Part shown: piece after piece, positions 1 to 64,000 of the stretch
How positions within the stretch are numbered: position 1 is the stretch's first letter
How the letters are laid out: each line of letters starts with the position of its first letter
Assembly: GCF_000247645.1 (NCBI RefSeq)
Contig: NZ_AHWA01000004.1
Location: 1,302,001-1,366,000 of the forward strand
Origin: Salinibacterium sp. PAMC 21357
GTDB lineage: Bacteria; Actinomycetota; Actinomycetes; Actinomycetales; Microbacteriaceae
Direction of reading: 5' to 3'
Length of the DNA stretch: 64,000 nt
Notes under the pieces: generated by a model
Told to the model about the DNA's origin: nothing
Database searches by the model: none
Seen by the model: only the letters and a program-made list of their open reading frames with translations
Program-made: the position numbers and the translations under genes

Positions 1-112
1 CATTAGCCAGATTCTCGAAAGGGTTGCCAAAGCAACCGCTGAGGGAAACGGTGAGCCCCGCCGCGATGGCGAAAGAGATTGCGCCTTTCAGCGCGCGCTG
101 TGAAGTGATCAT
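1..112 (-). CDS. Lipoprotein, N-terminal fragment (runs off window)
   Basis: The minus strand opens with an ATG at 112-110 and reads 37 codons without a stop to the window edge. The peptide starts MITSQRALKGAIS, has a hydrophobic stretch, and reaches a lipobox L24-S25-G26-C27 followed by F-G-N-P. This is a typical lipoprotein signal peptide: signal peptidase II would cut before Cys27 and the protein would be anchored to the outer face of the membrane. Nothing of the mature domain is visible, so no function can be given. It is divergent from the reductase at 219, with about 106 bp of shared upstream DNA. Confidence 0.6.
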   Translation of the reverse strand, partial: MITSQRALKGAISFAIAAGLTVSLSGCFGNPFENLAN

Positions 113-218
113 GATGGTAGTCAAGCGGTTTCGAGGTCGTTAGCGCGTGAGTAGAAACTACCTATCTTGACCCGCGCGCTAACACAAGCTCTCAGGCAGG
201 CAGGGGTACCGTTAACTC

Positions 219-659
219 ATGCCGCTAACAGGAGAGTACGAACCCAGCACCTCAGCCTGGGCCCGCAACCAGGCCGACGTTTTCGAAGCCAGCAATGGCC
301 ACGAAGGCAACCTCATGCGCGGGATGCCCGTCATTGTGTTGACCACGGTCGGTGCTAAGTCGGGCAAGCTGCGTAAGACTGCGCTCATGCGGGTAGAACA
401 CGACGGCAACTATGCGGTCGTCGCTTCGTTGGGTGGTGCGCCCAAGCACCCGGTGTGGTACTTCAACATCGTGGCTCAGCCGCATGTTGAATTGCACGAT
501 GTTGGCGCCAAGGGCGACTATCTGGCCCGCGAAGCCACCGGCGATGAAAAGGCGCTGTGGTGGGAACGCGCTGTCGCCGCCTACCCCGACTATGCCGACT
601 ATCAGGCCAAGACCGATCGCGAAATCCCGGTCTTCGTGCTGGAGCCGCTAAAGAGCTAG
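219..659 (+). CDS. Ddn-family deazaflavin (F420)-dependent nitroreductase-like protein
   Basis: A 146-residue protein, the usual size of the Ddn/nitroreductase family with a split beta-barrel flavin fold. Visible family traits are the [28 protein letters not shown] block near residues 35-66 and [18 protein letters not shown] near residues 68-86, the typical cofactor-binding region. Family members use reduced cofactor F420 to reduce quinones or nitro compounds at the membrane. Use of F420 here is inferred from the family. A TACCGT box ends 6 nt before the ATG, which suggests a leaderless transcript. It lies just ahead of trkH in the same direction, with a 65 bp gap and no evident functional link. 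Confidence 0.85.
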
Positions 660-724
660 AGCGAGCTACCTGCGCGCGCGAAAATAGTGCCGCGCCGGGG
701 CAAAAACAGGCGTATCGTGTCCCG

Positions 725-2083
725 GTGCACAACATCCTTCGTGGGACGGGTAGTAAGCGAAAACTGGTTCATCCAGCGCAACTCACTCTTCTCGGGTTTC
801 TGATTGGTATTGCCGCAGGCACCTTCCTGCTGGCGTTGCCCATTTCGCGTACCGGTCCTGGCGGCGCCACTCTCATCGAGGCGTTCTTCACCGCGGTCTC
901 GGCGATGTGCGTCACCGGCCATGTGATTGTCGACACCTCCACCTATTGGACCGGCTTTGGCCAGGTCGTGATCATGATGCTCATTCAGGTGGGCGGCTTT
1001 GGCGTGATGACTTTCGCCTCGATCATTGGTATCGCGGTGGTGCGGCGCATGTCGCTGCGTTCGCGCATCACGGCTGCCGCTGAAACTAAGAGCGTCGGCT
1101 TTGGCGATGTGCGGTCGCTCATCTTGGGCGTTCTCAAGATTTCGCTCATCATCGAGGGCGCCGGCGCCGTCATCCTGTTTCTCTGGTTTACGTTGCACTA
1201 CGGCAAGAGTGTGGGGGAGTCGGCGTGGCTGGCGCTGTTCCACGCTGTCTCATCGTTCAACAATGCCGGGTTCGCACTGTTTAGCGACAACATGATGTCG
1301 TTTGTCGATGATCCGGTGGTCTCACTCACGTTGTGCGCCGAAATCATTCTGGGCGGCCTTGGTTTTCCGGTGATTGTTCAGCTGTTGCGCTACCGCACCC
1401 AACGACTCAAGTGGAGCATGAACACCCGCATCGTTGTGGCCGCGACCCCACTGCTGTTGGTCGCCGGCGCGCTCTACATCACTCTCATCGAGTGGAATAA
1501 CCCCGCCACTCTCGGCCCGCTCGACTGGCCAACCAAAATTCTTGCCGGTTTCTTTCAGTCGGTGCAGACCCGCACGGCAGGCTTCAACAGCATCGATATC
1601 GGCGCCATGAGCGAAGCGACGCAATTCGGGATGACGGCGCTGATGTTCATCGGTGGTGGTCCGGCTGGCACTGCCGGTGGCATCAAGATCACCACCTTCG
1701 CGGTGCTGTTCTTCATCCTTGTGGCCGAAGTACGCGGCGATGGCGTCGTCAACGTTTTCGGCAAGCGCCTGTCGCGGGCGGTGCACCGCCAAGCAATTGC
1801 GGTTGTCTTGCTTTCGGTTGGTGTTGTTGCGTCATCCACGATCGTCATCATGCTCATCTCGGGCTTGCCGCTCGGCCCCGTGTTGTTCGAGACAGTGTCA
1901 GCGTTCGGCACCGTCGGTTTGTCTGAAGGCATCACCCCCGAGTTGCCGATTGCTGCCCAAGTGATTCTGGCGGTGCTCATGTTCGTTGGCCGCCTCGGCC
2001 CGATCGGTTTCGCTACCGCGCTGGCGTTGCGCGAACGCGCTGTCCTGTACGAACTTCCTAAAGAAAGGCCGATCATTGGCTAA
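725..2083 (+). CDS. trkH: TrkH-family potassium uptake protein, membrane subunit
   Basis: K+-translocating subunit of a Trk/Ktr system in the cytoplasmic membrane, about 452 residues. The four pore-loop filter segments of the family are visible: V63-T-G-H66, N179-N-A-G-F183, R283-T-A-G-F287 and G395-T-V-G-L-S400, each between hydrophobic helices. The start is taken as GTG 725 because the first membrane helix begins about 20 residues later; upstream in-frame codons lie inside the preceding gene. No good ribosome-binding site is seen, so the start is uncertain. The stop overlaps the start of trkA, so the pore and its gating subunit are translationally coupled. Confidence 0.9.
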   Translation: MHNILRGTGSKRKLVHPAQLTLLGFLIGIAAGTFLLALPISRTGPGGATLIEAFFTAVSAMCVTGHVIVDTSTYWTGFGQVVIMMLIQVGGFGVMTFASIIGIAVVRRMSLRSRITAAAETKSVGFGDVRSLILGVLKISLIIEGAGAVILFLWFTLHYGKSVGESAWLALFHAVSSFNNAGFALFSDNMMSFVDDPVVSLTLCAEIILGGLGFPVIVQLLRYRTQRLKWSMNTRIVVAATPLLLVAGALYITLIEWNNPATLGPLDWPTKILAGFFQSVQTRTAGFNSIDIGAMSEATQFGMTALMFIGGGPAGTAGGIKITTFAVLFFILVAEVRGDGVVNVFGKRLSRAVHRQAIAVVLLSVGVVASSTIVIMLISGLPLGPVLFETVSAFGTVGLSEGITPELPIAAQVILAVLMFVGRLGPIGFATALALRERAVLYELPKERPIIG

Positions 2084-2774
2084 ATTGCGCATGTTCTCTG
2101 GTTCGGATGCGTCGAGCGTGGCTGCCGCAGATTCGGTGGCGGTGATCGGGTTGGGCCGTTTCGGTCGCGCGCTCGCGTTGGAACTCATGGCCAACGGCAC
2201 TGAGGTGCTGGGCATTGATCTTGATGAGTCGATCGTTCAGGAGCTCAATGGCCAGCTCACGCATGTGGTGACGGCCGACTCGACTCGCGAGGAGGTGCTG
2301 CAGCAGTTGGCGGTGCCCGAGTTCGATCGCGTCGTGGTGGCGATCGGCAGTGACATTCAGGCGAGCATCCTCACGACGTCGCTGCTGTTGCGATTCAACG
2401 TGGAACACGTGTGGGCGAAAGCGGTCAGTGAACCTCACGGCACGATCCTTGAGCAGCTCGGGGTGCGGCACGTGGTGTACCCGGAAAAGGAAATGGGGCG
2501 TCGGGTTGCCCATCTGGTGCGCGGTTCGATGCAGGACTATCTAGAAATTGGCGACGGGTTCTCGCTCGTGAAAATGGCACCGCCCGCGAGCATCGTGGGT
2601 AAGAGTCTTGGCGAGTCACAGGTTCGCTCAACGGCCGGCGTGACGATCACCGCAGTGCGCCCTCATGGTGGAGCCTGGACCTACACCGATCAGCAAACAG
2701 TGATCGCCGCCGACGACACCATTCTGGTTTCTGGCCCCACCGCCAAATCAGAGGCGTTCAGTCAGCGTCGTTAG
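2076..2774 (+). CDS. trkA: TrkA-family potassium channel regulatory subunit (RCK domain)
   Basis: Cytoplasmic gating subunit that binds a nucleotide and controls TrkH. About 232 residues: an N-terminal RCK_N Rossmann domain with the dinucleotide motif G25-L-G-R-F-G30 and a C-terminal TrkA-C domain from about residue 150 (VKMAPPASIVGKSLGESQVR onward). I prefer the TTG at 2076 as start because AAAGAAAGG lies 7-8 nt before it; an ATG at 2091 is also in frame. The gene overlaps the end of trkH by 8 bp. Its stop overlaps the stop of the convergent mnhG by 3 bp, so there is no space for a terminator between the two operons. Confidence 0.9.
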   Translation: MAKLRMFSGSDASSVAAADSVAVIGLGRFGRALALELMANGTEVLGIDLDESIVQELNGQLTHVVTADSTREEVLQQLAVPEFDRVVVAIGSDIQASILTTSLLLRFNVEHVWAKAVSEPHGTILEQLGVRHVVYPEKEMGRRVAHLVRGSMQDYLEIGDGFSLVKMAPPASIVGKSLGESQVRSTAGVTITAVRPHGGAWTYTDQQTVIAADDTILVSGPTAKSEAFSQRR

Positions 2775-3181
2775 TTCGGCGAGCCGTCGTCGTTCTCATT
2801 CTTTGGCTCATTCTCAGCCCTGCCTAGTTCTTGCTGCACCTCGTCAATTGATTGCTTAAGTTCATCGACGAGTAGTGAGCCGGGGGCGATGACATCGTTT
2901 CGGTACCCTGCTCGCCCGATCATGTGGGCAGAGATTGGTGCCGTCATCATTTGGAACGCCAGTAATGCCATCAGCACCAAGGTGGTCGAGAGTTGACGCT
3001 CTTCAAGTGCTATTCCGGCGAGGATGAACGTGAGGCCAAGAATTTGTGGCTTGGTGGTCGCGTGCATCCGTGCAATGGCATCCGGAAAACGGATCAGCCC
3101 GACGCCGGCCGCGAGCGAGAGGAACGCGCCGAGGAGGAGAAAGACGCTGGTGAGAATGTCGGCGATCAGATCGAAGCTCAT
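2771..3181 (-). CDS. mnhG: Mrp/Mnh Na+/H+ antiporter subunit G
   Basis: Last gene of the Mrp antiporter operon, 136 residues. MnhG is a small membrane subunit needed for assembly of the multi-subunit sodium/proton antiporter. Three hydrophobic helices are visible (about residues 4-27, 46-60 and 66-85), with the family block G-LIRFPDAIARMHATTKPQ at about 27-46. The C-terminal 45 residues are a charged, acidic cytoplasmic tail (ELKQSIDEVQQELGRAENEP), longer than in many homologues. The ATG at 3181 overlaps the mnhF stop by 4 bp (ATGA), which fixes the start. Confidence 0.9.
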   Translation of the reverse strand: MSFDLIADILTSVFLLLGAFLSLAAGVGLIRFPDAIARMHATTKPQILGLTFILAGIALEERQLSTTLVLMALLAFQMMTAPISAHMIGRAGYRNDVIAPGSLLVDELKQSIDEVQQELGRAENEPKNENDDGSPN

Positions 3182-3444
3182 AAGCGCCCATTCCTCGATA
3201 CGTAGCGCGCTACGACGACCGATCCCAGAAATGCGGTTCCCGCGAGCACAAACATCGCGGCGAGACTCCTGGTGTGGGAGTTGTAGATCATTTCGGCGCC
3301 CAGAGCACAGATCATGGTGGTCAGAAGCATGTCTGAGGCGATCATCCGGTCCAAGATAGATGGTCCCCGGATGATGCGGAACAGGGCGGTAGCCGCGGCT
3401 GCCGTCAGAGTGAGGCCGACAACAATGAACACCCAGTCGCTCAC
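3178..3444 (-). CDS. mnhF: Mrp/Mnh Na+/H+ antiporter subunit F
   Basis: An 88-residue membrane protein with three predicted helices (about 4-24, 34-54 and 60-80), the standard MnhF size and layout. The conserved RIIRGPSILDRMIASDML segment at about residues 23-40 is the family signature. MnhF is part of the Mrp complex; in some bacteria it also affects bile-salt or cholate efflux, but nothing here bears on that. It overlaps mnhE by 4 bp upstream and mnhG by 4 bp downstream, so translation of the operon is tightly coupled. Confidence 0.9.
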   Translation of the reverse strand: MSDWVFIVVGLTLTAAAATALFRIIRGPSILDRMIASDMLLTTMICALGAEMIYNSHTRSLAAMFVLAGTAFLGSVVVARYVSRNGRL

Positions 3445-4052
3445 GATGTGGCCTCGCTCTCGTGGATGCGTGCGAGGTCTGATTTAGACCCAATGGCTCG
3501 AACAATGCGTGCTTCGACGATCAGCACCTTTCTGCGCATAGCCTCTATATCTTCTGGGGTCTGGGTAGCAAAAGTGTGCAGATACAGGATGCCGCGCTCG
3601 CGGTCTGCCTCGACGACAAGTGAGCCCGGCACGAGCGACATCGCAATCGCATCCAAGGTCATGATGAGATCTGAGCTCGTCCGCAACGAGATTCCTATCA
3701 CGGAGGAGGCGGGGATGGGGCGTGGGTTGAGTGCTTGAAATGCGACGGTGAAGGAGGCGATTGCCACGTCGAGAAAGAAGTGCGCGAGAAAGACGAGCAG
3801 GTACCAGAGGTTGAGCCGACCCGAGAGCTCTGCCGGGGGAAGGTAGAACACTCTCGTGACCGTAATTGCCACGATGAATCCCGTAATCACACTGATCCAG
3901 GTCGCTTGCCCCCACAGAACGGTCCAGAGCAGAACCAGCCCCAGGAGCAAGGGCAGCTGGGTCCACAGGTTTCCGCGAACTTCGCGTCGGGTAGCTTGGC
4001 GTGGCACCTCTGCTCGGGGGCCGACGGCGTGATCACGCTTCTGGCGCGTCAT
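3441..4052 (-). CDS. mnhE: Mrp/Mnh Na+/H+ antiporter subunit E
   Basis: A 203-residue subunit E. The first 28 residues are hydrophilic and basic (MTRQKRDHAVGPRAEVPRQA), an extension beyond typical MnhE. Two or three membrane helices follow (about 30-70 and 82-105). The family's cytoplasmic domain then shows N-P-R-P-I-P, ISLRT-SDLIMTLDAIAMSLVPGSLVVE and a C-terminal E-D-I-E-A-MRRKVLIVEARI. Subunit E is required for assembly of the antiporter. The ATG overlaps the mnhD stop (4 bp) and its own stop overlaps mnhF. Confidence 0.9.
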   Translation of the reverse strand: MTRQKRDHAVGPRAEVPRQATRREVRGNLWTQLPLLLGLVLLWTVLWGQATWISVITGFIVAITVTRVFYLPPAELSGRLNLWYLLVFLAHFFLDVAIASFTVAFQALNPRPIPASSVIGISLRTSSDLIMTLDAIAMSLVPGSLVVEADRERGILYLHTFATQTPEDIEAMRRKVLIVEARIVRAIGSKSDLARIHESEATS

Positions 4053-5605
4053 TCGGATCCTCCCGGGAACACCGTAGTGACGTAGTAGCCAGGCCCCGTG
4101 ATGTTGTCGCCAGCCCGGGTGCTGAGGTCGAACAGCGGGGCAGCAAGCACTGTGAGGGTCACGCTCAGCGCCACCATAGCCACGGTCGCGCCCACCATGA
4201 TGCGCGGGATGCTGCGAGCCGTCTTCACCTCGATGGATTCGCCCATCGTGTCGTTGGCGGGCAGTGGATTTTCGTAGCCGGCCACTTCATCGGTGTGGCG
4301 CCAGAACGTCAAACTCCACGCCCGGATGAGGGCATAAAGGGTGAGCAGCGAGACTAGGGCTCCGCTGCCGATCAGAACCCAAGCAAGCTCGGAGCCCTCT
4401 TGCGCTCCGGCTTCGAAGAGGGCTAGTTTGCCAAGGAATCCCGAGAACGGCGGGATTCCGCCGAGGTTCAGCAGCGGGATGAAAAAGAGAATTCCGACGA
4501 AAGGATTCGCTTTCAACATGCCGCCAAGCCGGTTAATGCCCGTCGTGCCGCCTTGGCGTTCGACAAGTCCGGTCGCGAGAAAGAGCGTCGTTTGCACGGT
4601 GATGTGGTGCACGATGTAGTAGATCGCCGCGCTGAGCCCGGCGGCGGTACCGAGACCAATACCGAACAGCATGTAACCGATGTGGCTCACGAGGGTGAAC
4701 GACAGCAGCCGCTTGATGTCGGACTGGGCTACGGCACCAAGAATTCCCACGATCATGGTGAGGGCGGCGACGACCAAGATTGCGATGTTGAGATCGTCGC
4801 CAGCGAAGATGGTCATCTCGGTGCGCATGATGGCGTACACACCAATTTTGGTGAGCAGGCCGGCGAATACTGCGGTCACTGGGGCTGGTGCCATGGGGTA
4901 AGAATCGGGAAGCCAGAACGACAACGGGAACACGGCCGCTTTGATCCCGAAGGCTACGAGCAGCATGACGTGCAGGGTTAGTTGGGTGTCCGAGGGCAAC
5001 TCGGCAAGACGCACCGAAAGTTGGGCGATGTTTACGGTGCCGGTTGCGCCGTAGATCATGGCGATGGCAGCCAAGAAGAGGGCTGATGAGACCAAACTCA
5101 CGACGATGTAGACGGTTCCCGCGCGTATGCGAAGTTCGGTGCCACCGACCGTGATGAGCACGAAACTGGCCACGAGCAGAATCTCAAAACTCACATACAG
5201 GTTGAAAAGATCGCCAGCGAGGAAGGCGTTAAAGACCCCCGCCGCGAGAATCAGGTAGGTCGGGTAGTAGATCGAAACCGGGGTCTCTTTATCTCCGTCA
5301 GCGAGCCCTTGACCAACAGAGAATACGAGCACAGCCAAGAGGACAGCCGCGGAGACAACGAGCAGCAGCGCAGCCAGTCTGTCGACAACCAGCACGATCC
5401 CGAAGGGTGCATCCCAGCCCCCCAGTTCAACGGCGATCGTTCCGCTCGCGTCGACATACACCAGCAGGGCGATGCCCAGAACGAGAACAGCACTGAGCAC
5501 GGTCACGGAGATCAACACCTGAACCCGCGGGCGCTTGGCTTGCGTCAACGCGACGGCGGCACCCAGCAGTGGCAGCAAGACGAGGAGGGGAATCAGGGAA
5601 CTCAT
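4049..5605 (-). CDS. mnhD: Mrp/Mnh Na+/H+ antiporter subunit D (NuoM/N-like)
   Basis: A 518-residue polytopic protein of the proton-conducting NuoL/M/N family. About 14 hydrophobic helices are visible. Key family segments include F-E-I-L-L-V-A-S-F at about 140 (the conserved glutamate in helix 5), G-I-K-A-A-V-F-P-L-SFWLPDSYPMAPAPV at about 216-240 (lysine and the loop before the discontinuous helix), and VAQSDIKRLLSFTLVSHIGYML at about 290-312. Together with subunit A it forms the ion-translocating core. It overlaps mnhC and mnhE by 4 bp each. Confidence 0.93.
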   Translation of the reverse strand: MSSLIPLLVLLPLLGAAVALTQAKRPRVQVLISVTVLSAVLVLGIALLVYVDASGTIAVELGGWDAPFGIVLVVDRLAALLLVVSAAVLLAVLVFSVGQGLADGDKETPVSIYYPTYLILAAGVFNAFLAGDLFNLYVSFEILLVASFVLITVGGTELRIRAGTVYIVVSLVSSALFLAAIAMIYGATGTVNIAQLSVRLAELPSDTQLTLHVMLLVAFGIKAAVFPLSFWLPDSYPMAPAPVTAVFAGLLTKIGVYAIMRTEMTIFAGDDLNIAILVVAALTMIVGILGAVAQSDIKRLLSFTLVSHIGYMLFGIGLGTAAGLSAAIYYIVHHITVQTTLFLATGLVERQGGTTGINRLGGMLKANPFVGILFFIPLLNLGGIPPFSGFLGKLALFEAGAQEGSELAWVLIGSGALVSLLTLYALIRAWSLTFWRHTDEVAGYENPLPANDTMGESIEVKTARSIPRIMVGATVAMVALSVTLTVLAAPLFDLSTRAGDNITGPGYYVTTVFPGGSE

Positions 5606-6153
5606 TTGCCCTCCTCTGTTGTGTCGTGCTCGGCGCCGTCAGACTCAGTGTGCGAGGCCTGCATCCTTAGTTGTTCGTTGACGCTCGCCTCGTCTTCTTT
5701 ACGCTCTTGCTCGGCAAGGTCAAGCGCATCCGCGACGGCGGCAGCGGCCCGGGTTCCGAACTCGGTGTCGTCGCCCGCAACCGCACGTTCCATTGCGATG
5801 GCTGCTGTGCGACGGCCCACCTCGATGTCCTCGGAATCATCGTGAACGACATCCGCATTGGCCAAGCGCCATGAGCGATAAATCAGTGCCATGAGAAAGG
5901 CCGACACCCCAAAGGTGATGACAATCGAGGTCAGAATAAAGGCCTGAGGAAGAGGGTCAGCGAAGGTGCCTTCGTCGCCAAAGAACGGGGCCACACCGGG
6001 CCGACCAGACACAATCAGGATCAGCAGATTGGTGGCGTTGCCCACAAGAAGAAACCCAAGCAACACCCGGGTCATGCTGCGTTCGAGCAGCATGAACACG
6101 CCCACGGCGTAGAGCACTGCCATGACAACGACGAGGGTGAGGGAGGCGCTCAT
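5602..6153 (-). CDS. mnhC: Mrp/Mnh Na+/H+ antiporter subunit C (NuoK-like), long C-terminal tail
   Basis: A 183-residue subunit C of the NuoK family. The first ~95 residues hold three membrane helices, with the conserved R-VLLGFLLVGNATNLLIL segment at about 29-47 and the PLPQAFILTSIVITFGVSA segment at about 68-86. The last ~85 residues are an unusual hydrophilic, acidic, alanine-rich tail (about 95-183) that looks helical or coiled and lies on the cytoplasmic side; ordinary MnhC proteins end near residue 115. It overlaps mnhA upstream and mnhD downstream by 4 bp each. Confidence 0.92.
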   Translation of the reverse strand: MSASLTLVVVMAVLYAVGVFMLLERSMTRVLLGFLLVGNATNLLILIVSGRPGVAPFFGDEGTFADPLPQAFILTSIVITFGVSAFLMALIYRSWRLANADVVHDDSEDIEVGRRTAAIAMERAVAGDDTEFGTRAAAAVADALDLAEQERKEDEASVNEQLRMQASHTESDGAEHDTTEEGK

Positions 6154-9062
6154 ATGGTGCTCCCACTTTCTAGAACGTCTGAGGCGTCCTCTTGCTGGCG
6201 GTCAATTTCAGCCCCGAGGCTGCGAAGCACATCGAGAACCATTCCGACCACCACGAGGTAGACGCCGATATCGAAGATCGTTGAGGTGGTGAACTCGAGG
6301 TGTCCGAGCACCGGAATCGTGGCCTCGAAAAAGGTCGACGTGAGAGCCTGAGCGCCGAAGAAGAGTGGGACAGTGGCGGTGCCCGCGGCAAGCAGGAGAC
6401 CGAAACCCAATACGCGTCCCGCATCGAAGGGAGCCGCGGCAGCAAGCTCGTAGCGTCCACCAGCAAGGTAGCGTCCGGCCAGAGCGAGACCGGCGACGAG
6501 CCCGCCCGCAAAGCCGCCGCCCGGTAGGTTGTGCCCGGCAAACAGCAGGTAGAGCGAAAGAACGACGATGGCGTGAAAGAGGAGCCTGATGACAACTTCG
6601 AGCAGAATGGACCGGTTCTCGGGGGCCAGCCGTCGTCCGGCCAGCAGCCACGAATTGCGCGTTGAAGGATCTTGTACGCCCGGAACATACTCCGGAGCAA
6701 TGAGCTCGGGCGAGGGGGTGAAACGTGACGTGAGGCTCTGCTTGCGGGGGCGTTCGGCGTCGCGCGGAAGGTTGTCGGTTCGACTCCGAAGAAAGACCAG
6801 GCTGGCTACTCCGGTGGCAGCAGCCACGATCACCGCGAGCTCTCCGAGAGTGTCCCAACCGCGGATGTCGACGAGCACGACGTTGACGACGTTATTTCCG
6901 TGCCCGATTTCGTGGGCAAGCTTGGGTAGGGCTTCTGAGATGGGGGAGGCGGTTCTTGCTCCAAGGGCGACGACGGCGACCACGGCCATGAGTAGTCCAA
7001 CGGCGGCGCCGATGAGCGCGCGCACCCCGCGGTGGACGCTGCCGTGCTCTTTGCCCAGTCTGGCGGGCAGCCGCCTCAAGACCAGAACGAAGGCGATGAG
7101 GGTGACCGTTTCGACCAGCACCTGAGTGAGGGCGAGGTCTGGTGCTCCGTGGAAAGCGAAGAGTGCGGCGAGTCCATACCCGGTAACGCCGACCAGCAAC
7201 GCGGCAGAGAACCGTTTCTTGGCTCCGCCGAGAGAGAGCGCCGCGACGACCATGATCGCCCCGATGGCGAGCTGCGTTGGGCCATCGAAAAGTAGGAGGC
7301 TTGTCGGCCACGTCCTGTTCAGGGCGAGAGTTGTGCCAACCGCGCCGACCATGACAAGCAGGATCACGGAGAGGTAGAACGGCAGCGAACCGCGTTGCGT
7401 CGTCGCGGTGACGCGGCCGGCTACCCGGTCGAGAGCTCTCATGGACTGGCGGTAGAGGCGGCTGGAGTCGATGAGTGCGGGAACTCGAGACTGGCCGGCG
7501 AAAACGGGGGCGCGGGCAAAGAAGAGGGCCAGCCCGCCGAGCACGGTAAGCGTCGACACGAGGAACGCCACATCGAATCCGTGCCAGAGGGCGAGCGCGT
7601 AGTCATCGTGATGCTGTGGAAGAAGAGTTGAGTATCCGGCGAGCACCGTGCCGAGCGCACCAAACAGCGGCGCGAGCACTATGCCGGTGATGGCAAGAAG
7701 CCCAGGGGAGAAAAGAAACGGCACGCTCTCATGCACCGGACGAACTTTTTCTACACCCTCCTTGCGGGCAAACGCACCCCACAAGAAACGCGCGCTATAG
7801 GCCACCGTGAGAGTTGATCCCACTGCTACGCCGATCAGCGCTACCCAACCGGCCGCCGAGCCAGAGGCCGCATCCTCGAAAAACGCACTGAGTACAGCTT
7901 CTTTAGCAACGAAGCCAGCCGTGAACGGAATTCCGGCCATGGATGCTGTCGCGAGTACCGCGAAGCCTGCGAGGAATGGTGCTTCTCGGCCGAGACCACT
8001 GAGCTTGCGCAGATCGCGGGTTCCCGCCCGGTGGTCGGTGATGCCGACGATAAGGAACAAAGCTGCTTTGAAGAGGGCGTGGGTGAGGAGCAGCGCCACT
8101 CCGGCGAGGGCAGCGTTGCGGGTGCCGTAGCTGACCACGACGAGAAGGAAACCGAGTTGGCTCACGGTGCCGTAGGCGAGGAGCAGCTTCAGGTCGAATT
8201 GCTTGAGAGCGCGCCATCCGCCCACCAGCATGGTGAAGAGTCCCAGTCCCAAAAGCAGTGGGCGCCAGCCGGGGGTGTCAGCGAATCCCGGTGCAAGCCG
8301 GGCGACGAGGTAGATCCCGGCCTGAACCATCGCGGCGGCGTGAAGGTAGGCGCTCACGGGCGTCGGGGCTGCCATCGCGGCGGGCAGCCAGAAATGGAAG
8401 GGAACGATTGCCGACTTCGTGAGAGCCCCAACGAGGATCAGCATGACCGCGACGGTGACAATCGCACCGTGAGGTTCGCGATCGATGATCTCGGTCAGGC
8501 TTGCGGTTGCCGAATGTTCCGCCAGCATCACGAGCCCGACCAGCATCACGAGCCCGCCGGCCGTGGTCACGATGAGTGCTTGCATCGCCGCACCGCGACT
8601 AGCAGTGCGCCCGGTGTAGTGGCCGATGAGCAGGTACGAGAAGACGCTCGTTGCTTCCCAAAAAATAAAGAGCAGGTAGACGTTATCGGCGATAACGAGC
8701 CCGTACATCACTCCAGTGAAGGCGAGCAGCACCGAAGCGAATCGGCCGAGACCTTCTTCAGAGTTGGTGAAATATTTGGCGCAATAGAGGATCACCAGAG
8801 CGCCGACACCGGTCACGATCAGGGAGAGCAGCCACGACAAAGTATCAACGCGCACACTCAGGTCGAGCTGCAACTGGGAGATCCACATGACGGTTTCCGT
8901 CGGGGGTGCTCCCACCATCACCTGCGGCGTCAAAGTCAGGGTGTAAACGAACGCTGCCGCAGGAACAATCGCAATCAGCGGGAACACGCGAACCCCGAGT
9001 GCTCGGGTCAGCGCCGGAACCACAAGTGCTACGAGCGCGAAGATTGCTAGCAGCGCGAGCAT
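6150..9062 (-). CDS. mnhA: Mrp/Mnh Na+/H+ antiporter subunit A, fused with subunit B
   Basis: First and largest gene of the operon, 970 residues. The N-terminal ~500 residues are a NuoL-like proton channel: IFWEATSVFSYLLIGHY at about 130-147 (conserved glutamate), LTKSAIVPFHFWLPAAMAAPTPVSAYLHAA at about 213-243, and KQFDLKLLLAYGTVSQLGFL at about 288-307. A MrpA/DUF4040-type middle section follows (GAPDLALTQVLVETVTLIAFVLVLRRLP at about 640-668). The last ~140 residues are an MnhB domain, beginning near NRSILLEVVIRLLFHAIVV and containing GHNLPGGGFAGGLVAGLALAGRYLAGG. No separate mnhB exists, so A and B are one polypeptide, as in many actinobacteria. No clear promoter was identified in the 177 bp upstream. 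Confidence 0.93.
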   Translation of the reverse strand: MLALLAIFALVALVVPALTRALGVRVFPLIAIVPAAAFVYTLTLTPQVMVGAPPTETVMWISQLQLDLSVRVDTLSWLLSLIVTGVGALVILYCAKYFTNSEEGLGRFASVLLAFTGVMYGLVIADNVYLLFIFWEATSVFSYLLIGHYTGRTASRGAAMQALIVTTAGGLVMLVGLVMLAEHSATASLTEIIDREPHGAIVTVAVMLILVGALTKSAIVPFHFWLPAAMAAPTPVSAYLHAAAMVQAGIYLVARLAPGFADTPGWRPLLLGLGLFTMLVGGWRALKQFDLKLLLAYGTVSQLGFLLVVVSYGTRNAALAGVALLLTHALFKAALFLIVGITDHRAGTRDLRKLSGLGREAPFLAGFAVLATASMAGIPFTAGFVAKEAVLSAFFEDAASGSAAGWVALIGVAVGSTLTVAYSARFLWGAFARKEGVEKVRPVHESVPFLFSPGLLAITGIVLAPLFGALGTVLAGYSTLLPQHHDDYALALWHGFDVAFLVSTLTVLGGLALFFARAPVFAGQSRVPALIDSSRLYRQSMRALDRVAGRVTATTQRGSLPFYLSVILLVMVGAVGTTLALNRTWPTSLLLFDGPTQLAIGAIMVVAALSLGGAKKRFSAALLVGVTGYGLAALFAFHGAPDLALTQVLVETVTLIAFVLVLRRLPARLGKEHGSVHRGVRALIGAAVGLLMAVVAVVALGARTASPISEALPKLAHEIGHGNNVVNVVLVDIRGWDTLGELAVIVAAATGVASLVFLRSRTDNLPRDAERPRKQSLTSRFTPSPELIAPEYVPGVQDPSTRNSWLLAGRRLAPENRSILLEVVIRLLFHAIVVLSLYLLFAGHNLPGGGFAGGLVAGLALAGRYLAGGRYELAAAAPFDAGRVLGFGLLLAAGTATVPLFFGAQALTSTFFEATIPVLGHLEFTTSTIFDIGVYLVVVGMVLDVLRSLGAEIDRQQEDASDVLESGSTI

Positions 9063-9239
9063 TAGTGTTCCCGGGGCATGTTGTGGCAGCGGCCGAGCTT
9101 GCTCAGGATCTTGCTCCAGTAATTTTGGTAGCCCGTTGTTCGAAGTGGGCTATTCGGTCGACAACAGTAACCCCAGTCTACCGGACTGCCCTTCAGCTAC
9201 TGCGTCGATCGACGGCAGCGGGGCATCCGCAGCGCAGTT

Positions 9240-9884
9240 TTAGCGCAGTGAGCTCAACCAAATCTCGCACAGCGACTGCCACGCCTCAGCGGGAGTTCCT
9301 TCAGCGAGCCCCAGACCGTGCTTGCCGTCAGCGAAGACGTGCAGTTCGTGACGCACGCCAGCGGCGGCCAAGGCTGACGCCAGCGGGTAGGAGTGCTCGC
9401 CGACCGGCACCGGTTCATCAGCGGCGGTGTGCCAAATAAACATCGGCGGTGTTGCTGGAGTAACTAGCAACTCAATTGAGGTGTCTTCGCGAAGAAATCT
9501 GTTCGCGTCCAGACCGATCAGATTCTCGCGCGAGCCGGCGTGGGTCGGGCTGACCATGCTGACAACGGGGTAGCCAAGCACCGCAAAATCGGGGCGCTCT
9601 TCTGGCTCGGCGATGGGAGCAACGGCAGCATGGGCGGCAAGGTGCCCTCCGGCGGAGAAGCCCAAAACACCCACCATCGGTGCTCCGGCAGCGCGCTCTT
9701 TCGCAATTTCAGACTGAATTGCCAGCAAAGGGGCTGGATGTCTCGTGGCGACGGGGTACTCGACGACGCGGGCGTTCCACCCTAAAGTGCGCAGCCAGGC
9801 AGTAATCGGCTCGCGTTCGTGGGGTGCGAGTCGCGAGTATCCTCCACCGGGGAGGACAAGGATGGTGGGGAGCGACTTAGGCAT
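9240..9884 (-). CDS. Alpha/beta-hydrolase, BD-FAE / acetyl-xylan-esterase-like
   Basis: A 214-residue serine hydrolase. An oxyanion-hole motif L-P-G-G-G-Y lies near residue 12, the nucleophile elbow G-F-S-A-G-G near 74-79 (Ser76), a candidate acid Asp in H-T-A-A-D-E-P near 155, and the His in D-G-K-H-G-L near 190. Order and spacing match small esterases of the BD-FAE / carbohydrate-esterase type, which remove acyl groups from sugars or small esters. There is no signal peptide, so it is cytoplasmic. It is divergent from the ATP-grasp operon (85 bp between starts) and monocistronic. Substrate unknown. Confidence 0.75.
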   Translation of the reverse strand: MPKSLPTILVLPGGGYSRLAPHEREPITAWLRTLGWNARVVEYPVATRHPAPLLAIQSEIAKERAAGAPMVGVLGFSAGGHLAAHAAVAPIAEPEERPDFAVLGYPVVSMVSPTHAGSRENLIGLDANRFLREDTSIELLVTPATPPMFIWHTAADEPVPVGEHSYPLASALAAAGVRHELHVFADGKHGLGLAEGTPAEAWQSLCEIWLSSLR

Positions 9885-9969
9885 TACTTAATTGTAAATT
9901 GTGTGCGTCAATCTGCGGCAAGCGACCCGCGATCAAGCGGAAACTGTGCAATCGGCATAGTGTCTGTAC

Positions 9970-11637
9970 ATGGCAGATTTGTTTGACGGATACACATCAA
10001 GCGCCTCCAAACGCACCGGACCAGCGGCGTGGGATGAGATGTTCTCTGCCGATAGCGAGATACGTCGCCCCTACCGCGAGATACATGACGCGCTCGCCCA
10101 GATGACGCAAGAAGAGTTGCACGGGCGCACAGAAGCGCTCGCTGATAGCTACCTTGCGCAGGGGGTAACTTTCGACTTTGCGGGAGAAGAAAGACCCTTC
10201 CCGCTCGACCCGGTTCCTCGGGTGATCGACCTGTCTGAATGGAAACAGGTCGAGACCGGGGTGAAGCAGCGAGTGCGTGCGCTTGAGGCTTTTCTAGCCG
10301 ACATTTATGGGCCGCAGAATGCCATCAAAGATGGTGTGATTCCTGCCCGCATGATCACCTCATCCAGTCACTTTCATCGCCAAGCCGCCGGTATTGAACC
10401 GGCGAACGGCGTGCGCATTCAGGTCAGCGGTATTGACCTGATTCGCGATGAGGTTGGCGCTTGGCGCGTGCTCGAAGACAACGTTCGGGTGCCCAGCGGT
10501 GTGAGCTACGTCATCTCGAACCGTCGAGTGATGGCCCAGACTTTGCCCGAGCTATTCGTTTCGATGCGTGTTCGCCCGGTTGGCGATTATCCGCATAAGT
10601 TGTTGCAGGCTTTGCGGGCCAGCGCACCGAGTGGTATCGAAGAGCCCACTGTGGTGGTGCTCACTCCCGGTGTCTACAACTCGGCGTATTTTGAGCACAC
10701 ACTTCTTGCCCGCCTCATGGGGGTCGAGCTCGTGGAAGGCCGTGACCTCTTCTGTTCTGGCGGTCGGGTGTGGATGCGCACCACCGCCGGCCCCACCCGC
10801 GTCGACGTAATCTATCGCCGGGTCGACGACGAGTTTCTCGACCCACTGCAGTTCCGTGCCGATTCCATGTTGGGCAGCCCGGGCATGATGCTCGCGGCTC
10901 GCCTCGGAAATGTCACGATCGCCAATGCGGTCGGAAACGGTGTCGCCGACGACAAGCTCGTGTACACCTACCTGCCCGATCTCACCGAGTACTACCTTGG
11001 CGAGAAGTCGATAATCCCCAATGTTGATACGTGGCGACTCGAAGATCCGGGGGCACTCGAAGAGGTACTCGACCGACTCGATGAGCTCGTGGTTAAGCCG
11101 GTGGATGGTTCTGGCGGCAAGGGACTAGTTATCGGTCCTGCGGCCTCTAAGCCAGAGTTGGCCACACTCAAGGAGCAGTTGCGTAAAGATCCGCGCGGAT
11201 GGATCGCGCAGCCCGTTGTGCAGCTGTCAACGATTCCCACAGTCGTGGATGACGGCATGCGCCCGCGTCACGCCGACCTTCGCCCCTTCGCCGTCAACGA
11301 CGGAAATGACGTCTGGGTGTTGCCGGGGGGGCTTACCCGTGTGGCAATGCCCGAAGGGCAACTCGTCGTCAACAGCTCGCAGGGTGGCGGATCGAAAGAC
11401 ACGTGGGTTGTTGGTCGCGAAAAGCTTGAGGTGTCGACCAGCAGCATGCAGGGCCTAGTGGAAGTTCAGGCCGATACCGAAGCAATCACGGTCATCACTC
11501 CCGAGATGCTTTTGGAAGCCGGCGTTCACGAAGATCATGCCGAAGATCACGGCAATGCTCGCTCGCTAACGCAACGTCAACGTCAAGAAGAACAGCAACA
11601 GCAGAGTGCCGACATCGAGGGAGGTCAGTCATGCTGA
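9970..11637 (+). CDS. Circularly permuted ATP-grasp protein (DUF404/DUF407 type)
   Basis: A 555-residue circularly permuted ATP-grasp ligase-like protein, first in a three-gene operon. Recognisable segments include VRALEAFLADIYGPQNAI at about 100-117, GIDLIRDEVGAWRVLEDNVRVPSGVSYV at about 155-182, DELVVKPVDGSGGKGLVIGP at about 373-392 (phosphate/ATP lysine and glycine loop), and DLRPFAVN near 435. ATP-grasp enzymes form amide or similar bonds through an acyl-phosphate. Comparative-genomics work has proposed a peptide-bond-forming or peptide-tagging role together with alpha-E and transglutaminase partners; no substrate is known. The extreme C-terminus is a Gln/Arg-rich tail. It overlaps the next gene by 7 bp. 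Confidence 0.88.
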   Translation: MADLFDGYTSSASKRTGPAAWDEMFSADSEIRRPYREIHDALAQMTQEELHGRTEALADSYLAQGVTFDFAGEERPFPLDPVPRVIDLSEWKQVETGVKQRVRALEAFLADIYGPQNAIKDGVIPARMITSSSHFHRQAAGIEPANGVRIQVSGIDLIRDEVGAWRVLEDNVRVPSGVSYVISNRRVMAQTLPELFVSMRVRPVGDYPHKLLQALRASAPSGIEEPTVVVLTPGVYNSAYFEHTLLARLMGVELVEGRDLFCSGGRVWMRTTAGPTRVDVIYRRVDDEFLDPLQFRADSMLGSPGMMLAARLGNVTIANAVGNGVADDKLVYTYLPDLTEYYLGEKSIIPNVDTWRLEDPGALEEVLDRLDELVVKPVDGSGGKGLVIGPAASKPELATLKEQLRKDPRGWIAQPVVQLSTIPTVVDDGMRPRHADLRPFAVNDGNDVWVLPGGLTRVAMPEGQLVVNSSQGGGSKDTWVVGREKLEVSTSSMQGLVEVQADTEAITVITPEMLLEAGVHEDHAEDHGNARSLTQRQRQEEQQQQSADIEGGQSC

Positions 11638-12563
11638 GCCGCATCGCAGAATCGCTGTTCTGGATCGGGCGCTACATTGAGCGTGCCGACGGAACAGCCC
11701 GCATCCTCGACGTTCACTTGCAGTTGCTGCTCGAAGACCCGTGGATCGAAGAAAACGACGCCTGCCGTGCACTCTTGAGCGTCATGGGTAGCGAAGCTCC
11801 CGCCGACGCTGTGCTCACTCGCGGCGACGTGCTCTCCATTCTCGCCGTTGATCGCACCGAGCCCGCTTCGATCGCCTACTCTCTGGGGGCTGCGCGCGAA
11901 AATGCTCGCCGTGCTCGCGAAATTGTGTCGACCGAACTGTGGGAGTGCCTCAATACGACGCGTGCCCGCATGCCGCGTCGCATTTCTGAAGAAAAAGTTG
12001 CTGACTTCTTTTCGTGGGTTCGCGAGCGCAGTGCTCTTGCCGTCGGCATTATCGAGTCGGCAACGAGTCGGGATGAGGCGTGGCAGTTCTTTACGCTCGG
12101 CCGCAGCCTGGAGCGCGCAGACATGACGGCGCGCTTGCTGGCAACACGCAGTCTCACCGAAGCAAGTGGCCCGTCGTGGACGACCATTCTGCGCTCCTGT
12201 GGCGCTTATGAGCCTTACCTGCGCACCTATCGTGGTGTTCCGAGTGCGAGCAATGCTGCCGAGTTCTTGCTGCTCGATCGCCTGTTCCCGCGCAGCATCC
12301 TGTTCTCGGTTTCTCGGGCCGAGGATTGCATGCGCGAACTTGAGCCCCGCCGCATGAACCGGGTGGGGGTTGCCGATGACGCGCAGCGCTTGCTCGGCAA
12401 GATTCGCAGCGAGCTGGAGTATCGGCCCATCAACGAAATTCTGGATGACCTGCCCCACCACATGGACCGGGTGCAGGCAGCAACGAGTGCGGCTTCGGAG
12501 GCGGTGCGTCAGCGCTACTTCCCCACAAATGCCGCTCCCGAGTGGGTTGGAGAGATCTCATGA
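11631..12563 (+). CDS. Alpha-E domain protein (DUF403)
   Basis: A 310-residue all-alpha protein of the alpha-E family. The N-terminus MLSRIAESLFWIGRYIERAD is the family signature, and ARENARRAREIVSTELWECLN (about 86-106) and FTLGRSLERADMTARLLATR (about 155-174) are the characteristic repeated helices with Glu-Arg-Ala-Asp. Biochemical activity is unknown; the family nearly always travels with a permuted ATP-grasp protein and a transglutaminase, as here. It overlaps the ATP-grasp gene by 7 bp and the transglutaminase gene by 4 bp (ATGA), so the three products are probably made in coupled amounts and act together. Confidence 0.9.
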   Translation: MLSRIAESLFWIGRYIERADGTARILDVHLQLLLEDPWIEENDACRALLSVMGSEAPADAVLTRGDVLSILAVDRTEPASIAYSLGAARENARRAREIVSTELWECLNTTRARMPRRISEEKVADFFSWVRERSALAVGIIESATSRDEAWQFFTLGRSLERADMTARLLATRSLTEASGPSWTTILRSCGAYEPYLRTYRGVPSASNAAEFLLLDRLFPRSILFSVSRAEDCMRELEPRRMNRVGVADDAQRLLGKIRSELEYRPINEILDDLPHHMDRVQAATSAASEAVRQRYFPTNAAPEWVGEIS

Positions 12564-13408
12564 AGCGTCTCAGGATCGTTCACTCCACGGGGTTCAGCTA
12601 TGGCGGAGAAGTCACGGCGTCGTATAACGAGGCTCGGATGCTGCCCGCCAGCGTCGAGGGTCAGCTGGTGCTGTTCTCGAATCTGGAGATCTTGCCGCTC
12701 TCAAGTCAAAGCAACTATGTCGACTATTGGGGTTCCCGGGTTGCCTCCTTTGAGGTGCTCACGGGGCACAAGGAGTTGTCGCTTACCGCGACAAGTCTGG
12801 TTGAGGTGCACGAGCGTGAACATGTCTCGGAGTGCATGAGTTGGTCAGATCTGGCGGCCGCCGCTGAACTGTCGATGGATGCTGTCGAGAACTTGAGTCA
12901 GACCCGTCGTACCGAACCGCCTGCCGAGGTTGTGGCGCTCGCGAAAGATATCGCCGGTGCATCGGATGACGCGTGCGAGAGTGCTTTCGAAATCTCGAAG
13001 GCCATCGGCAATGCCATCCAGTACATGAGTGGTGTCACGGGAGTCGCAACGACCGCGGCCGAGGCGTGGGCCGGAGGCAAGGGTGTGTGCCAAGACATCG
13101 CGCATCTCGCTCTGGGCGCTCTGCGTTCCGTCGGCATTCCTGCCCGCTACGTGTCTGGCTACTTGCACCCGAAACCGGATGCGGCGATTGGCGAGACGGT
13201 AGTCGGCGAGTCCCATGCGTGGATCGAATGGTTCTGCAATGGGCAGTGGCGTGGCTACGACCCCACGAACCTCATCGATATTGGTGACCGTCACGTGCTG
13301 GTTGGTCGCGGGCGCGACTACAACGACGTGCCGCCGCTCCGTGGAGTGTATGCGGGGCCGTTCGGCTCGAAGCTATTCGTGAGTGTGGAAATTACCCGCG
13401 AGGCTTAG
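12560..13408 (+). CDS. Transglutaminase-like cysteine protease/amidase
   Basis: A 282-residue protein with an N-terminal beta-rich domain (Bact_transglu_N-like, about 1-85) and a C-terminal transglutaminase core. The catalytic triad is visible as Cys177 (G-V-C-Q-D-I-A-H), His219 (G-E-S-H-A-W-I-E) and Asp234 (R-G-Y-D-P-T-N). There is no signal peptide, so it probably acts in the cytoplasm, presumably cutting or forming isopeptide-type bonds in the product of the ATP-grasp partner. The start is the ATG overlapping the alpha-E stop, with GGAGAG just before it. It is the last gene of the operon. Confidence 0.9.
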   Translation: MKRLRIVHSTGFSYGGEVTASYNEARMLPASVEGQLVLFSNLEILPLSSQSNYVDYWGSRVASFEVLTGHKELSLTATSLVEVHEREHVSECMSWSDLAAAAELSMDAVENLSQTRRTEPPAEVVALAKDIAGASDDACESAFEISKAIGNAIQYMSGVTGVATTAAEAWAGGKGVCQDIAHLALGALRSVGIPARYVSGYLHPKPDAAIGETVVGESHAWIEWFCNGQWRGYDPTNLIDIGDRHVLVGRGRDYNDVPPLRGVYAGPFGSKLFVSVEITREA

Positions 13409-13486
13409 GCTGCGCCGAAAAGGTCTATACGGGCGGGGTGTGATGCAACGAGCATCCGCCCCGTTCGTTGGTTAGAGCAGCGTCAG

Positions 13487-14815
13487 CTAGCTGGTGCGAC
13501 GAGTGGTTGTTTCGACGATCGCGATCTCCTGGGTGGCGAGCTCGATCGCTTCGTCGGGCGTGGGCTCTGGGGGAAAGCGCAAGCGTAAACGGAAGCGACT
13601 TTCGGGCACCCGGCCCACGCGCATCCCGCGACTGTAAACGAGCCAGATGACGGCGGCGGCGGCGGCAAGTAGCCCGGAAAGGGCGCCGATGCCGAGCGCC
13701 CAGCGGGGTCCGAGTTCGTTGGCAGCCCAGCCCACGATGGGCGCGCCGATGGGGGTGCCGCCCGCGAAGATCGCCAGGTAGAGCGCCATAACGCGGCCAC
13801 GCATGATCGGCGTTGTCGAGGTTTGCACGTAGGCGTTGGCGGTCGTCATCATGGTGAGCGAGAAGACGCCAATGATGGTGAGGGCCGCCCCAAAAGTCCA
13901 GTAGCTGGGGGCCAGGGCGGCAAGCAGGCACGCGAAGCCAAAGAAGGCGGCACCGACAATGACGACGCCGAGCTTGGCCCGTTCGCGTCGCGCGGCCAGG
14001 AGCGATCCGACGACCGCGCCAACCGCCATCATCGACGACAGCAGGCCGAACTCGGCGGCGCCCTTGCCAAATTCTGTAGTGGCCATGGTGGCGATGAAGA
14101 CAGGAAAGTTGAAGCCGAAGGTTCCGACAAGAAACACCATGACGAGCACAATCAGGATGTCTGGCCGACCGCGCACATAACGCAGCCCATCCCGAATTTG
14201 CCCCTTCGCTCGCCCGAGCTTCACGACCGAAACTAGTTGGCTGCGCCGGATAAACCAGAGGGACGCGAGTACACCCACGAAGGATGCCGCGTTCACGATG
14301 AACACCGGCCCGGCACCAATGGCAGCGACCAGCACACCAGCAACGGCGGGCCCGATGAGGCGCGCAGTCTGGAACGACATTGAGTTGAGGGCTACCGCGT
14401 TCGGCAGGTCTTTGTCACTCACGAGCTCAGAGACGAACGCTTGACGGGCGGGGGCATCGATTGCGGTGGCCACTCCCAACAGGAGCGCAAAGACGTACAC
14501 CTGCCACAACTGAACGTGACCCGAGATCACGAGGATGCCCAGCCCGAGGGCGAGAGCAAACTGGCTGAACTGGGTCCACAACAGCACGGTGCGGCGATCA
14601 AAACGGTCAGCGATGATCCCGGTGAGCGGCATCAGAATCAGCATGGGGCCGAACTGTAGCGCCATGGTGAAGCCGAGAGCTGCGGCATCATGATCGGTCA
14701 GATCGGTGAGAACGATCCAGTCTTGAGCGGTGCGCTGCATCCACGCGCCGGTGTTGGAGACGATGGCTCCGATGATCCAGAGCCGATAGTTGAAGATGCG
14801 AAGCGAGCGGAACAT
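13487..14815 (-). CDS. MFS drug/siderophore-type exporter
   Basis: A 442-residue major facilitator with about 12 hydrophobic helices, of the MFS_3/EntS group. The N-terminus MFRSLRIFNYRLWIIGAIVSNTGAWMQRTAQDWIVL is typical of that group, the loop 2-3 motif is G-I-I-A-D-R-F-D-R-R at about 76-85, and FVSELVSDKDLPNAVALNSM follows near 135-155. The C-terminus carries about 45 soluble residues. The start is the ATG at 14815, 5 bp after the MarR stop; upstream codons lie inside the MarR gene. The pairing with MarR indicates substrate-induced export of a toxic small molecule (inferred). Confidence 0.87.
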   Translation of the reverse strand: MFRSLRIFNYRLWIIGAIVSNTGAWMQRTAQDWIVLTDLTDHDAAALGFTMALQFGPMLILMPLTGIIADRFDRRTVLLWTQFSQFALALGLGILVISGHVQLWQVYVFALLLGVATAIDAPARQAFVSELVSDKDLPNAVALNSMSFQTARLIGPAVAGVLVAAIGAGPVFIVNAASFVGVLASLWFIRRSQLVSVVKLGRAKGQIRDGLRYVRGRPDILIVLVMVFLVGTFGFNFPVFIATMATTEFGKGAAEFGLLSSMMAVGAVVGSLLAARRERAKLGVVIVGAAFFGFACLLAALAPSYWTFGAALTIIGVFSLTMMTTANAYVQTSTTPIMRGRVMALYLAIFAGGTPIGAPIVGWAANELGPRWALGIGALSGLLAAAAAVIWLVYSRGMRVGRVPESRFRLRLRFPPEPTPDEAIELATQEIAIVETTTRRTS

Positions 14816-14820
14816 TGCGC

Positions 14821-15237
14821 TCACGAATTGGCCAACTTCAGCAGAACGGGGATGGCGGCATGGAGGGCGGCATACTCTGCGGTGTCGAGCCCCGAGAGTT
14901 CTGCCGCGAACCACTCAGCGCGACGCTGCCGTGTCTTGTTGACGAGTTCGGTGCCGGCATCCGTCACTTCAATGAGCACTTTGCGGCCGTCGTCTGGCGA
15001 GCTCGATCGGGTGATCAGCCCCTCCTCAACAAGGCAGTTCACCGTGCGGTTCATCGATGGGGGAGTGACGCGTTCGTGCTCGGCAAGGGCGGCCAGAGTG
15101 CTGCCACCGTGATGGGTGAGCACATAGAGAACGGAGAGTTGGCTGTCGCTGAGGGTGTCGTCGTGACGCTGCTGCCGAACGCGGCGAGCAATTCGCATGA
15201 GAGCGATTCGAAGCTCGTCGTCTAGTTTGTCAGGCAT
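14821..15237 (-). CDS. MarR-family transcriptional regulator
   Basis: A 138-residue winged-helix repressor. A dimerising N-terminal helix is followed by the recognition helix region L-A-A-L-A-E-H-E-R-V-T-P-P-S-M-N-R-T-V (about 53-71) and the wing around SSPDDGRKVLIEVTD (about 79-93), with the conserved D-x-R. It is the first gene of a two-gene operon with the MFS exporter. A perfect 9-bp inverted repeat directly before the start codon is the likely autoregulatory operator. Family members release DNA when they bind phenolic or drug-like ligands, which would switch on the exporter. Confidence 0.9.
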   Translation of the reverse strand: MPDKLDDELRIALMRIARRVRQQRHDDTLSDSQLSVLYVLTHHGGSTLAALAEHERVTPPSMNRTVNCLVEEGLITRSSSPDDGRKVLIEVTDAGTELVNKTRQRRAEWFAAELSGLDTAEYAALHAAIPVLLKLANS

Positions 15238-15273
15238 GTTAGTTAGTCTATCAAATTAGTCTTGCTAACTAAC
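15238..15273. promoter_or_regulatory. Inverted-repeat operator upstream of marR-MFS
   Basis: GTTAGTTAG at 15238-15246 and its exact reverse complement CTAACTAAC at 15265-15273 are separated by 18 bp, touching the marR start codon at 15237. Between them is TAGACT (minus strand), a fair -10 box that would place transcription only a few nt before the ATG. Arm length, symmetry and overlap with the promoter fit a MarR dimer site repressing its own operon. Binding is inferred. Confidence 0.55.
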
Positions 15274-15336
15274 TGACAGACTCAACAGCTGACGATCGTG
15301 GCATCGAGAATTCGGCACCAGAGCCCGCTCCCGCCG

Positions 15337-15359
15337 TACTATGGAGTAAGCAAGGAGGC
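15337..15359 (+). promoter_or_regulatory. -10 box and strong Shine-Dalgarno before the lipase-like gene
   Basis: TACTAT near 15339 resembles a -10 hexamer, and AAGGAGG lies about 15 nt downstream, 6-7 nt before the ATG at 15366. This is one of the few genes in the window with a textbook leader and ribosome-binding site, which confirms the start of the hydrolase gene. Confidence 0.5.
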
Positions 15360-15365
15360 CCATCA

Positions 15366-16277
15366 ATGCCCAAGTTCACGGTGCCACGAACTGACCACTC
15401 CTATACGGACGCCCACGGAGTAAAAATCCACTACTACGTGTGGGAATCACCTCACGCCCATGCAGTGCTGCAGCTCACTCACGGCCTGGGTGATCACGCC
15501 CGCCGCTACGAGTATGTTGCCCAAGCTCTCGCCGCCGCCGGCTACACGGTTTATGCCGATGACCACCGCGGGCACGGCGCTACCGGTCTCGACCAGAACG
15601 CGGGCGACGCCAGCAAACTGGGCAAGCTCGGCAAGGGTGGTCTGCGGGCGGCGACCCAAAACATCCGTGAACTGTCCCGGATTATTCGCGCCGATCATCC
15701 CGACCTTCCCGTTGCTCTTCTGGGCCACTCGTGGGGTTCGCTCATGGTGCAAGACGTGCTCAACTCGCACGCCGACGAATATGAGGTCGCGATTCTCACC
15801 GGAACCGCGCACCGCACCTTTGCGCACATGAACAGCGGCAATCTCAACGCGCAGCACAAAGACCTCGGCACCACCGGCTACGAATGGTTGAGCCGAGACG
15901 CTCAGGTCGCCGAAGACTTCGTCAATGACCCGCTGACCTTCTATGCGGATGCGCTCAAACTCTTCGGTCCCATCGACGGGATGCGTCTCCTCGGTCGCCC
16001 CACGAAACACATCAAACGCGACATCCCCCTGCTGATCATGATCGGCGATGAGGATTCACTTGGTGGCACGACGAGTATCGAGTGGCTCGCGGCCGACTAT
16101 GCCACACGCTCCAAGCTCACAGACATGGAAGCGATCGTTTACCCTGGCGCCCGTCACGAAATCTTCAACGAGACCAATAAAGACGAAGTGATCACTGATC
16201 TCATCGCTTGGTTAGATGTGCGGCTCAAGCCCGTTCATCCAGACGGTCCCCGCCCCGAGGCTGCAGAGCCCAAATAG
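15366..16277 (+). CDS. Alpha/beta-hydrolase, monoacylglycerol lipase/lysophospholipase-like
   Basis: A 303-residue serine hydrolase of the Hydrolase_4 (MGLL-like) group. Visible motifs are the oxyanion segment L-T-H-G-L-G-D-H-A at about 37-45, D-D-H-R-G-H-G near 65-71, the nucleophile elbow G120-H-S122-W-G, an acid Asp in I-G-D-E-D-S near 230, and the His in Y-P-G-A-R-H-E near 263. Such enzymes release fatty acids from monoacylglycerols or lysolipids. It has no signal peptide. The HIT gene begins immediately after its stop (TAG ATG), so the two are cotranscribed. Confidence 0.85.
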   Translation: MPKFTVPRTDHSYTDAHGVKIHYYVWESPHAHAVLQLTHGLGDHARRYEYVAQALAAAGYTVYADDHRGHGATGLDQNAGDASKLGKLGKGGLRAATQNIRELSRIIRADHPDLPVALLGHSWGSLMVQDVLNSHADEYEVAILTGTAHRTFAHMNSGNLNAQHKDLGTTGYEWLSRDAQVAEDFVNDPLTFYADALKLFGPIDGMRLLGRPTKHIKRDIPLLIMIGDEDSLGGTTSIEWLAADYATRSKLTDMEAIVYPGARHEIFNETNKDEVITDLIAWLDVRLKPVHPDGPRPEAAEPK

Positions 16278-16739
16278 ATGGCGTCAATCTTCACCGAAAT
16301 ACTGAACGGACGCTCACCCGGTCGCTTTGTGTGGGCGGATGATCGAGTCTTTGCCATTCTGACGATCGAGCCGCGCAATCCGGGCCATGTGCTCGTGATT
16401 CCGCGCCTCGAGGTCGACCGGTGGAGCGATCTCGACGAAGAGCTCGCACTGCACATTTTTCGTGTCGGCCGCCACATTGGGTTGGCGCAGCGAGACGAAT
16501 GGGATGCCGATCGCGTTGGGCTCATGTTCGAGGGCTACCGAGTTCCGCACGCCCACCTACACATCTGGCCCTCGTGGACGGTCTACGAGTACAGCCACAC
16601 GGGCATCGACCGCGATCCCGGCACTGAAGCTCTTAATGAGTCATTCCGGCGGTTGCGCTCGCGGCTGATCGATCACGGTCATGGCGAGTTTGTGCCACCA
16701 CTCGACTGGTCAATTCCGCTGCCGAACGTGGCGCATTAG
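16278..16739 (+). CDS. HIT-family nucleotide hydrolase/transferase
   Basis: A 153-residue histidine-triad protein. The active-site triad H91-A-H93-L-H95-I-W is preceded by G-L-M-F-E-G-Y, and N-P-G-H-V-L-V-I-P lies at about 34-42 as expected for the nucleotide pocket. HIT enzymes cleave nucleoside phosphoramidates or dinucleotides through a phosphohistidine intermediate in the cytoplasm. Nothing indicates a specific substrate. It starts on the base after the preceding stop codon, so translation probably depends on that gene. Confidence 0.9.
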   Translation: MASIFTEILNGRSPGRFVWADDRVFAILTIEPRNPGHVLVIPRLEVDRWSDLDEELALHIFRVGRHIGLAQRDEWDADRVGLMFEGYRVPHAHLHIWPSWTVYEYSHTGIDRDPGTEALNESFRRLRSRLIDHGHGEFVPPLDWSIPLPNVAH

Positions 16740-16772
16740 GCTGGATTCAGTACAACTAGACAGGGGTTAGTC

Positions 16773-17822
16773 ATGCACGGCGAATTCAAGGTGCCCGGCG
16801 GAAAGCTTGTGGTCGTCGATCTCGATGTTGTTGACGACACCATCACGAACTTCCGACTGGCCGGCGACTTCTTTCTTGAGCCGGATGACGCGCTCGAAGA
16901 CATCAATGCCGCCGTCAACGGGCTCCCGGCTAACGCCGATGCGAAGACCATCACCGCCGCCGTGCAGCAGGCGCTACCCGCGGGCACCGTGATGCTCGGA
17001 TTCTCTGCCGACTCTGTGGCCACGGCCATCCGTCGGGCACTGCAGCGTGCAACGAGTTGGAAAGATTACGAGTGGCAGATCGTCACCGGGCCGCCGCTAG
17101 AACCTGTCATGCAAATGGCAATGGATCAGGTGCTCGCCGATGAGGTTGCCGCTGGCCGGCGCAAGCCAACCCTGCGCATTTGGGAATGGAACAAACCTGC
17201 CGTTGTCATCGGCAGCTTTCAGTCTCTGCGCAACGAAGTCGACCTCGACAATGCCAAAAAGTACGGCTTCGAAGTCGTTCGTCGTATCTCAGGCGGTGGC
17301 GCCATGTTCATGGAAGCCGGCACTGTCATCACCTACTCCATTTACGCGCCCGTCGAACTGGTGCAGGGAATGACCTTCGCCGACTCCTATGCCTTCCTCG
17401 ACGAGTGGGTCATCATTGCCCTCAAGTCGCTCGGTATCGACGCCAGCTACCAGCCCCTCAATGACATCGCCAGCCCCACCGGCAAGATCGGGGGAGCCGC
17501 GCAAAAGCGACTCGGTGCCGGTGCCGTGCTGCACCACGTCACCATGAGTTACGACATGGATGGCGAAAAAATGGTGCAGGTATTGCGCATTGGTCGCGAA
17601 AAAATGAGCGACAAGGGCACCAAATCTGCGGCAAAACGGGTTGATCCGCTGCGCAGCCAGACCGGCATGGAACGCGCAGACATCATCGACACCATGGTCG
17701 CTACCTTCCGCAAACTGCACGGTCTGACTGAAAGCGAATTGACGAGCGAGGAGATCTCCCGCGCTGCAGAGCTCGTGGCCGAGAAATTTGGCACCGAAGA
17801 GTGGTTGCAGCGCGTTCCGTGA
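16773..17822 (+). CDS. lplA: Lipoate-protein ligase A with N-terminal accessory (LplB-like) domain
   Basis: A 349-residue enzyme that attaches lipoate to lipoyl domains through lipoyl-AMP. Residues 1-~95 (HGEFKVPGGKLVVVDLDV, then LAGDFFLEPDD) are the lipoate-ligase accessory domain, which in E. coli LplA is at the C-terminus and in Thermoplasma is the separate LplB. The BPL/LplA catalytic fold follows from about residue 100, with R-R-I-S-G-G-G-A near 172 and T-G-K-I-G-G-A-A-Q-K near 240 holding the catalytic lysine. AGGGG precedes the ATG. The stop overlaps the GTG of the next gene. Confidence 0.85.
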   Translation: MHGEFKVPGGKLVVVDLDVVDDTITNFRLAGDFFLEPDDALEDINAAVNGLPANADAKTITAAVQQALPAGTVMLGFSADSVATAIRRALQRATSWKDYEWQIVTGPPLEPVMQMAMDQVLADEVAAGRRKPTLRIWEWNKPAVVIGSFQSLRNEVDLDNAKKYGFEVVRRISGGGAMFMEAGTVITYSIYAPVELVQGMTFADSYAFLDEWVIIALKSLGIDASYQPLNDIASPTGKIGGAAQKRLGAGAVLHHVTMSYDMDGEKMVQVLRIGREKMSDKGTKSAAKRVDPLRSQTGMERADIIDTMVATFRKLHGLTESELTSEEISRAAELVAEKFGTEEWLQRVP

Positions 17823-18859
17823 ACAACACCCTCCGCGGCGTGACCCTGACGCTCACTCTTGCCGCGCTGCTGCTCGGCGGCATTGTGGCGTCGGCGGTGC
17901 TCGGGCAACTGTCCGTTAGCCCCGCCGAAGTCGGTGGGTCACTGCTGCGGGCGCTGGGCATTCACAACGAGTGGGCACCGGCTGATTCCATCGTGGAATC
18001 CACGCTCTGGGTAGTGCGCTTCCCCCGTATAGCGATGGCCCTGGTCGTTGGTGCGGCACTGGCCGTGGCCGGTGCCGTCATGCAGGCCATCTTTGGCAAC
18101 CCGCTGGCCGAACCCGGTGTCGTTGGTGTCTCATCCGGAGCCGCCTTTGGCGCCGCGATTGCCATCGTCGCTGGCGTTGCCGCGCTCGGTGACGGCGCAA
18201 TCGCCCTCTTCGCCTTTGTGGGCGGATTGCTCGCCACCTTGCTCGTCTACTTCGTCTCACGCGCCAACGGTCGCACCGAAGTCGTCACCTTGCTGCTTAC
18301 CGGTATCGCCGTCAACGCCTTCGCCGGAGCGGGCCTTGCCTTTTTGCTGTTCGTCGCCGACTCAGGCAGCCGAGAACAGATCGTGTTTTGGCAGCTCGGA
18401 TCCCTCAACGGCTCCCGCTGGAGCGAAGTGCTCATCGTCGCCCTCGTGACGGCAATCGGCCTTGCCGCTGCTGTTGTGCTTGCGCGCCCCTTCGATCTAC
18501 TGTCGCTGGGGGAGCGCAACGCCCGTCACCTCGGCGTCAATGTCGAGCGACTCCGCATCGTGTCGATCGTGATCGTCGCGCTGCTCACCGGCGTCGCGGT
18601 CGCGTTTTGCGGAATCATTGCCTTCGTCGGCCTTGTCGTACCGCACGCCATGCGCATGGTTATCGGCCCGGCCCACCGTCAACTCATAGTGGCGAGTGCA
18701 GTCGGTGGCGGCGTGCTGCTCGTGCTCTCCGATCTCCTTGCGCGCTCGGTGGTGACCGGTGGCGATCTACCGATCGGCCTCCTCACCTCCCTCGTCGGTG
18801 GCCCCTTCTTCTTCTACCTCCTGTTTCGCCAACGCAAGCGCAGCGGAGGATGGGCATGA
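17819..18859 (+). CDS. FecCD/BtuC-type ABC permease (heme or iron-siderophore family)
   Basis: A 346-residue polytopic permease with about ten helices. The family blocks are VRFPRIAMALVVGAALAVAG (about 62-81), A-I-F-G-N-P-L-A-E-P-G-V-V-G-V-S-S-G-A near 90-107, and the coupling-helix region G-I-I-A-F-V-G-L-V-V-P-H near 266-277. It works with the adjacent ATPase to import heme, siderophore or cobalamin. I chose the GTG at 17819 because it overlaps the lplA stop (GTGA) and precedes the first helix. No substrate-binding lipoprotein gene lies next to it, which is unusual. Confidence 0.88.
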   Translation: MNNTLRGVTLTLTLAALLLGGIVASAVLGQLSVSPAEVGGSLLRALGIHNEWAPADSIVESTLWVVRFPRIAMALVVGAALAVAGAVMQAIFGNPLAEPGVVGVSSGAAFGAAIAIVAGVAALGDGAIALFAFVGGLLATLLVYFVSRANGRTEVVTLLLTGIAVNAFAGAGLAFLLFVADSGSREQIVFWQLGSLNGSRWSEVLIVALVTAIGLAAAVVLARPFDLLSLGERNARHLGVNVERLRIVSIVIVALLTGVAVAFCGIIAFVGLVVPHAMRMVIGPAHRQLIVASAVGGGVLLVLSDLLARSVVTGGDLPIGLLTSLVGGPFFFYLLFRQRKRSGGWA

Positions 18860-19611
18860 TCAGCGCACGCAACGTCGGAGTTCGCCTCGACTCCCGCGCC
18901 ATCCTCCACGACGTGAGTCTCGAGGTGCGGCCCGGCGAGGTCCTCGCGCTGGTGGGGCCAAACGGCGCCGGAAAGTCGACCCTGCTCTCGGTCTTGAGCG
19001 GCGATCGCAAGCCAGACAGCGGTACCGTGACCATTGATGGTCGGGATGTTGGCGGCATCCGCCATGCCGAGCTCGCCCAGCTGCGAGCCGTGCTCACGCA
19101 AGAGAACAGCGTCAGTTTCCCCTTCCGCGTTTCTGAAGTTGTGGCGATGGGCCGCAGCCCGTGGGCGCGCGCCATCGAGAGCCGTGATGACGTCGCCGTC
19201 GTCACCGCGGCGCTCGAAGCAACGGATGTTGCCCACTTGGGGGAGCGGCGCTACACAACGCTGTCTGGTGGCGAAAAAGCGCGAGTCTCACTCGCGCGCG
19301 TGCTCGCGCAGCACACCCCCGTGGTGTTTCTCGATGAGCCGACCGCCGCCCTCGACCTGCGCCATCAAGAAGACGTCATGAAAGTGGCACGCTCGATGGC
19401 CGCGGATGGTCGTGCTGTCGTCGTCGTGCTGCACGACCTGAGTTTGGCCGGGGCTTACTCCGACAGGCTCGCGCTGATTGCGCACGGCAAGCTCGACGCT
19501 ATTGGTACGCCAAGCGAGGTGCTCACCGCCGAGCGGGTCGAAAGCGTCTATGGGCTCCCGGTCGACCTGCATCAGGTTGCCGGGCATCCGGTAGTTGTCC
19601 CGCGTCGCTAG
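18856..19611 (+). CDS. ABC transporter ATP-binding protein, HmuV-like
   Basis: A 251-residue ATPase subunit. Walker A is G34-P-N-G-A-G-K-S-T42, the signature L-S-G-G-E-K-A-R-V near 139, Walker B V-V-F-L-D-E-P-T near 159, and the H-loop V-L-H-D-L near 195. The short length and LTQENSVSFPFRVSEVVAMG resemble the heme ATPase HmuV. The ATG at 18856 overlaps the permease stop (ATGA) and has GCGGAGG 6 nt before it. It faces the convergent GNAT gene 32 bp away; no clear terminator lies between them. Confidence 0.88.
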   Translation: MISARNVGVRLDSRAILHDVSLEVRPGEVLALVGPNGAGKSTLLSVLSGDRKPDSGTVTIDGRDVGGIRHAELAQLRAVLTQENSVSFPFRVSEVVAMGRSPWARAIESRDDVAVVTAALEATDVAHLGERRYTTLSGGEKARVSLARVLAQHTPVVFLDEPTAALDLRHQEDVMKVARSMAADGRAVVVVLHDLSLAGAYSDRLALIAHGKLDAIGTPSEVLTAERVESVYGLPVDLHQVAGHPVVVPRR

Positions 19612-19643
19612 GGATTGATCTAGCTGCCGAACGCGCGGTGCTC

Positions 19644-19928
19644 TCAGCGGGTGAGGAGGTCGCCGTATTCCGGGTTGTCGGTGATGAAGCGGTCAATGAA
19701 CTCACATCGGGCAACGATGCGGGCTTCGCTTTCGGCGCGAACTAAATTGAGGGCGCCACGAGCAAGATCGTTGCCGAGGCCTTGACCGCGAAACTTCGGG
19801 TCGATCTCGGTATGCACGAACACGATCTGATCATCCTGCATTTGGTAGTCAGCGAGCCCCACCTGAACGCCATCGAGGAGCAGCTCGTAGCGGTGCATCG
19901 AGGGGTCGTGAATTACTTCGCTGGCCAT
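19644..19928 (-). CDS. Small GNAT-fold N-acetyltransferase (YjdJ-like)
   Basis: A 94-residue protein matching the short GCN5-related family: YELLLDGVQVGLADYQ, then V-F-V-H-T-E-I-D-P-K-F-R-G-Q-G-L-G near 33-50 where the acetyl-CoA pyrophosphate loop R-G-Q-G-L-G sits, and a C-terminal RFITDNPEYGDLL. The family is widespread and mostly uncharacterised; it may act on metabolites. It is a single gene, convergent with the ABC ATPase. Confidence 0.8.
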   Translation of the reverse strand: MASEVIHDPSMHRYELLLDGVQVGLADYQMQDDQIVFVHTEIDPKFRGQGLGNDLARGALNLVRAESEARIVARCEFIDRFITDNPEYGDLLTR

Positions 19929-20066
19929 AGCTCAAGGGTACCCGCCGGTGCCGGTCTATTGGGTCGATCTGTGGCGCGAATTGGGGGCGACATCGGGCGC
20001 ACCAGTGAGCTAAATTTAGGTTCGGGGGTTGGTTGACCCCAGTCGAATTAGTGGGGGGAAACCACC

Positions 20067-20588
20067 GTGTCCATGAGTCCAGAAACTCAGCTCAGCTACC
20101 AGTCGCAGCCGTTCGACGCGACTCCTGATCTTGCGTCGCCCTATTATGGGGCGTCATTCCCGACAGCAGTGAGCCGATTTTGGAAGAAGTCCACAACGTT
20201 TTCGGGGCGTGCCAGTCGCAGCGAGTTCTGGTGGGCGCAGTTGATGTTTGCTCTCGTCATTCCTGTGTTCTTTGCCGTCGGCTTCGCTACTGGCGACCTC
20301 CTCCCGAAGGATCCCGGTTACCAAGGAGGGACGAGTCTCATTTTCATCATCGCCCTTATCCTCTTGGCTGTGTTTTCGCTCGCCGCGGTCCTTCCCAGCT
20401 TCGCCCTGATCTGCCGACGACTGCACGATGCCAACTACAGCGGGTGGCTCTACTTTCTCGCCGCGATTCCGATGATTGGCGGCCTGATCGTGTTCGTCAT
20501 GATGCTGCTTCCCGCGAACCCGCTTGGCGAGAGATTCGATGAAGACGGCGCAGGCTCAGGCCTCAACGCTTACGTGCCGCAGGGATAA
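20067..20588 (+). CDS. DUF805 membrane protein
   Basis: A 173-residue protein. After a soluble N-terminal ~40 residues, the family motif TTFSGRASRSEFWWAQLMF appears at about 42-60, followed by three further hydrophobic helices and the conserved C-R-R-L-H-D-A-N-Y-S-G-W near 120-131. DUF805 proteins are inner-membrane proteins of unknown function. The start is GTG 20067 with GGGGGGAA about 7 nt before it; an in-frame ATG follows two codons later. It stands alone between the GNAT gene and pheA. Confidence 0.85.
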   Translation: MSMSPETQLSYQSQPFDATPDLASPYYGASFPTAVSRFWKKSTTFSGRASRSEFWWAQLMFALVIPVFFAVGFATGDLLPKDPGYQGGTSLIFIIALILLAVFSLAAVLPSFALICRRLHDANYSGWLYFLAAIPMIGGLIVFVMMLLPANPLGERFDEDGAGSGLNAYVPQG

Positions 20589-20646
20589 AGTACGCGGACT
20601 GCCCTCGAGCAGTTCGCAACGCAACCGCTGCCGGTGCCGCGCACCC

Positions 20647-20661
20647 TAAACTCGTGTCATG
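20647..20661 (+). promoter_or_regulatory. Leaderless -10 box of pheA
   Basis: TAAACT at 20647-20652 is followed by exactly 6 nt and the ATG at 20659, so transcription should begin at or next to the start codon. No Shine-Dalgarno sequence is present. Confidence 0.5.
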
Positions 20662-21624
20662 ACTGCAACGCCTAACCCCGACTCACTGACCTATAGCTAC
20701 TTAGGCCCAGCGGGGACGTTTACGGAAGCTGCGCTCAAGCAGGTTCCAGAGGCCGTTGGTGCGCAGTGGAAGAGCGTCAACAATGTGGGCGAAGCGCTCG
20801 ACGACGTCACGAATGGTCGCAGTATTGCGGCAATGATCGCCATCGAAAACTCCGTCGAAGGTGGAGTAAGCGCAACGCAAGATGCGCTCACCAACGTGCC
20901 CAATCTGCGCATTATTGGCGAGTACCTAGTGCCCGTGAACTTCGTGCTCGTGACGCGACCCGGCACAGCGCTCGCCGACGTTAACGTCATCAACGCGCAT
21001 CCAGTTGCCTATGCGCAGACGCGGCGTTGGCTCGACGCTAACCTGCCGAGCCACGGTCATGTGCCTGCCAGTTCGAACGTCGCTGCTGCGGCGACCCTTC
21101 TCGACACCGAACTTGCGGATGCTGCGGTGGCCCCGCCCGGAATCGACGAGCACTACGACCTCGACGTTGTGGCAACCCAGATTGGCAATAACCAGAACGC
21201 GGTTACCCGGTTCGTTCTCGTCAGTTCAAACACCGCCTTGCCTGCGCCAACGGGGGCCGACAAAACGAGCATCATCGTAGAACTACCGGATGACGCTCCA
21301 GGTCGCTTGCTCGAGATGCTTGAGCAGTTCGCCACTCGCGGCGTCAACATGAGTTTGATTGAGTCGCGACCGATTGGTGATTCTCTGGGGCGCTACCGCT
21401 TCGTCATCGACCTCGAAGGTCACATCCTTGACGAACGTGTTGCTGATGCTCTGCTGGGGCTGAAGCGTTTCAGCCCGAACGTGATCTTCTTGGGTAGTTA
21501 CCCGCGTGCAGACAAGCTGGCGACGACCGTAACGCCTCGGTACGGAAACGATGTTTTCGCCGAGGCACGCGATTGGTTGCGAGCGATTACGACCAACGAG
21601 CCGTCCGTTAACCGCGGGTCGTAG
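20659..21624 (+). CDS. pheA: Prephenate dehydratase with ACT regulatory domain
   Basis: A 321-residue monofunctional enzyme converting prephenate to phenylpyruvate in phenylalanine synthesis. The catalytic domain shows G-P-A-G-T-F-T-E-A-A near 16-25, I-E-N-S-V-E-G-G-V near 60-68, and the T-R-F catalytic motif in N-A-V-T-R-F near 185-190. The ACT domain (about 207-285) has G-R-L-L-E-M-L near 215 and the E-S-R-P phenylalanine-binding motif near 237-240, so feedback inhibition by phenylalanine is expected. There is no chorismate mutase domain. It ends inside the convergent lipid-kinase gene (17 bp overlap). Confidence 0.93.
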   Translation: MTATPNPDSLTYSYLGPAGTFTEAALKQVPEAVGAQWKSVNNVGEALDDVTNGRSIAAMIAIENSVEGGVSATQDALTNVPNLRIIGEYLVPVNFVLVTRPGTALADVNVINAHPVAYAQTRRWLDANLPSHGHVPASSNVAAAATLLDTELADAAVAPPGIDEHYDLDVVATQIGNNQNAVTRFVLVSSNTALPAPTGADKTSIIVELPDDAPGRLLEMLEQFATRGVNMSLIESRPIGDSLGRYRFVIDLEGHILDERVADALLGLKRFSPNVIFLGSYPRADKLATTVTPRYGNDVFAEARDWLRAITTNEPSVNRGS

Positions 21625-22651
21625 TCTTCCTAGCCTGCTCTTTGGAGTGGGCTCGCAACTGCGCTTTCGAGTGAGGTTTGTGCACCCGAACGATGAGGGA
21701 GCCAGCATCCACCCAAGCGTGCACTGATTTGGCCAGCCCAAACTCGTCACCGTCGAGCTGAAACTCTTCGGGAATGTCAACGATCATGTTGAGATCGCTG
21801 CCCTTGGCATAACGCACATCACGTACGTCCTTAGAGAGGTCGATGATGCGGCGGCCCATGACGCTCTTGCGCAGCACACCGTTTTCCCACGCAATTTTGT
21901 TCCAGATATTGAGCCAGCCAAGGCGGCCGCGCGGAATCAACGCCGCCATATCGAGGATGCCGTCGTCGGGCTGAGCCTCGGGCATCAGTAGCAGACCGCC
22001 GGGTAGCGATCCACAGTTGCCGATGATCACGGTGTGAGCGCTGAGCGACCGGTGGGGGCCCCCATCGACGCTGTACCGCAGCTTAACGGGGCGCAATTCG
22101 GGAATAGAGCGGGCAATGCCGTCGACGTAGGCCAGCCAGCCCACGGCCTTCTTCAATTTCGTGCTGGTGTTTTTGATCATCTTGGCATCGAGCCCGAGGC
22201 CAGCCATCACCAAAAACGCGTGCTCTTCGTGGTCATTGTTGTCGCGCACGATCTCCACCATGCCGAGGTCAATGGTGCGGTCGGCGCCGTTGAAAGCGAT
22301 CTGGATGCTGTCGCGAATGCTCGTCGTCGGCAGGTCGAGGTTGCGGGCGAGCAGGTTGCCAGTGCCGGCCGAAACAACGGCCATCGAAACTCCACTGCCC
22401 CGCAAAGCCTCCGCGACTGAGCGCACGGTTCCGTCGCCGCCGGCCGCAATCACCATGGTCACACCGCGACGAATTGCACTGCCGGTGACCCCCTGCCCGC
22501 CATCCTTCAGCGTGGTGGAAAACCAGATCGGGGTAGCCCAGTCCGCCGCCTTTGCGGCAGCATTGACCGTCTTCTTAAGCTTCGCGAGATCAACCTTGAG
22601 CGGGTTATAGACGACCGCAGCTTTAGGCTTCGAAGTTCGAGGGGTGGGCAC
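21608..22651 (-). CDS. Diacylglycerol-kinase-family lipid kinase
   Basis: A 347-residue DagK/YegS-type kinase. The nucleotide motif A-A-G-G-D-G-T-V-R-S-V-A-E lies at about 70-82, G-T-G-N-L-L-A-R-N at about 97-105, and G-L-G-L-D-A-K-M near 151. These enzymes phosphorylate diacylglycerol or related lipids at the membrane; in actinobacteria some act in phosphatidylinositol-mannoside or general lipid recycling. GTG start at 22651 with TAGCGT 6 nt upstream (leaderless). Its promoter abuts that of serS, and its 3' end overlaps pheA by 17 bp. Confidence 0.88.
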   Translation of the reverse strand: MPTPRTSKPKAAVVYNPLKVDLAKLKKTVNAAAKAADWATPIWFSTTLKDGGQGVTGSAIRRGVTMVIAAGGDGTVRSVAEALRGSGVSMAVVSAGTGNLLARNLDLPTTSIRDSIQIAFNGADRTIDLGMVEIVRDNNDHEEHAFLVMAGLGLDAKMIKNTSTKLKKAVGWLAYVDGIARSIPELRPVKLRYSVDGGPHRSLSAHTVIIGNCGSLPGGLLLMPEAQPDDGILDMAALIPRGRLGWLNIWNKIAWENGVLRKSVMGRRIIDLSKDVRDVRYAKGSDLNMIVDIPEEFQLDGDEFGLAKSVHAWVDAGSLIVRVHKPHSKAQLRAHSKEQARKTTTRG

Positions 22652-22657
22652 AGATAA

Positions 22658-22682
22658 ACGCTACGCCATGAATCGGTAGGCT
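22658..22682. promoter_or_regulatory. Back-to-back leaderless promoters of the lipid-kinase gene and serS
   Basis: On the minus strand TAGCGT (22663-22658) precedes the GTG at 22651 by 6 nt. On the plus strand TAGGCT (22677-22682) precedes the GTG at 22689 by 6 nt. The -10 boxes are only 13 bp apart, so each promoter's -35 region falls on the other's start region. Two polymerases could not occupy both at once. Confidence 0.5.
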
Positions 22683-22688
22683 GTAGTG

Positions 22689-23954
22689 GTGATTGACCCC
22701 CAAATTCTCCGAGATAACCCCGATGCCGTGCGCCAATCGCAAATTGCCCGCGGTTCATCGGTTCAGTTGGTTGACGACGCTATTGCTGCCGACCAAAACC
22801 GTCGCGCCAGCATTGGCGAGTTCGAGTCGCTTCGGGCTGAACAGAACAGTTTCGGCAAGAAGGTTGCGCAGGCGCCATCCGAGGAGAAAAAAGCTCTCGT
22901 CGCAGAAGCGCAAAAGCTCTCCGCTCGGGTAAAGGCCGCCCAGCTGGTTTCGGCCGAGGCCGAGGCAGAGTTCACCCGCATCGTTGGCGCGATTGGCAAC
23001 ATCGCTGTTGAGGGCGTTCCCGTCGGCGGCGAGGACGACTGGGAGCTCGTGCGCGAAGTTGGCACTCCCAAAAAGTTCGACTTTGAGCCCCGCGACCACG
23101 CCGATCTCGGCGAGATTCTCGGAGCCATCGACATCCCTCGCGGTGTGAAAGTGTCGGGCAGCCGCTTCTACTTCCTCAAGGGTGTTGGGGCGCGCCTCGA
23201 GATTGGCCTCATGAACATGGCCCTTGACCGCGCGATTGCTGGCGACTTCATCCCGCTCATCACGCCCACACTGGTGCGCCCAGAGATGATGGCCGGCACC
23301 GGGTTCCTGGGTGAGCACTCCGACGAGATCTACTACCTGCCTGCCGATGACTTGTACCTCACCGGCACGAGTGAAGTGGCGCTCGCCGGGTACCACTCCG
23401 ACGAGATCCTCGATCTGTCGAAGGGTCCGCTGCGCTACGCCGGTTGGTCGACGTGTTACCGCCGCGAAGCTGGCTCCGCGGGCAAAGACAACCGCGGCAT
23501 CCTGCGCGTGCACCAGTTCAACAAGCTCGAGATGTTCAGCTATGTGCTGCCCGAGAATGCTCAGGCCGAGCACGAACGGCTGCTGTCGTTCCAAGAGTCG
23601 ATGCTGCAGGCGTGTGAGCTCAGCTATCGCGTAATCGATGTTGCCGGTGGCGACCTCGGTTCGAGCGCTGCTCGCAAGTACGACATTGAGGCGTGGGTTC
23701 CAACCCAGGGCACCTACCGCGAGCTCACCTCGACCTCGAACTGCACGACGTACCAAGCGCGCCGTCTCGACATCCGGTATCGCACCGAGTCTGGCAAGAC
23801 GGCTCCCGTCGCGACCATCAACGGAACTCTCGCAACCACCCGCTGGTTGGTTGCCATTCTTGAAACCCACCAACAGCCCGACGGGTCAGTCGTAGTGCCG
23901 AAAGCGCTTCGCCCCTACCTCGGCGGCCTCGAAATTTTGGAGCCCATCGCGTGA
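22689..23954 (+). CDS. serS: Seryl-tRNA synthetase
   Basis: A 421-residue class II aminoacyl-tRNA synthetase charging tRNA-Ser. The N-terminal helical arm (about 30-100) is the coiled coil that grips the long variable arm. Motif 2 ([20 protein letters not shown] near 255-274, then [12 protein letters not shown]) and motif 3 ([18 protein letters not shown] near 378-395) are clear. I prefer GTG 22689 over the adjacent GTG 22686 because the TAGGCT box is then 6 nt away, as in other leaderless genes here. The stop overlaps the start of the HAD gene. Confidence 0.95.
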
Positions 23955-24784
23955 CAACCGCTGCCCTCGATGACCGCTGGATGATCGCACTCGACATCGA
24001 TGGCACTGTGCTGCTCGAATCGGGCGAAATGAACGACGCCGTGATTGCGGCGGTCGCGAAGGTTCGGGATGCCGGCCACGAAGTGATGTTGGCCACTGGT
24101 CGTTCGGTTGCCATGACATTGCCCATCTTGCAGAAGCTGGGGCTCAAGCCCGAGTACGTTGTCTGCTCCAATGGTGCGATCACCCTCAAGCGTGACCCCA
24201 TGGGCGAGGGCGGTTACAGCCGCGAGTTCGTTGAAATGTTCAACCCTAAAGAGGTCTTGACGAGCATCAAGAAGCACTTGGGTTCGGCGAACTATGCGGT
24301 CGAAGACCAGACCGGCAAGTTCTTCGTTGATGGAAAGTTTCCTGATGGTGCGCTCGGCGCCGTCAGTGTAGATGTCTCGTTCGACGAGCTCGTTAAGGTT
24401 CAGGCCACTCGGGTTGTCGTGATTTCACCACAACACCAGGTGGATGACTTCCTTGCCGTTGTCGAACGCATGGGGCTGCACAAGGTCAGCTACAACGTCG
24501 GCTGGACCGCCTGGCTCGACATAGCCCCCGATGGCGTCAACAAGTCAACGGCGCTCGAGAATGTGCGCTCACGGCTTGGCATCCCGCGCACGCGTGTGCT
24601 CGCCATGGGCGATGGCCGCAATGACATCGACATGCTCGAATGGGCTGCTCGTCACGGTCGCGGTATTGCGATGGGCCAGGCTCCGGATGACGTACTCGCA
24701 GTCGCCAGCGAGGTCACCGAGAGTGACGTCAACGATGGTGCCGCGCTGGTGCTCGCGGCGTTCCCTTCGCCGATCTCCGCATAA
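23951..24784 (+). CDS. HAD-superfamily phosphatase (Cof/YidA-like)
   Basis: A 277-residue HAD hydrolase of the Cof type (IIB cap). Motif I is D-I-D-G-T-V near 15-20 with the nucleophilic first Asp, motif II A-T-G-R-S near 53-57, the motif III lysine near G-V-N-K-S-T-A-L near 197, and motif [13 protein letters not shown] near 219-229. Such enzymes dephosphorylate small phosphorylated metabolites, often sugar phosphates or flavin precursors. GTG start overlaps the serS stop by 4 bp, so the two are coupled. The specific substrate is unknown. Confidence 0.88.
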
Positions 24785-24805
24785 CGGACGCGCCTCTACA
24801 ACCAG

Positions 24806-25903
24806 TTAGCTGCGTTCGATGAACGGCCCGGGTGCCATCACGAGAAGTCCAGCAAATAGTGTGCGAAACGGACCCTGTCTGTGCAGAGCCAAGAACACGT
24901 TGCGCGGCAGCATCGCTGGTATCGTCTTGTAGTTCCAACGGCGCTCTAGCAGCTTGATCGTGAGCTCGGTGGTGACCGGTTTCTGGGTCACAGTGTCGAG
25001 AACCTCCCGGTCGACCATTGATAGCAAGCTCAGAACGCCGGGTGCGGCATCCGTGATTCTCTCAATTACCGCGCTTAGCGCTGCACGTTCGGCGTCTGTC
25101 CAGGGCATCGTTGCGGTTCTACTCAAGATGGAATCGAACATGTGCACGCGGAGGATTTTGATGCAGATTGCGCGTCGTTGACGCTTGGATAGCGCCAGAA
25201 ACCAGTCTGTCGGCAGGATTTCGTCGAGGAAGCGGAAATCATCTGCGACTGCTCGCGGCTCAGAGGTCACCCGGTCTACTGCGTCACTGAAGCCAACGTA
25301 TGCAGGCCCGGCCCGGTCAAAGGCAATCGCTTCGCCGTGGAACCATAAGTAGGTGGTGTACGCGAGGTCCTCTCCGGAGGGGAGACCTGCGGTGAACCGT
25401 AAATGACCAAATTTTTCGCGGGAGATCAGCCCGAGGGGAGCGCTTCGGTAGGCAAGGCGATCTTTCGCTCCGTCGAGATTTCGTGACCGCCGCCGGCGAA
25501 CGGGCGGGTAGCTATCGTTGCCCCGGCCGGTGTGAAAGATTCGAGCGATAACGGTGGAGGCGCCGGTCGAACGCTGAACGGAAAGCCAGGAGTCGATTGC
25601 ACCGGGTTCGAATGCGTCATCCGACCCCATGATGGCGACGAACGGTGCTTCCGCCTCGTCGAGACCATAGTTGAGAGGGCCGGCGGGGCTCGGAATACCG
25701 TCGGTAAGAGCGAGCAGGCGAAGGCGGGGGTCGCTCGCCAAATGGCCAAGATTGGTGCGGATAATCTCGGGATCTATGTTGTGAGCCACTACAGTAACTC
25801 GAATATTCGCCTGTGTGTGATCCAGAACGGACCCGACGGCCCTCGAGATGGGCCGCGTCTGCGAGTGGACGGCGACGATGATGTCGGCTTCGAGGGTATT
25901 CAT
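24806..25903 (-). CDS. Family 2 glycosyltransferase
   Basis: A 365-residue GT-A-fold transferase, last gene of the glycan operon. The N-terminus E-A-D-I-I-V-A-V-H-S-Q-T-R-P-I-S-R-A-V-G is a GT2 start, and the sugar-nucleotide metal site is V-A-I-M-G-S-D-D-A-F near 92-101 (an S-D-D version of DxD). The C-terminal half is poorly conserved and may hold the acceptor site; the C-terminus has a short hydrophobic stretch (LFAGLLVMAPGPF). I chose the ATG at 25903 over a TTG at 25912 for lack of support for the latter. Sugar and acceptor unknown. Confidence 0.78.
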   Translation of the reverse strand: MNTLEADIIVAVHSQTRPISRAVGSVLDHTQANIRVTVVAHNIDPEIIRTNLGHLASDPRLRLLALTDGIPSPAGPLNYGLDEAEAPFVAIMGSDDAFEPGAIDSWLSVQRSTGASTVIARIFHTGRGNDSYPPVRRRRSRNLDGAKDRLAYRSAPLGLISREKFGHLRFTAGLPSGEDLAYTTYLWFHGEAIAFDRAGPAYVGFSDAVDRVTSEPRAVADDFRFLDEILPTDWFLALSKRQRRAICIKILRVHMFDSILSRTATMPWTDAERAALSAVIERITDAAPGVLSLLSMVDREVLDTVTQKPVTTELTIKLLERRWNYKTIPAMLPRNVFLALHRQGPFRTLFAGLLVMAPGPFIERS

Positions 25904-25942
25904 TGGAGCCAATCCTAATCTGGTCTCTCCCGGCTGTTGTGC

Positions 25943-27196
25943 TCAGTGGGCTAGGTCGTCTGCGTGGATCCAGTTGTCGTTCAATACGGCGGCGCTGAGG
26001 GCCCCCGAATGTACTTGAGCGACGAATTCCTCTCCCTGCGTCCCGAGCGAACGCATGCGCTCCCGATCATCAACGAGAGCCAGGATCGTTGCTGCAATCG
26101 TTGTTGGGTTTGCTTCAACGATGGGGAGATCTCTCCCGGTTGACTCACGGACGTAGCGGCGTACGTCGGGAAGAACGTGACCGACGACAACTCGACCGCT
26201 CGCCATCGCTTCGCACGCGGCAACACCGTATGAGCCCGCGCGAAACTGGTCGAGAACGATGTCGGCATCCCTGAACACCGCAGGCATATCTGCAGAGGCT
26301 ACGCCGGAAACCGGACGGTATTCGATGATTCCTTGTGCGGCCAGATTTCGCACCGCGTCGTCGATGAGATGAGTGCCTTTAGCCGATCCCATGCTCGGAG
26401 CGTGAGCAACGACCACCTTTTTCTGCTGCCCACTTGGCCTGCTTTGTTGCCAGGCCCGTGGATCGATTACCACGGGACACCATTTGGCCGATGGAAGGTC
26501 GAGCAGTAAATCTGGCGTCGAGACAAATACAGGAAGATTATGAGCAGCGATAAGCGCAAGATTGAGATCAACATCAGCTTGCGTTGCCGCTGTCTCGGTA
26601 GGGCTGTCGGCAAAGTGAGACCACGGAGTTGTCGCGAGGTGTCGCCGCGGTGAACGGGCGTCAGTGCCGTGGCTCAGAAACGCCATTGAGACGCCCTGTG
26701 CAGTTAAGGCAGCGATTTCGCGGGCTACGTCGCGGCCGTAGAGGCTTCCGAACAACGGTCGCTCGGCCTCGATAAGAACATGGGTGAAAGCGCTGGCGGC
26801 CTGAAATTCGGCTTGTTGCCAAGCCTTCGATCGGTTGTAGATGGCGACAGGCACTAGTGAATCGGCCGGAAACGCGAATCCGCCTGGTAGCTCGACCGCC
26901 ATATTGCGAGCGCCAACGCCGGGGTATGAGGCGGTCATTGCGCGGGCCCATTGATAGCCCTGACCGGCGTAGTTCGTTGAGCCGATATACAAGCGGATCT
27001 CGGTCGAAGGCACATCCGTTGCTTTCGGCACGGCGCCTGCGCCCCCTCCGAGCACCAGCGAAGCGATCTTTCCTGCTATTCCGTCAGGGTTCTTAGCGAC
27101 GCTGTCGATGAGTTTATTGAGCCAAAGAGGAAGGCGAGAGCGATTGCGAACAAGGCGGTCAGTGATGGTCATCGCGAATTTCGCAAACTGGTTCAC
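25943..27196 (-). CDS. Glycosyltransferase, GT-B type, paralogue A
   Basis: A 417-residue protein, one of three related glycosyltransferase-like proteins in this operon. Shared marks are RLYIGSTNYAGQGYQWARA (about 63-81), F-L-S-H-G-T-D-A-R (about 173-181), F-V-S-T-P-D-L-L near 221-228, and DQFRAGSYGVAACEAMASGR (about 313-332) followed by VVVGHV; the last is the nucleotide-sugar-binding E-A-M-A region of GT1/GT4 C-domains. The GTG start overlaps the stop of the upstream GT4 gene (GTGA) and has AGGGGG 6 nt before it. It probably adds a sugar to the glycan exported by the adjacent ABC protein. Confidence 0.75.
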   Translation of the reverse strand: MNQFAKFAMTITDRLVRNRSRLPLWLNKLIDSVAKNPDGIAGKIASLVLGGGAGAVPKATDVPSTEIRLYIGSTNYAGQGYQWARAMTASYPGVGARNMAVELPGGFAFPADSLVPVAIYNRSKAWQQAEFQAASAFTHVLIEAERPLFGSLYGRDVAREIAALTAQGVSMAFLSHGTDARSPRRHLATTPWSHFADSPTETAATQADVDLNLALIAAHNLPVFVSTPDLLLDLPSAKWCPVVIDPRAWQQSRPSGQQKKVVVAHAPSMGSAKGTHLIDDAVRNLAAQGIIEYRPVSGVASADMPAVFRDADIVLDQFRAGSYGVAACEAMASGRVVVGHVLPDVRRYVRESTGRDLPIVEANPTTIAATILALVDDRERMRSLGTQGEEFVAQVHSGALSAAVLNDNWIHADDLAH

Positions 27197-28362
27197 TGTG
27201 TACCCCCTGCAGTAAACGTCGCGGAAATAGCATCAACTACGCGTTCGGCAGCGGCCCGAATTGAATGGTTCTTTGATGCCCATTCGCTCAACCGTCGACG
27301 GCCCTTGTCGTCCAGGGGTGCTGCGGCGAAAGTTTCGAGGGCGCCCACCACGGCGGAAACGTTATAGGCAACGGCAACGCCACTACGCTGCGAAAGCTCC
27401 GCCTCAGCAATGAAAGGAATCGTGGGCCCCGGGCCGGTAAACACCACAGGGCAGCCTACTGCCATAGACGAATACACCTTCGAGGTGAAGGCGTAGTCAT
27501 AGCCGGCCGAAGGCTTCAAGCTCGCTAGCGACGCAGTCGCATTTGCGAGAATGGGGACAAGTTCAGCGCCAGGAATAGGATCGCGAAATTCGATGGCGGT
27601 TACGCCGGCTGTCTGCGCGAGCTCTTTCAATCGCTCCTTCTCAGACCCGTTCCCGACGAAGAGCAGACTGTAGTGAGGATGCCGTTCTGAGAAAGCGGCG
27701 AATGCCATGATGAAGATTTCCGCACCATGCCACTCTGAAAACGAACCAGCGTAGACAAAGTACGGTGAATCGCTTGTAGAGGTTGGCTCGTAGTGAAAGA
27801 CGGAAGTGTCAGCGCCGAAGCCGACAACCGTCGTTGGGGTCACAACCCCCAGCTCGCGCACTCGATCAACGACTCCTTGCGAGATTGTGACGGCTGCCTT
27901 CGCTCCCTGCATGGCAAATTTTTCTACCCACCGCAGCAGCGAAAGCACGATCGACGATGAAGTAGTCATGCGTGCAGCATCGGACCACACATCTGCTGCA
28001 TCGTATACGTATGGTCGACCGAGCAGCGTGGTGATGACCCGCACGACAGCACCGGTTGTCGGTGGTGGTTCCACCACGTAGAGGTCGGCGCGAGGGCCGA
28101 ACAACATCCTAAAAGCGAGGGGAATATCGAAGCTCAAGTAGGGGATGTAGCCGCGCACGTACCCACCGCGGTCGCGAATGACTGACGCTCGACGCACACG
28201 AATGTCGGGGTCGTCCGAGATGAGGGCCCCGCGTGGCGGCGATGAGGTGAGGACAGTTACCTCATGCCCTGCCCGCACCAAGGCCGCAGCTATTGCGCTG
28301 AGCATAAAGGAGGCGGCGGACGGCTCTGGGTCGTAGATCCGGCTGACGATTGTGATCCGCAT
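27193..28362 (-). CDS. Family 4 glycosyltransferase (WbuB-like)
   Basis: A 389-residue GT-B retaining glycosyltransferase. The N-domain begins MRITIVSRIYDPEPSAASFML, as in WbuB/WcaI-type L-fucosamine or aminosugar transferases. The C-domain shows Y-F-V-Y-A-G-S-F-S-E-W-H-G near 194-206, the L-L-F-V-G-N-G-S-E-K-E-R block near 225, and the E-x7-E-like region around KVYSSMAVGCPVVFTGPG near 289-306. GGAGTAGGAA precedes the ATG. It lies between paralogues A and B of the other transferase family, 5 bp after paralogue B. Confidence 0.83.
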   Translation of the reverse strand: MRITIVSRIYDPEPSAASFMLSAIAAALVRAGHEVTVLTSSPPRGALISDDPDIRVRRASVIRDRGGYVRGYIPYLSFDIPLAFRMLFGPRADLYVVEPPPTTGAVVRVITTLLGRPYVYDAADVWSDAARMTTSSSIVLSLLRWVEKFAMQGAKAAVTISQGVVDRVRELGVVTPTTVVGFGADTSVFHYEPTSTSDSPYFVYAGSFSEWHGAEIFIMAFAAFSERHPHYSLLFVGNGSEKERLKELAQTAGVTAIEFRDPIPGAELVPILANATASLASLKPSAGYDYAFTSKVYSSMAVGCPVVFTGPGPTIPFIAEAELSQRSGVAVAYNVSAVVGALETFAAAPLDDKGRRRLSEWASKNHSIRAAAERVVDAISATFTAGGTQ

Positions 28363-28367
28363 CGTTC

Positions 28368-29540
28368 CTACTCCGAGAGAAAGTGCTGCTCGAGAACTGC
28401 TCGTGACATCCGACCGTCATGGGCATGCCGGATAAAAGCCGGTCCGCGCGCCGCGATTGTGCGGTAATAATCTCGGCGCACGGCGATGTCGCGAATGACA
28501 TCCTCCAGAGTGTCAATGTTTGCTTCAAGGATCGGGAGTTCTAGACCGGTTTCTTGCAGAACAACCCCTCGGGCTTGCTCGCTCACGTGCGCTACCACGA
28601 GTCGGCCTGAAGCCATGGCTTCACAAGACGCAACTCCATAGTCCCCGGCGCGAAATTGGTCGAGCACGACATCAGCTCCGGCATACATGGCCGGCATCTC
28701 AGCTTGAGTCTTTCCTGTGACGTGAATGTAGTCAACGATTCCCTCCGACTGCAACCGTTCTAACGCTGGAGCGATGTGCATCGTGCCCTTCGGTAAAGGA
28801 TTCGAGGGGATGTGAACGACGCGTAGGCGTTTGTTCTCTAGCAGGGGTTCGGAGTTAGCCCAAAGGTCTGGTTCAATGACGACGGGGAGCAGGTGCGCGA
28901 AGGGGACGTCGAGAAGCAATCCGGGGGTGGACACAAAGGTTGGAGCCGCGATGTCGTCGAGCAATGCCATATTTGAGAGCACAATTTTTTCGATGGGGGC
29001 GACTGGAGTCCAATCATCATTGCTGAAATATGACCACTGCTCCAAGGCCTTATGCCTACTGGGTAGGCGAATGTCGGTGCCGTGGCAGATCATTCCGACG
29101 GTTACGCCACGCGCTCTGAGGGCTGCGACTTGCCGGCGAATGTCAGCGCCAAACATACCTCCAAGGATGGGCGATTCGGCCTCGATCATGACGTGGGTAT
29201 AGCCCTCGGTCAGCTCGGCAAACAAGTCGCGTTGCCAACGTCTGGAGTGTTCCATCGTGCGCCAACGTACGGAATAGTCTGTCGCATATCCGAACGGATT
29301 AGTCTCCAGGCACACCATGTTTCGGCCGTCGACATCGGGGTTCTCTGCCGCCGCTCGAGCCCAGCGATGGCCTTGGCCTGCATAGTTCGTCGGACCGATA
29401 TATAGCCGGACTCGTCTGTCTCGTTGCGCGAGTGGCGGCGGCGGAATCGGGACCTTGTTGACACGGTCAATGGTTGATGCGACGAAATCTTGCACTACCG
29501 ATGGCACTAGATTCCAGACCATTTTCGCTGTCGGATGCAC
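28368..29540 (-). CDS. Glycosyltransferase, GT-B type, paralogue B
   Basis: About 390 residues. It shares with its neighbours RLYIGPTNYAGQGHRWARAA, M-I-C-H-G-T-D-I-R-L-P-S-R-H, F-V-S-T-P-G-L-L-L-D, and DQFRAGDYGVASCEAMASGR followed by LVVAHV. The N-terminal helix preceding these is diverged. I start it at GTG 29540 because AAGGGGAG lies 9 nt before that codon and the start then falls 20 bp after the previous stop; a TTG at 29585 would overlap the upstream gene. Likely a transferase in the same pathway; donor and acceptor unknown. Confidence 0.74.
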   Translation of the reverse strand: MHPTAKMVWNLVPSVVQDFVASTIDRVNKVPIPPPPLAQRDRRVRLYIGPTNYAGQGHRWARAAAENPDVDGRNMVCLETNPFGYATDYSVRWRTMEHSRRWQRDLFAELTEGYTHVMIEAESPILGGMFGADIRRQVAALRARGVTVGMICHGTDIRLPSRHKALEQWSYFSNDDWTPVAPIEKIVLSNMALLDDIAAPTFVSTPGLLLDVPFAHLLPVVIEPDLWANSEPLLENKRLRVVHIPSNPLPKGTMHIAPALERLQSEGIVDYIHVTGKTQAEMPAMYAGADVVLDQFRAGDYGVASCEAMASGRLVVAHVSEQARGVVLQETGLELPILEANIDTLEDVIRDIAVRRDYYRTIAARGPAFIRHAHDGRMSRAVLEQHFLSE

Positions 29541-29560
29541 GAAGAAGTTCTCCCCTTGGG

Positions 29561-30799
29561 TTAGGTGGTTCCCGGCTTCAGCCAAGAATCGATGAGTACG
29601 TGTGCGCTCAACCGACCGTCGTGAACTTCGGAGACGAATCCGACGCCTGCGTCTCGGATGTCGTCCAAGCGGTTACGGTCGGCTGCGAGTCCCCGCAGTA
29701 CCTGTTCGAGAGTATCAGGGGTTGCTTCGATGACCGGGAGCTCAATTCCCGTCGTCTCTTTCACCACGTCGCGCACGTCATCGATCACGTGCCCTACCAC
29801 CACAGCGCCAGCGGCCATTGCCTCGCAGGCGGCTACCCCATATGAGCCCGCCCTGAATTGATCGAGCAAGACGTCGGCTTTGTGAAAAACGGCGGGCATG
29901 TCTTCAGACGCGACACCAGAAACCAGCGAGAATTCGATGACCCCCTCTTGATGGAGACGGTCAAGCACCGGCAGCACGAGAGGCGTTCCTTTGTTCACCG
30001 AGGCAGAAGGCGCGTGGACTACGCGCAGCTTGTTCTCGCTGGAGCATCGAGTGCGCTCGATATTCTGCCACCGGGAGACGTCAACAACGACCGGGCACCA
30101 AATCCCGTTGCTGACGTCCGCGAGAAGGTCCGGTGTGGAAACGAAAACCGGTCCCCCGGAGCGGTCAAGGATCTCTCGATTGTGCTTCGCGAGGTACTCA
30201 AGTCGGGGGGTGTAGACCGCGTGGTCGTTGTACAGAGACCACGGGGTCCGGGTGACGTGTCTGCTCGGTAGGCGGATGTCGGTGCCGTGCGCCATGAACG
30301 CAATGTGTACGTTGCGTTCGCGGAGCGCTTCTATCTGACGTCGGAGGTCGCGTCGCATCAGTCGCCCAAAGAGAGGCTCTTCAGCCTCAACGAGTACATG
30401 GGTGGCGTGCGAGGCAACAGCATCCAATTGTCGTCGTTGCCACAGTCGGTCGTTGTGGTAGACCGACACTGGAACCAGCAAGTCAGACACGAAGGAGAAA
30501 CCGCCAGGCACATCGATCGCCATGTTTCGCGCGGCGATGGAGGGGGCGGCGTGCTCAATCGCCGCGCTCCACGCTCTGCCTTGCCCGGAGTAGTTCACCG
30601 GGGCTATCAAAACTCGCTGCTCCGACGGGGGGAAGGTAGTGACGGCCGTCGACCCGGGAGTCTCTGGCGTGCCCAGCCTGCGCGCAGCAACGCGGCCGAA
30701 CAAGCTCATCGGGTGATTGGCAACATAGTCAATCGTCGCATTCAGAACCCGTGGCAGTCGGTTTCGGTCGGAAAGACGGGCGGCAATCCGGGCGATCAT
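29561..30799 (-). CDS. Glycosyltransferase, GT-B type, paralogue C
   Basis: About 412 residues, third member of the tandem family. It shares RVLIAPVNYSGQGRAWSAAI, FMAHGTDIRLPSRHVTRTPW, F-V-S-T-P-D-L-L-A-D-V, and DQFRAGSYGVAACEAMAAGA followed by VVVGHV. Its N-terminus MIARIAARLSDRNRLPRVLN aligns with that of paralogue A (TDRLVRNRSRLPLWLN), which supports the ATG at 30799; a GTG at 30871 would add 24 basic residues and overlap the ABC exporter gene by 32 bp. It follows the exporter gene by about 40 bp. Confidence 0.74.
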   Translation of the reverse strand: MIARIAARLSDRNRLPRVLNATIDYVANHPMSLFGRVAARRLGTPETPGSTAVTTFPPSEQRVLIAPVNYSGQGRAWSAAIEHAAPSIAARNMAIDVPGGFSFVSDLLVPVSVYHNDRLWQRRQLDAVASHATHVLVEAEEPLFGRLMRRDLRRQIEALRERNVHIAFMAHGTDIRLPSRHVTRTPWSLYNDHAVYTPRLEYLAKHNREILDRSGGPVFVSTPDLLADVSNGIWCPVVVDVSRWQNIERTRCSSENKLRVVHAPSASVNKGTPLVLPVLDRLHQEGVIEFSLVSGVASEDMPAVFHKADVLLDQFRAGSYGVAACEAMAAGAVVVGHVIDDVRDVVKETTGIELPVIEATPDTLEQVLRGLAADRNRLDDIRDAGVGFVSEVHDGRLSAHVLIDSWLKPGTT

Positions 30800-30839
30800 G
30801 GCTTTCGCTCGACCGAATTCTGGTTGATCGGAGGCACGA

Positions 30840-32687
30840 TCACCGTGGCGTCTCTTCCTGCGCAACCTCACTATCGCGCGTCACAACAGTGTGGAGCCCG
30901 GCTTCTTCAGCGAGCCCAGCGAGGGCGACTTGCTCACCGAATTCAGGGAGCTTGAGTGCAAGCTCGGAAAACGTTCCTTTGCCGACGATTCGGCCGCCTT
31001 CAAGATAAGCAACCTGATCGTAATCTTTGATCGTCGAAAGGCGGTGGGCGACAGAGATCAGCGTCACTTCACCGTGGAGGCTGCGGATTGCTTGAGTGAT
31101 CTCGTCCTCAGTTTTGGTATCGAGCGAGCTTGTCGCTTCGTCGAGTACGAGAACCAAGGGGTCGGCGTAGAGAGCACGGGCAATTCCCAAACGCTGTTGT
31201 TGCCCGCCCGAAAGTGATACTCCACGTTCCCCAATGCGCTCGTCGATTCCTTTGTCGCGCGAAGCGACGAGTGTCGTGAGGCGCGCTTTTTCGAGTGCAT
31301 CTCTGACACGATCTCGATCGAAGTTGTCGTCCCACGTGAGGGCGACATTTTGCGCGATAGAGCCGTCGAAGAGGGCAACGCGCTGTGGAACATAACCGAC
31401 ACGCTCGCGCCAGGCGCGAATTACGTCAGTCAAGGGCTCACCGTCAATGTCGATAAGTCCGCCGGTCGGTACGCTCAGGCCCAAGAGCAAGTCGACAAGA
31501 GTTGATTTGCCGGCGCCGGATGGCCCCACGATGCCCAATGAACTTCCGAGAGGAATATCGAGTGATAGCTCACGAAGAACTCTCTCGCTCGAACGTGGGT
31601 AGGTAAAGGAAACGGAATCGAGACGCAGCATTTGCGGGTTGGCCGGGAGCACAGCAACGTCCACCGCGGTTGTGGTCGCGGAGACATTTTTCTCGGCGCC
31701 TGTTAGATCTTTGATGACGTCGGATGCGGTCGGGATAGAGGCTGTCGCCTGCACCACGCTGGCCAAGACGCTGTTGATTGCCGGGATGAGGCGGAATCCT
31801 GTGGCAGCGAACAACGCAACCGAGGAGACAGCTCCGTTGAGTCCCGACGTGAGGTACGCCGCGAACCCAATCAATAAGAAGCCTCCTACAAGGGCAGCTT
31901 CGAATGCATAGAGGGGGAGGATTCCGAGGAACGAACCATTGCGGCGAGCACGAACCGAATGGATTCTGCTTTCCGTCACGACATCCGCGACCTGATCGAG
32001 GCGGTTGCGAAGGCTGAGCTCCTTAAGCGCATCGACCATCTCGGTCATAAGAATTGCTACGCGATAGCTGTAATCGCGGTTGACTTGGCCAGCTTCTAAC
32101 GATCGTCGGGTAACCACCTTGTTGACGAGCAGAGTGACGAGAGAAAGATAAACGAGCGCGATGACTGATGTCATCGGGTCGGTGAATACGAGGACGGCAA
32201 GAACCAGAGTGAACGTTGTGAGGGCGCTCGGAACTACCGCTAGCGGAAGGATGAAGCCGGCGATTGTTCCGGCAATTCCGGCATCGGCGATGCGAGTTAT
32301 TTCTGCGACACTTCGTTTTGACCGCTCTTCCCAACTGGAGTGAATGTAGGCGCGGAAGAGCCGTCGTCCGATCTCAAGTTCATACTTAGCGAACTGCTTT
32401 GTTGCTACCCAGTGCAGCGCAACGGCGAACACGCTCTTGGAGATGATTAGAAGGCATGCGATCAGTACGAGCAACGGTGTAGCAGAAGGTGGCAGCACGC
32501 CAATGACGGGAATGTCAATGTCTGTCCCGTTAACCGCAGGTGCTATAACGATCGCCAGCAGAGCCATCGCCGCGACATCCAGAATGGTCAACGAGCTTGT
32601 CGTCACCATGTACCAGGTGTAGAACCGTCGCGCTCCCGCTGGGAGCAATGGAAGCAGTTCTTTAAGGGTTGCCCAGATACGTTTCAT
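30840..32687 (-). CDS. ABC exporter, fused permease-ATPase (PglK/MsbA-like)
   Basis: A 615-residue half-transporter that would work as a homodimer. Six membrane helices occupy about 20-320, followed by the ATPase: Walker A G388-P-S-G-A-G-K-S-T396, signature L-S-G-G-Q 492-496, Walker B L-V-L-V-L-D-E 511-517 and H-loop His548. Sequence style and neighbours (five glycosyltransferases downstream in the same direction) fit a lipid-linked oligosaccharide flippase of the PglK type, moving the glycan across the cytoplasmic membrane. It is probably the first gene of this transcription unit; TAGTCT lies 9 nt before the ATG. Confidence 0.88.
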   Translation of the reverse strand: MKRIWATLKELLPLLPAGARRFYTWYMVTTSSLTILDVAAMALLAIVIAPAVNGTDIDIPVIGVLPPSATPLLVLIACLLIISKSVFAVALHWVATKQFAKYELEIGRRLFRAYIHSSWEERSKRSVAEITRIADAGIAGTIAGFILPLAVVPSALTTFTLVLAVLVFTDPMTSVIALVYLSLVTLLVNKVVTRRSLEAGQVNRDYSYRVAILMTEMVDALKELSLRNRLDQVADVVTESRIHSVRARRNGSFLGILPLYAFEAALVGGFLLIGFAAYLTSGLNGAVSSVALFAATGFRLIPAINSVLASVVQATASIPTASDVIKDLTGAEKNVSATTTAVDVAVLPANPQMLRLDSVSFTYPRSSERVLRELSLDIPLGSSLGIVGPSGAGKSTLVDLLLGLSVPTGGLIDIDGEPLTDVIRAWRERVGYVPQRVALFDGSIAQNVALTWDDNFDRDRVRDALEKARLTTLVASRDKGIDERIGERGVSLSGGQQQRLGIARALYADPLVLVLDEATSSLDTKTEDEITQAIRSLHGEVTLISVAHRLSTIKDYDQVAYLEGGRIVGKGTFSELALKLPEFGEQVALAGLAEEAGLHTVVTRDSEVAQEETPR

Positions 32688-32746
32688 TTGGGGGAAAGAC
32701 TATCATTCGCATTCCGGGAAGAAGCCCCTTCGCCGTCACCGCACAC

Positions 32747-33757
32747 TTACCACTTAACGATCATGCCTCCCCATGACAACCCGACTCCGAAGCCGAGGAT
32801 CATGACTCGCATCTCCGGCTTCAACGCGCCACGTCGTTCAGCTTCGACCAGAGCGATCGGAATCGTCGACGACACGGTGTTTCCCGACTCTTCGAGTGCC
32901 ACAAAAAACTTCTCTTTTGGTACGCCCAACTTCTTGCGAAGGTGCTCCAGCATGAACGCGTTCGCTTGGTGGAAGACGAAGAGATCGATGTCGTCGAGTT
33001 CGAGCGAAGCTTTTGAGAGAATCGAATCAACTGAACTCGGAACAATGTCGAGCGTGAAGTTGAAAATCTCCGGGCCGTCCATGAAAATGTCGTACTGGGA
33101 CTCTTCGATGTTGCGCTCGCTGATAGCGGCCTTGGGCGATATGTCAGTGCCAGGTCGGAGCCCACCATTCGGCACAATCAGGTTTTTTGCACCAGCGCCG
33201 TTGGTGCCATACGTAATTCCTGTGAAGTGATCTTCGTCGTCATCGGAGCCAGTGATCAAGGTGGCCGCTGAGCCGTCTCCGAATATTGTCCGAACTGATT
33301 TGTCTTTGGGGTTAATGAACTTGCTGTAGGTGTCGGCGGTGATCACGAGAACGTTGGTCACCTGCCCAGATTCGATGAGTCCTTTTGCGAGGCCAAGAGC
33401 GTAAATGTAGCCGGAGCAACCGAGGGTGATATCAGTTGCGCCTATCTCCGTGCGAAGACCTAGTCCATCCTGAACGAGGCACGCCGTTGTCGGCAGGTAG
33501 TAATCGGGGCTTTGGGTACACACGATTAGATACTCGATCGTCGAACGGTCGATATTTTTCTGTTTGAAAAGCCGCTCACCGGCAGCAATTGCCAAATGCG
33601 ATGAAAACTGGTCGGGGGCGGCAATGTGCCGACGTTCAATACCTGTTTTCGCCGAGATTTTGTCGACGCTCCACTCGGGAAACTCCGTTGCGAGGTCGAG
33701 GTTAGTGAGGACATTCTCGGGGAGGTAGTACTCGACTGCCTGAACGCGTGCTTTCAT
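32747..33757 (-). CDS. Beta-ketoacyl-ACP synthase III (FabH-like)
   Basis: A 336-residue thiolase-fold condensing enzyme. The Cys-His-Asn triad is visible: Cys114 (T-L-G-C-S-G-Y), His263 (F-V-F-H-Q-A-N) and Asn293 (E-S-G-N-T-V-S-S-T), with the G-F-G-V-G-L-S-W-G-G C-terminal loop. FabH-type enzymes condense a starter acyl-CoA with malonyl-ACP. Genome context (ACP and ketoreductase beside it, no dehydratase or enoyl reductase) suggests a one-round dedicated role rather than bulk fatty acid synthesis. The ATG is preceded by TAGACT with 7 nt between, so the transcript is probably leaderless. Confidence 0.88.
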   Translation of the reverse strand: MKARVQAVEYYLPENVLTNLDLATEFPEWSVDKISAKTGIERRHIAAPDQFSSHLAIAAGERLFKQKNIDRSTIEYLIVCTQSPDYYLPTTACLVQDGLGLRTEIGATDITLGCSGYIYALGLAKGLIESGQVTNVLVITADTYSKFINPKDKSVRTIFGDGSAATLITGSDDDEDHFTGITYGTNGAGAKNLIVPNGGLRPGTDISPKAAISERNIEESQYDIFMDGPEIFNFTLDIVPSSVDSILSKASLELDDIDLFVFHQANAFMLEHLRKKLGVPKEKFFVALEESGNTVSSTIPIALVEAERRGALKPEMRVMILGFGVGLSWGGMIVKW

Positions 33758-33783
33758 GCTGTTCAGTCTACCGATGCGCGCCC

Positions 33784-34620
33784 CTATTGCGCCGTGTACC
33801 CGCCATCGATCACTAGCGAAGTACCAGTGGCCCAGCGAGACGCCGGCGAAACCAGATAGAGGATGGCCTTCGCGACGTCATCAGCCGAACCGATTCCGAG
33901 AGGGTGCGCTGCTTCAACATCCGCCCATGCTTGCTCTCCGATAGCGGCGCGGATGCCCGCAGAAAGTTCCGTTTCAACGATGCCGGGGGCGACACTGTTG
34001 ACCCGGATCCCTTCGCGAGCGAGCTCAATTGCGAGCGAACGTGCGAGCGAAGCAACGGCGCCTTTGGTCGCTGAATAAACGCTAACTCCCGCTTGACCAG
34101 TCATGCCGGCGACAGACGAAAGAAATACGATGCTTGAGTGAGCGGCGCGTACTTGTTTGTGCCGGAAGCCCTTCGCGAGCATGACAGCCGTCGAGACGTT
34201 GATTTCAAACATTGAGGACAATTGCTCTGCCGTAATTCCCCTCAGCGCTGACGTGCTGTGGACGCCGGCAGCATGAACGAGACCGCTCAGCGGGCCCATC
34301 TCGGTTGCGATGCCTTTGAGGAGTGCAGGAATACCGTCGAGTTGAGAAAGGTCGTATTGCACGACGGTGTGGCCAGACCCGGAAAGACTAGCTTTCACTT
34401 CTTCTAATGCATCCGTACGTCGCGCGCACAGAGCGATGCGCGCACCGTGGCGGCTCGCTTCGACCGCGAAAGCGCGACCGATTCCAGAGGAAGCGCCCGT
34501 GACGACGATCGCGGCGCCATCGAGCTCAAGATAATCAGCGATGTTATTTCGCCTGGTCAGCGCCGTTGACGAGGGCGAAGAGGTCTGCGACGGTCGTTGC
34601 GTTAGAAAGATCATCGGCAT
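33784..34620 (-). CDS. SDR-family 3-ketoacyl-ACP reductase-like (FabG-like)
   Basis: Classical short-chain dehydrogenase. The cofactor motif V-V-T-G-A-S-S-G-I-G, a mid-chain H-A-A-G-V-H, the Ser in F-L-S-S-V-A-G-M and the catalytic Y-S-A-T-K are all present, and the C-terminus ends W-A-T-G-T-S-L-V-I-D-G-G-Y. FabG-like chemistry would turn a 3-ketoacyl-ACP into a 3-hydroxyacyl-ACP. The start is uncertain: the ATGs at 34620 and 34614 lie inside the ACP gene, and no ATG, GTG or TTG occurs in frame after the ACP stop before the Rossmann motif. A rare start (for example CTG near 34560 or ATC near 34542) is possible. Confidence 0.82.
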   Translation of the reverse strand: MPMIFLTQRPSQTSSPSSTALTRRNNIADYLELDGAAIVVTGASSGIGRAFAVEASRHGARIALCARRTDALEEVKASLSGSGHTVVQYDLSQLDGIPALLKGIATEMGPLSGLVHAAGVHSTSALRGITAEQLSSMFEINVSTAVMLAKGFRHKQVRAAHSSIVFLSSVAGMTGQAGVSVYSATKGAVASLARSLAIELAREGIRVNSVAPGIVETELSAGIRAAIGEQAWADVEAAHPLGIGSADDVAKAILYLVSPASRWATGTSLVIDGGYTAQ

Positions 34621-34777
34621 TGACGGTCACGTTGGCCTCGGAATCGATGTCAGCGATGAAGCTGATGTTCGAGAGGGAATCCCAGTCGATATCCTCGAGA
34701 ACATCCGTCATTGAAACCGTTTGCGGTTCAACCTCGAGAATGCCCGCAATGAGTGAAATAAATACGCTTTGCTCCAT
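34544..34777 (-). CDS. Acyl carrier protein
   Basis: A 77-residue carrier protein. The phosphopantetheine site is D-W-D-S-L-S-N-I near residues 31-38, with Ser34 as attachment residue, in an acidic four-helix context. It is too diverged to be the housekeeping AcpP and lies with a ketosynthase, a reductase and an N-acyltransferase, so I read it as the carrier of a special acyl group. The start is set at ATG 34777 because TACAAT, a near-perfect -10 box, ends 7 nt before it; an upstream ATG at 34795 would place the promoter inside the gene. Confidence 0.85.
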   Translation of the reverse strand: MEQSVFISLIAGILEVEPQTVSMTDVLEDIDWDSLSNISFIADIDSEANVTVNADDLSNATTVADLFALVNGADQAK

Positions 34778-34784
34778 AGCAACG

Positions 34785-34830
34785 ATTGTACTCATAACGT
34801 CTGGGCAGAGTCCTCGGGTCGCGCTAGCCT
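34785..34830. promoter_or_regulatory. Divergent leaderless promoters between ACP and LpxD-like genes
   Basis: Minus-strand TACAAT (34790-34785) lies 7 nt before the ACP start; plus-strand TAGCCT (34825-34830) lies 7 nt before the ATG at 34838. Only 60 bp separate the two start codons, so carrier and acyltransferase are expressed from one shared control region. Confidence 0.5.
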
Positions 34831-34837
34831 GAGAAGC

Positions 34838-35755
34838 ATGGATACCAAATCAGTACGAGTCAGTGCTATCGCTGAAGCACTCGGCGCCCCGTTTTCGGGA
34901 AGTGACCAGGTTGTTAATGGCATCGCTACGCTGAGCGACGCGACAGCGGGTACGTTCGCATTCGTTGCTGACCCGGTCAAATACGCAGACTCGTTTCTCG
35001 CGGCGACTGCGCGTGGAGCGGTGTTGCTTGTTCCCATAGGCACTGGAGTATCCACGGTCGGCGAAGGGGCGTTGCTCGAAGTGGAGAACCCGCGCGGGGC
35101 ATTTGCCATTGCGGTAGCTAAGTTCTTCGTTCCGGTCATCGAGGCAGGAATTTCGTCGACCGCTTCGGTCCATCCGACCGCTCAGGTGTCTCCTTCGGCC
35201 TACATCGGTGATTTCACGGTTCTTGGGCCGGGGGTGGTTGTGGGAGACAGCGCCGAGATTCGTCACCACGCTGTCCTTGCTGCAAACGTTCGCGTTGGGG
35301 AGGGCGCGCTGATCAAGAGCCACGCCGTTATTGGCGAGGAGGGTTTTGGCGTAGATAAGGACCCTGATGGAAACAACGTGCGTTTGCCCCATTTAGGCTC
35401 CGTGGTTATTGGCAGCCACGTTGAAGTGGGTAACTTCACGACAGTCTGTTCGGGCACGATTTCCCCGACGCGGGTGGGTGACTATACAAAGATTGACGAC
35501 CATGTGCACATATCGCACAACGTGCAGATCGGTCGCAACGTGATTATTACGGCATGTGCAGAGATATCGGGCAGCGTGAAAATCGGCGATGATGTTTGGA
35601 TTGGTCCAAACGCGTCCATCATTCAAGGCGTAGTTATCGGGGCACGGTCGCTAGTCGGAATCGGCGCCGTCGTCACTCGGAGTATTCGCGAGAACGAAGT
35701 GCAATTCGGAAATCCCGCGAAACGAATCAGAGACAATCACCGGCCAAAGGAGTAG
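34838..35755 (+). CDS. LpxD-like N-acyltransferase, left-handed beta-helix
   Basis: A 305-residue protein with the full LpxD layout: an N-terminal uridine-binding-like domain (about 1-100, with G-I-A-T-L-S-D-A-T-A-G-T-F-A-F-V), a long hexapeptide-repeat helix (about 105-285), and a short C-terminus G-N-P-A-K-R-I-R. The LpxD catalytic histidine is matched by His227 in H-I-S-H-N-V-Q-I-G. LpxD transfers 3-hydroxyacyl chains from ACP to the 3-amino group of UDP-glucosamine. This organism looks monoderm and should not make lipid A, so I infer N-acylation of a UDP-amino sugar for the surface glycan, using the ACP encoded next door. Confidence 0.82.
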   Translation: MDTKSVRVSAIAEALGAPFSGSDQVVNGIATLSDATAGTFAFVADPVKYADSFLAATARGAVLLVPIGTGVSTVGEGALLEVENPRGAFAIAVAKFFVPVIEAGISSTASVHPTAQVSPSAYIGDFTVLGPGVVVGDSAEIRHHAVLAANVRVGEGALIKSHAVIGEEGFGVDKDPDGNNVRLPHLGSVVIGSHVEVGNFTTVCSGTISPTRVGDYTKIDDHVHISHNVQIGRNVIITACAEISGSVKIGDDVWIGPNASIIQGVVIGARSLVGIGAVVTRSIRENEVQFGNPAKRIRDNHRPKE

Positions 35756-35779
35756 GCCGCGCTAGGAGGAGGACTCAGG

Positions 35780-36454
35780 CTAGTAATTTTCGGCAGGCAC
35801 TTTATCGAACCACCAGAATGGGTGTGTAAGCACCTGCATGAGCGGTTCTTTTCCAACCCATAGGCCGAAATGTCCCTCACGCCAGTTGCCGCTGCTGTCG
35901 CTGAGGTACTTCATCGTCGGCGTGGTAAACCGGTCTTCGTAGGCATGGTGGGTAACGGTATCGGACCAACGTTCGAGTAGGTTGTCTGCAAACTCGATAC
36001 CGCCCATGCGAGCTGGTTCGTGTGAGCTGAAGCCTATGAGGCTGCGATTCAGTGCTGCCTCGAAAACAGTGCGCTGTCGATCCGCCCAATCGTTATTATT
36101 GCCGCCCAAAACTTCGTTGATTCCTCCCTCAAGATGAAGGCCGACTTCGTGGCCCATGTCTTCCATCTCACGAAGGGCAGCGAGTGCGGGGAGGCTCATC
36201 AGGTTGTAGCCGCGTGCGTGTACGCGAACGAAAATAGAGGACGCGCAACCCTCTTGCGCGTCGATTCGAGCCACCCGTAAAGCTTGATCAATGCTGTTGT
36301 CGAGGTCGTGGCGCAGAACTACGTGCTTCGGTTGTGGATTGCGAATGTACTCACCAAATCCAGTCACCGCGTATCCGTTTTCCTTGTATGCGCGAAGCAC
36401 ACGAGCATAATCGTGAAATGAGAACCCGAATTCGGCTGGCGGGGCGAGTTGCAT
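35780..36454 (-). CDS. Polysaccharide-deacetylase-like protein (WbmS-like)
   Basis: About 224 residues with the NodB-fold metal-site pattern: V-V-L-R-H-D-L-D-N near 45-53 (Asp and His ligands), G-H-E-V-G-L-H-L-E-G-G near 108-118, and G-F-S-S-H-E-P near 147-153. The closest style is the WbmS-like group found in O-antigen and flagellin-glycan loci, of unresolved chemistry. There is no signal peptide, so it acts in the cytoplasm, probably on a nucleotide-linked or lipid-linked sugar. Start taken at ATG 36454; an in-frame TTG lies three codons upstream. Confidence 0.7.
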   Translation of the reverse strand: MQLAPPAEFGFSFHDYARVLRAYKENGYAVTGFGEYIRNPQPKHVVLRHDLDNSIDQALRVARIDAQEGCASSIFVRVHARGYNLMSLPALAALREMEDMGHEVGLHLEGGINEVLGGNNNDWADRQRTVFEAALNRSLIGFSSHEPARMGGIEFADNLLERWSDTVTHHAYEDRFTTPTMKYLSDSSGNWREGHFGLWVGKEPLMQVLTHPFWWFDKVPAENY

Positions 36455-36496
36455 GAAAACCAATCTGTCGTGAAGTCGAAGCCAGCCTATCGGTTG

Positions 36497-37684
36497 TCAG
36501 TTCTGGGTTGGTTCGGTCGATGAGCCGGTGGGAGATGAAATTTTGGCTGCCTTTCGGGATTTCCGTGAATTATCCCAAGCTCGGATTCGACGTTCAAACG
36601 GTTTTTCTACGAAATGATGCAGGCCCGCGGCACCGAGTAGCGAGACGACGAAAAGAACCACTAACCAGACGACGTTCCACCAACTCTGTGGCTGATTGCC
36701 GAACGCAAGCAGAAAGAGGTACACGAAAGTTGCGTGCACAAGGTAAAACGCAAATGACCACTGCCCAAGTAGGACCTGAATTCGGCTCGCAAAGATCGAT
36801 TTTTTACCGGCTAGGGCCTCTGAAGTGACAGCAACAATAGTCAATGCGCAGGCAAGAATCACGAACTCGTTGGTGAAGTGACCCACCACCCAACCGGCCA
36901 CCGTATCGGGAATGAACCTTTGAACAATCGTGACTCCCATGAGTAGGCCCACGAGAGAAGAAAGCCCTAACCAGACGGGCACGCGCGGGCGCCATCCATT
37001 TCGAAACGCCCATGCTAATCCCATCCCGATGGCGAATTCGGTGATGCGAATGAGTGGCGTCGGAACGCCATCGAAAGTATCGGATGGCGAAGCAACAACC
37101 ATGATGCGGTAGGCGAAGGCGATCCCGGCAACGGTGCCAACAAAGACTAGGGACCCCCGCGTTGAGACTCGATTGAGGAATCGGCTGATGTAGGGATGCA
37201 GGGCGTAGAAGAATGCCTCACAAGTGAGTGTCCACGCCGCAGGGTTGCCCGAGAACAGGATGGCCGGGACAGTCGACCATCCTTGGAGTAGGACAAATGA
37301 AAGAGCTAATACTCCAAAGTCGACTGGCTTGACCCACGCCGGATCAGGTATTGACGCGAAGGTGTAAAAGACGGGGATCGCGAAGATGAGTGCGACGAAG
37401 TGGGCGGGGTAGACACGGGCGAAGCGACGCCAGTAGAACGTGGACTGCGATACACGCGGCGATGCCGACCAAGTGAGTACGAACCCGGATAAAACAAAGA
37501 AAAATGTAACTCCGAAGAATCCCTGTCCCAGGAATGCTGCAACGGCTGTCGGCAGCGGGGCGAAAACTTGAATGTGATAGGTGAATACAAAGAATGCGGC
37601 CCACCAGCGGAGCCCGGTGAGCGCGTCGATTCGCGGCATGGAAGTGGAAAGTGCTTGACTTTCCCCAGTCGCTGCTAGTCGCAT
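36497..37684 (-). CDS. Membrane acyltransferase (acyltransferase-3 / OafA family)
   Basis: A 395-residue integral membrane protein with about ten helices. The family signatures are R-I-D-A-L-T-G-L-R-W-W-A near 18-29 and F-F-V-L-S-G-F-V-L-T-W near 62-72, with the conserved F-Y-W-R-R-F-A-R-V-Y-P near 83-93. Such proteins O-acylate exported polysaccharides at the membrane, usually with acetyl groups. Position within the glycan locus supports O-acylation of its product. The C-terminus is a short basic, serine-rich tail. It is divergent from the GT4 gene at 37904. Confidence 0.88.
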   Translation of the reverse strand: MRLAATGESQALSTSMPRIDALTGLRWWAAFFVFTYHIQVFAPLPTAVAAFLGQGFFGVTFFFVLSGFVLTWSASPRVSQSTFYWRRFARVYPAHFVALIFAIPVFYTFASIPDPAWVKPVDFGVLALSFVLLQGWSTVPAILFSGNPAAWTLTCEAFFYALHPYISRFLNRVSTRGSLVFVGTVAGIAFAYRIMVVASPSDTFDGVPTPLIRITEFAIGMGLAWAFRNGWRPRVPVWLGLSSLVGLLMGVTIVQRFIPDTVAGWVVGHFTNEFVILACALTIVAVTSEALAGKKSIFASRIQVLLGQWSFAFYLVHATFVYLFLLAFGNQPQSWWNVVWLVVLFVVSLLGAAGLHHFVEKPFERRIRAWDNSRKSRKAAKISSPTGSSTEPTQN

Positions 37685-37903
37685 TATTACCGTTCTCTGA
37701 ATCGATCGGCTCTAGCCTAACTGCCCGAGCTCCTCGAATACGGACGCCGGGAGCGACCGTCGCGCTGACCCCTGCTTGTAAGATTAGGGTCAGACAGCTT
37801 CTGGCGAAGGCCCGGTGGTCGCACCACTGTGCTCCGGTTCACCAGCATCAGGGTTCTTTTCTGCCTCGCCCGAGCGTCTTCAACAACGTGGGGGAGTGTA
37901 ATC

Positions 37904-39058
37904 GTGAAACCGAGTCTGCTGATTCTTAGCTTCTCAGATATCGCAAATGACGCTCGTGTACTCAAGCAAGTACGAGAGTTTTCCTCCCGCTATAGGGTGA
38001 CCACCTGTGGCTTCGGTCAGCAGCCCCACCCTGGGGTTGAACATCTCGAAGTGGATGCTGGTGCCCCGACTCACACGAACTCGTTGCTACGTCAGCTTCG
38101 CGAAGTTGGCACAATCGCGGCCAGAGTCACCGGGTGGCATCATCGCATTTATAACGACACCGGATACGTCCTGCAGGCTCGAAGGATGCTCCGGGGGCGA
38201 CGCTTCGACCTAGTCCTCGCCAACGACGTCGACACTATTGACGTTGGTCTGCGGTCAGCAGGGCCAGCCGGCGTACACGCAGATCTGCACGAGTTTTTTC
38301 CCGGGCTGCATAGTGATAGTTCGCGACAAGGCCGAAAAGCTACCGCTTACATGGAGTGGCTTGTGCGCTCGTTTGCTACTAGAGCCGCCTCAGTTACAAC
38401 GGTAAGCCAGGGCATAGTGGAGGCATACCGAGAGTATGGAATTTCGGCGCAGGTGGTCACCAATGCCTCTCCTCGCGCAGACTACACCCCTGGAATCGTC
38501 TCTAGCCCAATCCGGCTAGTACACAGCGGGAATGCTCAACCAAGTAGGCAACTCGAAATTATTATGCGAGCCGTCTCGGAGTCGTCAGCGAACGTGACGC
38601 TCGACCTTCTTCTCATGCCGAACGACGTTCTGTATCTCGAACAGTTGTCGGCGCTGAGCATGCAACTTGATTCTCGCGTGAGAATACTCGAACCGGTGCC
38701 GCAATCCGAGTTGATCGGTGTCCTCAACTCATACGACGTTGGCGTGCATGTGTTGCCTCCCACGAGCTTCAACAACGCTAATGCGCTCCCCAACAAGTTT
38801 TTTGATTACGTGCAGGCACGACTCGGGCTCATCATTGGGCCGTCAGTCGAGATGGTCAGACTTCTTGAGGAGTACGGAGTTGGGGCCGTCACGAGAGATT
38901 TTACAGTGGCAGCCGTTCGTGACGTGCTCGATACTTTGACACCGCAACTAGTTACGCAGTGGAAGCAGCAGTCGCAAGTCGCTTCGGAGCCGCTCGGTGC
39001 AGACGCTCAAATTGCCACGTGGGTCGCCGCGATAGAGAACCTCGAGGCGAAAATTTAG
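37904..39058 (+). CDS. Family 4-like glycosyltransferase
   Basis: A 384-residue GT-B transferase. The N-terminus KPSLLILSFSDIANDARVLK is typical of group 1 transferases, the C-domain starts near P-I-R-L-V-H-S-G-N-A-Q-P-S-R-Q-L (about 206-221), and a donor-binding segment is N-A-L-P-N-K-F-F-D-Y-V-Q-A-R near 294-307. The start is GTG 37904 with GGGGGAG 8 nt before it; upstream in-frame codons have no such site. It is the only glycosyltransferase of the locus on the plus strand and is followed, convergently, by the epimerase gene 4 bp away. Confidence 0.8.
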   Translation: MKPSLLILSFSDIANDARVLKQVREFSSRYRVTTCGFGQQPHPGVEHLEVDAGAPTHTNSLLRQLREVGTIAARVTGWHHRIYNDTGYVLQARRMLRGRRFDLVLANDVDTIDVGLRSAGPAGVHADLHEFFPGLHSDSSRQGRKATAYMEWLVRSFATRAASVTTVSQGIVEAYREYGISAQVVTNASPRADYTPGIVSSPIRLVHSGNAQPSRQLEIIMRAVSESSANVTLDLLLMPNDVLYLEQLSALSMQLDSRVRILEPVPQSELIGVLNSYDVGVHVLPPTSFNNANALPNKFFDYVQARLGLIIGPSVEMVRLLEEYGVGAVTRDFTVAAVRDVLDTLTPQLVTQWKQQSQVASEPLGADAQIATWVAAIENLEAKI

Positions 39059-39062
39059 CTCG

Positions 39063-40109
39063 TTAGTGGGCTTTGGCTAGTGCAGAGTAGACGCGAGACG
39101 ATGCATCACCGATTCCGTACGGCGAGGCATCGGTCGGCGAAGGTATCGCTCTTGTTAACGCTGCGAGAATTTCCTCAGCGGAGTTAGCGAGCACGTTCCA
39201 GCCGAGGTCTACCGTCTCTTGCCATTCGGTCTCTGTGCGTAGCGTTGTGCACGGAACTCGAAGAAGAAATGCCTCTTTCTGCAATCCTCCCGAGTCAGTG
39301 ATCACTCCGCTGCTCGCAAGAACGGCCCGCACAAGGGCGGGATACGAAGCAGGGGGTTGGAGCTGAATCGAGCCGCGTTCTAGGTCGATGTTGGCTTCCG
39401 CAGCCTTGGCGATGAGTCGTGGATGGGCGAACAGCGTCACAGGCAGAGGTGACGACGCGAGTGCACGAACGATCATTTCTAATCGAGCTGGGTCGTCAGT
39501 GTTCTCTGCTCGATGTATCGTCGCAACGAATGTGCCGCTAGGTTCGGACTTTTCATCGGACGCCTGCAGGCTGTTGCGCACGTGATTGAGAACGTCGACC
39601 ATCACGTCTCCTACGTCGACAGCGATTGCCCCGAGGCCCTCTCGGGCGAGTTGCTCCACGGCGCTGGCCGTAGGAGCGAGACACAGGTCGGCCGCGTGGT
39701 CGGTCAGTACCCGGTTATGTTCTTCGGGCATCCGGCGATTAAACGAGCGCAAACCGGCCTCGAGGTGGGCGACGGGAAAATGAAGTTTTACAGCGCTCAG
39801 GGCCGCTGCCAACGTGGAATTTGTGTCTCCATAAACCAGCACCCAGTCGGGTTGGTGTCGAAGCAGAACATCGTCGAGCGCGGCGAGCATCGCGCCAGTT
39901 TGTGCACCATGACCTGCGGAGCCAATATTGAGCGACTCGTCCGGCGCGGGAATATCTAGATCTCGGAAGAACGCATCAGAAAGCATCTCGTCATAATGTT
40001 GTCCGGTGTGCACAATGACGTGTTCTACATCCCGCAACGCGAATTCGCGCGCAATGGCAGACAGTTTCACAAACTGCGGACGGGCCCCTACAACACTCAA
40101 TACCTTCAT
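39063..40109 (-). CDS. UDP-N-acetylglucosamine 2-epimerase family (WecB/WbpI-like)
   Basis: A 348-residue non-hydrolysing 2-epimerase with two Rossmann domains. Recognisable blocks are MKVLSVVGARPQFVKLSAI at the N-terminus, H-T-G-Q-H-Y-D near 35-41, V-Y-G-D-T-N-S-T near 93-100, H-L-E-A-G-L-R-S near 115-122, P-E-E-H-N-R near 128-133 and T-D-S-G-G-L-Q-K-E near 272-280. It interconverts UDP-GlcNAc and UDP-ManNAc, or acts on the 2,3-diacetamido uronate as WbpI does; the neighbouring genes favour the latter. TATTGT lies 6 nt before the ATG (leaderless). Confidence 0.88.
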   Translation of the reverse strand: MKVLSVVGARPQFVKLSAIAREFALRDVEHVIVHTGQHYDEMLSDAFFRDLDIPAPDESLNIGSAGHGAQTGAMLAALDDVLLRHQPDWVLVYGDTNSTLAAALSAVKLHFPVAHLEAGLRSFNRRMPEEHNRVLTDHAADLCLAPTASAVEQLAREGLGAIAVDVGDVMVDVLNHVRNSLQASDEKSEPSGTFVATIHRAENTDDPARLEMIVRALASSPLPVTLFAHPRLIAKAAEANIDLERGSIQLQPPASYPALVRAVLASSGVITDSGGLQKEAFLLRVPCTTLRTETEWQETVDLGWNVLANSAEEILAALTRAIPSPTDASPYGIGDASSRVYSALAKAH

Positions 40110-40115
40110 CCGTCA

Positions 40116-40121
40116 ACAATA
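40116..40121 (-). promoter_or_regulatory. Leaderless -10 box of the 2-epimerase gene
   Basis: Read on the minus strand the hexamer is TATTGT, separated by 6 nt from the ATG at 40109. No ribosome-binding site is present between them. Confidence 0.45.
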
Positions 40122-40191
40122 CGCGTAGATCGGACAGTCGAGTCGAGTACGCTTGGCACGCTTCCGCAAACGCAGACTTTGAAAGGCTCAC

Positions 40192-41502
40192 GTGAAGATC
40201 GCCGTTATCGCTCTCGGAAAAATTGGTCTCCCCCTCGCCGTTCAGTTCGCGTCTAAGGGTCATGATGTCGTCGGTGTCGATATCAATACCTCAATCGTTG
40301 AGCTGGTGAATAAGGGCTCGGTTCCGTTCCCTGGTGAGGCGGATCTGGACAGATTGCTTGCTGAAGTGGTGGCGCAAGGAAAGCTAGTCGCCACGACAAG
40401 TTATGAGGAGGCGGTACCCAACGCCGATGCTGTGGTCATCGTCGTTCCGCTCATAGTGGATGCCGAAGCCCGCCCGGACTTCGGGCCGCTTGACTCCGCG
40501 ACGAATTCTCTCGCCTCGACGATCACACCAGGCACCGTCGTAGCCTATGAAGTCACCCTGCCCGTCGGCACCACACGTAACCGATGGAAGCCATTGCTGG
40601 AGAAGGAATCAGGGCTTGTCGAAGGTGAGGACTTCCACCTCGTGTTCTCTCCTGAACGCGTCTTCAGCGGTCGAATTTTTGCAGACCTGCGCAACTATCC
40701 CAAGCTGTTGGGGGGATTCTCTCCGGCTGGCGTATTGGCTGCCACAGATTTCTATAACGCTGTTCTCGATTTTGATGAACGTCCGGATCTGAGCAAACCC
40801 AACGGCGTCTGGAACTTGGATTCCGTGGAGGCTGCGGAGTTCGCCAAGCTCGCAGAAACCACGTATCGCGACGTCAACATAGGTTTGGCGAATCAGTTCG
40901 CACGATTTGCTGATCGGAATGGTATCGACGTGTCGAAAGTAATCGAAGCCACGAACTCTCAACCGTTTAGCGACATCCATCGACCCGGAATCTCTGTCGG
41001 CGGGCACTGCATTCCCGTGTACCCGCGTCTTTATCTCTGGAACGATCCGGACGCGACGATCGTGCGGGCCGCTAGAGAAGCGAACTCAGAAATGCCTGAG
41101 TATGCGGTGGGTGTGCTGGAGAGAGCCTTTGGTTCGTTGAGCGGATTAAAGGTCGTCGTATTCGGCGCCGCTTATCGTGGGGGCGTCAAAGAGACCGCGT
41201 TCTCCGGTGTGTTTCCCACTGTCGCGGCGCTCAAAGCTCGCGGCGCGACTGCAGTTGTGCACGACCCATTGTTCACCGACGCTGAACTCAACTCGTTCGG
41301 GTTCGAAGCTCATTCGATGGGTGATCCCGCCGATGCCGCGATCATTCAGACGGATCACCGTGAATACCGGGGACTCGTCCCTGCCGACGTTCCCGGTATC
41401 CGTGCACTCGTCGATGGTCGCCGAGTGACGTCGCCCGAGGCCTGGAGAAGCGTTAGCTATCAGGTCATCGGCGGAGGAATGGCAGTCCAGCCAGTTCGCT
41501 AG
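40192..41502 (+). CDS. UDP-N-acetyl-hexosamine 6-dehydrogenase (WecC/WbpA-like)
   Basis: A 436-residue NAD-dependent nucleotide-sugar dehydrogenase that oxidises C6 of a UDP-HexNAc to the uronate. The dinucleotide motif is A-L-G-K-I-G-L-P near 7-14, the substrate-binding region is F-S-P-E-R-V near 152-157, and the catalytic cysteine is Cys273 in V-G-G-H-C-I-P-V. The first glycine of the usual GxGxxG is replaced by Ala7. GAAAGG precedes the GTG start by 6 nt. Its 3' end overlaps the convergent oxidoreductase gene by 4 bp. Confidence 0.88.
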   Translation: MKIAVIALGKIGLPLAVQFASKGHDVVGVDINTSIVELVNKGSVPFPGEADLDRLLAEVVAQGKLVATTSYEEAVPNADAVVIVVPLIVDAEARPDFGPLDSATNSLASTITPGTVVAYEVTLPVGTTRNRWKPLLEKESGLVEGEDFHLVFSPERVFSGRIFADLRNYPKLLGGFSPAGVLAATDFYNAVLDFDERPDLSKPNGVWNLDSVEAAEFAKLAETTYRDVNIGLANQFARFADRNGIDVSKVIEATNSQPFSDIHRPGISVGGHCIPVYPRLYLWNDPDATIVRAAREANSEMPEYAVGVLERAFGSLSGLKVVVFGAAYRGGVKETAFSGVFPTVAALKARGATAVVHDPLFTDAELNSFGFEAHSMGDPADAAIIQTDHREYRGLVPADVPGIRALVDGRRVTSPEAWRSVSYQVIGGGMAVQPVR

Positions 41503-42479
41503 GAAATCCGGTGGTTTAGGCCATCGAGCGCGAGTTCTTCTGCGATTCTCACGACGTTCGTTCCCTCGTCAAGCGTGACAATGGATGTTGTGTCCCTCGT
41601 CAGTACTGCATCGCGGAACGCTTCGTGCTCCGCGATGAGAGGTTCCTTTTTCTCAAGCGCAAAACGGGTTACGTCGCCCTCGGAAACTCCACGGAACGCC
41701 GCAACGCCCGACCATGAATCGCCAATAACGCCGTTCTTGAAGTGGGTGAGGTCTGCCGTGAGCGTGTCGACGACAAGCGCTCCTTTTGACCCGGTAATCA
41801 CCGTTGTGCGCTCCTTGAACGGAGTGAGCCAGTTGACGGTGTGCGACGCGATGGTGCCCTTGCTGAGAGTGCCGATGGCGATGAGCATGTCTTCGTGTTC
41901 TCGACCGCTCTGGTGAGCAGTGCGAGCATTTACGGTGACGTACTGTTGCTGGCTCACCCACGCGGTGAGGTCGATGTCGTGGGAAGCAAGATCCTTGATT
42001 ACTCCGACGTCCGCGATGCGGCCGGGGAATGGCCCCTGACGCCGGGTCGCGATCTGGTAGATATCACCAATCAGACCGTCTTCGATGCGAACGCGAGCGG
42101 ACTGCAGTGCGGGGTTGTAGCGCTCGATGTGTCCGACGCCTCCAATGAGGTTTGAGGCAGCGAACAGGTCGCGGAGCTCAATCGCTGCGGCTGTGGTGGA
42201 AGCGACGGGCTTCTCGATCAGGGCGTGAATGCCTCGCTCAGCAAGCGCCTTACCAATGTCGAGATGGAAGATCGTCGGAGCGGAGACGACGCAGTAGTCG
42301 AAGCCCATATCGAGGAATTGATCGAGATCTTTGACAATCGGTTTGCCTTCTATGGTCGACCCGACAGCATCCGCGGGGTCATAGACGCCAAGGAAGTCGA
42401 CCCCGTCGAGGTTGTTGAGCACGCGGCTGTGATGGCGCCCCATGACACCCAGACCGAGAACTCCGGCACGCAGCGCCAT
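41499..42479 (-). CDS. Gfo/Idh/MocA sugar 3-dehydrogenase (WbpB/WlbA-like)
   Basis: A 326-residue oxidoreductase. The Rossmann motif is G-V-L-G-L-G-V-M-G-R-H-H near 6-17, and the family E-K-P motif lies in L-I-E-K-P-V-A near 89-95. Next to a DegT-type aminotransferase and a 6-dehydrogenase, it most likely oxidises C3 of UDP-GlcNAcA to the 3-keto sugar, as WbpB does. The ATG overlaps the aminotransferase stop (TAATG), so the pair is translationally coupled, matching the handover of an unstable keto intermediate. Confidence 0.85.
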   Translation of the reverse strand: MALRAGVLGLGVMGRHHSRVLNNLDGVDFLGVYDPADAVGSTIEGKPIVKDLDQFLDMGFDYCVVSAPTIFHLDIGKALAERGIHALIEKPVASTTAAAIELRDLFAASNLIGGVGHIERYNPALQSARVRIEDGLIGDIYQIATRRQGPFPGRIADVGVIKDLASHDIDLTAWVSQQQYVTVNARTAHQSGREHEDMLIAIGTLSKGTIASHTVNWLTPFKERTTVITGSKGALVVDTLTADLTHFKNGVIGDSWSGVAAFRGVSEGDVTRFALEKKEPLIAEHEAFRDAVLTRDTTSIVTLDEGTNVVRIAEELALDGLNHRIS

Positions 42480-43555
42480 TAGCTTCCTGCCTTTGCAATG
42501 GCGTTGACCGCTTCAACGATTGTCGAAAGCTCGTCTTCCGTTAGGGATGGGTAGATCGGCAACGACAGCACCTGCTGCGCAGCGATTTCTGTCTGCGGAA
42601 GGTCGAGGTCTATACCAAACGAAGGAAGGCGGTGGATCGGAGTCGGGTAGTAGACGCCACTGCCCACGCCACGGGCGGCAAGTTCAGTAGCAAACGCATC
42701 GCGGTCCTGGTCAACTACACGCACCGTGTACTGGTGAAAAACGTGCTCGGCGTTTGGTGCAGTCGGCGGCGTAACGACTCCGCTGATGTTTTCCGTGAGG
42801 AAAGCAGCGTTTGCTTGGCGCTTCGCGGTCCAGCCGGCGAGTTTGGTCAACTGCACGCGCCCAATTGCTGCGTGGATGTCGGTCATCCGCGTGTTAAAGC
42901 CGATCACCTCGTTCTCATAGCGCTTTTCCATGCCCTGGTTGCGCAATACGCGGATTGAGCGAGCGACTTCCTCGGAAGGGGTGGTCACCATCCCGCCCTC
43001 ACCAGAGGTCATGTTTTTGGTGGGGTAGAAGGAGAAGGAGCCCGCGATGCCCCAAGCGCCGACGGGCACGCCATCAATCGCGGCCATATGGGCTTGTGCG
43101 GCATCTTCGACAAGGAGGAGGTTGTGCTTTTTGGCGATAGCGGCAATCACCGGCATATTCGCCGGGTGGCCGTAAAGGTGCACGGGCATGATTGCCTTCG
43201 TGCGCGGGGTGATGGCCGCTTCGATGGCTGCAGGATCTGTTGCGAAGTAGTCGAGTTCTATATCGACAAAGACGGGAGTCGCGCCCGTAAGCCCCACGGC
43301 GTTGGCGGTGGCGGCGAAGCTAAAGGACGGAACGATAACCTCGTCGCCCGGACCAACACCGATTGCGAGCAGCGACATGTGCAGCGCTGAAGTGCCTGAA
43401 TTCAGTGCGACTGAGTGGAAGTTGTTGACGATGGTCGAGAACTCAGACTCGAACGCTGCGACCTCGGGACCCTGCGCGAGCATTCCCGATCGCATGACCC
43501 GGTCAACTGCTGCGCGTTCTTCTTCGCCTACTTCTGGCTTTGCTGCGGAAATCAT
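42479..43555 (-). CDS. DegT/DnrJ/EryC1/StrS aminotransferase (WbpE-like)
   Basis: A 358-residue PLP enzyme that aminates a keto sugar nucleotide. Family blocks are N-S-G-T-S-A-L-H-M-S-L near 57-67, P-V-H-L-Y-G-H-P-A near 123-131, L-V-E-D-A-A-Q-A-H near 148-156 and the PLP lysine in F-S-F-Y-P-T-K-N-M-T near 175-184. With the 3-dehydrogenase it would produce a 3-amino-3-deoxy uronate whose amino group then needs an acyltransferase. It is first in a two-gene operon and divergent from the FG-GAP gene. Start at ATG 43555. Confidence 0.88.
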   Translation of the reverse strand: MISAAKPEVGEEERAAVDRVMRSGMLAQGPEVAAFESEFSTIVNNFHSVALNSGTSALHMSLLAIGVGPGDEVIVPSFSFAATANAVGLTGATPVFVDIELDYFATDPAAIEAAITPRTKAIMPVHLYGHPANMPVIAAIAKKHNLLLVEDAAQAHMAAIDGVPVGAWGIAGSFSFYPTKNMTSGEGGMVTTPSEEVARSIRVLRNQGMEKRYENEVIGFNTRMTDIHAAIGRVQLTKLAGWTAKRQANAAFLTENISGVVTPPTAPNAEHVFHQYTVRVVDQDRDAFATELAARGVGSGVYYPTPIHRLPSFGIDLDLPQTEIAAQQVLSLPIYPSLTEDELSTIVEAVNAIAKAGS

Positions 43556-43641
43556 GCTCCGTGTACCTCAATCAATTGGTCTGGCCCCACCTCGCAGTAG
43601 TGCGTTTCAGTTACTGGGCAGATGAAGTCTACCGACAAGTA

Positions 43642-43672
43642 GGGTTCTGTGAGTGGCTGTCGCACAGAGCCC
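43642..43672. repeat. Inverted repeat (hairpin) upstream of the FG-GAP gene
   Basis: GGGTTCTGTG at 43642-43651 and CACAGAGCCC at 43663-43672 form a 10-bp stem (one G-T pair) with an 11-nt loop, about 125 bp before the coding start. It could be a protein-binding site or a leader hairpin. A TAGAAT box at 43742-43747 is a possible -10 for the downstream gene. Confidence 0.4.
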
Positions 43673-43797
43673 ACTCAGGTAGGTCCGCAGGAAATTTGAA
43701 TGCTCATACGCTCAATCCCGAGCCAGCGCAACTCTGTCGCGTAGAATGCGACGGCACGGTTCTGTTCACAAGGCTCGTGCAGGGGGCGGGAGCGGAA

Positions 43798-46146
43798 TTG
43801 TCTAAAACATCGAAAGCCATCGCACGGATCTTTGCGGTCGCGGCGTCTGTCGCACTGATTGCAACTAGCGTCTCGGCGATACAAACCGTCACGCCCGCTG
43901 AGGCGCTAACGGGAAGTGATTTCAACGCAGGCAACATCATCAGTGACTCGTTGTTTTACGACGGTGGTGCGATGTCTGAGGCCGAGATCCAGTCATTCCT
44001 CAACTCCAAAATTGGCTCGTGCACGAACGGGCAGTGCCTTAACGTGCTCACTGCTGCCGTGGCTAGTCGCCCGGCAGTCTATTCGAACAGCACAGGAAAC
44101 CTCGTTTGTTCCGCATTCGAGGGCGGCACGCTTTCCGCTGCATCCATCATTTATCGCGCGCAAGTGGCGTGCAGCATCAGCGCGAAGGTCCTCCTGGTTA
44201 CCTTGCAAAAGGAGCAGAGTCTCGTCACGAGCCGCGCGCCGTCAGCCTCGACGCTTGCCCGCGCAATGGGAATGGCGTGCCCCGATACCGCTCCCTGTGC
44301 TGAGTATGCTCTAGGGTTTGGCAACCAACTCTACGAAGGTGCTAAACAGCTCCACTTCTACAAGGCTGGGCGCTTTGCCAAGCAACCGGGAGTGCAAGCC
44401 ATCGGGTATCACCCGAACACCGCGTGTGGAAGCGCGGTTATTAACGTGCAGAACTATGCGACCGCCGCACTCTATAACTACACGCCGTACCAGCCGAATG
44501 CTGCAGCTCTCGCGAATCTTGGTGCAGTTGGTGACAGTTGCTCGTCGTACGGTAATCGCAATTTTTGGGCTTATTACAACTCATGGTTTGGTCCCACGGA
44601 CGGGTCGCCCGCGTCATCACCGGACTTCGGCACGAACGTGGTCGTGCGCGACTCGCTAGGGGATCTCTGGATGTTCCCGGGCAACGGAAAGGGCGGCTGG
44701 GGCTCTACGACCAAAATCGGCAACGGTTGGGGCAGCTTTCTCCACATCCTCGGGGTCGGCGACTTCAATGGTGACTTGCACCGCGACATTATCGGTGTTG
44801 ATGCCAACGGCGTAATGCGCCTTTACCCCATGAACGGCAGCCTCGGATGGCTAACCGTTTCTGAGATTTCTTCTGGCTGGGAAACTAAGACAGCGATCTT
44901 CAGCGTGGGCGACTTTAGCGGCGACGGATTCCAAGACCTTATGTCACGAGATGCAGCTGGCGACTTGTGGCTTCATTCCGGGAATGGCCAAGGTGGGCTT
45001 CGCGCTCCCATAAAGATAGGGAACGGTTGGCAGGGGATGACGGCTCTCTTCGGAGCCGGCGACTTCAACGGCGATGGTAAGCAGGATGTCATCGGTCGCA
45101 GCGCTGCGGGAACGCTTACTTTGTATCCCGGCAACGGCAGTGGAGGTTGGGGATATCCCGTCGCCATTGGTTGGGGTTGGAACGGTATGAACTCGCTCTC
45201 GAACCCGGGGGATTTCAACGGCGATGGAACACAGGATGTACTCGGGCGTGTGGCATCGGGTGACATGTGGCTTTATCCCGGTAACGGGCGGGGCGGGTGG
45301 GGCACCCCAGTGCAGGTCGGTTCCTCGTGGTCAGGACTGACCGCAATAGTCGGACCCGGATCGCCGATAGGAAAGCCCTTCGTGGAGCAACCAGGTGCTG
45401 GCGACCTGAACGCGGATGGCGCTCGGGACGTGCTCGTCACGGATGCGGCCGGCAGCGTTTACCTGTATCCGGGTAATGGCAGCGGAGGTTGGCGCACTGC
45501 AAAGAAGATCGCTGATGGCTGGGCTGGACGCACGATTTCCTTCGGGGCGGCGGACTTCGACAGTAATGGAATCGCAAACGTGATCACCCGCGACACGTCT
45601 GGTGCGCTCTTGCTGCACGCTAGCGACGGCATTGGTGGCTTGGGAGCGCCGGCATCCCTCGGAACTGGATGGGATGCGATGAACGCAATCTTTGCCGCCG
45701 GCGATATCAACGGAGATCGAAAGTCCGACATCATCGCCCGAGACGAGAGCGGTATCCTCTGGCTCTACCCCGGTGACGGTGCTGGTGGTCTAGTCGAGCG
45801 CCAGCAAGTGGGCAACGGCTGGGGTTCGTTCACTGCGCTCTTCAGCGCGGGGGACTTTGACGGAGACGGAAAATCAGACCTCATCGCCCGTGGTGCCGGA
45901 GGGGAGCTCTGGCTCTACTCCGGAACAGGGAACGGAACGTGGACTGGCCCGCGCCAAATTGGCAACGGTTGGGGCGGTTTCACAGCGCTTTTCAGCCCGG
46001 GTGATTTCACTGGGGATGGAAACAATGACGTGCTTGCGCGCTCCGCCTCGGGCGGGTTGTGGTTGTACTCGGGCGACGGCCGCGGCGGCTGGCTCGGTGG
46101 GCAGCAGATCGGCTGGGGCTGGGGCGGTTTGAGCTGGATCGGTTGA
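43798..46146 (+). CDS. Secreted protein: lysozyme-like N-domain plus ten FG-GAP-type repeats
   Basis: A 782-residue exported protein. A signal peptide (MSKTSKAIARIFAVAASVALIATS..., cleavage near A-E-A-L) is followed by a ~220-residue domain common in actinobacterial surface proteins, with K-V-L-L-V-T-L-Q-K-E-Q-S-L resembling a lysozyme-fold catalytic helix (inference). From about residue 280 there are ten ~50-residue repeats with calcium-loop-like F-N-G-D-G-K-x-D-V and L-W-L-Y-P-G-N-G-x-G-G-W, consistent with beta-propellers as in integrin alpha chains. The TTG at 43798 is preceded by GGGGGCGGGAG. It ends the glycan locus and may bind or display the glycan. Confidence 0.82.
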   Translation: MSKTSKAIARIFAVAASVALIATSVSAIQTVTPAEALTGSDFNAGNIISDSLFYDGGAMSEAEIQSFLNSKIGSCTNGQCLNVLTAAVASRPAVYSNSTGNLVCSAFEGGTLSAASIIYRAQVACSISAKVLLVTLQKEQSLVTSRAPSASTLARAMGMACPDTAPCAEYALGFGNQLYEGAKQLHFYKAGRFAKQPGVQAIGYHPNTACGSAVINVQNYATAALYNYTPYQPNAAALANLGAVGDSCSSYGNRNFWAYYNSWFGPTDGSPASSPDFGTNVVVRDSLGDLWMFPGNGKGGWGSTTKIGNGWGSFLHILGVGDFNGDLHRDIIGVDANGVMRLYPMNGSLGWLTVSEISSGWETKTAIFSVGDFSGDGFQDLMSRDAAGDLWLHSGNGQGGLRAPIKIGNGWQGMTALFGAGDFNGDGKQDVIGRSAAGTLTLYPGNGSGGWGYPVAIGWGWNGMNSLSNPGDFNGDGTQDVLGRVASGDMWLYPGNGRGGWGTPVQVGSSWSGLTAIVGPGSPIGKPFVEQPGAGDLNADGARDVLVTDAAGSVYLYPGNGSGGWRTAKKIADGWAGRTISFGAADFDSNGIANVITRDTSGALLLHASDGIGGLGAPASLGTGWDAMNAIFAAGDINGDRKSDIIARDESGILWLYPGDGAGGLVERQQVGNGWGSFTALFSAGDFDGDGKSDLIARGAGGELWLYSGTGNGTWTGPRQIGNGWGGFTALFSPGDFTGDGNNDVLARSASGGLWLYSGDGRGGWLGGQQIGWGWGGLSWIG

Positions 46147-46164
46147 TCCCCTCCGCCAGATTGA

Positions 46165-46206
46165 AGGGCGGTCAGCCGCGCGCTCTCGCGTATTGCTGAC
46201 CGCCCT
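46165..46206 (+). terminator. Terminator-like hairpin after the FG-GAP gene
   Basis: A perfect 12-bp stem, AGGGCGGTCAGC at 46165-46176 with GCTGACCGCCCT at 46195-46206, encloses an 18-nt loop and is followed by ATTTC. It lies 19 bp after the stop codon and also ahead of the convergent aminotransferase end, so it may work in both directions. The T tract is short. Confidence 0.65.
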
Positions 46207-46250
46207 ATTTCGCCTCGCCGTGATGGGTTGCTGCTGATAACCCAGGTTGC

Positions 46251-47570
46251 CTAAAGCTCGCTAAGGGCTTCGTCGTAAATTGCCATAGCGCGTGCGACCT
46301 CGTCGGGCGTGACGACGGCGGGCGGCACGACGTGGATGCGGTTGTCGGCAATGAACGGCAGCAGGCCACGTTTCACGAGTGCGCCCTTGATCTTGCCCAT
46401 GGCGGCGGCGCTGAGTGGCTCACGGGTATCGCGGTCGGCGACCAGTTCCATCGCCCAGAACACTCCGCTTCCGCGGACTTCGCCGATGCAGTTGTGCTTC
46501 TCGGCGAGGGCGGCGAGGCCGGGGGCGATGTGGTCGCGGCCGATCATGGCGGCGTTCTCCACGATGCCTTCCTCTTCCATCGCGGTGATGGAGGCGACGA
46601 TGGATGCTGCCGCGAGCGGGTGTCCGGAATAGGTTAGCCCACCAGGAAAGACGCGTTCGTCGAAGGTTGCGGCAATCTCGTCGGAGATGATGACGCCACC
46701 GACGGGAATGTAGCCGGAGTTGACGCCCTTGGCGAAGGAGATGAGGTCGGGCTTGATGTCGAAGGCGTCGAACGCGAACCAGTTGCCGGTGCGACCGAAG
46801 CCGCACATGACCTCATCGAGGATGATGAGGATGCCGTACTTGTCGGCAATGGCCCGAACGCCGGCCATGTAGCCGGGCGGTGGCATGAGCACGCCGGCGG
46901 TACCGGGAATGGTTTCGAGCAGAATCGCGGCGATTGACTCGGCGCCTTCTGCCTGGATGGTGCGCTCAAGGTAGTGCAGGGCGCGCTCTGATTCTTGTTC
47001 GGGGGAGTCAGCCCAGAACTCGGAGCGGTACTCGTAGGGGCCGAAGACGTGTACGTGAGCGCGAGCGTATTCGTTGGGGATGCGGCGCCAGTCGCCGGTG
47101 GCGACTACGGCCGATCCGGTGTTGCCGTGGTACGAGCGGTAACGCGAGATGATCTTGTCGCGGCCGGTGTGAAGGCGAGCCATGCGCATGGCGTTTTCGT
47201 TGGCATCCGCTCCACCATTAGTGAAGAAGACCTTGTTCATGCCCTCGGGCGCGTGGTCGGTAATCTTGCGGGCTGCTTCGGCGCGGATGTTGATCGCGTG
47301 GGCGGGAGCGACAGTGGCCATGATGTCGGCCTGTGCCTTGATGCCGGCGATGACGGCCGGATGCTGGTGGCCGATGTTGATGTTGACGAGCTGGCTGGAG
47401 AAGTCGAGGTATTCGTTACCCTCGTTGTCCCAGACCATGCTGCCCAGGCCACCTTCGAGCACGAGAGGCTTCAGTGCGCCCTGTGCCGACCAGGAATGAA
47501 ACACGTGCGCGCGGTCGAGCGCGACGGTTTCTTCATTGCTGGGATTACTGGATGTGGGCGCAGAGGTCAT
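46251..47570 (-). CDS. Class III (omega-type) PLP aminotransferase
   Basis: A 439-residue class III aminotransferase. Clear segments are N-I-N-I-G-H-Q-H-P near 60-68, F-F-T-N-G-G-A-D-A-N-E-N-A near 109-121, Y-H-G-N-T-G-S near 143-149, L-I-I-L-D-E-V-M-C-G-F-G-R-T-G near 243-257 and the PLP lysine in S-F-A-K-G-V-N-S-G near 275. The style is that of taurine- or beta-alanine-pyruvate transaminases, so a role in omega-amino-acid or polyamine use is likely. The ATG at 47570 has AAGGTG before it. The divergent PucR gene is probably its regulator. Confidence 0.85.
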   Translation of the reverse strand: MTSAPTSSNPSNEETVALDRAHVFHSWSAQGALKPLVLEGGLGSMVWDNEGNEYLDFSSQLVNINIGHQHPAVIAGIKAQADIMATVAPAHAINIRAEAARKITDHAPEGMNKVFFTNGGADANENAMRMARLHTGRDKIISRYRSYHGNTGSAVVATGDWRRIPNEYARAHVHVFGPYEYRSEFWADSPEQESERALHYLERTIQAEGAESIAAILLETIPGTAGVLMPPPGYMAGVRAIADKYGILIILDEVMCGFGRTGNWFAFDAFDIKPDLISFAKGVNSGYIPVGGVIISDEIAATFDERVFPGGLTYSGHPLAAASIVASITAMEEEGIVENAAMIGRDHIAPGLAALAEKHNCIGEVRGSGVFWAMELVADRDTREPLSAAAMGKIKGALVKRGLLPFIADNRIHVVPPAVVTPDEVARAMAIYDEALSEL

Positions 47571-47642
47571 GAGGCACCTTTCGAGGGCGAGACTGGTAAT
47601 CCAACTATCGCGGTCGAGCGCTTCCCCGTGAATGACACTTTG

Positions 47643-47648
47643 TATAGT
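47643..47648 (+). promoter_or_regulatory. -10 box of the pucR-type gene
   Basis: TATAGT sits about 57 nt before the ATG at 47705, within the 134-bp region shared with the divergent aminotransferase. GGAAGAGAGG lies about 7 nt before the ATG as ribosome-binding site. A convincing -35 was not found. Confidence 0.4.
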
Positions 47649-47704
47649 CAACAGCACAGCGATCGACATAGAGTGAGAACCTCAATCGGAAGAGAGGCGC
47701 TCTG

Positions 47705-49243
47705 ATGCTTCCAACAATCTCCTGGCTGCTAGCCAGGAGTGAGCTGCGGCTCAGTCTCGTGACCAGCGCGCAGGAGCATCCGCTGCAGGCCGCTCTCGTA
47801 GCGACACCGATCACGTGGGTGCACAGTTCTGACCTCGATGACCCTTCCCCCTTTCTTAGTGCTGGCAACCTTCTCCTGACTGACGGCGCCCAATTCGGGT
47901 TCGAGGCGGATGCGGAACGTTACGACTACGACGCCTATGTCGGCCGGCTCGTTGCGGCCGAGGTTGTCGGAGTCGGCTTCGCGACGCACTTTCTCCATCA
48001 GGGCATGCCGCACGGGCTCTCCCAGGCCTGCGCTCGCGTCGGCCTCCCTCTTATTGATGTTCCCGACCGAGTGCCCTTTATCGCCGTTATCCGTGACGTC
48101 GCAGATCAGATCGCCGCTGAACGCAGCCGCCGCATGGAGTGGTCAATCGCAGCCCACAAGGCGATCTCGCGCGCAGCACTCAAACCGACCGGATTGCGAT
48201 CAACGCTGGTGGAGCTTGAGCGCCAACTGTCGTGCTGGGTGGGCCTGTTCGATGCAGCAGGGGTGCCTCTGATAGTGCCGTCGCAGCGACCGTCAGAAGA
48301 CCGGTTTGCCGCCCCGGTGCGGGATGAGGTGGTTCGAGCGTTGCGCAAGGGGCGCCGGTCATCCACGAATCTCACTCTCGATTCGGGTCAAGTGACCATT
48401 CAGACGTTTGGCCAAAACGGTCAACTGCGGGGAGCTTTGGCGTTAGGGCGCGGGTTTCCGCTCGATCGTGCCGAAAACGAGCTAGTCACGAGCGTTATTG
48501 CTCTGGCAACTCTCGCCCTGGAGCAGAATCGCGAACTAGACGCAACGCGCAGTCTGCTTCGTGCCACTCTTCTTGAGCTGATCCTTGCCGGCAAGGTGGC
48601 AGTCGCGCAGTCGACCGCAGACAGCGTGTGGGGGGCATTGCCGGCGGAACCTCTGATCGTGATCGCGATCGCTAAGCCCGTGCGCAGTCACTACGCTCTT
48701 GATGCCCTCGAGTCGCTGGCTGTCGATAGCGACGGTCGCGTCTTCTTTGCGGTGCGCGACGACAGCATCGTTGTGATCGGAGAACAAGGCAGTGAGCGGC
48801 AGCAGATTGCGACCCTCATTGCGGACCACGCCCTTTCGGCGGGAAGTGCTGCAGCCGTTAACTATGCCGACCTTGGGGCCGCGCTGGGGCAAGCGTCCCA
48901 CGCGCTGCGGTCCGGTGACGGACGCCCCGGTCTCGCCGACTTCACCACGATCGCGGAGACTGGGATGCTCGGGGTGCTGCATTCCGCTGGCGCTGAGACG
49001 GTGGCGCGCCATGTGCTCACTCCTCTTATGGCCTTTGATGCCGAGAACTCGACAGCCCTAGTGGAGACGTTGCGCTCCTGGCTGGCGCACGATTGCTCCT
49101 GGGGTTCTACGGCCGCGCAGCTAGGGGTGCATCGGCATACGGTGCGAGCGCGCTTAGACCACGCTGCCGGCATCCTGCAGCTCGATCTCGAATCCTTCGA
49201 AGGGCGACTGGAGGTGTGGGCAGCTCTGCGGATGCTCGAATAG
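47705..49243 (+). CDS. PucR-family transcriptional regulator
   Basis: A 512-residue regulator with the PucR layout: N-terminal purine-catabolism regulatory domain (about 5-120, with P-I-T-W-V-H-S-S-D-L-D-D-P near 37-49 and F-L-S-A-G-N-L-L-L-T near 52-61), a middle GGDEF-like region, and a C-terminal PucR helix-turn-helix (L-R-S-W-L-A-H-D-C-S-W-G-S-T-A-A-Q-L-G-V-H-R-H-T-V). Such proteins usually activate adjacent catabolic genes in response to a metabolite. Being divergent from the aminotransferase, it most likely controls that gene. Confidence 0.88.
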   Translation: MLPTISWLLARSELRLSLVTSAQEHPLQAALVATPITWVHSSDLDDPSPFLSAGNLLLTDGAQFGFEADAERYDYDAYVGRLVAAEVVGVGFATHFLHQGMPHGLSQACARVGLPLIDVPDRVPFIAVIRDVADQIAAERSRRMEWSIAAHKAISRAALKPTGLRSTLVELERQLSCWVGLFDAAGVPLIVPSQRPSEDRFAAPVRDEVVRALRKGRRSSTNLTLDSGQVTIQTFGQNGQLRGALALGRGFPLDRAENELVTSVIALATLALEQNRELDATRSLLRATLLELILAGKVAVAQSTADSVWGALPAEPLIVIAIAKPVRSHYALDALESLAVDSDGRVFFAVRDDSIVVIGEQGSERQQIATLIADHALSAGSAAAVNYADLGAALGQASHALRSGDGRPGLADFTTIAETGMLGVLHSAGAETVARHVLTPLMAFDAENSTALVETLRSWLAHDCSWGSTAAQLGVHRHTVRARLDHAAGILQLDLESFEGRLEVWAALRMLE

Positions 49244-49315
49244 ACGGTTTGGCGCGCCGCACCCCCATTTCGAGTGTTCCAGCCTGCCTTTCAGGTACGC
49301 AGTGCAGGCATCAGA

Positions 49316-49321
49316 TACACT
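49316..49321 (+). promoter_or_regulatory. Probable -10 box of tRNA-Ser(UGA)
   Basis: TACACT at 49316-49321 lies 19 nt before the mature tRNA 5' end. No clear -35 hexamer was found at the usual spacing. Confidence 0.35.
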
Positions 49322-49340
49322 CTGAACTTGCGCTATGCAG

Positions 49341-49425
49341 GGAGGGCTGTCCGAGCGGCCGATGGAGCCAGTCTTGAAAACTGGTGGGCAGAAATGTCTC
49401 GTGGGTTCGAATCCCACGCCCTCCG
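49341..49425 (+). tRNA. tRNA-Ser (anticodon UGA)
   Basis: The acceptor stem GGAGGGC (49341-49347) pairs with GCCCTCC (49418-49424), with G49425 as discriminator. The anticodon stem CCAGT/ACTGG (49368-49372/49380-49384) encloses a 7-nt loop with TGA at 49375-49377. A long variable arm and the T loop GGTTCGAATCC are present, as required for serine tRNA. CCA is not encoded. It decodes UCA and related codons and is charged by SerS. Confidence 0.95.
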
Positions 49426-49470
49426 CACTGCGCGCTATGTCTTGTCCTAGGTGGTTGAAAGGAGTTAGTA

Positions 49471-50757
49471 ATGAGTGAACTACGTCCGCGGTCAGAATTA
49501 CGTTCGCGCTCGGTTGCCCGCTCAGACTCAAAAGAGGCCCCCAAAGTACAAGGTTTGGCGCGACACGGACGGCTCAAGAAGCCGGGACCGTGGGGCTCGA
49601 TCGCCAAGATCGTAGCCGGCTCGCTTGCCGTGTTGTTGGTAAGCGGCACCGCAGTCGGTGCCGTCGCTTTCGACAGCATCTATGGGCAGCGAGACACCGT
49701 CACTCTCGTGGGCGAGACCGAAGGTCCTCCGCCGCAGATCGGCAGCTATGAGGGTGGATTCAATATCCTCATCGCCGGCAGTGACACCCGTGAGGATCAA
49801 GGCGGAATCGGCGGAACGACTAAAGACGCTTCAGGCGAGCTTAACGACGTAAACATGATCCTTCACGTTGCCGCTGACCGTCAGTCAGCAGTAGCCATTA
49901 GCTTCCCTCGTGACATGGTCATGGGCATCCCCGAATGCCCCAGCTCGAGCGGTGACTACAACAAGTACTACTCCACCGAAGCCCTCAACACGGCTCTCTC
50001 GTATGGTGGCCTTCCGTGCGTTGCTCTCACACTCTCGGAGTTCACCGGCCTCGACATCCAATTCGCCGGAATCATCACTTTCGACGGTGTCATCCAAATG
50101 ACCAACGCCATCGGCGGAGTCGACGTGTGTATCGATGGCCCTCTTATCGATCCCTATACCGGAATCAACCTCCCTGAGGAGGGAACCTACAATCTCGCGG
50201 GCTGGGAGGCACTTGCCTTTCTTCGATCGCGACACGGCGTTGGTGATGGCAGTGACTTGACGCGCATCAGCTCACAGCAGGTCTATCTCTCCTCGCTCGT
50301 ACGCACGCTCAAGAGTTCTGACACGCTCGGCGACTACAAGAAGGTCTACAACCTTGCAGATGCCGCAATCGCCAACATGCAGTTGTCAAGTGGTCTCGCT
50401 GATATCCCGACCATGGTGTCCATCGCTTTGGCGCTGAAGGACATCCCGCTCGAGGGCATCCAGTTCGTGCAGTACCCCGGTACGACCGGCGGCACCGGCG
50501 TCTACTCGGGCAAGGTTCAGCCCAACGAGTACCTCGGCGACAAGATGATGGCCCTCATCGCGGCAGACCAGCCATTCACCCTCGCGGATGCCACTGATGA
50601 GCGTGGCGCAACTCTCGACCCGAACGCACCCGTGGCTGCCCCGGTTCCCGACGCAACCGATGGCTCGACCGCAGCGCCGACCGAAGAAGCTGAAGTTCTC
50701 GACATCAGCGGCCAGAATGCAGCGACGTACAGCTGCTCGGTCACCAACTACTACTAA
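49471..50757 (+). CDS. LytR-CpsA-Psr (LCP) family cell-wall glycopolymer ligase
   Basis: A 428-residue type II membrane protein: cytoplasmic basic N-terminus (1-~42), one membrane helix (about 43-68), then the extracellular LCP domain (about 95-270). Typical motifs are N-I-L-I-A-G-S-D-T-R near 93-102, V-A-I-S-F-P-R-D-M near 143-151, and the arginine-rich A-L-A-F-L-R-S-R-H near 250-258. LCP enzymes attach teichoic-acid-like polymers, arabinogalactan or capsule to peptidoglycan from a polyprenyl-linked donor. It could attach the glycan of the 25-44 kb locus, but this is only inference. GAAAGGAG precedes the ATG. Confidence 0.9.
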   Translation: MSELRPRSELRSRSVARSDSKEAPKVQGLARHGRLKKPGPWGSIAKIVAGSLAVLLVSGTAVGAVAFDSIYGQRDTVTLVGETEGPPPQIGSYEGGFNILIAGSDTREDQGGIGGTTKDASGELNDVNMILHVAADRQSAVAISFPRDMVMGIPECPSSSGDYNKYYSTEALNTALSYGGLPCVALTLSEFTGLDIQFAGIITFDGVIQMTNAIGGVDVCIDGPLIDPYTGINLPEEGTYNLAGWEALAFLRSRHGVGDGSDLTRISSQQVYLSSLVRTLKSSDTLGDYKKVYNLADAAIANMQLSSGLADIPTMVSIALALKDIPLEGIQFVQYPGTTGGTGVYSGKVQPNEYLGDKMMALIAADQPFTLADATDERGATLDPNAPVAAPVPDATDGSTAAPTEEAEVLDISGQNAATYSCSVTNYY

Positions 50758-50877
50758 AGGCAATTTCTCAGCAGATCTCAGATCAGTTTGATAGAACTGC
50801 AGTAACGAGTGGACCTCGCTAGAGGAACACTAGGGCGCTGCCGTTCACGGCACTGAGTACGAGGACGAGATCTGCCG

Positions 50878-51948
50878 GTGAAGAAAGCGCTGTCGATTTT
50901 ACCCACCCGCGACGAACACGACCGGGAGGTATTGGCGTGGGTCAGCGAAGAAGTTGACCGATGCGCGGGCGAGGTAAACGCTGCCCTTGAGTTTGCGTGT
51001 TCTCTAGGTCAGAGGCTTCCCCTTCCTGGCGGAGGTTCAACCGGCCTGCTGTTCAGTGCACTGGCCACAGTCGGAGCTTCAGATCTCACTGTTGCCCGCG
51101 CAGTGGAGCCTCATCTAGACGCTCTAGCGATCCTCGATCAAGCGGATGTCGGTGGTCTGAGTGAACTCGGCGTTGACGCTCACAGCACGTGGGGCGTGTT
51201 TGCCGCTGAAGCTCCAGATTCACGTGTCACCGCGGAGTTCGTTGACGGGGGTTGGCAGCTTTCCGGGGTGAAGGCCTGGTGCTCGTTGGCGGGATCAGTA
51301 AGTCATGCTCTCGTTACGGCCTTTACCGGAGCGTCGACTACCGGAGCCTCGACGCGGCGACTTTTCGCGGTGTCGTTACGCCAGATCGGGGTAGTCCCGC
51401 GCGAGGGTGAATGGCATGCTCGTGGCCTGACCGCGATCTCCAGCGGCAGCGTTGCTTTCACCGCTGCCTCCGCCCTTCCCGTCGGCGAAGACGGGTGGTA
51501 TCTCGAGCGCCCCGGGTTTGCGTGGGGCTCGATGGGTGTCGCGGCCTGTTGGTGGGGTGGAGCCGTCGGAGTCGCTCGACGTGCTTTCGCGGCGGCCGGC
51601 ACGCGCGAGCCCGACCAGATTGCCCAGATGCACTTAGGGGCTCTCGACTTGGCGCTCCATTCATCGCGGATCGCTCTGGCGGATTCTGCTGCCGCTGTGG
51701 ACAACGGCCAGCTCACCCGCAGCGCCGCAACGATTGTGGGCCATCGGACGCGCGCGCGCGTTGCCCGTGACGTTGATGAAGTGATCGAGCGAGTCGGGCA
51801 CGCCTTAGGTCCTGCGCCCCTCGCACTCGACGAAGAGCACGCCCGTCGAGTAGCGGACCTACAGCTGTACGTGCGCCAACATCACGCCGAACGAGATTAC
51901 GCCCGACTCGGCAGCAAAGTGCTCGCGGATCGGTCCTTCGAGTGGTGA
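50878..51948 (+). CDS. Acyl-CoA-dehydrogenase-like flavoprotein
   Basis: A 356-residue protein of the acyl-CoA dehydrogenase fold, first of three overlapping genes. An N-terminal helical part, a middle beta-domain (S-T-W-G-V-F-A-A-E near 102-110; G-G-W-Q-L-S-G-V-K-A-W-C-S-L-A near 124-138, the flavin-contact region) and a C-terminal helical bundle are recognisable. The usual catalytic glutamate is not obvious and the chain is about 25 residues shorter than classical members, so an unusual oxidation is possible. GTG start at 50878. It overlaps the next gene by 7 bp. Confidence 0.75.
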   Translation: MKKALSILPTRDEHDREVLAWVSEEVDRCAGEVNAALEFACSLGQRLPLPGGGSTGLLFSALATVGASDLTVARAVEPHLDALAILDQADVGGLSELGVDAHSTWGVFAAEAPDSRVTAEFVDGGWQLSGVKAWCSLAGSVSHALVTAFTGASTTGASTRRLFAVSLRQIGVVPREGEWHARGLTAISSGSVAFTAASALPVGEDGWYLERPGFAWGSMGVAACWWGGAVGVARRAFAAAGTREPDQIAQMHLGALDLALHSSRIALADSAAAVDNGQLTRSAATIVGHRTRARVARDVDEVIERVGHALGPAPLALDEEHARRVADLQLYVRQHHAERDYARLGSKVLADRSFEW

Positions 51949-53309
51949 ACTTCGACCACCGTGATCCGGGGACTCCCGAGGCACAGTGGATTTCTAGCGC
52001 ACGCTGGCAGGGCCTAGCTGAATTCGACGCATCGGGAATCGAGCAGCTCATCGTGGTTTCCGCGCATCCGGATGATGAAACTTTGGGAGCTGCCGGGCTT
52101 ATGCGGAGAGTATCCGCTGCAGGAGGACAGGTTCAGCTCGTTCTCGCGACTGATGGCGAAGGCTCACATCCGGAGTCGCCGACCCGCAGCGCGGCCGAGC
52201 TGCGTTCGTGGCGAGCTTCAGAACTCGAACAAGCAATCGAACTGATTGCCCCGGGAACCCCGATCCGGCGACTGGGACTGCGGGATGGCGCGCTCAAGCA
52301 CGAGACTGTCGCGTTGCGCGCCGGCATTGTGGAGGCACTCGCCCCGGGCGGGGGAAAAACCGTAATCGCGGCAACGTGGCGCGGGGACGGACACGGTGAT
52401 CATCGAGTGGTTGGCGAGGTGTGTGCCGATATCGCCAGCGCCCATCGGCTGAGCCTCGTCGAGTATCCAATCTGGCTGTGGCACTGGTCATCACCAGAGG
52501 ACTCTCGGATGCCCTGGACGACCTTGCGCACCGTGATGCTGAGCACTGAAGAGCGAGACGTTAAGCGTCGCGCCATCGCCGCCCATGAGAGTCAAGTCGC
52601 GCCGCTGTCGGACGCCGATGGTGACGAGGCAATTCTCCACCCTCATTTTCTCGAACACTTCGATCGGCCGATGGAGGCGTACGTGGTCACCAAGCCCGAT
52701 GATGATGCAACGCTCACGCGTGAGTTTTTCGACGATTTTTACGCGGGCAAGACTGATCCGTGGGGCTTCGAAACTCGGTGGTATGAGCAACGAAAGCGAG
52801 CTCTTACGATGGCGAGTCTGCCGAGAGAGCGTTTCGCAAATGCTCTGGAACTTGGGTGCTCCATCGGGGTGTTGAGTGCCGAGCTTGCACCGCGCTGCGA
52901 TGCTCTTCTGGCGACGGAGATCGCGCCTCAACCGTTAGAGATCGCGCGGCAACGATTGGCGCAATTCCCTCACGTTTCGCTCCGGCAGGTCGCGACCGCT
53001 GAAGAGTGGCCCGAGGGCATGTTCGACCTCATCGTGCTGTCAGAAGTGGGGTATTACTTCGATGTGGATGCTCTTGATCGAGTGCTTTCGCGGGCTGCCG
53101 CGAGTCTCACCCTCGGCGGAGTACTGGTTGCGTGCCATTGGCGACATGAGGTGAAGGACTATCCGCTCAGCGGGGATGAGGTGCATGAGCGTCTCAACGC
53201 GCTCGGGTCTCTGGAGCGACTTGTTCATCATGTCGAAGAAGATTTCCTTCTTGAGGTTTTCAGCCCGCGTCCGGCGCGCTCCGTCGCCCGGCGAACGGGG
53301 CTTCTATGA
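51942..53309 (+). CDS. Fusion: PIG-L-type N-deacetylase + NodS-like SAM methyltransferase
   Basis: A 455-residue two-domain protein. Residues ~25-240 are a PIG-L/LmbE zinc deacetylase with the metal motif V-S-A-H-P-D-D-E-T-L-G near 36-46 and a second ligand region G-D-G-H-G-D-H-R near 147-154. Residues ~260-455 are a class I methyltransferase of the NodS type: F-F-D-D-F-Y-A-G-K-T-D-P-W-G-F near 261-275, then the SAM motif A-L-E-L-G-C-S-I-G-V-L near 302-312. Deacetylation of an N-acetyl sugar followed by N-methylation is the obvious reading, as in Nod-factor synthesis. The start overlaps the previous gene and the stop overlaps the GT2. Confidence 0.85.
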   Translation: MVNFDHRDPGTPEAQWISSARWQGLAEFDASGIEQLIVVSAHPDDETLGAAGLMRRVSAAGGQVQLVLATDGEGSHPESPTRSAAELRSWRASELEQAIELIAPGTPIRRLGLRDGALKHETVALRAGIVEALAPGGGKTVIAATWRGDGHGDHRVVGEVCADIASAHRLSLVEYPIWLWHWSSPEDSRMPWTTLRTVMLSTEERDVKRRAIAAHESQVAPLSDADGDEAILHPHFLEHFDRPMEAYVVTKPDDDATLTREFFDDFYAGKTDPWGFETRWYEQRKRALTMASLPRERFANALELGCSIGVLSAELAPRCDALLATEIAPQPLEIARQRLAQFPHVSLRQVATAEEWPEGMFDLIVLSEVGYYFDVDALDRVLSRAAASLTLGGVLVACHWRHEVKDYPLSGDEVHERLNALGSLERLVHHVEEDFLLEVFSPRPARSVARRTGLL

Positions 53310-54007
53310 TCACGCCGATCTCGGGAATCGGGGTCGTGGTTCCCGCAAAAGATGAAGACCAATTGCTCGATGCTGCCTTAACCGCGCTCACTTCGGCACG
53401 GTCCACGGTACGCGCACATGAGCCGCGCGACGAGCCGTGGATCCGCATCATTCTTGTGCTGGATGACTGCACCGATGAGTCGGCCGCTATCGCAGCGCAG
53501 TGGGATGAGATCGAAGTTCTCACGGTGAACTACGGAGCCGTCGGTGCGGCTCGTCGGCATGGCATCCGTCATTTACTTTCCACTACCCGCACAGCAGAAT
53601 CAGAGTTCTGGATCGCGAACACTGACGCGGACTCTCAGGTGCCAGCGAACTGGCTCAGTGAGCAATGGCGGCTCGCGCAGAGCGGTGCTGAGGTCATGAT
53701 CGGGACGGTGCGCCCCGACTTCAACGACCTCAGCGAGACAAAGCGAGATCGCTGGTTGGCGACGCATACCCCTGGCGAAGCAAATGGCCACGTCCATGGC
53801 GCGAATCTTGGTTTTCGTGCCGACCGCTATCGAGAAGCGGGCGGTTTCGATCCGATCACCGAGCACGAGGATGTGCGTCTCGTCGAGGCACTCACGGCCT
53901 TAGGCGCTCGCTCGGTAGCAACGGACGAGTGCTGTGTTCTCACCTCAGGGAGAGAGTACGGTCGCACGCCGGGAGGCTACGCATCACACTTGCGCGAGCG
54001 ACTGTGA
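53306..54007 (+). CDS. Family 2 glycosyltransferase
   Basis: A 233-residue GT-A-fold transferase. It shows I-G-V-V-V-P-A-K-D-E-D near 7-17, L-V-L-D-D-C-T-D-E-S near 50-59, and the donor/metal site W-I-A-N-T-D-A-D-S near 101-109 (D-A-D). A later H-G-A-N-L-G-F-R and I-T-E-H-E-D-V-R-L (about 163-190) are typical acceptor-side motifs. There are no membrane helices. The ATG overlaps the preceding stop by 4 bp, so the three-gene set acts as one pathway: sugar transfer, deacetylation, methylation and an oxidation, on an unknown substrate. Confidence 0.83.
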   Translation: MITPISGIGVVVPAKDEDQLLDAALTALTSARSTVRAHEPRDEPWIRIILVLDDCTDESAAIAAQWDEIEVLTVNYGAVGAARRHGIRHLLSTTRTAESEFWIANTDADSQVPANWLSEQWRLAQSGAEVMIGTVRPDFNDLSETKRDRWLATHTPGEANGHVHGANLGFRADRYREAGGFDPITEHEDVRLVEALTALGARSVATDECCVLTSGREYGRTPGGYASHLRERL

Positions 54008-54093
54008 GAGGTGCCCTTGAGCTCGTCTGTCGCGCGTCACGGTTCGAGTGAAACTGCAGCGAATCCAATAGTCGGAGGGAATGAGACCTTCGG

Positions 54094-54123
54094 TTCGTCG
54101 TATGGCCTATGACCGGTTATGAT
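54094..54123 (+). promoter_or_regulatory. Promoter of tRNA-Ser(GCU)
   Basis: TTCGTC at 54094-54099 and TATGAT at 54118-54123 are 18 bp apart, and the -10 ends 14 nt before the mature tRNA. The -35 is weak but the spacing is good. Confidence 0.4.
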
Positions 54124-54137
54124 TGCTGAGTACGTCT

Positions 54138-54226
54138 GGAGACGTCGCATAGTCCGGCCTAGTGCACCACCCTGCTAAGGTGGAGTACCCGTAAGGGTAC
54201 CGAGAGTTCAAATCTCTCCGTCTCCG
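54138..54226 (+). tRNA. tRNA-Ser (anticodon GCU)
   Basis: The acceptor stem GGAGACG (54138-54144) pairs with CGTCTCC (54219-54225), with G54226 as discriminator. The anticodon stem CCACC/GGTGG (54167-54171/54179-54183) holds a loop with GCT at 54174-54176. The long variable arm is GTACCC/GGGTAC and the T loop is GTTCAAATC. CCA is not encoded. It reads AGC/AGU codons. Confidence 0.95.
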
Positions 54227-54233
54227 CTCTTGA

Positions 54234-54265
54234 AAGAAAACCCCTGATTCGTCGGGGGTTTTCTT
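54234..54265 (+). terminator. Rho-independent terminator after tRNA-Ser(GCU)
   Basis: An 11-bp stem, AAGAAAACCCC at 54234-54244 with GGGGTTTTCTT at 54255-54265, encloses a 10-nt loop, and the T-rich arm continues as TCGTTT. It begins 8 nt after the tRNA and ends its transcript. Confidence 0.85.
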
Positions 54266-54321
54266 CGTTTAACGAAGTGGCGGTGCATGACCGTGCGGTG
54301 CTGGCGGTCTCAGCCGCAGAC

Positions 54322-54327
54322 TAGGCT
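54322..54327 (+). promoter_or_regulatory. Near-leaderless -10 box of the yaeQ-type gene
   Basis: TAGGCT at 54322-54327 is 8 nt before the ATG at 54336, and no ribosome-binding site lies between. Confidence 0.4.
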
Positions 54328-54335
54328 CGGACGTT

Positions 54336-54875
54336 ATGGCAACTGGCTCAACCATGCACACCTTTAGCGTGCAACTCGCTGACGTCGATCGCGGCGTCTA
54401 CGAAGATTTCACTCTGCGGGTGGCGCGCCATCCGTCAGAAACTGATTTGTACATGGTCACGCGCCTGCTGGCGTACTGCCTCGAGTACGAGGAAGGTATT
54501 GCGTTCAGCGAAGGAGTGTCGTCGACCGACGAGCCCGCCGTTCTCGTGCGTGATCTCACCGGAACAATCACCGCCTGGATTGAGGTTGGTGCCCCGGATG
54601 CTGCCCGACTGCACTACGGAAGTAAGCTGGCCGACCGCGTGGCCGTTTACACTCACCGTGATCCTGCGAAGGTTGCGGCCCCGTGGGCAGGCAAAAAGAT
54701 TCACAACGCGTCAGCGATCGTATTTCGTAGCTTCGACCCAGGTTTCATTGAAGAAACTGTGACCGCGCTCGAGCGACGAAATACTGTGACTCTCTCGGTG
54801 ACGGAAGCGCAGTTGTATCTTGAGCTCAACGGAACAACCGTGAGCTCCGCCCTGCACAGCCACGACGTCGCGTAA
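54336..54875 (+). CDS. yaeQ: YaeQ-family protein
   Basis: A 179-residue protein with the YaeQ signature: D-R-G-V-Y-E-D-F-T-L-R-V-A-R-H-P-S-E near 17-34, ARLLAYCLEYEEGIAFSEGV-like text near 45-65, and W-I-E-V-G-A-P-D-A-A-R-L-H near 85-97. YaeQ has a PD-(D/E)xK nuclease-like fold but no proven activity; an early link to haemolysin expression suppression in RfaH mutants has not given a mechanism. Single gene between the tRNA and the peroxiredoxin-like gene. Confidence 0.88.
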   Translation: MATGSTMHTFSVQLADVDRGVYEDFTLRVARHPSETDLYMVTRLLAYCLEYEEGIAFSEGVSSTDEPAVLVRDLTGTITAWIEVGAPDAARLHYGSKLADRVAVYTHRDPAKVAAPWAGKKIHNASAIVFRSFDPGFIEETVTALERRNTVTLSVTEAQLYLELNGTTVSSALHSHDVA

Positions 54876-54981
54876 CTGTTTCCTTCAGCGGCGTCGAAAA
54901 GTCCCACACTGGTGCTAGAGGCCATCCGTCAATCTTCTGATTATCGGAATGAATTGCGGGCAGAGCTGATTAGCTAACACC

Positions 54982-55524
54982 ATGACCATTCTGCCGCGCA
55001 CCCAGCCCCCGATTCTTTCGCTGCCGCTCGCGCAGGGCGGTATGACTGACGATCTTGCTCTCGGCACCGGCACCGACGGTCGGTTTACGCTCATCGTCTT
55101 TTACCGTGGTTTGCACTGCCCGGTGTGCCGCAAGCAGTTGCGCGAGCTCGACGAAAATATGGATGAGCTTCGCGAAGCGGGAGTGGGCCGCGTGGTTGCA
55201 GTCAGCATGGACACTCTCAAGCGCGCCTCTATCGCTATCGATGAGTGGGAAATCACCCGTCTGCCGATTGCGCACGGCTTGAGTGAAGAAGCTGCCCGCC
55301 AGTGGCAACTTTTCATTTCCAGCGGCTTCAAAAAGGGCGAGCCTGAATTTTTCAGCGAGCCGGGCATGTACATTCTCGACGCGGATGGCTCGGTGTTCTG
55401 GAGCACGGTTTCGAGCATGCCCTTCGGGCGGATGCCCGTGAAAGCCCTCCTTCATGGGCTCGAGTATGTCGCTGAGAACGATTACCCGGCTCGTGGCATC
55501 GTTGCGCCGAGCAACGAGAACTAG
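54982..55524 (+). CDS. Peroxiredoxin-like (AhpC/TSA) protein
   Basis: A 180-residue thioredoxin-fold protein. F-Y-R-G-L-H-C46-P-V-C49-R-K-Q-L carries a C-x-x-C pair where 2-Cys peroxiredoxins have P-x-x-x-T-x-x-C, so it belongs to the peroxiredoxin-like group that may act as a thiol oxidoreductase rather than a true peroxidase. E-P-G-M-Y-I-L-D-A-D-G-S-V-F-W near 129-143 is typical of the family. It is cytoplasmic and may help with oxidative stress. Monocistronic, followed by a G/C-block region. Confidence 0.82.
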   Translation: MTILPRTQPPILSLPLAQGGMTDDLALGTGTDGRFTLIVFYRGLHCPVCRKQLRELDENMDELREAGVGRVVAVSMDTLKRASIAIDEWEITRLPIAHGLSEEAARQWQLFISSGFKKGEPEFFSEPGMYILDADGSVFWSTVSSMPFGRMPVKALLHGLEYVAENDYPARGIVAPSNEN

Positions 55525-55565
55525 CAGCTCACCCTCGCAATTACGGGGTCGAGCGTTCTCATTCT

Positions 55566-55607
55566 GGGGGTCATAACTCGAATCACCCCCTTGTCCCCCC
55601 GAAGGGG
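55566..55607. repeat. Four alternating G/C blocks able to form competing hairpins
   Basis: The blocks are GGGGGT (55566-55571), ACCCCC (55585-55590), CCCCCC (55595-55600) and GGGGG (55603-55607). Block 1 can pair with 2 or 3, and block 4 with 3 (tight CGAA-type loop) or 2. This could end the peroxiredoxin transcript. It lies just upstream of the DUF1800 promoter, so it is not in that gene's leader. Confidence 0.4.
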
Positions 55608-55608
55608 G

Positions 55609-55651
55609 TAGACAGTCGTCGCTCTCGCGCCCTAGTATCGATTCCGAATCG
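55609..55651 (+). promoter_or_regulatory. Promoter and operator-like palindrome of the DUF1800-DUF1501 operon
   Basis: TAGACA at 55609-55614 and TAGTAT at 55633-55638 form a sigma-70-like promoter with an 18-bp spacer. Immediately after the -10 is CGATTC-C-GAATCG (55639-55651), a perfect 6+1+6 palindrome lying over the expected start site, a good position for a repressor. The leader to the start codon is about 80 nt. Confidence 0.5.
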
Positions 55652-55726
55652 TTATTTAGTAGTGCGCACAGCCCGTCGATCCCTAGCCGACGGCACTCGC
55701 ACGTGAGCCCGACGAAGGACTTTCGC

Positions 55727-57622
55727 GTGAATCCTCCTGTAGATCCCGACGTACGTCCTCGCTCAAATGGCGAGCCAGTTCTCGCTCGCCGCATGGTCAT
55801 CACCAGTGGCATTGCTGCCCTCGCGGCAATCGGTGCTGCCGCTGCGAGCAGTGCTGTCTTTGCCCCGGCCGGAGGCACCGGGGTGCCGGATGGCGCCAGC
55901 CCGCCACGCATTCCCACGGGAGCTAAGCCGGCGCCGAGAAATACGCCGGTTGCTACCACCCCGACTCCCAGCGCAACGGCGACTCAGCCGCCAACGCCGA
56001 GTAACCCGCCGGGGGTTGTCAGCCCGCCGCCGACGAAAGACCCGCGCTCTCCCGCTACTGCCAACCCTCCAGCCGACCGGGACCAGAGCTACGCTCAACC
56101 CGGCGCTGGCACGGGAACTGCTCCGCGAGCGGATGCGCCCTCGGAGGCTAGGCCGGCGCCTCAACCGCTGAGCCAGCCGGGAGGCTCAACGACGCCCGAG
56201 ATTATTTCTCTCGGGGTCGCCGACAACGATCTCACTCACGCTCACTTGCTTTCCCGGGCCACTTTCGGGTCACGAGCTGTCGACCATTCAGAACTGGCTT
56301 CGCTGGGGATCGACAGGTGGTTAGGTATTCAGCTGGCACCGGCGTCGATCGCAGACCCCAGCGGAGACGCAGCGTGGGCTGCTTTCCCTCTCTCGCGACT
56401 CTCGACTCCGAACGTGATTAGTTCAGTCAAGGAGTACAGCTCCGAGGCGGCGCGCCAGACTGGCCAAGCAACTTTGGGCGCGCAGATCTTCAGTCAACGG
56501 CAGCTCTTCGAGGTTGTGGTCGACGTGTTCTCCAACCTTCTCAACGTAACGACGCCGTCAGACTCGGTGTGGGCTACCGGCTCCGACTATGCCCACTCCG
56601 TTATTCGCGCCAATGCTTTCGGCCGCTACTCCGACATGCTGCATGCCGCGATTCGGCATCCGGCGATGCTGACCTATCTCAATAACGAGAAATCTAACAA
56701 GGCGAATGTCAACGAAAACCTGGGACGCGAGCTGCTCGAGCTGCACACTCTCGGTGTCACATCCGGCTACACCGAGGGTGATGTGCGCAACAGTGCCATG
56801 ATTCTTTCTGGCCGGGGCGTTGACTATAAGACTCGCGAGTTTCTCTACCGCGCTGACCGCCACTTCGTCGGGCCCGTTGAAACGTCGTTCTTCACTGATG
56901 AAAACGCTAGTGCCGATGGTGGTCTTGAGATGGGGGATCGCTTCGTCAGCGTATTGGCGAATCATCCGGCTACCGCAGCCACGGTGGTCAGAAAGCTTGC
57001 GGTTCGATTTGTGTCGGATGTTCCTCCGCAATCCTTGCTCACCCACCTCGCTGAGGTTTACCTCGCTAACGACACCGCGATCGTGCCGGTGCTCAAAGAG
57101 CTATTCGCTAGCTCAGAATTCTGGTCAGCGATCGGAGAGAAGTCGCGCCGTCCGCTTGAGGATGCCGTGGGCTCCGTGCGCGCTGTTGGTGCAGAGCCGA
57201 CTGACAAACTCGCCGACGGAGTCAAGAGCCTTTACTGGGCGCTGGAAAATTTGGGTCACGCTCCCTTGACGTGGAGTCCACCCAACGGTTTTCCTGACGT
57301 CACGGGCGCGTGGCTTTCGGCCAGCCAGACGGTGGCGCGATGGAATCTCCATCGAGGGCTGGTCGGCGGTTGGTTTAAAGGACTAACGCCGCCCGCAAAG
57401 CTCAGCGATGAACTTACTCCCGTCATCGGCCAGACGAATGCTCAATGGGTTGATGCTATTTCGAAGCGCATGATCGGTCGCCCACTAAGCGACAAGCATC
57501 GTGCTGTCTTGCTCACCTACCTCGGGGTCGATGGCTCCGCTGAAGCCGATAAAGGCAACGGCTGGCAAGCTCCAGCGCTCGCAGCACTCGTGCTTGATTC
57601 GCCCTATTTCCAGTTGCGCTGA
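55727..57622 (+). CDS. DUF1800 exported protein
   Basis: A 631-residue protein. A membrane/signal segment near 24-45 (M-V-I-T-S-G-I-A-A-L-A-A-I-G-A) is followed by ~110 Pro/Thr/Ala-rich linker residues and the DUF1800 domain (about 160-630), starting H-L-L-S-R-A-T-F-G-S-R and including N-E-N-L-G-R-E-L-L-E-L-H-T-L-G-V near 330-345. The start is GTG 55727 with AAGGAC 8 nt before it; a GTG at 55703 is also in frame but has no such site. DUF1800 is of unknown function and is normally paired with DUF1501, as here. Confidence 0.83.
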   Translation: MNPPVDPDVRPRSNGEPVLARRMVITSGIAALAAIGAAAASSAVFAPAGGTGVPDGASPPRIPTGAKPAPRNTPVATTPTPSATATQPPTPSNPPGVVSPPPTKDPRSPATANPPADRDQSYAQPGAGTGTAPRADAPSEARPAPQPLSQPGGSTTPEIISLGVADNDLTHAHLLSRATFGSRAVDHSELASLGIDRWLGIQLAPASIADPSGDAAWAAFPLSRLSTPNVISSVKEYSSEAARQTGQATLGAQIFSQRQLFEVVVDVFSNLLNVTTPSDSVWATGSDYAHSVIRANAFGRYSDMLHAAIRHPAMLTYLNNEKSNKANVNENLGRELLELHTLGVTSGYTEGDVRNSAMILSGRGVDYKTREFLYRADRHFVGPVETSFFTDENASADGGLEMGDRFVSVLANHPATAATVVRKLAVRFVSDVPPQSLLTHLAEVYLANDTAIVPVLKELFASSEFWSAIGEKSRRPLEDAVGSVRAVGAEPTDKLADGVKSLYWALENLGHAPLTWSPPNGFPDVTGAWLSASQTVARWNLHRGLVGGWFKGLTPPAKLSDELTPVIGQTNAQWVDAISKRMIGRPLSDKHRAVLLTYLGVDGSAEADKGNGWQAPALAALVLDSPYFQLR

Positions 57623-57686
57623 TCGCCTCCGTCGCTGTAAACCTCGACACCCGCATGCTCGAACCCGACTCGAGAAAGAACCTCTC

Positions 57687-59045
57687 ATGACCGATACGCG
57701 CTTCCTCCACCCTGACTGCCCAGACTGGCGCCAACTAGGCCCCACCGAACTCGATTCCGCCGTGCGAGCCCACAGCGAAATTGTTGTAGCTGAAGAAAAG
57801 GCTCGGCGTGAACTCTGGTCGCGAGGGTTTACCCGACGCCGAATGCTGCAGGGTGGGCTCATGGCGGGAGTCGCCGCGATCGGTTCTCAGCTGGTGACGA
57901 CCCAAGCCTCGTACGCTGCTCCAGGATCACCAGATACTGGCGCGCTCATCGTGGTCTTTCTCCGAGGTGGGATGGATGGGCTTTCGGTCTTGGTCCCCGC
58001 GACCGACGCTGACTTGCTCAAAGCGCGTCCGGGGATCATGGTGAAAGAGAATTCAGGGTTGATCCCCTTTGGGCGAGGCTTTGGCCTCCATCCGGCGCTG
58101 TCAGCGCTCAAGCCCATGCTGGCTCAAGGCAAGATCGCCGCCGTGCCGGCAATCGGAACACCTGACCTTTCGCGCAGTCATTTTCAAGCGCAAGACTGCC
58201 TTGAGCGCGGTGGCTCTAGTGGCAATGCATCGCAAACGGGGTGGCTGAACCGCACCCTTGAGCAGAGTGGCCCCGGCACCACCTGGCGCGGGGTGGGAGC
58301 AAGCGACCGTTTGGCGCGGTCACTCGTCGGTGGCGCGAATGCGCTTGTCGTGCCGGACCTAGACAAAATGGCTATCAACGTTGACGCCACTGTTCTCGAA
58401 CCAACACGCACCGCGCTCGCCAGCCTGTTCACCGGACTCGACCATCCGATCGCGCAGCAGGCCAACCTAGCGTTGAGTGCTTCAAGCGAGGCAAAAGAGA
58501 TCGCGAGCACCGCCGGAACCGCCAAGGACCGAGGCTTTGCCGACAACAGTTTTTCGAATGATCTCGCCACCCTCTCAAGTCTGATTCGCGCCAACGTCGG
58601 ACTTCGCGTCGGTACCTTGGATCTCGGCGGCTGGGACATGCACACTGATATCGGCACTCCCGATAAGGGCGACATGAAAAACATGCTCTCCGCGGTGGGC
58701 GACGGCCTTGCCGCATTCTTCGCTGATCTTGGTCCCAAAGCCGACACCACGACGGTGGTACTCATGAGCGAGTTCGGCCGCCGCGTCGGCCAAAACGACA
58801 GCTCGGGTGTCGACCATGGCCACGGTGGGCTCGCGATGGTTCTCGGTGGGGGAGTGCGCGGCGGGGTGCATGGCAAGTGGGAAGGCCTCGGCGAAGCAGT
58901 GCTCGATCATGGGGATGTGCCCGGCAGCAACGACTTCCGCGACCTGCTCGGTGAAGTCGTGATGAAGCGACTCAACTTGAGCGCTGGCGACGCCAACATC
59001 ATCTTCCCCGAGTGGAAGGTTGCCCCGATCGGGGTGATGGCCTAA
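57687..59045 (+). CDS. DUF1501 exported protein (Tat substrate)
   Basis: A 452-residue protein with a late twin-arginine signal: F-T-R50-R-R52-M-L-Q-G-G-L then a hydrophobic stretch ending A-S-Y-A-A near 74-78. The mature part begins L-I-V-V-F-L-R-G-G-M-D-G-L-S-V, the DUF1501 hallmark, with D-L-G-G-W-D-M-H near 311-318, V-L-M-S-E-F-G-R near 355-362 and D-H-G-H-G near 373-377. This resembles the alkaline-phosphatase/sulfatase metal fold. Folded export through Tat fits metal cofactor loading in the cytoplasm. Partner of DUF1800; substrate unknown. Confidence 0.85.
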   Translation: MTDTRFLHPDCPDWRQLGPTELDSAVRAHSEIVVAEEKARRELWSRGFTRRRMLQGGLMAGVAAIGSQLVTTQASYAAPGSPDTGALIVVFLRGGMDGLSVLVPATDADLLKARPGIMVKENSGLIPFGRGFGLHPALSALKPMLAQGKIAAVPAIGTPDLSRSHFQAQDCLERGGSSGNASQTGWLNRTLEQSGPGTTWRGVGASDRLARSLVGGANALVVPDLDKMAINVDATVLEPTRTALASLFTGLDHPIAQQANLALSASSEAKEIASTAGTAKDRGFADNSFSNDLATLSSLIRANVGLRVGTLDLGGWDMHTDIGTPDKGDMKNMLSAVGDGLAAFFADLGPKADTTTVVLMSEFGRRVGQNDSSGVDHGHGGLAMVLGGGVRGGVHGKWEGLGEAVLDHGDVPGSNDFRDLLGEVVMKRLNLSAGDANIIFPEWKVAPIGVMA

Positions 59046-59133
59046 AAGGTCGTCTCGAACGCGACGCCAAGGATGAATGAGGCACCCAAGGTAGCGAGGA
59101 GGACTGCGGTAGCCTTTCTGCCGCTCAGTTCAC

Positions 59134-59148
59134 TAGGCTAAAAATGTG
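59134..59148 (+). promoter_or_regulatory. Leaderless -10 box of the thuA-type gene
   Basis: TAGGCT at 59134-59139 is followed by 6 nt and GTG 59146. Confidence 0.5.
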
Positions 59149-59874
59149 CTGAACTCACTAAATTCTCAAAGACCTGCCGGGGCGTCAAAAGTCGCCCTCA
59201 TCGTTCGCGGTGGGTGGAGCGGTCATCATCCGATCGACACCACCGACGTATTCCTTCCCTTTTTGAAGGAACAGGGTTACGAGGTCAGGATTTCTCGCTC
59301 AACAACTATCTACGCGGATGCGACCCAAATGTCCGATGTTGACCTCATCGTGCAGTGCATCACAATGTCGTCTATCGAGCCAGAAGAGTTCGAGGGGCTC
59401 GATGCCGCGGTCCGCCGCGGGGTGGGTTTTGCCGGGTGGCACGGGGGCATTGTCGACTCGTTCCGCGATTCGCGGCTATACCTTCAGCTCGTCGGCGGCC
59501 AGCTTGCCGAGCATCCTTCGAAGCCCGAAGCTGACCGCGTCGGTGACGCCCACGACAACGATGTATCCCACGTGATCGAGATGACCGCGGCCGGCGCGGA
59601 ACACCCGATAACGACAGGGATCGATGACTTTGAACTGTCGACAGAACAGTACTGGGTGCTTACTGACGACTACAACACTGTTTTGGCGACTACTACCCAT
59701 CCCAGCAAACCCGGCGACCCGTGGGATTCCCCCGTGACGTGTCCGGCACTGTGGACACGCAACTGGGGGCAAGGTCGCATTTTCGTCGCAACACCAGGGC
59801 ACACCCCGGACGTGCTTGAGGCTGAGCCCGTGCGCACCATCGTCGAGAGAGGTCTGCTCTGGGCAAGCCGTTAG
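59146..59874 (+). CDS. ThuA-domain protein (glutamine-amidotransferase-like fold)
   Basis: A 242-residue protein of the ThuA family, first seen in rhizobial trehalose utilisation operons. The sequence shows K-V-A-L-I-V-R-G-G-W-S-G-H-H-P near 17-31, G-V-G-F-A-G-W-H-G-G near 88-97, Y-W-V-L-T-D-D-Y near 168-175, and W-G-Q-G-R-I-F near 203-209 followed by G-H near 214. Family members are thought to act on sugars (3-keto sugar metabolism has been suggested). Context supports this: a ROK regulator and a sugar importer follow. Confidence 0.85.
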   Translation: MLNSLNSQRPAGASKVALIVRGGWSGHHPIDTTDVFLPFLKEQGYEVRISRSTTIYADATQMSDVDLIVQCITMSSIEPEEFEGLDAAVRRGVGFAGWHGGIVDSFRDSRLYLQLVGGQLAEHPSKPEADRVGDAHDNDVSHVIEMTAAGAEHPITTGIDDFELSTEQYWVLTDDYNTVLATTTHPSKPGDPWDSPVTCPALWTRNWGQGRIFVATPGHTPDVLEAEPVRTIVERGLLWASR

Positions 59875-59966
59875 CGACCTCTGTGCTTCAGCTCGCGTGG
59901 ACGTGAGGTTAACCCACCTTCGCTCCCGTGCAGCAGTGTCGTTGCAAGCTGCGCTTTGGGCTGCGG

Positions 59967-59982
59967 TAGCCTCGATCCCATG
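59967..59982 (+). promoter_or_regulatory. Leaderless -10 box of the ROK gene
   Basis: TAGCCT at 59967-59972 is followed by 7 nt and ATG 59980, so the ROK gene has its own promoter separate from thuA. Confidence 0.5.
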
Positions 59983-61167
59983 TCATCCGTCGAACGGGAA
60001 GAATTTCGCACGCAGCCCGCTGAGGTTCGGCGCGCGCACACCCTGTCACCGATGTCGTCGCTGGCGCGGGCTGTGCTCATCCATGGGCCGATCCACCGCG
60101 GTGACCTGCTTCGCCGATTGCAGCTGACTCCGCCAACTCTCACGAGACTGTCGAAGCCTCTGCTCGACGGCGGCGTAATCGTTGAGGCTGGCGAAACTCT
60201 TAGCGGAACAGTAGGTCGACCAGCGAAGCCCCTCGACATTCCTCGGAACCCTCGCCGGTTCTTGGGGGTGAAACTCACTAGTGAGACTGCCTTTGGCGTG
60301 GTCTCTGATCAGCGCGCTCTGGCTTTTGCCCGCGCCGATCGCGCGCTCGCCAGCCACGATGTTTCGGTGGTTGTCGACGCGATCGCCGAACTTTTCGATG
60401 AACTCAACCACGACGGCGACGAAGCAATCGCGGGAGTGGGCGTCTCGGTCGGCGGCCGAGTTATTGGCAACCGCATCGTCGACAACGTGCGTTTTCTCGA
60501 GTGGACTTCTGTCGATTTAGGTGGTGCGCTTGAGGACAGGCTCGGCGTTCCTGTCACCATTGAGAACGACCTCATCGCGCTCATTGAAGGCGAACACTGG
60601 TTCGGGCTCGGGCGCAGCATGCGCGACTTTGCCGTCATTACGATCGGTGCGGGTATTGGGTACGGCCTGGTGTGGGACGACAGTGTCGTGCGCACTCCCG
60701 AGACTGGCATCGAGCTGGGCGGGCATCTTCCGCTCGCACCGGGTGGTCCCCGCTGCTTCCGTGGTCACCATGGCTGCGCCACGGCGATGCTCACGGTGGA
60801 GAGCATCCGGGAGCAAGTTCGGGAGGCGACGGGTGATGAACTCAGCTATGAGCAGATCCTTGAAGGTGCAGCACAGGGCGAGCCGGTGTTGAAGCACATT
60901 GTGGATGCCGCCGCTCGTGCGCTCGGTCGCTATATTGCTCTCGCGGCGAACCTCGCAATGGTGCACCAGGTGTTGCTAGCGGGGGAGGGGACTGGCATTT
61001 TGGATGTCGCCCGCACCGAAGTGATGCGGGTGATCGACGAAGAACGCGACCCTGATGCGCGGCCGATCACGATCGTGGTTGACGAGACGGGGTTTGGGAT
61101 CTGGGCTAAGGGCGCTGCTGCCGTGGCTATTCAGACATCGTTCGACCGGTCGATCGCGGCGCTTTAG
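59980..61167 (+). CDS. ROK-family transcriptional regulator
   Basis: A 395-residue protein with an N-terminal winged helix (about 18-70; A-R-A-V-L-I-H-G-P-I-H-R-G-D-L-L-R-R-L then T-P-P-T-L-T-R-L) and a ROK sugar-kinase-like domain (about 85-390; I-E-N-D-L-I-A-L near 189, G-A-G-I-G-Y-G near 218). The ROK zinc signature CxCGxxGC is altered to C-F-R-G-H-H-G-C near 255, with the second Cys replaced by Arg. It most likely senses the sugar imported by the downstream ABC system and represses its promoter. Confidence 0.87.
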   Translation: MSSVEREEFRTQPAEVRRAHTLSPMSSLARAVLIHGPIHRGDLLRRLQLTPPTLTRLSKPLLDGGVIVEAGETLSGTVGRPAKPLDIPRNPRRFLGVKLTSETAFGVVSDQRALAFARADRALASHDVSVVVDAIAELFDELNHDGDEAIAGVGVSVGGRVIGNRIVDNVRFLEWTSVDLGGALEDRLGVPVTIENDLIALIEGEHWFGLGRSMRDFAVITIGAGIGYGLVWDDSVVRTPETGIELGGHLPLAPGGPRCFRGHHGCATAMLTVESIREQVREATGDELSYEQILEGAAQGEPVLKHIVDAAARALGRYIALAANLAMVHQVLLAGEGTGILDVARTEVMRVIDEERDPDARPITIVVDETGFGIWAKGAAAVAIQTSFDRSIAAL

Positions 61168-61248
61168 CGCACGATTTCTCTGCGCCTCGGGCGCCCCTGC
61201 TGTGTCGACGGCGCTTTTTGTTGTGCCGAAAAACTTTCACATTGGCCC

Positions 61249-61278
61249 TTGACGCCATTACTTCCATCATGGAATAAT
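61249..61278 (+). promoter_or_regulatory. Promoter with palindromic operator before the sugar ABC operon
   Basis: TTGACG (61249-61254) and AATAAT (61273-61278) have an 18-bp spacer. TTCCAT-C-ATGGAA (61262-61274) is a perfect 6+1+6 palindrome that covers the spacer and the edge of the -10, with further ATTA/TAAT symmetry around it. GGTGAGG precedes the ATG at 61313. A repressor here would block the promoter; the ROK protein encoded just upstream is the obvious candidate. Confidence 0.6.
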
Positions 61279-61312
61279 TCAGGCAACGACGACGTTAGGT
61301 GAGGTTCCGCTC

Positions 61313-62200
61313 ATGGCAGCAAAGGTCAGCAGGGATAATCAGATCGTTCCGGCGATGCTGTTTCTCATTCCCGCCAGCATCGGTTTCTTGGCTTTCTTCC
61401 TGTGGCCGACTATTCGCGGCATCTACCTCAGCTTCACGGATTACAACCTGCTGAGAGACCCCACGTTCATCGGTTTTCAGAACTACATCGACATTTTCAA
61501 TGACGCCGTCTTCTGGCGTTCGATGGCAGTGACATTCCAGTACGTCTTCATCAACGTCGGGCTCCAGACAGTCATCGCCTTGGCGTTAGCCGTGCTGATG
61601 CACCGCTTCACCCGCTCGATGATTATTCGGGGTGTCGTTGTCCTGCCGTACTTGATCGCTAACGTCATCGTCGCGCTGGTCTGGTTCTGGCTCGCCGACT
61701 ACAGCCTCGGTCTCATCAACGCCGTGATCGATGGAATCGGCCTCAACAAAATCGGCTTCTTCGGCAGTGAAGCCTGGGCGATGCCCACGATCGCTTTCGT
61801 CAATGTGTGGCGCCACGTCGGCTACACCGCGCTGTTGCTCTTCGCAGGCTTACAAGCCATTCCCCGTGACGTCTACGAAGCAGCAGAAGTGGATGGCGCC
61901 GGCGAGTTCCGAGTGTTCAGGAGCGTCACTCTTCCGCTTCTCCGACCCATTCTCGCGTTCGTCCTTGTCGTCACCGTCGTCGGATCGTTCCAGATCTTCG
62001 ACACCATCGCCGTGACCACTGGCGGTGGCCCGGTTGACGCAACGCGAGCGATCAACTTCTACATTTTCGAGCGAGCATTTGAACGGTTCGACTTTGGCTA
62101 CGCCTCGGCGCTCGCCGTCATTCTGATGATTCTTCTCGCCACTATTGCGCTTATTCAAAATCGCCTACTGCGGGCCAACGAGTCAGACATGGAGAGGTAG
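61313..62200 (+). CDS. Sugar ABC transporter permease (MalF/UgpA-like)
   Basis: A 295-residue permease with six membrane helices. The coupling EAA loop is Y-E-A-A-E-V-D-G-A-G-E-F-R-V-F-R near 187-202, followed by S-V-T-L-P-L-L-R-P. The N-terminus has F-L-I-P-A-S-I-G-F-L-A-F-F-L-W-P-T-I-R-G-I-Y typical of CUT1 importers for di- and oligosaccharides or polyols. It pairs with the next gene, 3 bp downstream. No ATPase is encoded in the visible operon; many actinobacteria use one shared MsiK-type ATPase. Confidence 0.92.
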   Translation: MAAKVSRDNQIVPAMLFLIPASIGFLAFFLWPTIRGIYLSFTDYNLLRDPTFIGFQNYIDIFNDAVFWRSMAVTFQYVFINVGLQTVIALALAVLMHRFTRSMIIRGVVVLPYLIANVIVALVWFWLADYSLGLINAVIDGIGLNKIGFFGSEAWAMPTIAFVNVWRHVGYTALLLFAGLQAIPRDVYEAAEVDGAGEFRVFRSVTLPLLRPILAFVLVVTVVGSFQIFDTIAVTTGGGPVDATRAINFYIFERAFERFDFGYASALAVILMILLATIALIQNRLLRANESDMER

Positions 62201-62203
62201 ATC

Positions 62204-63148
62204 ATGTCCACCAGCACACGCACAAAGCGCGTCAAGAAAGTTCGGGCAAGCAGCGCCGAAGATCCCGCAATGGCCAAATCACCGGTGTCGAAGTTCTTCG
62301 GCCGGTTGGCTCTCGCCATTGTCGTGATCATCACGTTGTTCCCGATCTACTGGATGGTGCGTACGGCCTTCAGCGATAACCGGGCGATGTTCGGTGAACC
62401 TCTCTCGTTGCTGCCGGTCGACTTCACCCTGGGACCGATCGAGCGAGTCCTCGGACTCGCGACCCCCGATGAAGCGATTGCCGAGGGCGGCTCGGGAGCA
62501 TCGATCAATTTCGGTCTCTACATGCTGAACTCGATCATCACGGCCACCCTCATCACTGTGTTCCAGATCGCGTTTAGCGCCATGGCGGCTTACGCCTTCG
62601 CGCTGCTCAAGTGGAAGGGGCGCGACGCGGTCTTCAACCTCTTCTTGATCGCGTTGATGGTTCCCGTCATCTTCACGATCCTGCCCAACTTCGTGCTGAT
62701 TAAAGAGTTGGGTTTGCTCAACACGATCATCGGCATCGCTCTGCCAGCGATGTTCATGACGCCATTCGCAATCTTCTTCCTTCGTCAATTCTTCTTCGGC
62801 GTGAACCTCAGCATCATTGAGGCGGCAGTGATCGACGGTGCGAGCCAGTGGCGCATCTTCAGTCGTATTGCCGTGCCCTTGGTCTGGCCGCAGATCATCA
62901 CGCTGGCGCTGTTGCAGTTCATCTTCTACTGGAACGACTATCTGTGGCCGCTCCTGGTCGGCACCACCGAGGAGTCGAAGCTGATCACGGTCGGCCTCGG
63001 AATCTTCCGCTCCCAGACTCCCGCGGGAAACCCCGACTGGGCGGGCCTCATGGCCGGTGCACTGCTCGCGGCGATCCCCATCTTCGTCCTGATTCTGATC
63101 TTCGGTAAGCAGATCGTCGGATCCATTCAATCGTCGGGCGTGAAGTAG
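62204..63148 (+). CDS. Sugar ABC transporter permease (MalG/UgpE-like)
   Basis: A 314-residue second permease of a CUT1 importer. A ~30-residue basic N-terminus is followed by six helices; I-Y-W-M-V-R-T-A-F-S-D-N is the conserved start of the first periplasmic region, and the EAA loop is I-E-A-A-V-I-D-G-A-S-Q-W-R-I-F near 205-219. It forms a heterodimer with the preceding permease. GAGAGG lies about 6 nt before the ATG. Confidence 0.92.
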   Translation: MSTSTRTKRVKKVRASSAEDPAMAKSPVSKFFGRLALAIVVIITLFPIYWMVRTAFSDNRAMFGEPLSLLPVDFTLGPIERVLGLATPDEAIAEGGSGASINFGLYMLNSIITATLITVFQIAFSAMAAYAFALLKWKGRDAVFNLFLIALMVPVIFTILPNFVLIKELGLLNTIIGIALPAMFMTPFAIFFLRQFFFGVNLSIIEAAVIDGASQWRIFSRIAVPLVWPQIITLALLQFIFYWNDYLWPLLVGTTEESKLITVGLGIFRSQTPAGNPDWAGLMAGALLAAIPIFVLILIFGKQIVGSIQSSGVK

Positions 63149-63244
63149 TCGACAACACCACCATTATTTCGCTCCGCACTGAGCGATCATCCGACCGGAT
63201 CAGCATTGTCGCTGAGCGGTCGACCCCAAGAGAAAGAGAAAGCA

Positions 63245-64000
63245 ATGACGAAAGCACTGGCGGGAATCGCTGCACTTGCAGCGGTGCCCCTTGTCTTGGC
63301 CGGTTGTTCCGCTGGCTCCACAACGACAGACGGTTCTGTAGAAATTAAGTACAGCCTCTGGGATGCCAACCAAATGCCCGCGTACCAGCAGTGTGCTGAT
63401 GACTTCCACGCGGCCAACCCTGACATCACGATCTCGATCGACCAGTCAGGGTGGGAAGATTACTGGCAGAAAATTAACACCGGTCTCGTTTCTGGAAACA
63501 GCGCCGATGTCTTCACGAGCCACTTGGCGTACTACCCCGAGTTCGTGCTCAACGATCAGATCCTTCCCCTCGACGACTACATCGCAGCCGATGGCGTCGA
63601 CACCTCGATTTACCAAGACGGACTCGTTGACCTGTGGAAGAGCCCCGAGGGCGTTCAGTACGGACTGCCCAAAGACTTCGACACGATCGCGCTTTTTTAC
63701 AACCAGCAGCTGACGGATGCCGCGGGAGTCACAGCGGAGCAGCTCGGCTCGCTTGACTGGAACCCGAAAGACGGCGGAACCTACGAAGACGTCATCGCCC
63801 ACTTGACCGTTGACAAGAGCGGTGTTCGCGGTGATGAAGCTGGCTTCGACAAGAACAATGTGGAGACCTACGGCATTTGGTTTGAAGCCTCCAATGCCGG
63901 CGCCCTTGGCGATGGTCAAACACAATGGAGCTACCTCGCGGCAGCCAACGGTTGGGAAGCAACCGATGGCCCCTGGGGCAGCTCATACAACTTCGACGCT
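63245..64000 (+). CDS. Sugar ABC transporter substrate-binding lipoprotein (cut by window end)
   Basis: The frame is open for 252 codons from ATG 63245 to the window end. The signal peptide MTKALAGIAALAAVPLVLAGC has the lipobox L18-A-G-C21. The mature part begins as a family 1 extracellular binding protein: V-E-I-K-Y-S-L-W-D-A-N near 34-44, W-Q-K-I-N-T-G-L-V-S-G-N-S-A-D-V-F near 77-93, L-P-L-D-D-Y near 106-111 and Y-G-L-P-K-D-F-D-T near 138-146. It delivers a sugar to the two permeases. It comes last, 96 bp after the second permease gene, instead of first as is usual. Confidence 0.92.
   Translation, partial: MTKALAGIAALAAVPLVLAGCSAGSTTTDGSVEIKYSLWDANQMPAYQQCADDFHAANPDITISIDQSGWEDYWQKINTGLVSGNSADVFTSHLAYYPEFVLNDQILPLDDYIAADGVDTSIYQDGLVDLWKSPEGVQYGLPKDFDTIALFYNQQLTDAAGVTAEQLGSLDWNPKDGGTYEDVIAHLTVDKSGVRGDEAGFDKNNVETYGIWFEASNAGALGDGQTQWSYLAAANGWEATDGPWGSSYNFDA

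Follow-up and report, generated by a model that had tools for sequence, protein, structure and literature searches.

The closest described counterparts of the gene set reported here lie in glycosylation loci. The flagellin island of P. syringae, with vioS, vioR, acp and vioB, makes N-(3-hydroxy-1-oxobutyl)viosamine, i.e. N-(3-hydroxybutyryl)viosamine; according to the accessible part of that work, vioA, vioB, vioT and vioR mutants are without the modified sugar, and vioS and acp were assigned by homology. A comparable row of genes is found on B. glumae pBGF3 (flagellin, fliD, vioA, ketosynthase, acyl carrier protein (ACP), SDR, acetyltransferase). For Flavobacterium psychrophilum, the accessible sections of the source describe wfpC-G as encoding an O-polysaccharide-specific ACP, ketosynthases (two of them), a reductase and a PglD-type acyltransferase, all assigned by homology, and the acyl group (3,5-dihydroxyhexanoyl, C6) as seen by NMR. 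Enterobacterial and Aeromonas flagellin islands, as far as the excerpts at hand describe them, carry Acp, LuxE, LuxC, ligase and FabG genes.

Investigating a stretch of 64,000 nucleotides from Salinibacterium sp. PAMC 21357 (the window), we came to favour, as somewhat better than an even bet, a reading in which an LpxD-like enzyme 3-hydroxybutyrylates N3 of a diaminouronic acid using a dedicated ACP module, both donor and acceptor being deduced from the genes.

The ACP, ketosynthase and reductase module

As an earlier note on this DNA had described, four adjacent genes for an ACP, a ketosynthase (KS), a reductase (KR) and an LpxD-like protein are present; all four open reading frames were recovered within 32747-35755 and their products match Pfam domains. 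KS, KR and ACP are encoded on the minus strand, and the LpxD-like gene is divergent from all three: a FabH-type ketosynthase III (32747-33757; ACP_syn_III and its C-terminal domain), an SDR-type reductase (33784-34620; adh_short, adh_short_C2 and KR), the ACP (34544-34795; PP-binding) and, on the plus strand, a left-handed beta-helix acyltransferase (34769/34838-35755; Hexapep and PF04613). Judged by relatives, the LpxD-like gene probably starts at ATG 34838 and the ACP gene probably at 34778, the latter leaving a divergent intergenic region of 59 bp (34779-34837), in which no sigma-70-like site was found. The listed start of KR (34620) falls within the ACP gene, as does the listed KR start in another genome (L014); the true start is uncertain, the conserved part beginning at about 34540.

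The ACP scores 29.2 bits against the Pfam PP-binding cut-off of 20.8, its carrier-serine motif is WDSL, and it is one of only two PF00550 matches in the genome, the other being another ACP. The catalytic triad of KS (Cys114/His263/Asn293) is intact in the alignment and the same in 13 of 13 cassette-type KSs. The designation FabH-like given to it earlier is borne out by the ACP_syn_III domains and by the PRK09352 model (287, cut-off 249), not by the TIGR00747 fabH model (266.8, cut-off 292.1). Of the annotated plasmid collection, the KS of the viosamine-type flagellin island of B. glumae matches it best, at 47% identity; within its own genome, the longest two of the other matches have 31% and 27%.

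As for the label FabG-like, KR has the YxxxK motif (YSATK) and the SDR domains, and none of the NCBIfam FabG models was reached at cut-off. Its matches are mixed SDRs, including adh_short_C2, which bears the Pfam name enoyl-ACP reductase. KR shares 42% identity with the B. glumae island SDR and 58%, 59% and 49% with its counterparts in L014, L018 and L021. Since the domain models give such a mixed result, the assignment, probably a ketoreductase, is drawn from the context and the B. glumae identity.

On the dedicated ACP, KS would condense malonyl with an acyl-CoA starter, which is most likely acetyl-CoA; a single reduction by KR would then give a short 3-hydroxyacyl-ACP, which would be 3-hydroxybutyryl-ACP in the case of an acetyl starter. 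As stated in the earlier note, no separate gene for a dehydratase or enoyl reductase occurs among the 20 window proteins scanned. The description of the system as self-contained overstated the case, since the cell must provide malonyl and load the ACP. A protein resembling FabD by eye sits in a housekeeping cluster of the genome.

The LpxD-like transferase

The transferase matches the LpxD N-terminal domain PF04613 in Pfam (31.6 bits, cut-off 30.8), and all of its top 25 fold matches are LpxD. It stays below the NCBIfam LpxD cut-offs (TIGR01853, 185 against 242.5; PRK00892, 200.5 against 207) and below that of the NeuD/VioB model (104.5 against 160.8). The catalytic His, which we take to correspond to position 239 in E. 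coli and 247 in C. trachomatis LpxD, is kept, as had been claimed (His227 in ISHNV, numbered from Met1). The second active-site His, presumably 276 in E. coli and 284 in C. trachomatis, is absent: Gly264 stands at this position, as Gly does in 10 of the 12 rows of alignment A3, the exceptions with His being L024 and L025, whose proteins look like ordinary LpxD. The C-terminal helices and tail of LpxD bind ACP; past the G-x-x-A motif there are 11 residues in the LpxD-like protein, where L024 and L025 have 25 and 38, and its predicted structure is of low confidence in the C-terminal tail. Because the second His is absent and the tail short, ACP use is not readable from the protein itself, which, like the failure of KR to reach a FabG model, weighs against the proposed N3 3-hydroxybutyrylation. 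Judged by its sequence, the protein is not LpxD proper, and may have an LpxD-like mode of action.

No LpxC (PF03331) match was obtained in the genome at E 0.001, the same search being positive in 4 of 14 genomes as a control. The LpxD architecture would suit a long chain, with the module priming, housekeeping enzymes extending and the LpxD-like enzyme adding a long 3-hydroxy fatty acid to give a lipid A-like sugar. This we consider very improbable: besides the missing LpxC, the locus has its own KS and ACP and the 20 scanned proteins include no separate dehydratase or enoyl reductase, and even the two KSs assigned in F. psychrophilum yield just C6, going by what is accessible of that source.

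The surrounding cluster and the proposed acceptor

Amino-sugar genes around the set, postulated in the earlier note, are indeed present in the same cluster by Pfam and NCBIfam. The cluster includes five glycosyltransferases and an ABC transporter protein (24806-32687, minus strand), a GT4-type glycosyltransferase (37829-39058, plus strand) and candidates for a pathway like WbpA/B/E/I. A non-hydrolysing 2-epimerase (39063-40109, minus strand) is proposed for the WbpI role: its top PDB matches are UDP-GlcNAc3NAcA 2-epimerases (322 bits, against 232 for UDP-GlcNAc 2-epimerase), and it is WecB by NCBIfam (TIGR00236 wecB, 250 against a cut-off of 210). A nucleotide-sugar 6-dehydrogenase (40192-41502, plus strand; TIGR03026 above cut-off), whose top PDB match is by name a hypothetical UDP-ManNAcA dehydrogenase, may play the WbpA role. 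Since the epimerase reaches the WecB cut-off, these two enzymes may instead supply UDP-ManNAcA independently of the 3-amino sugar, a point that also weighs against N3 3-hydroxybutyrylation. The WbpB role of sugar 3-dehydrogenase is proposed for a Gfo/Idh oxidoreductase (41499-42479, minus strand); its score of 179 bits with NF040723, UDP-N-acetylglucosamine 3-dehydrogenase, is below the cut-off of 450, which counts against this role, and no PDB match at 1e-10 is named WbpB or WlbA. A DegT-type sugar aminotransferase (42479-43555, minus strand; Pfam) is the candidate for WbpE, which is among its 12 PDB matches at 1e-60, though not the top one.

The LpxD-like enzyme would place the acyl group on the amine of a UDP-amino sugar, most likely the 3-amino group of UDP-GlcNAc3NA supplied by the 6-dehydrogenase, Gfo and DegT enzymes; epimerisation of the acylated sugar to the manno form and its incorporation into a surface glycan would follow. 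In this scheme the vacant WbpD slot probably belongs to the LpxD-like enzyme. No second hexapeptide acyltransferase was found in the window, where five hexapeptide queries matched the LpxD-like gene only. The starter, chain length, step order, acceptor and its position, and the final glycan are all inferred; no structure was found for a glycan of an organism of this kind. For N3 3-hydroxybutyrylation speak the KS triad, the KR motif, the island-like KS and KR, the acylated sugar made by the P. syringae island, the second ACP, the dehydrogenases, aminotransferase and epimerase of the cluster, and the lack of another hexapeptide match in the window.

Co-conservation of the four-gene set in other actinobacteria, which the earlier note had set in advance as a test of its proposal, was found in three other Microbacteriaceae (L014, L018, L021), where the ACP-KR-KS set adjoins the LpxD-like gene; in L021 the order differs: there the module is on the opposite flank of the LpxD-like gene and separates it from the deacetylase-fold gene. 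Among family genomes, 8 of 299 have this KS kind and 4 of 398 have the LpxD-like gene (own genome included in both), and since three further genomes share the linkage though both genes are rare, it is more than chance. This linkage, the second ACP in the genome and the lack of LpxC uphold the idea of a dedicated ACP pathway. Further ACP-type sets beside LpxD-like genes point the same way: ACP, AMP-ligase, LuxE, LuxC and KR in L023; AMP-ligase, LuxE, LuxC and AcpS in L082; and, divergent from a distant LpxD-like gene, an ACP (by eye and a weak match) and a KS in L010. LuxE, LuxC and ligase genes of the L023/L082 kind have no match in the window, which has KS, KR and ACP. Sets of the ACP-KR-KS kind have a PglD/NeuD-type transferase as neighbour in L068 and a different hexapeptide protein in L070, again in favour. 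Against count the four of the eight family genomes in which the KS kind has an ACP but no KR match within 20 kb, one of them being L066, and a Deinococcus plasmid with a 38% identical KS and an ACP amid polyketide and peptide synthetase genes.

Six relatives with the LpxD-like gene have no such KS in their genomes at E 1e-40, so the clade may take another donor. The 3-hydroxyacyl donor had been called exactly the class that LpxD enzymes use; this went too far, as the fold does not imply it, the transferase is not LpxD proper, and these six relatives lack such a KS. They fit an alternative in which the LpxD-like enzyme replaces WbpD with acetyl-CoA as its donor, and the module feeds another transferase for O-acylation, e.g. 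the OafA-type membrane acyltransferase at 36497-37684 (minus strand; Acyl_transf_3 in Pfam), an alternative user of acyl-ACP. The missing second His and the short tail agree with it, as does L066, where ACP-KS directly follows an OafA gene and the cluster, a related one, has no LpxD-like match. We nevertheless think it quite unlikely, given that module and LpxD-like gene are immediate neighbours in the window and in all three Microbacteriaceae, in two arrangements, that other ACP-type sets adjoin LpxD-like genes too, and that L009, L015, L017 and L019 have OafA genes but no such module.

Overlooked in the earlier note was the neighbour at 35780-36463 (minus strand), an unannotated putative deacetylase of CE4/NodB-like predicted fold. 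Of 22 tabulated loci with an LpxD-like gene, 17 also have this one, in actinobacteria, alphaproteobacteria and archaea (13 of 18 without four plasmid loci, which were chosen after both genes had been seen in their records); the family also occurs on haloarchaeal plasmids, annotated as hypothetical in the records examined. The protein has no match in Pfam, NCBIfam or PDB sequences, four relatives have none in Pfam either, and a profile search gave short chance-like matches only and no known deacetylase. Its AlphaFold model (pLDDT 87.7) has 13 Foldseek matches with E of 0.001 or less, every one a family-4 deacetylase or esterase, with query TM of 0.41-0.53; ArnD comes next (E 0.003). In alignment A2, H52-D53-x-D55 is nearly invariant and His110, Asp189 and His214 are invariant. 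CE4 enzymes have a canonical second metal-binding His, which is not evident by eye here.

Such a protein could strip the 2-N-acetyl of a UDP-HexNAc derivative, the LpxD-like enzyme re-acylating the amine from ACP, much as LpxC and LpxD act in making lipid A, the deacetylase fold being an unrelated one. The frequent pairing, the fold matches and the conserved residues favour this exchange at N2, and so do six non-actinobacterial loci with the gene pair and no DegT match in the DNA covered (only 8.9 kb in L022; L085 is cut off at a Gfo gene), for which reason N3 acylation is disfavoured at those loci. In the window, however, we regard it as unlikely, as it would leave the 3-amino sugar of the cluster without an acyltransferase, and the neighbour resembles no known deacetylase at the sequence level, has modest TM values and lacks an evident second metal His. 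A more general idea, tentative and on balance doubtful, is that the two proteins work together, widely among monoderm bacteria and archaea, as a deacetylase/N-acyltransferase pair resembling LpxC/LpxD without lipid A, which swaps the N-acetyl of nucleotide sugars for ACP-borne acyl groups with interchangeable supply modules (KS-KR-ACP; LuxC/LuxE/AMP-ligase with ACP or AcpS; none).

Comparison with known systems

If N3 3-hydroxybutyrylation is true, a bacterium lacking LpxC would be using an ACP-dependent N-acyltransferase of the LpxD type for something other than lipid A synthesis, and N-(3-hydroxybutyryl) groups would be predicted in surface glycans of some Microbacteriaceae. Swaps of supply modules round one transferase offer natural variants for studying the donor specificity of beta-helix acyltransferases, and the loci point to an uncharacterised deacetylase-fold family travelling with LpxD-like transferases.

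With the LpxD of lipid A synthesis, the transferase has the N-terminal domain, the beta-helix and the catalytic His in common, and differs in its sub-cut-off NCBIfam scores, missing second His, short tail and a genome without LpxC. As for WbpA/B/E/D/I (UDP-ManNAc3NAcA, P. aeruginosa O5), the cluster holds a candidate 6-dehydrogenase, 3-dehydrogenase, aminotransferase and 2-epimerase, but in place of a WbpD-like protein, none of which was found in the window, stands the LpxD-like one, and the epimerase also reaches the WecB model.

VioB is a small transferase of the NeuD/PglD type, which is also the family name in NCBIfam. Like the viosamine islands (P. syringae; P. aeruginosa PAK orfB-D; B. 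glumae pBGF3), as far as their accessible descriptions go, the locus groups a KSIII, an ACP, a reductase, a sugar N-acyltransferase and an aminotransferase in a glycan cluster; there, VioB acts on a dTDP-4-amino sugar, whereas here a full-length LpxD-like protein accompanies a UDP-GlcNAc3NA-like pathway in a monoderm actinobacterium. The portion of the F. psychrophilum work at hand shows a glycan locus that likewise has its own ACP, KS, reductase and acyltransferase, but differs in the two ketosynthases, the 3,5-dihydroxyhexanoyl group and the PglD-type transferase. The LuxE, LuxC and ligase gene kinds of enterobacterial and Aeromonas islands, known to us from excerpts, are those adjoining LpxD-like genes in L023 and L082. 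The complete donor cassette had been thought undescribed; an ACP-KS-reductase donor module with its own ACP is already known from P. syringae (vioS/vioR/acp/vioB) and F. psychrophilum (wfpC-G), as the accessible parts of both sources state, and what is new is the LpxD-type partner of such a module in an actinobacterium.

The supply genes and their place in the genome

The four open reading frames claimed in the earlier note are all present, and family models confirmed the superfamilies given there: genes for a ketosynthase (KS, 32747-33757), a reductase (KR, 33784-34620) and an acyl carrier protein (ACP, 34544-34795) on the minus strand, and for an LpxD-like transferase (34838-35755) running in the opposite direction. 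In our reading, KS and KR would make a 3-hydroxyacyl-ACP, from which the LpxD-like enzyme would move the acyl group to an amino sugar, namely to N3 of a UDP-diaminouronic acid; the acceptor and the use of acyl-ACP are the main doubts regarding this transfer. The KS triad Cys114/His263/Asn293 is intact and recurs in 13/13 cassette-type KSs compared in the alignment. Non-condensing KSIII-like acyltransferases differ in the catalytic triad, and the intact Cys-His-Asn in all 13 rules out a protein of this type. KS scores above the curated cut-off of the general KSIII model and below that of the TIGR fabH model, the latter counting against our reading. ACP carries a WDSL site. The reductase has the SDR motif and shares 42% identity with an SDR from a viosamine-type island; no FabG model reached its cut-off, which again speaks against the reading. 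Relatives place the probable ACP start at 34778 and that of the LpxD-like protein at 34838, leaving a gap of 59 bp, and the promoter scan found no promoter-like site. Near the conserved beginning of the KR gene (33784-34620) an ATG, GTG or TTG start is absent; the gene may use an unusual start codon or overlap the ACP gene.

Two PF00550 matches exist in the genome, the module ACP and one at C5:459315. With KS as query (E 1e-4), five stretches of the genome matched, one of them being KS; the two longest of the rest share 31% and 27% identity with it, and the 27% match is located at the second ACP, beside proteins which by eye resemble FabD and FabF. From the sequence, ACP and KS of the module are dedicated proteins, not housekeeping ones.

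The transferase, its neighbour and the sugar pathway

The LpxD N-terminal domain is present in the transferase, and the top 25 fold matches of its model (mean pLDDT 79.9, weak across the last quarter) are all LpxD. In the LpxD-like alignment, the positions of C. trachomatis Phe43 and Tyr49, which we take to have a role in LpxD, hold Phe in 12/12 rows and Tyr or Phe in 9/12, the exceptions being two Microbacterium loci (L014, L018) and an alphaproteobacterial one (L022). The position of the second LpxD His is occupied by Gly in 10 rows and by His only in the two rows resembling ordinary LpxD. That the protein is simply LpxD is ruled out by this missing His, by the short C-terminal tail and by scores below the cut-off of the NCBIfam LpxD models, which we also count against our reading; it may work in an LpxD-like manner while not being classed as LpxD. 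A lipid A gene is ruled out as well, LpxC not having been found in the genome (the control was positive in 4/14 genomes).

The earlier four-gene account missed a frequent neighbour of the LpxD-like gene, a putative deacetylase-fold gene at 35780-36463 (minus strand). Its product has no Pfam, NCBIfam or PDB sequence match, and a family profile gave only short, chance-like matches against PDB; all 13 matches of the predicted model (pLDDT 87.7) at E <=0.001 are family-4 deacetylases/esterases, with TM 0.41-0.53. The gene accompanies the LpxD-like gene in 17/22 tabulated loci, including haloarchaeal plasmids and Sphingomonas hankookensis, or in 13/18 when the four plasmid loci, picked after both matches had already been seen, are excluded. 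The tabulated loci without such a match are L009 (from the same genome as L008, with a different hexapeptide protein), L010, L011, L012 and L016, whose contig ends; three loci outside the table (L024-L026) also gave none. At least 5/14 plasmid records with an LpxD-like match have, among the matches listed, a deacetylase-fold match too; the nine without a listed one (Neisseria, Acinetobacter, Enterobacter, Klebsiella, Pseudorhodobacter) count against our reading. In three Haloprofundus and Halorientalis plasmids (L085, L086, L091) the two genes lie about 1-4 kb apart, the records naming the LpxD-like product DapH/DapD/GlmU-related or an LpxD domain protein and the deacetylase-fold product a hypothetical protein. 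The pair in L022 stands in a cluster which by eye resembles a nonulosonic acid pathway (NeuB-, NeuC-like), and that of S. hankookensis (L087) within a row of N-acetyl sugar amidotransferase, HisH, acetamidino modification protein and wecB; the latter row hints at a role of the pair with further amino sugars.

WbpB, WbpD and WbpE produce UDP-GlcNAc3NAcA, according to work cited in PMC3628348. Among the products of the cluster are a nucleotide-sugar 6-dehydrogenase, a Gfo protein and a DegT aminotransferase, whose PDB matches include WbpE; for the epimerase encoded there, UDP-GlcNAc3NAcA 2-epimerases are the best relatives of solved structure. We read these four as candidates for the WbpA, WbpB, WbpE and WbpI roles, respectively. 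Gfo is nearest to UDP-GlcNAc 3-dehydrogenase, below cut-off, which counts against our reading. The epimerase also scores above the cut-off of the WecB model, likewise a point against, and together with the 6-dehydrogenase it may take WecC/WecB roles making UDP-ManNAcA. Returning to the diaminouronic acid reading, no WbpD-like protein was found in the window, because five hexapeptide queries match only the LpxD-like gene there. Gfo matches occur in 10/11 relatives searched (1e-12), five of them sharing 52-74% identity and the others near 28%; DegT matches occur in 9/11 (1e-60). These matches do not always share one cluster. Of the four GT4-like proteins at 25943-30871, three (25943, 28368, 29561) have their matches in relatives at identical places and resemble tandem duplicates. 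A large FG-GAP-repeat protein (43540-46146) ends the glycan cluster, and by eye a similar one (8367-10928) occupies the equivalent place beside the cluster of L082, a locus of the same family.

Distribution and exchange of supply genes

The LpxD-like alignment, used to scan named genomes, located 13 loci. The check proposed earlier, a search for the same set in other Actinobacteria, found ACP-KR-KS adjoining the LpxD-like gene in three further genomes, two of Microbacterium (M. sufflavum, L014; MYb66, L018) and one a MAG of Leucobacter (L021, a contig of 3 kb). With two arrangements among them, a chance neighbourhood is ruled out. Because the L021 module sits on the other side, between the LpxD-like and deacetylase-fold genes, the linkage would have survived a rearrangement or arisen twice. 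Under independent carriage, the chance of at least 3/10 relatives having both LpxD-like gene and KS is 0.0014, the ten relatives and the 7/298 rate being our own choices from different collections, with KS searched for in nine of the ten (all but G766).

In 6/6 genomes of version B, with the LpxD-like gene but without the module (G047 and Leucobacter L015, L016, L017, L019, L020), most of them drafts, no such KS was found at E 1e-40, which counts against our reading. In the LpxD tree, module types A, B and C are intermixed, which rules out that module type follows the tree; L021, a partial row, joins the module-less Leucobacter/G047 rows by a starred branch, and long branches make the deeper joins unsure. 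Own genome included, the LpxD-like gene occurs in 3/150 (1e-20) and 4/398 (1e-40) family genomes and in 4/396 of the phylum (1e-25), and KS (1e-80) in 8/299 family genomes; in the phylum, KS at E 1e-80 was found in 1/396, our own, a further point against. All eight KS-bearing family genomes have an ACP match near KS (two also a second KS), and four of the eight (window, L068, L070, L072) a KR match within 20 kb; its absence within 20 kb in the other four weighs against the reading.

Other transferases also stand beside such modules: a NeuD/PglD-type one above cut-off (L068) and, with FdtA and DegT neighbours, another hexapeptide protein whose best models, below cut-off, are LpxA (L070). Near the ACP-KS pairs of L067 and L071 lie proteins without Pfam match (11850-13019, 389 aa; 8232-9392, 386 aa), that of L067 having by eye a motif similar to the HxxxDG of condensation-type acyltransferases. 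In L066, a related glycan cluster that also gave Gfo and DegT matches, OafA, ACP and KS form an operon-like row (7988-10439); no LpxD-like, KR or deacetylase-fold match was found in the 20 kb examined. The supply genes vary, too. In L082 (G766), AMP-ligase, LuxE, LuxC and AcpS directly precede an LpxD-like gene 61% identical to that of the window, after which come genes for a deacetylase-fold protein, Gfo (83%) and DegT (77%). L023, placed in Aenigmatarchaeota by MAG binning as given, has AcpS, ACP, AMP-ligase, LuxE, LuxC and a FabG-type KR beside the LpxD-like gene, with deacetylase-fold, hexapeptide, 6-dehydrogenase and epimerase genes. The distant LpxD-like gene of L010 (34%) has an ACP (by eye and weak match) and a 28% KS as divergent neighbours, and UGD, Gfo and DegT genes lie nearby; a deacetylase-fold match was not found there. 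A Parabacteroides locus combines acetyltransferase, two carrier proteins, AMP-binding protein, KS and SDR; a Deinococcus KS locus is no glycan locus, which counts against our reading.

Comparison with known systems

Enterobacterial and Aeromonas flagellin islands are reported to carry LuxE/LuxC/Acp/ligase/FabG sets, and the best KS match in the plasmid collection (47%) comes from B. glumae, where genes for flagellin, fliD, vioA, KS, ACP, SDR and acetyltransferase stand in a row. The supply module is thus already known in kind, and the earlier claim that the system is not described holds for its LpxD-type partner: for such a transferase with such a module in actinobacteria, no description was found in the literature searched, mainly titles and abstracts, with subscription papers outside. 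This literature describes neither the interchange of supply modules nor, in an actinobacterium, a partner of the LpxD type. P. syringae makes N-(3-hydroxybutyryl)viosamine; mutants back the assignment of vioA, vioB, vioT and vioR, and homology that of vioS and acp (PMC3927599). In F. psychrophilum, the proteins assigned to a 3,5-dihydroxyhexanoyl group are an ACP, a KR, two KS and a transferase of the PglD type (PMC6519341). In contrast to these two KS, the window module has one KS and one KR, which by both precedents would fit a C4 3-hydroxyacyl group.
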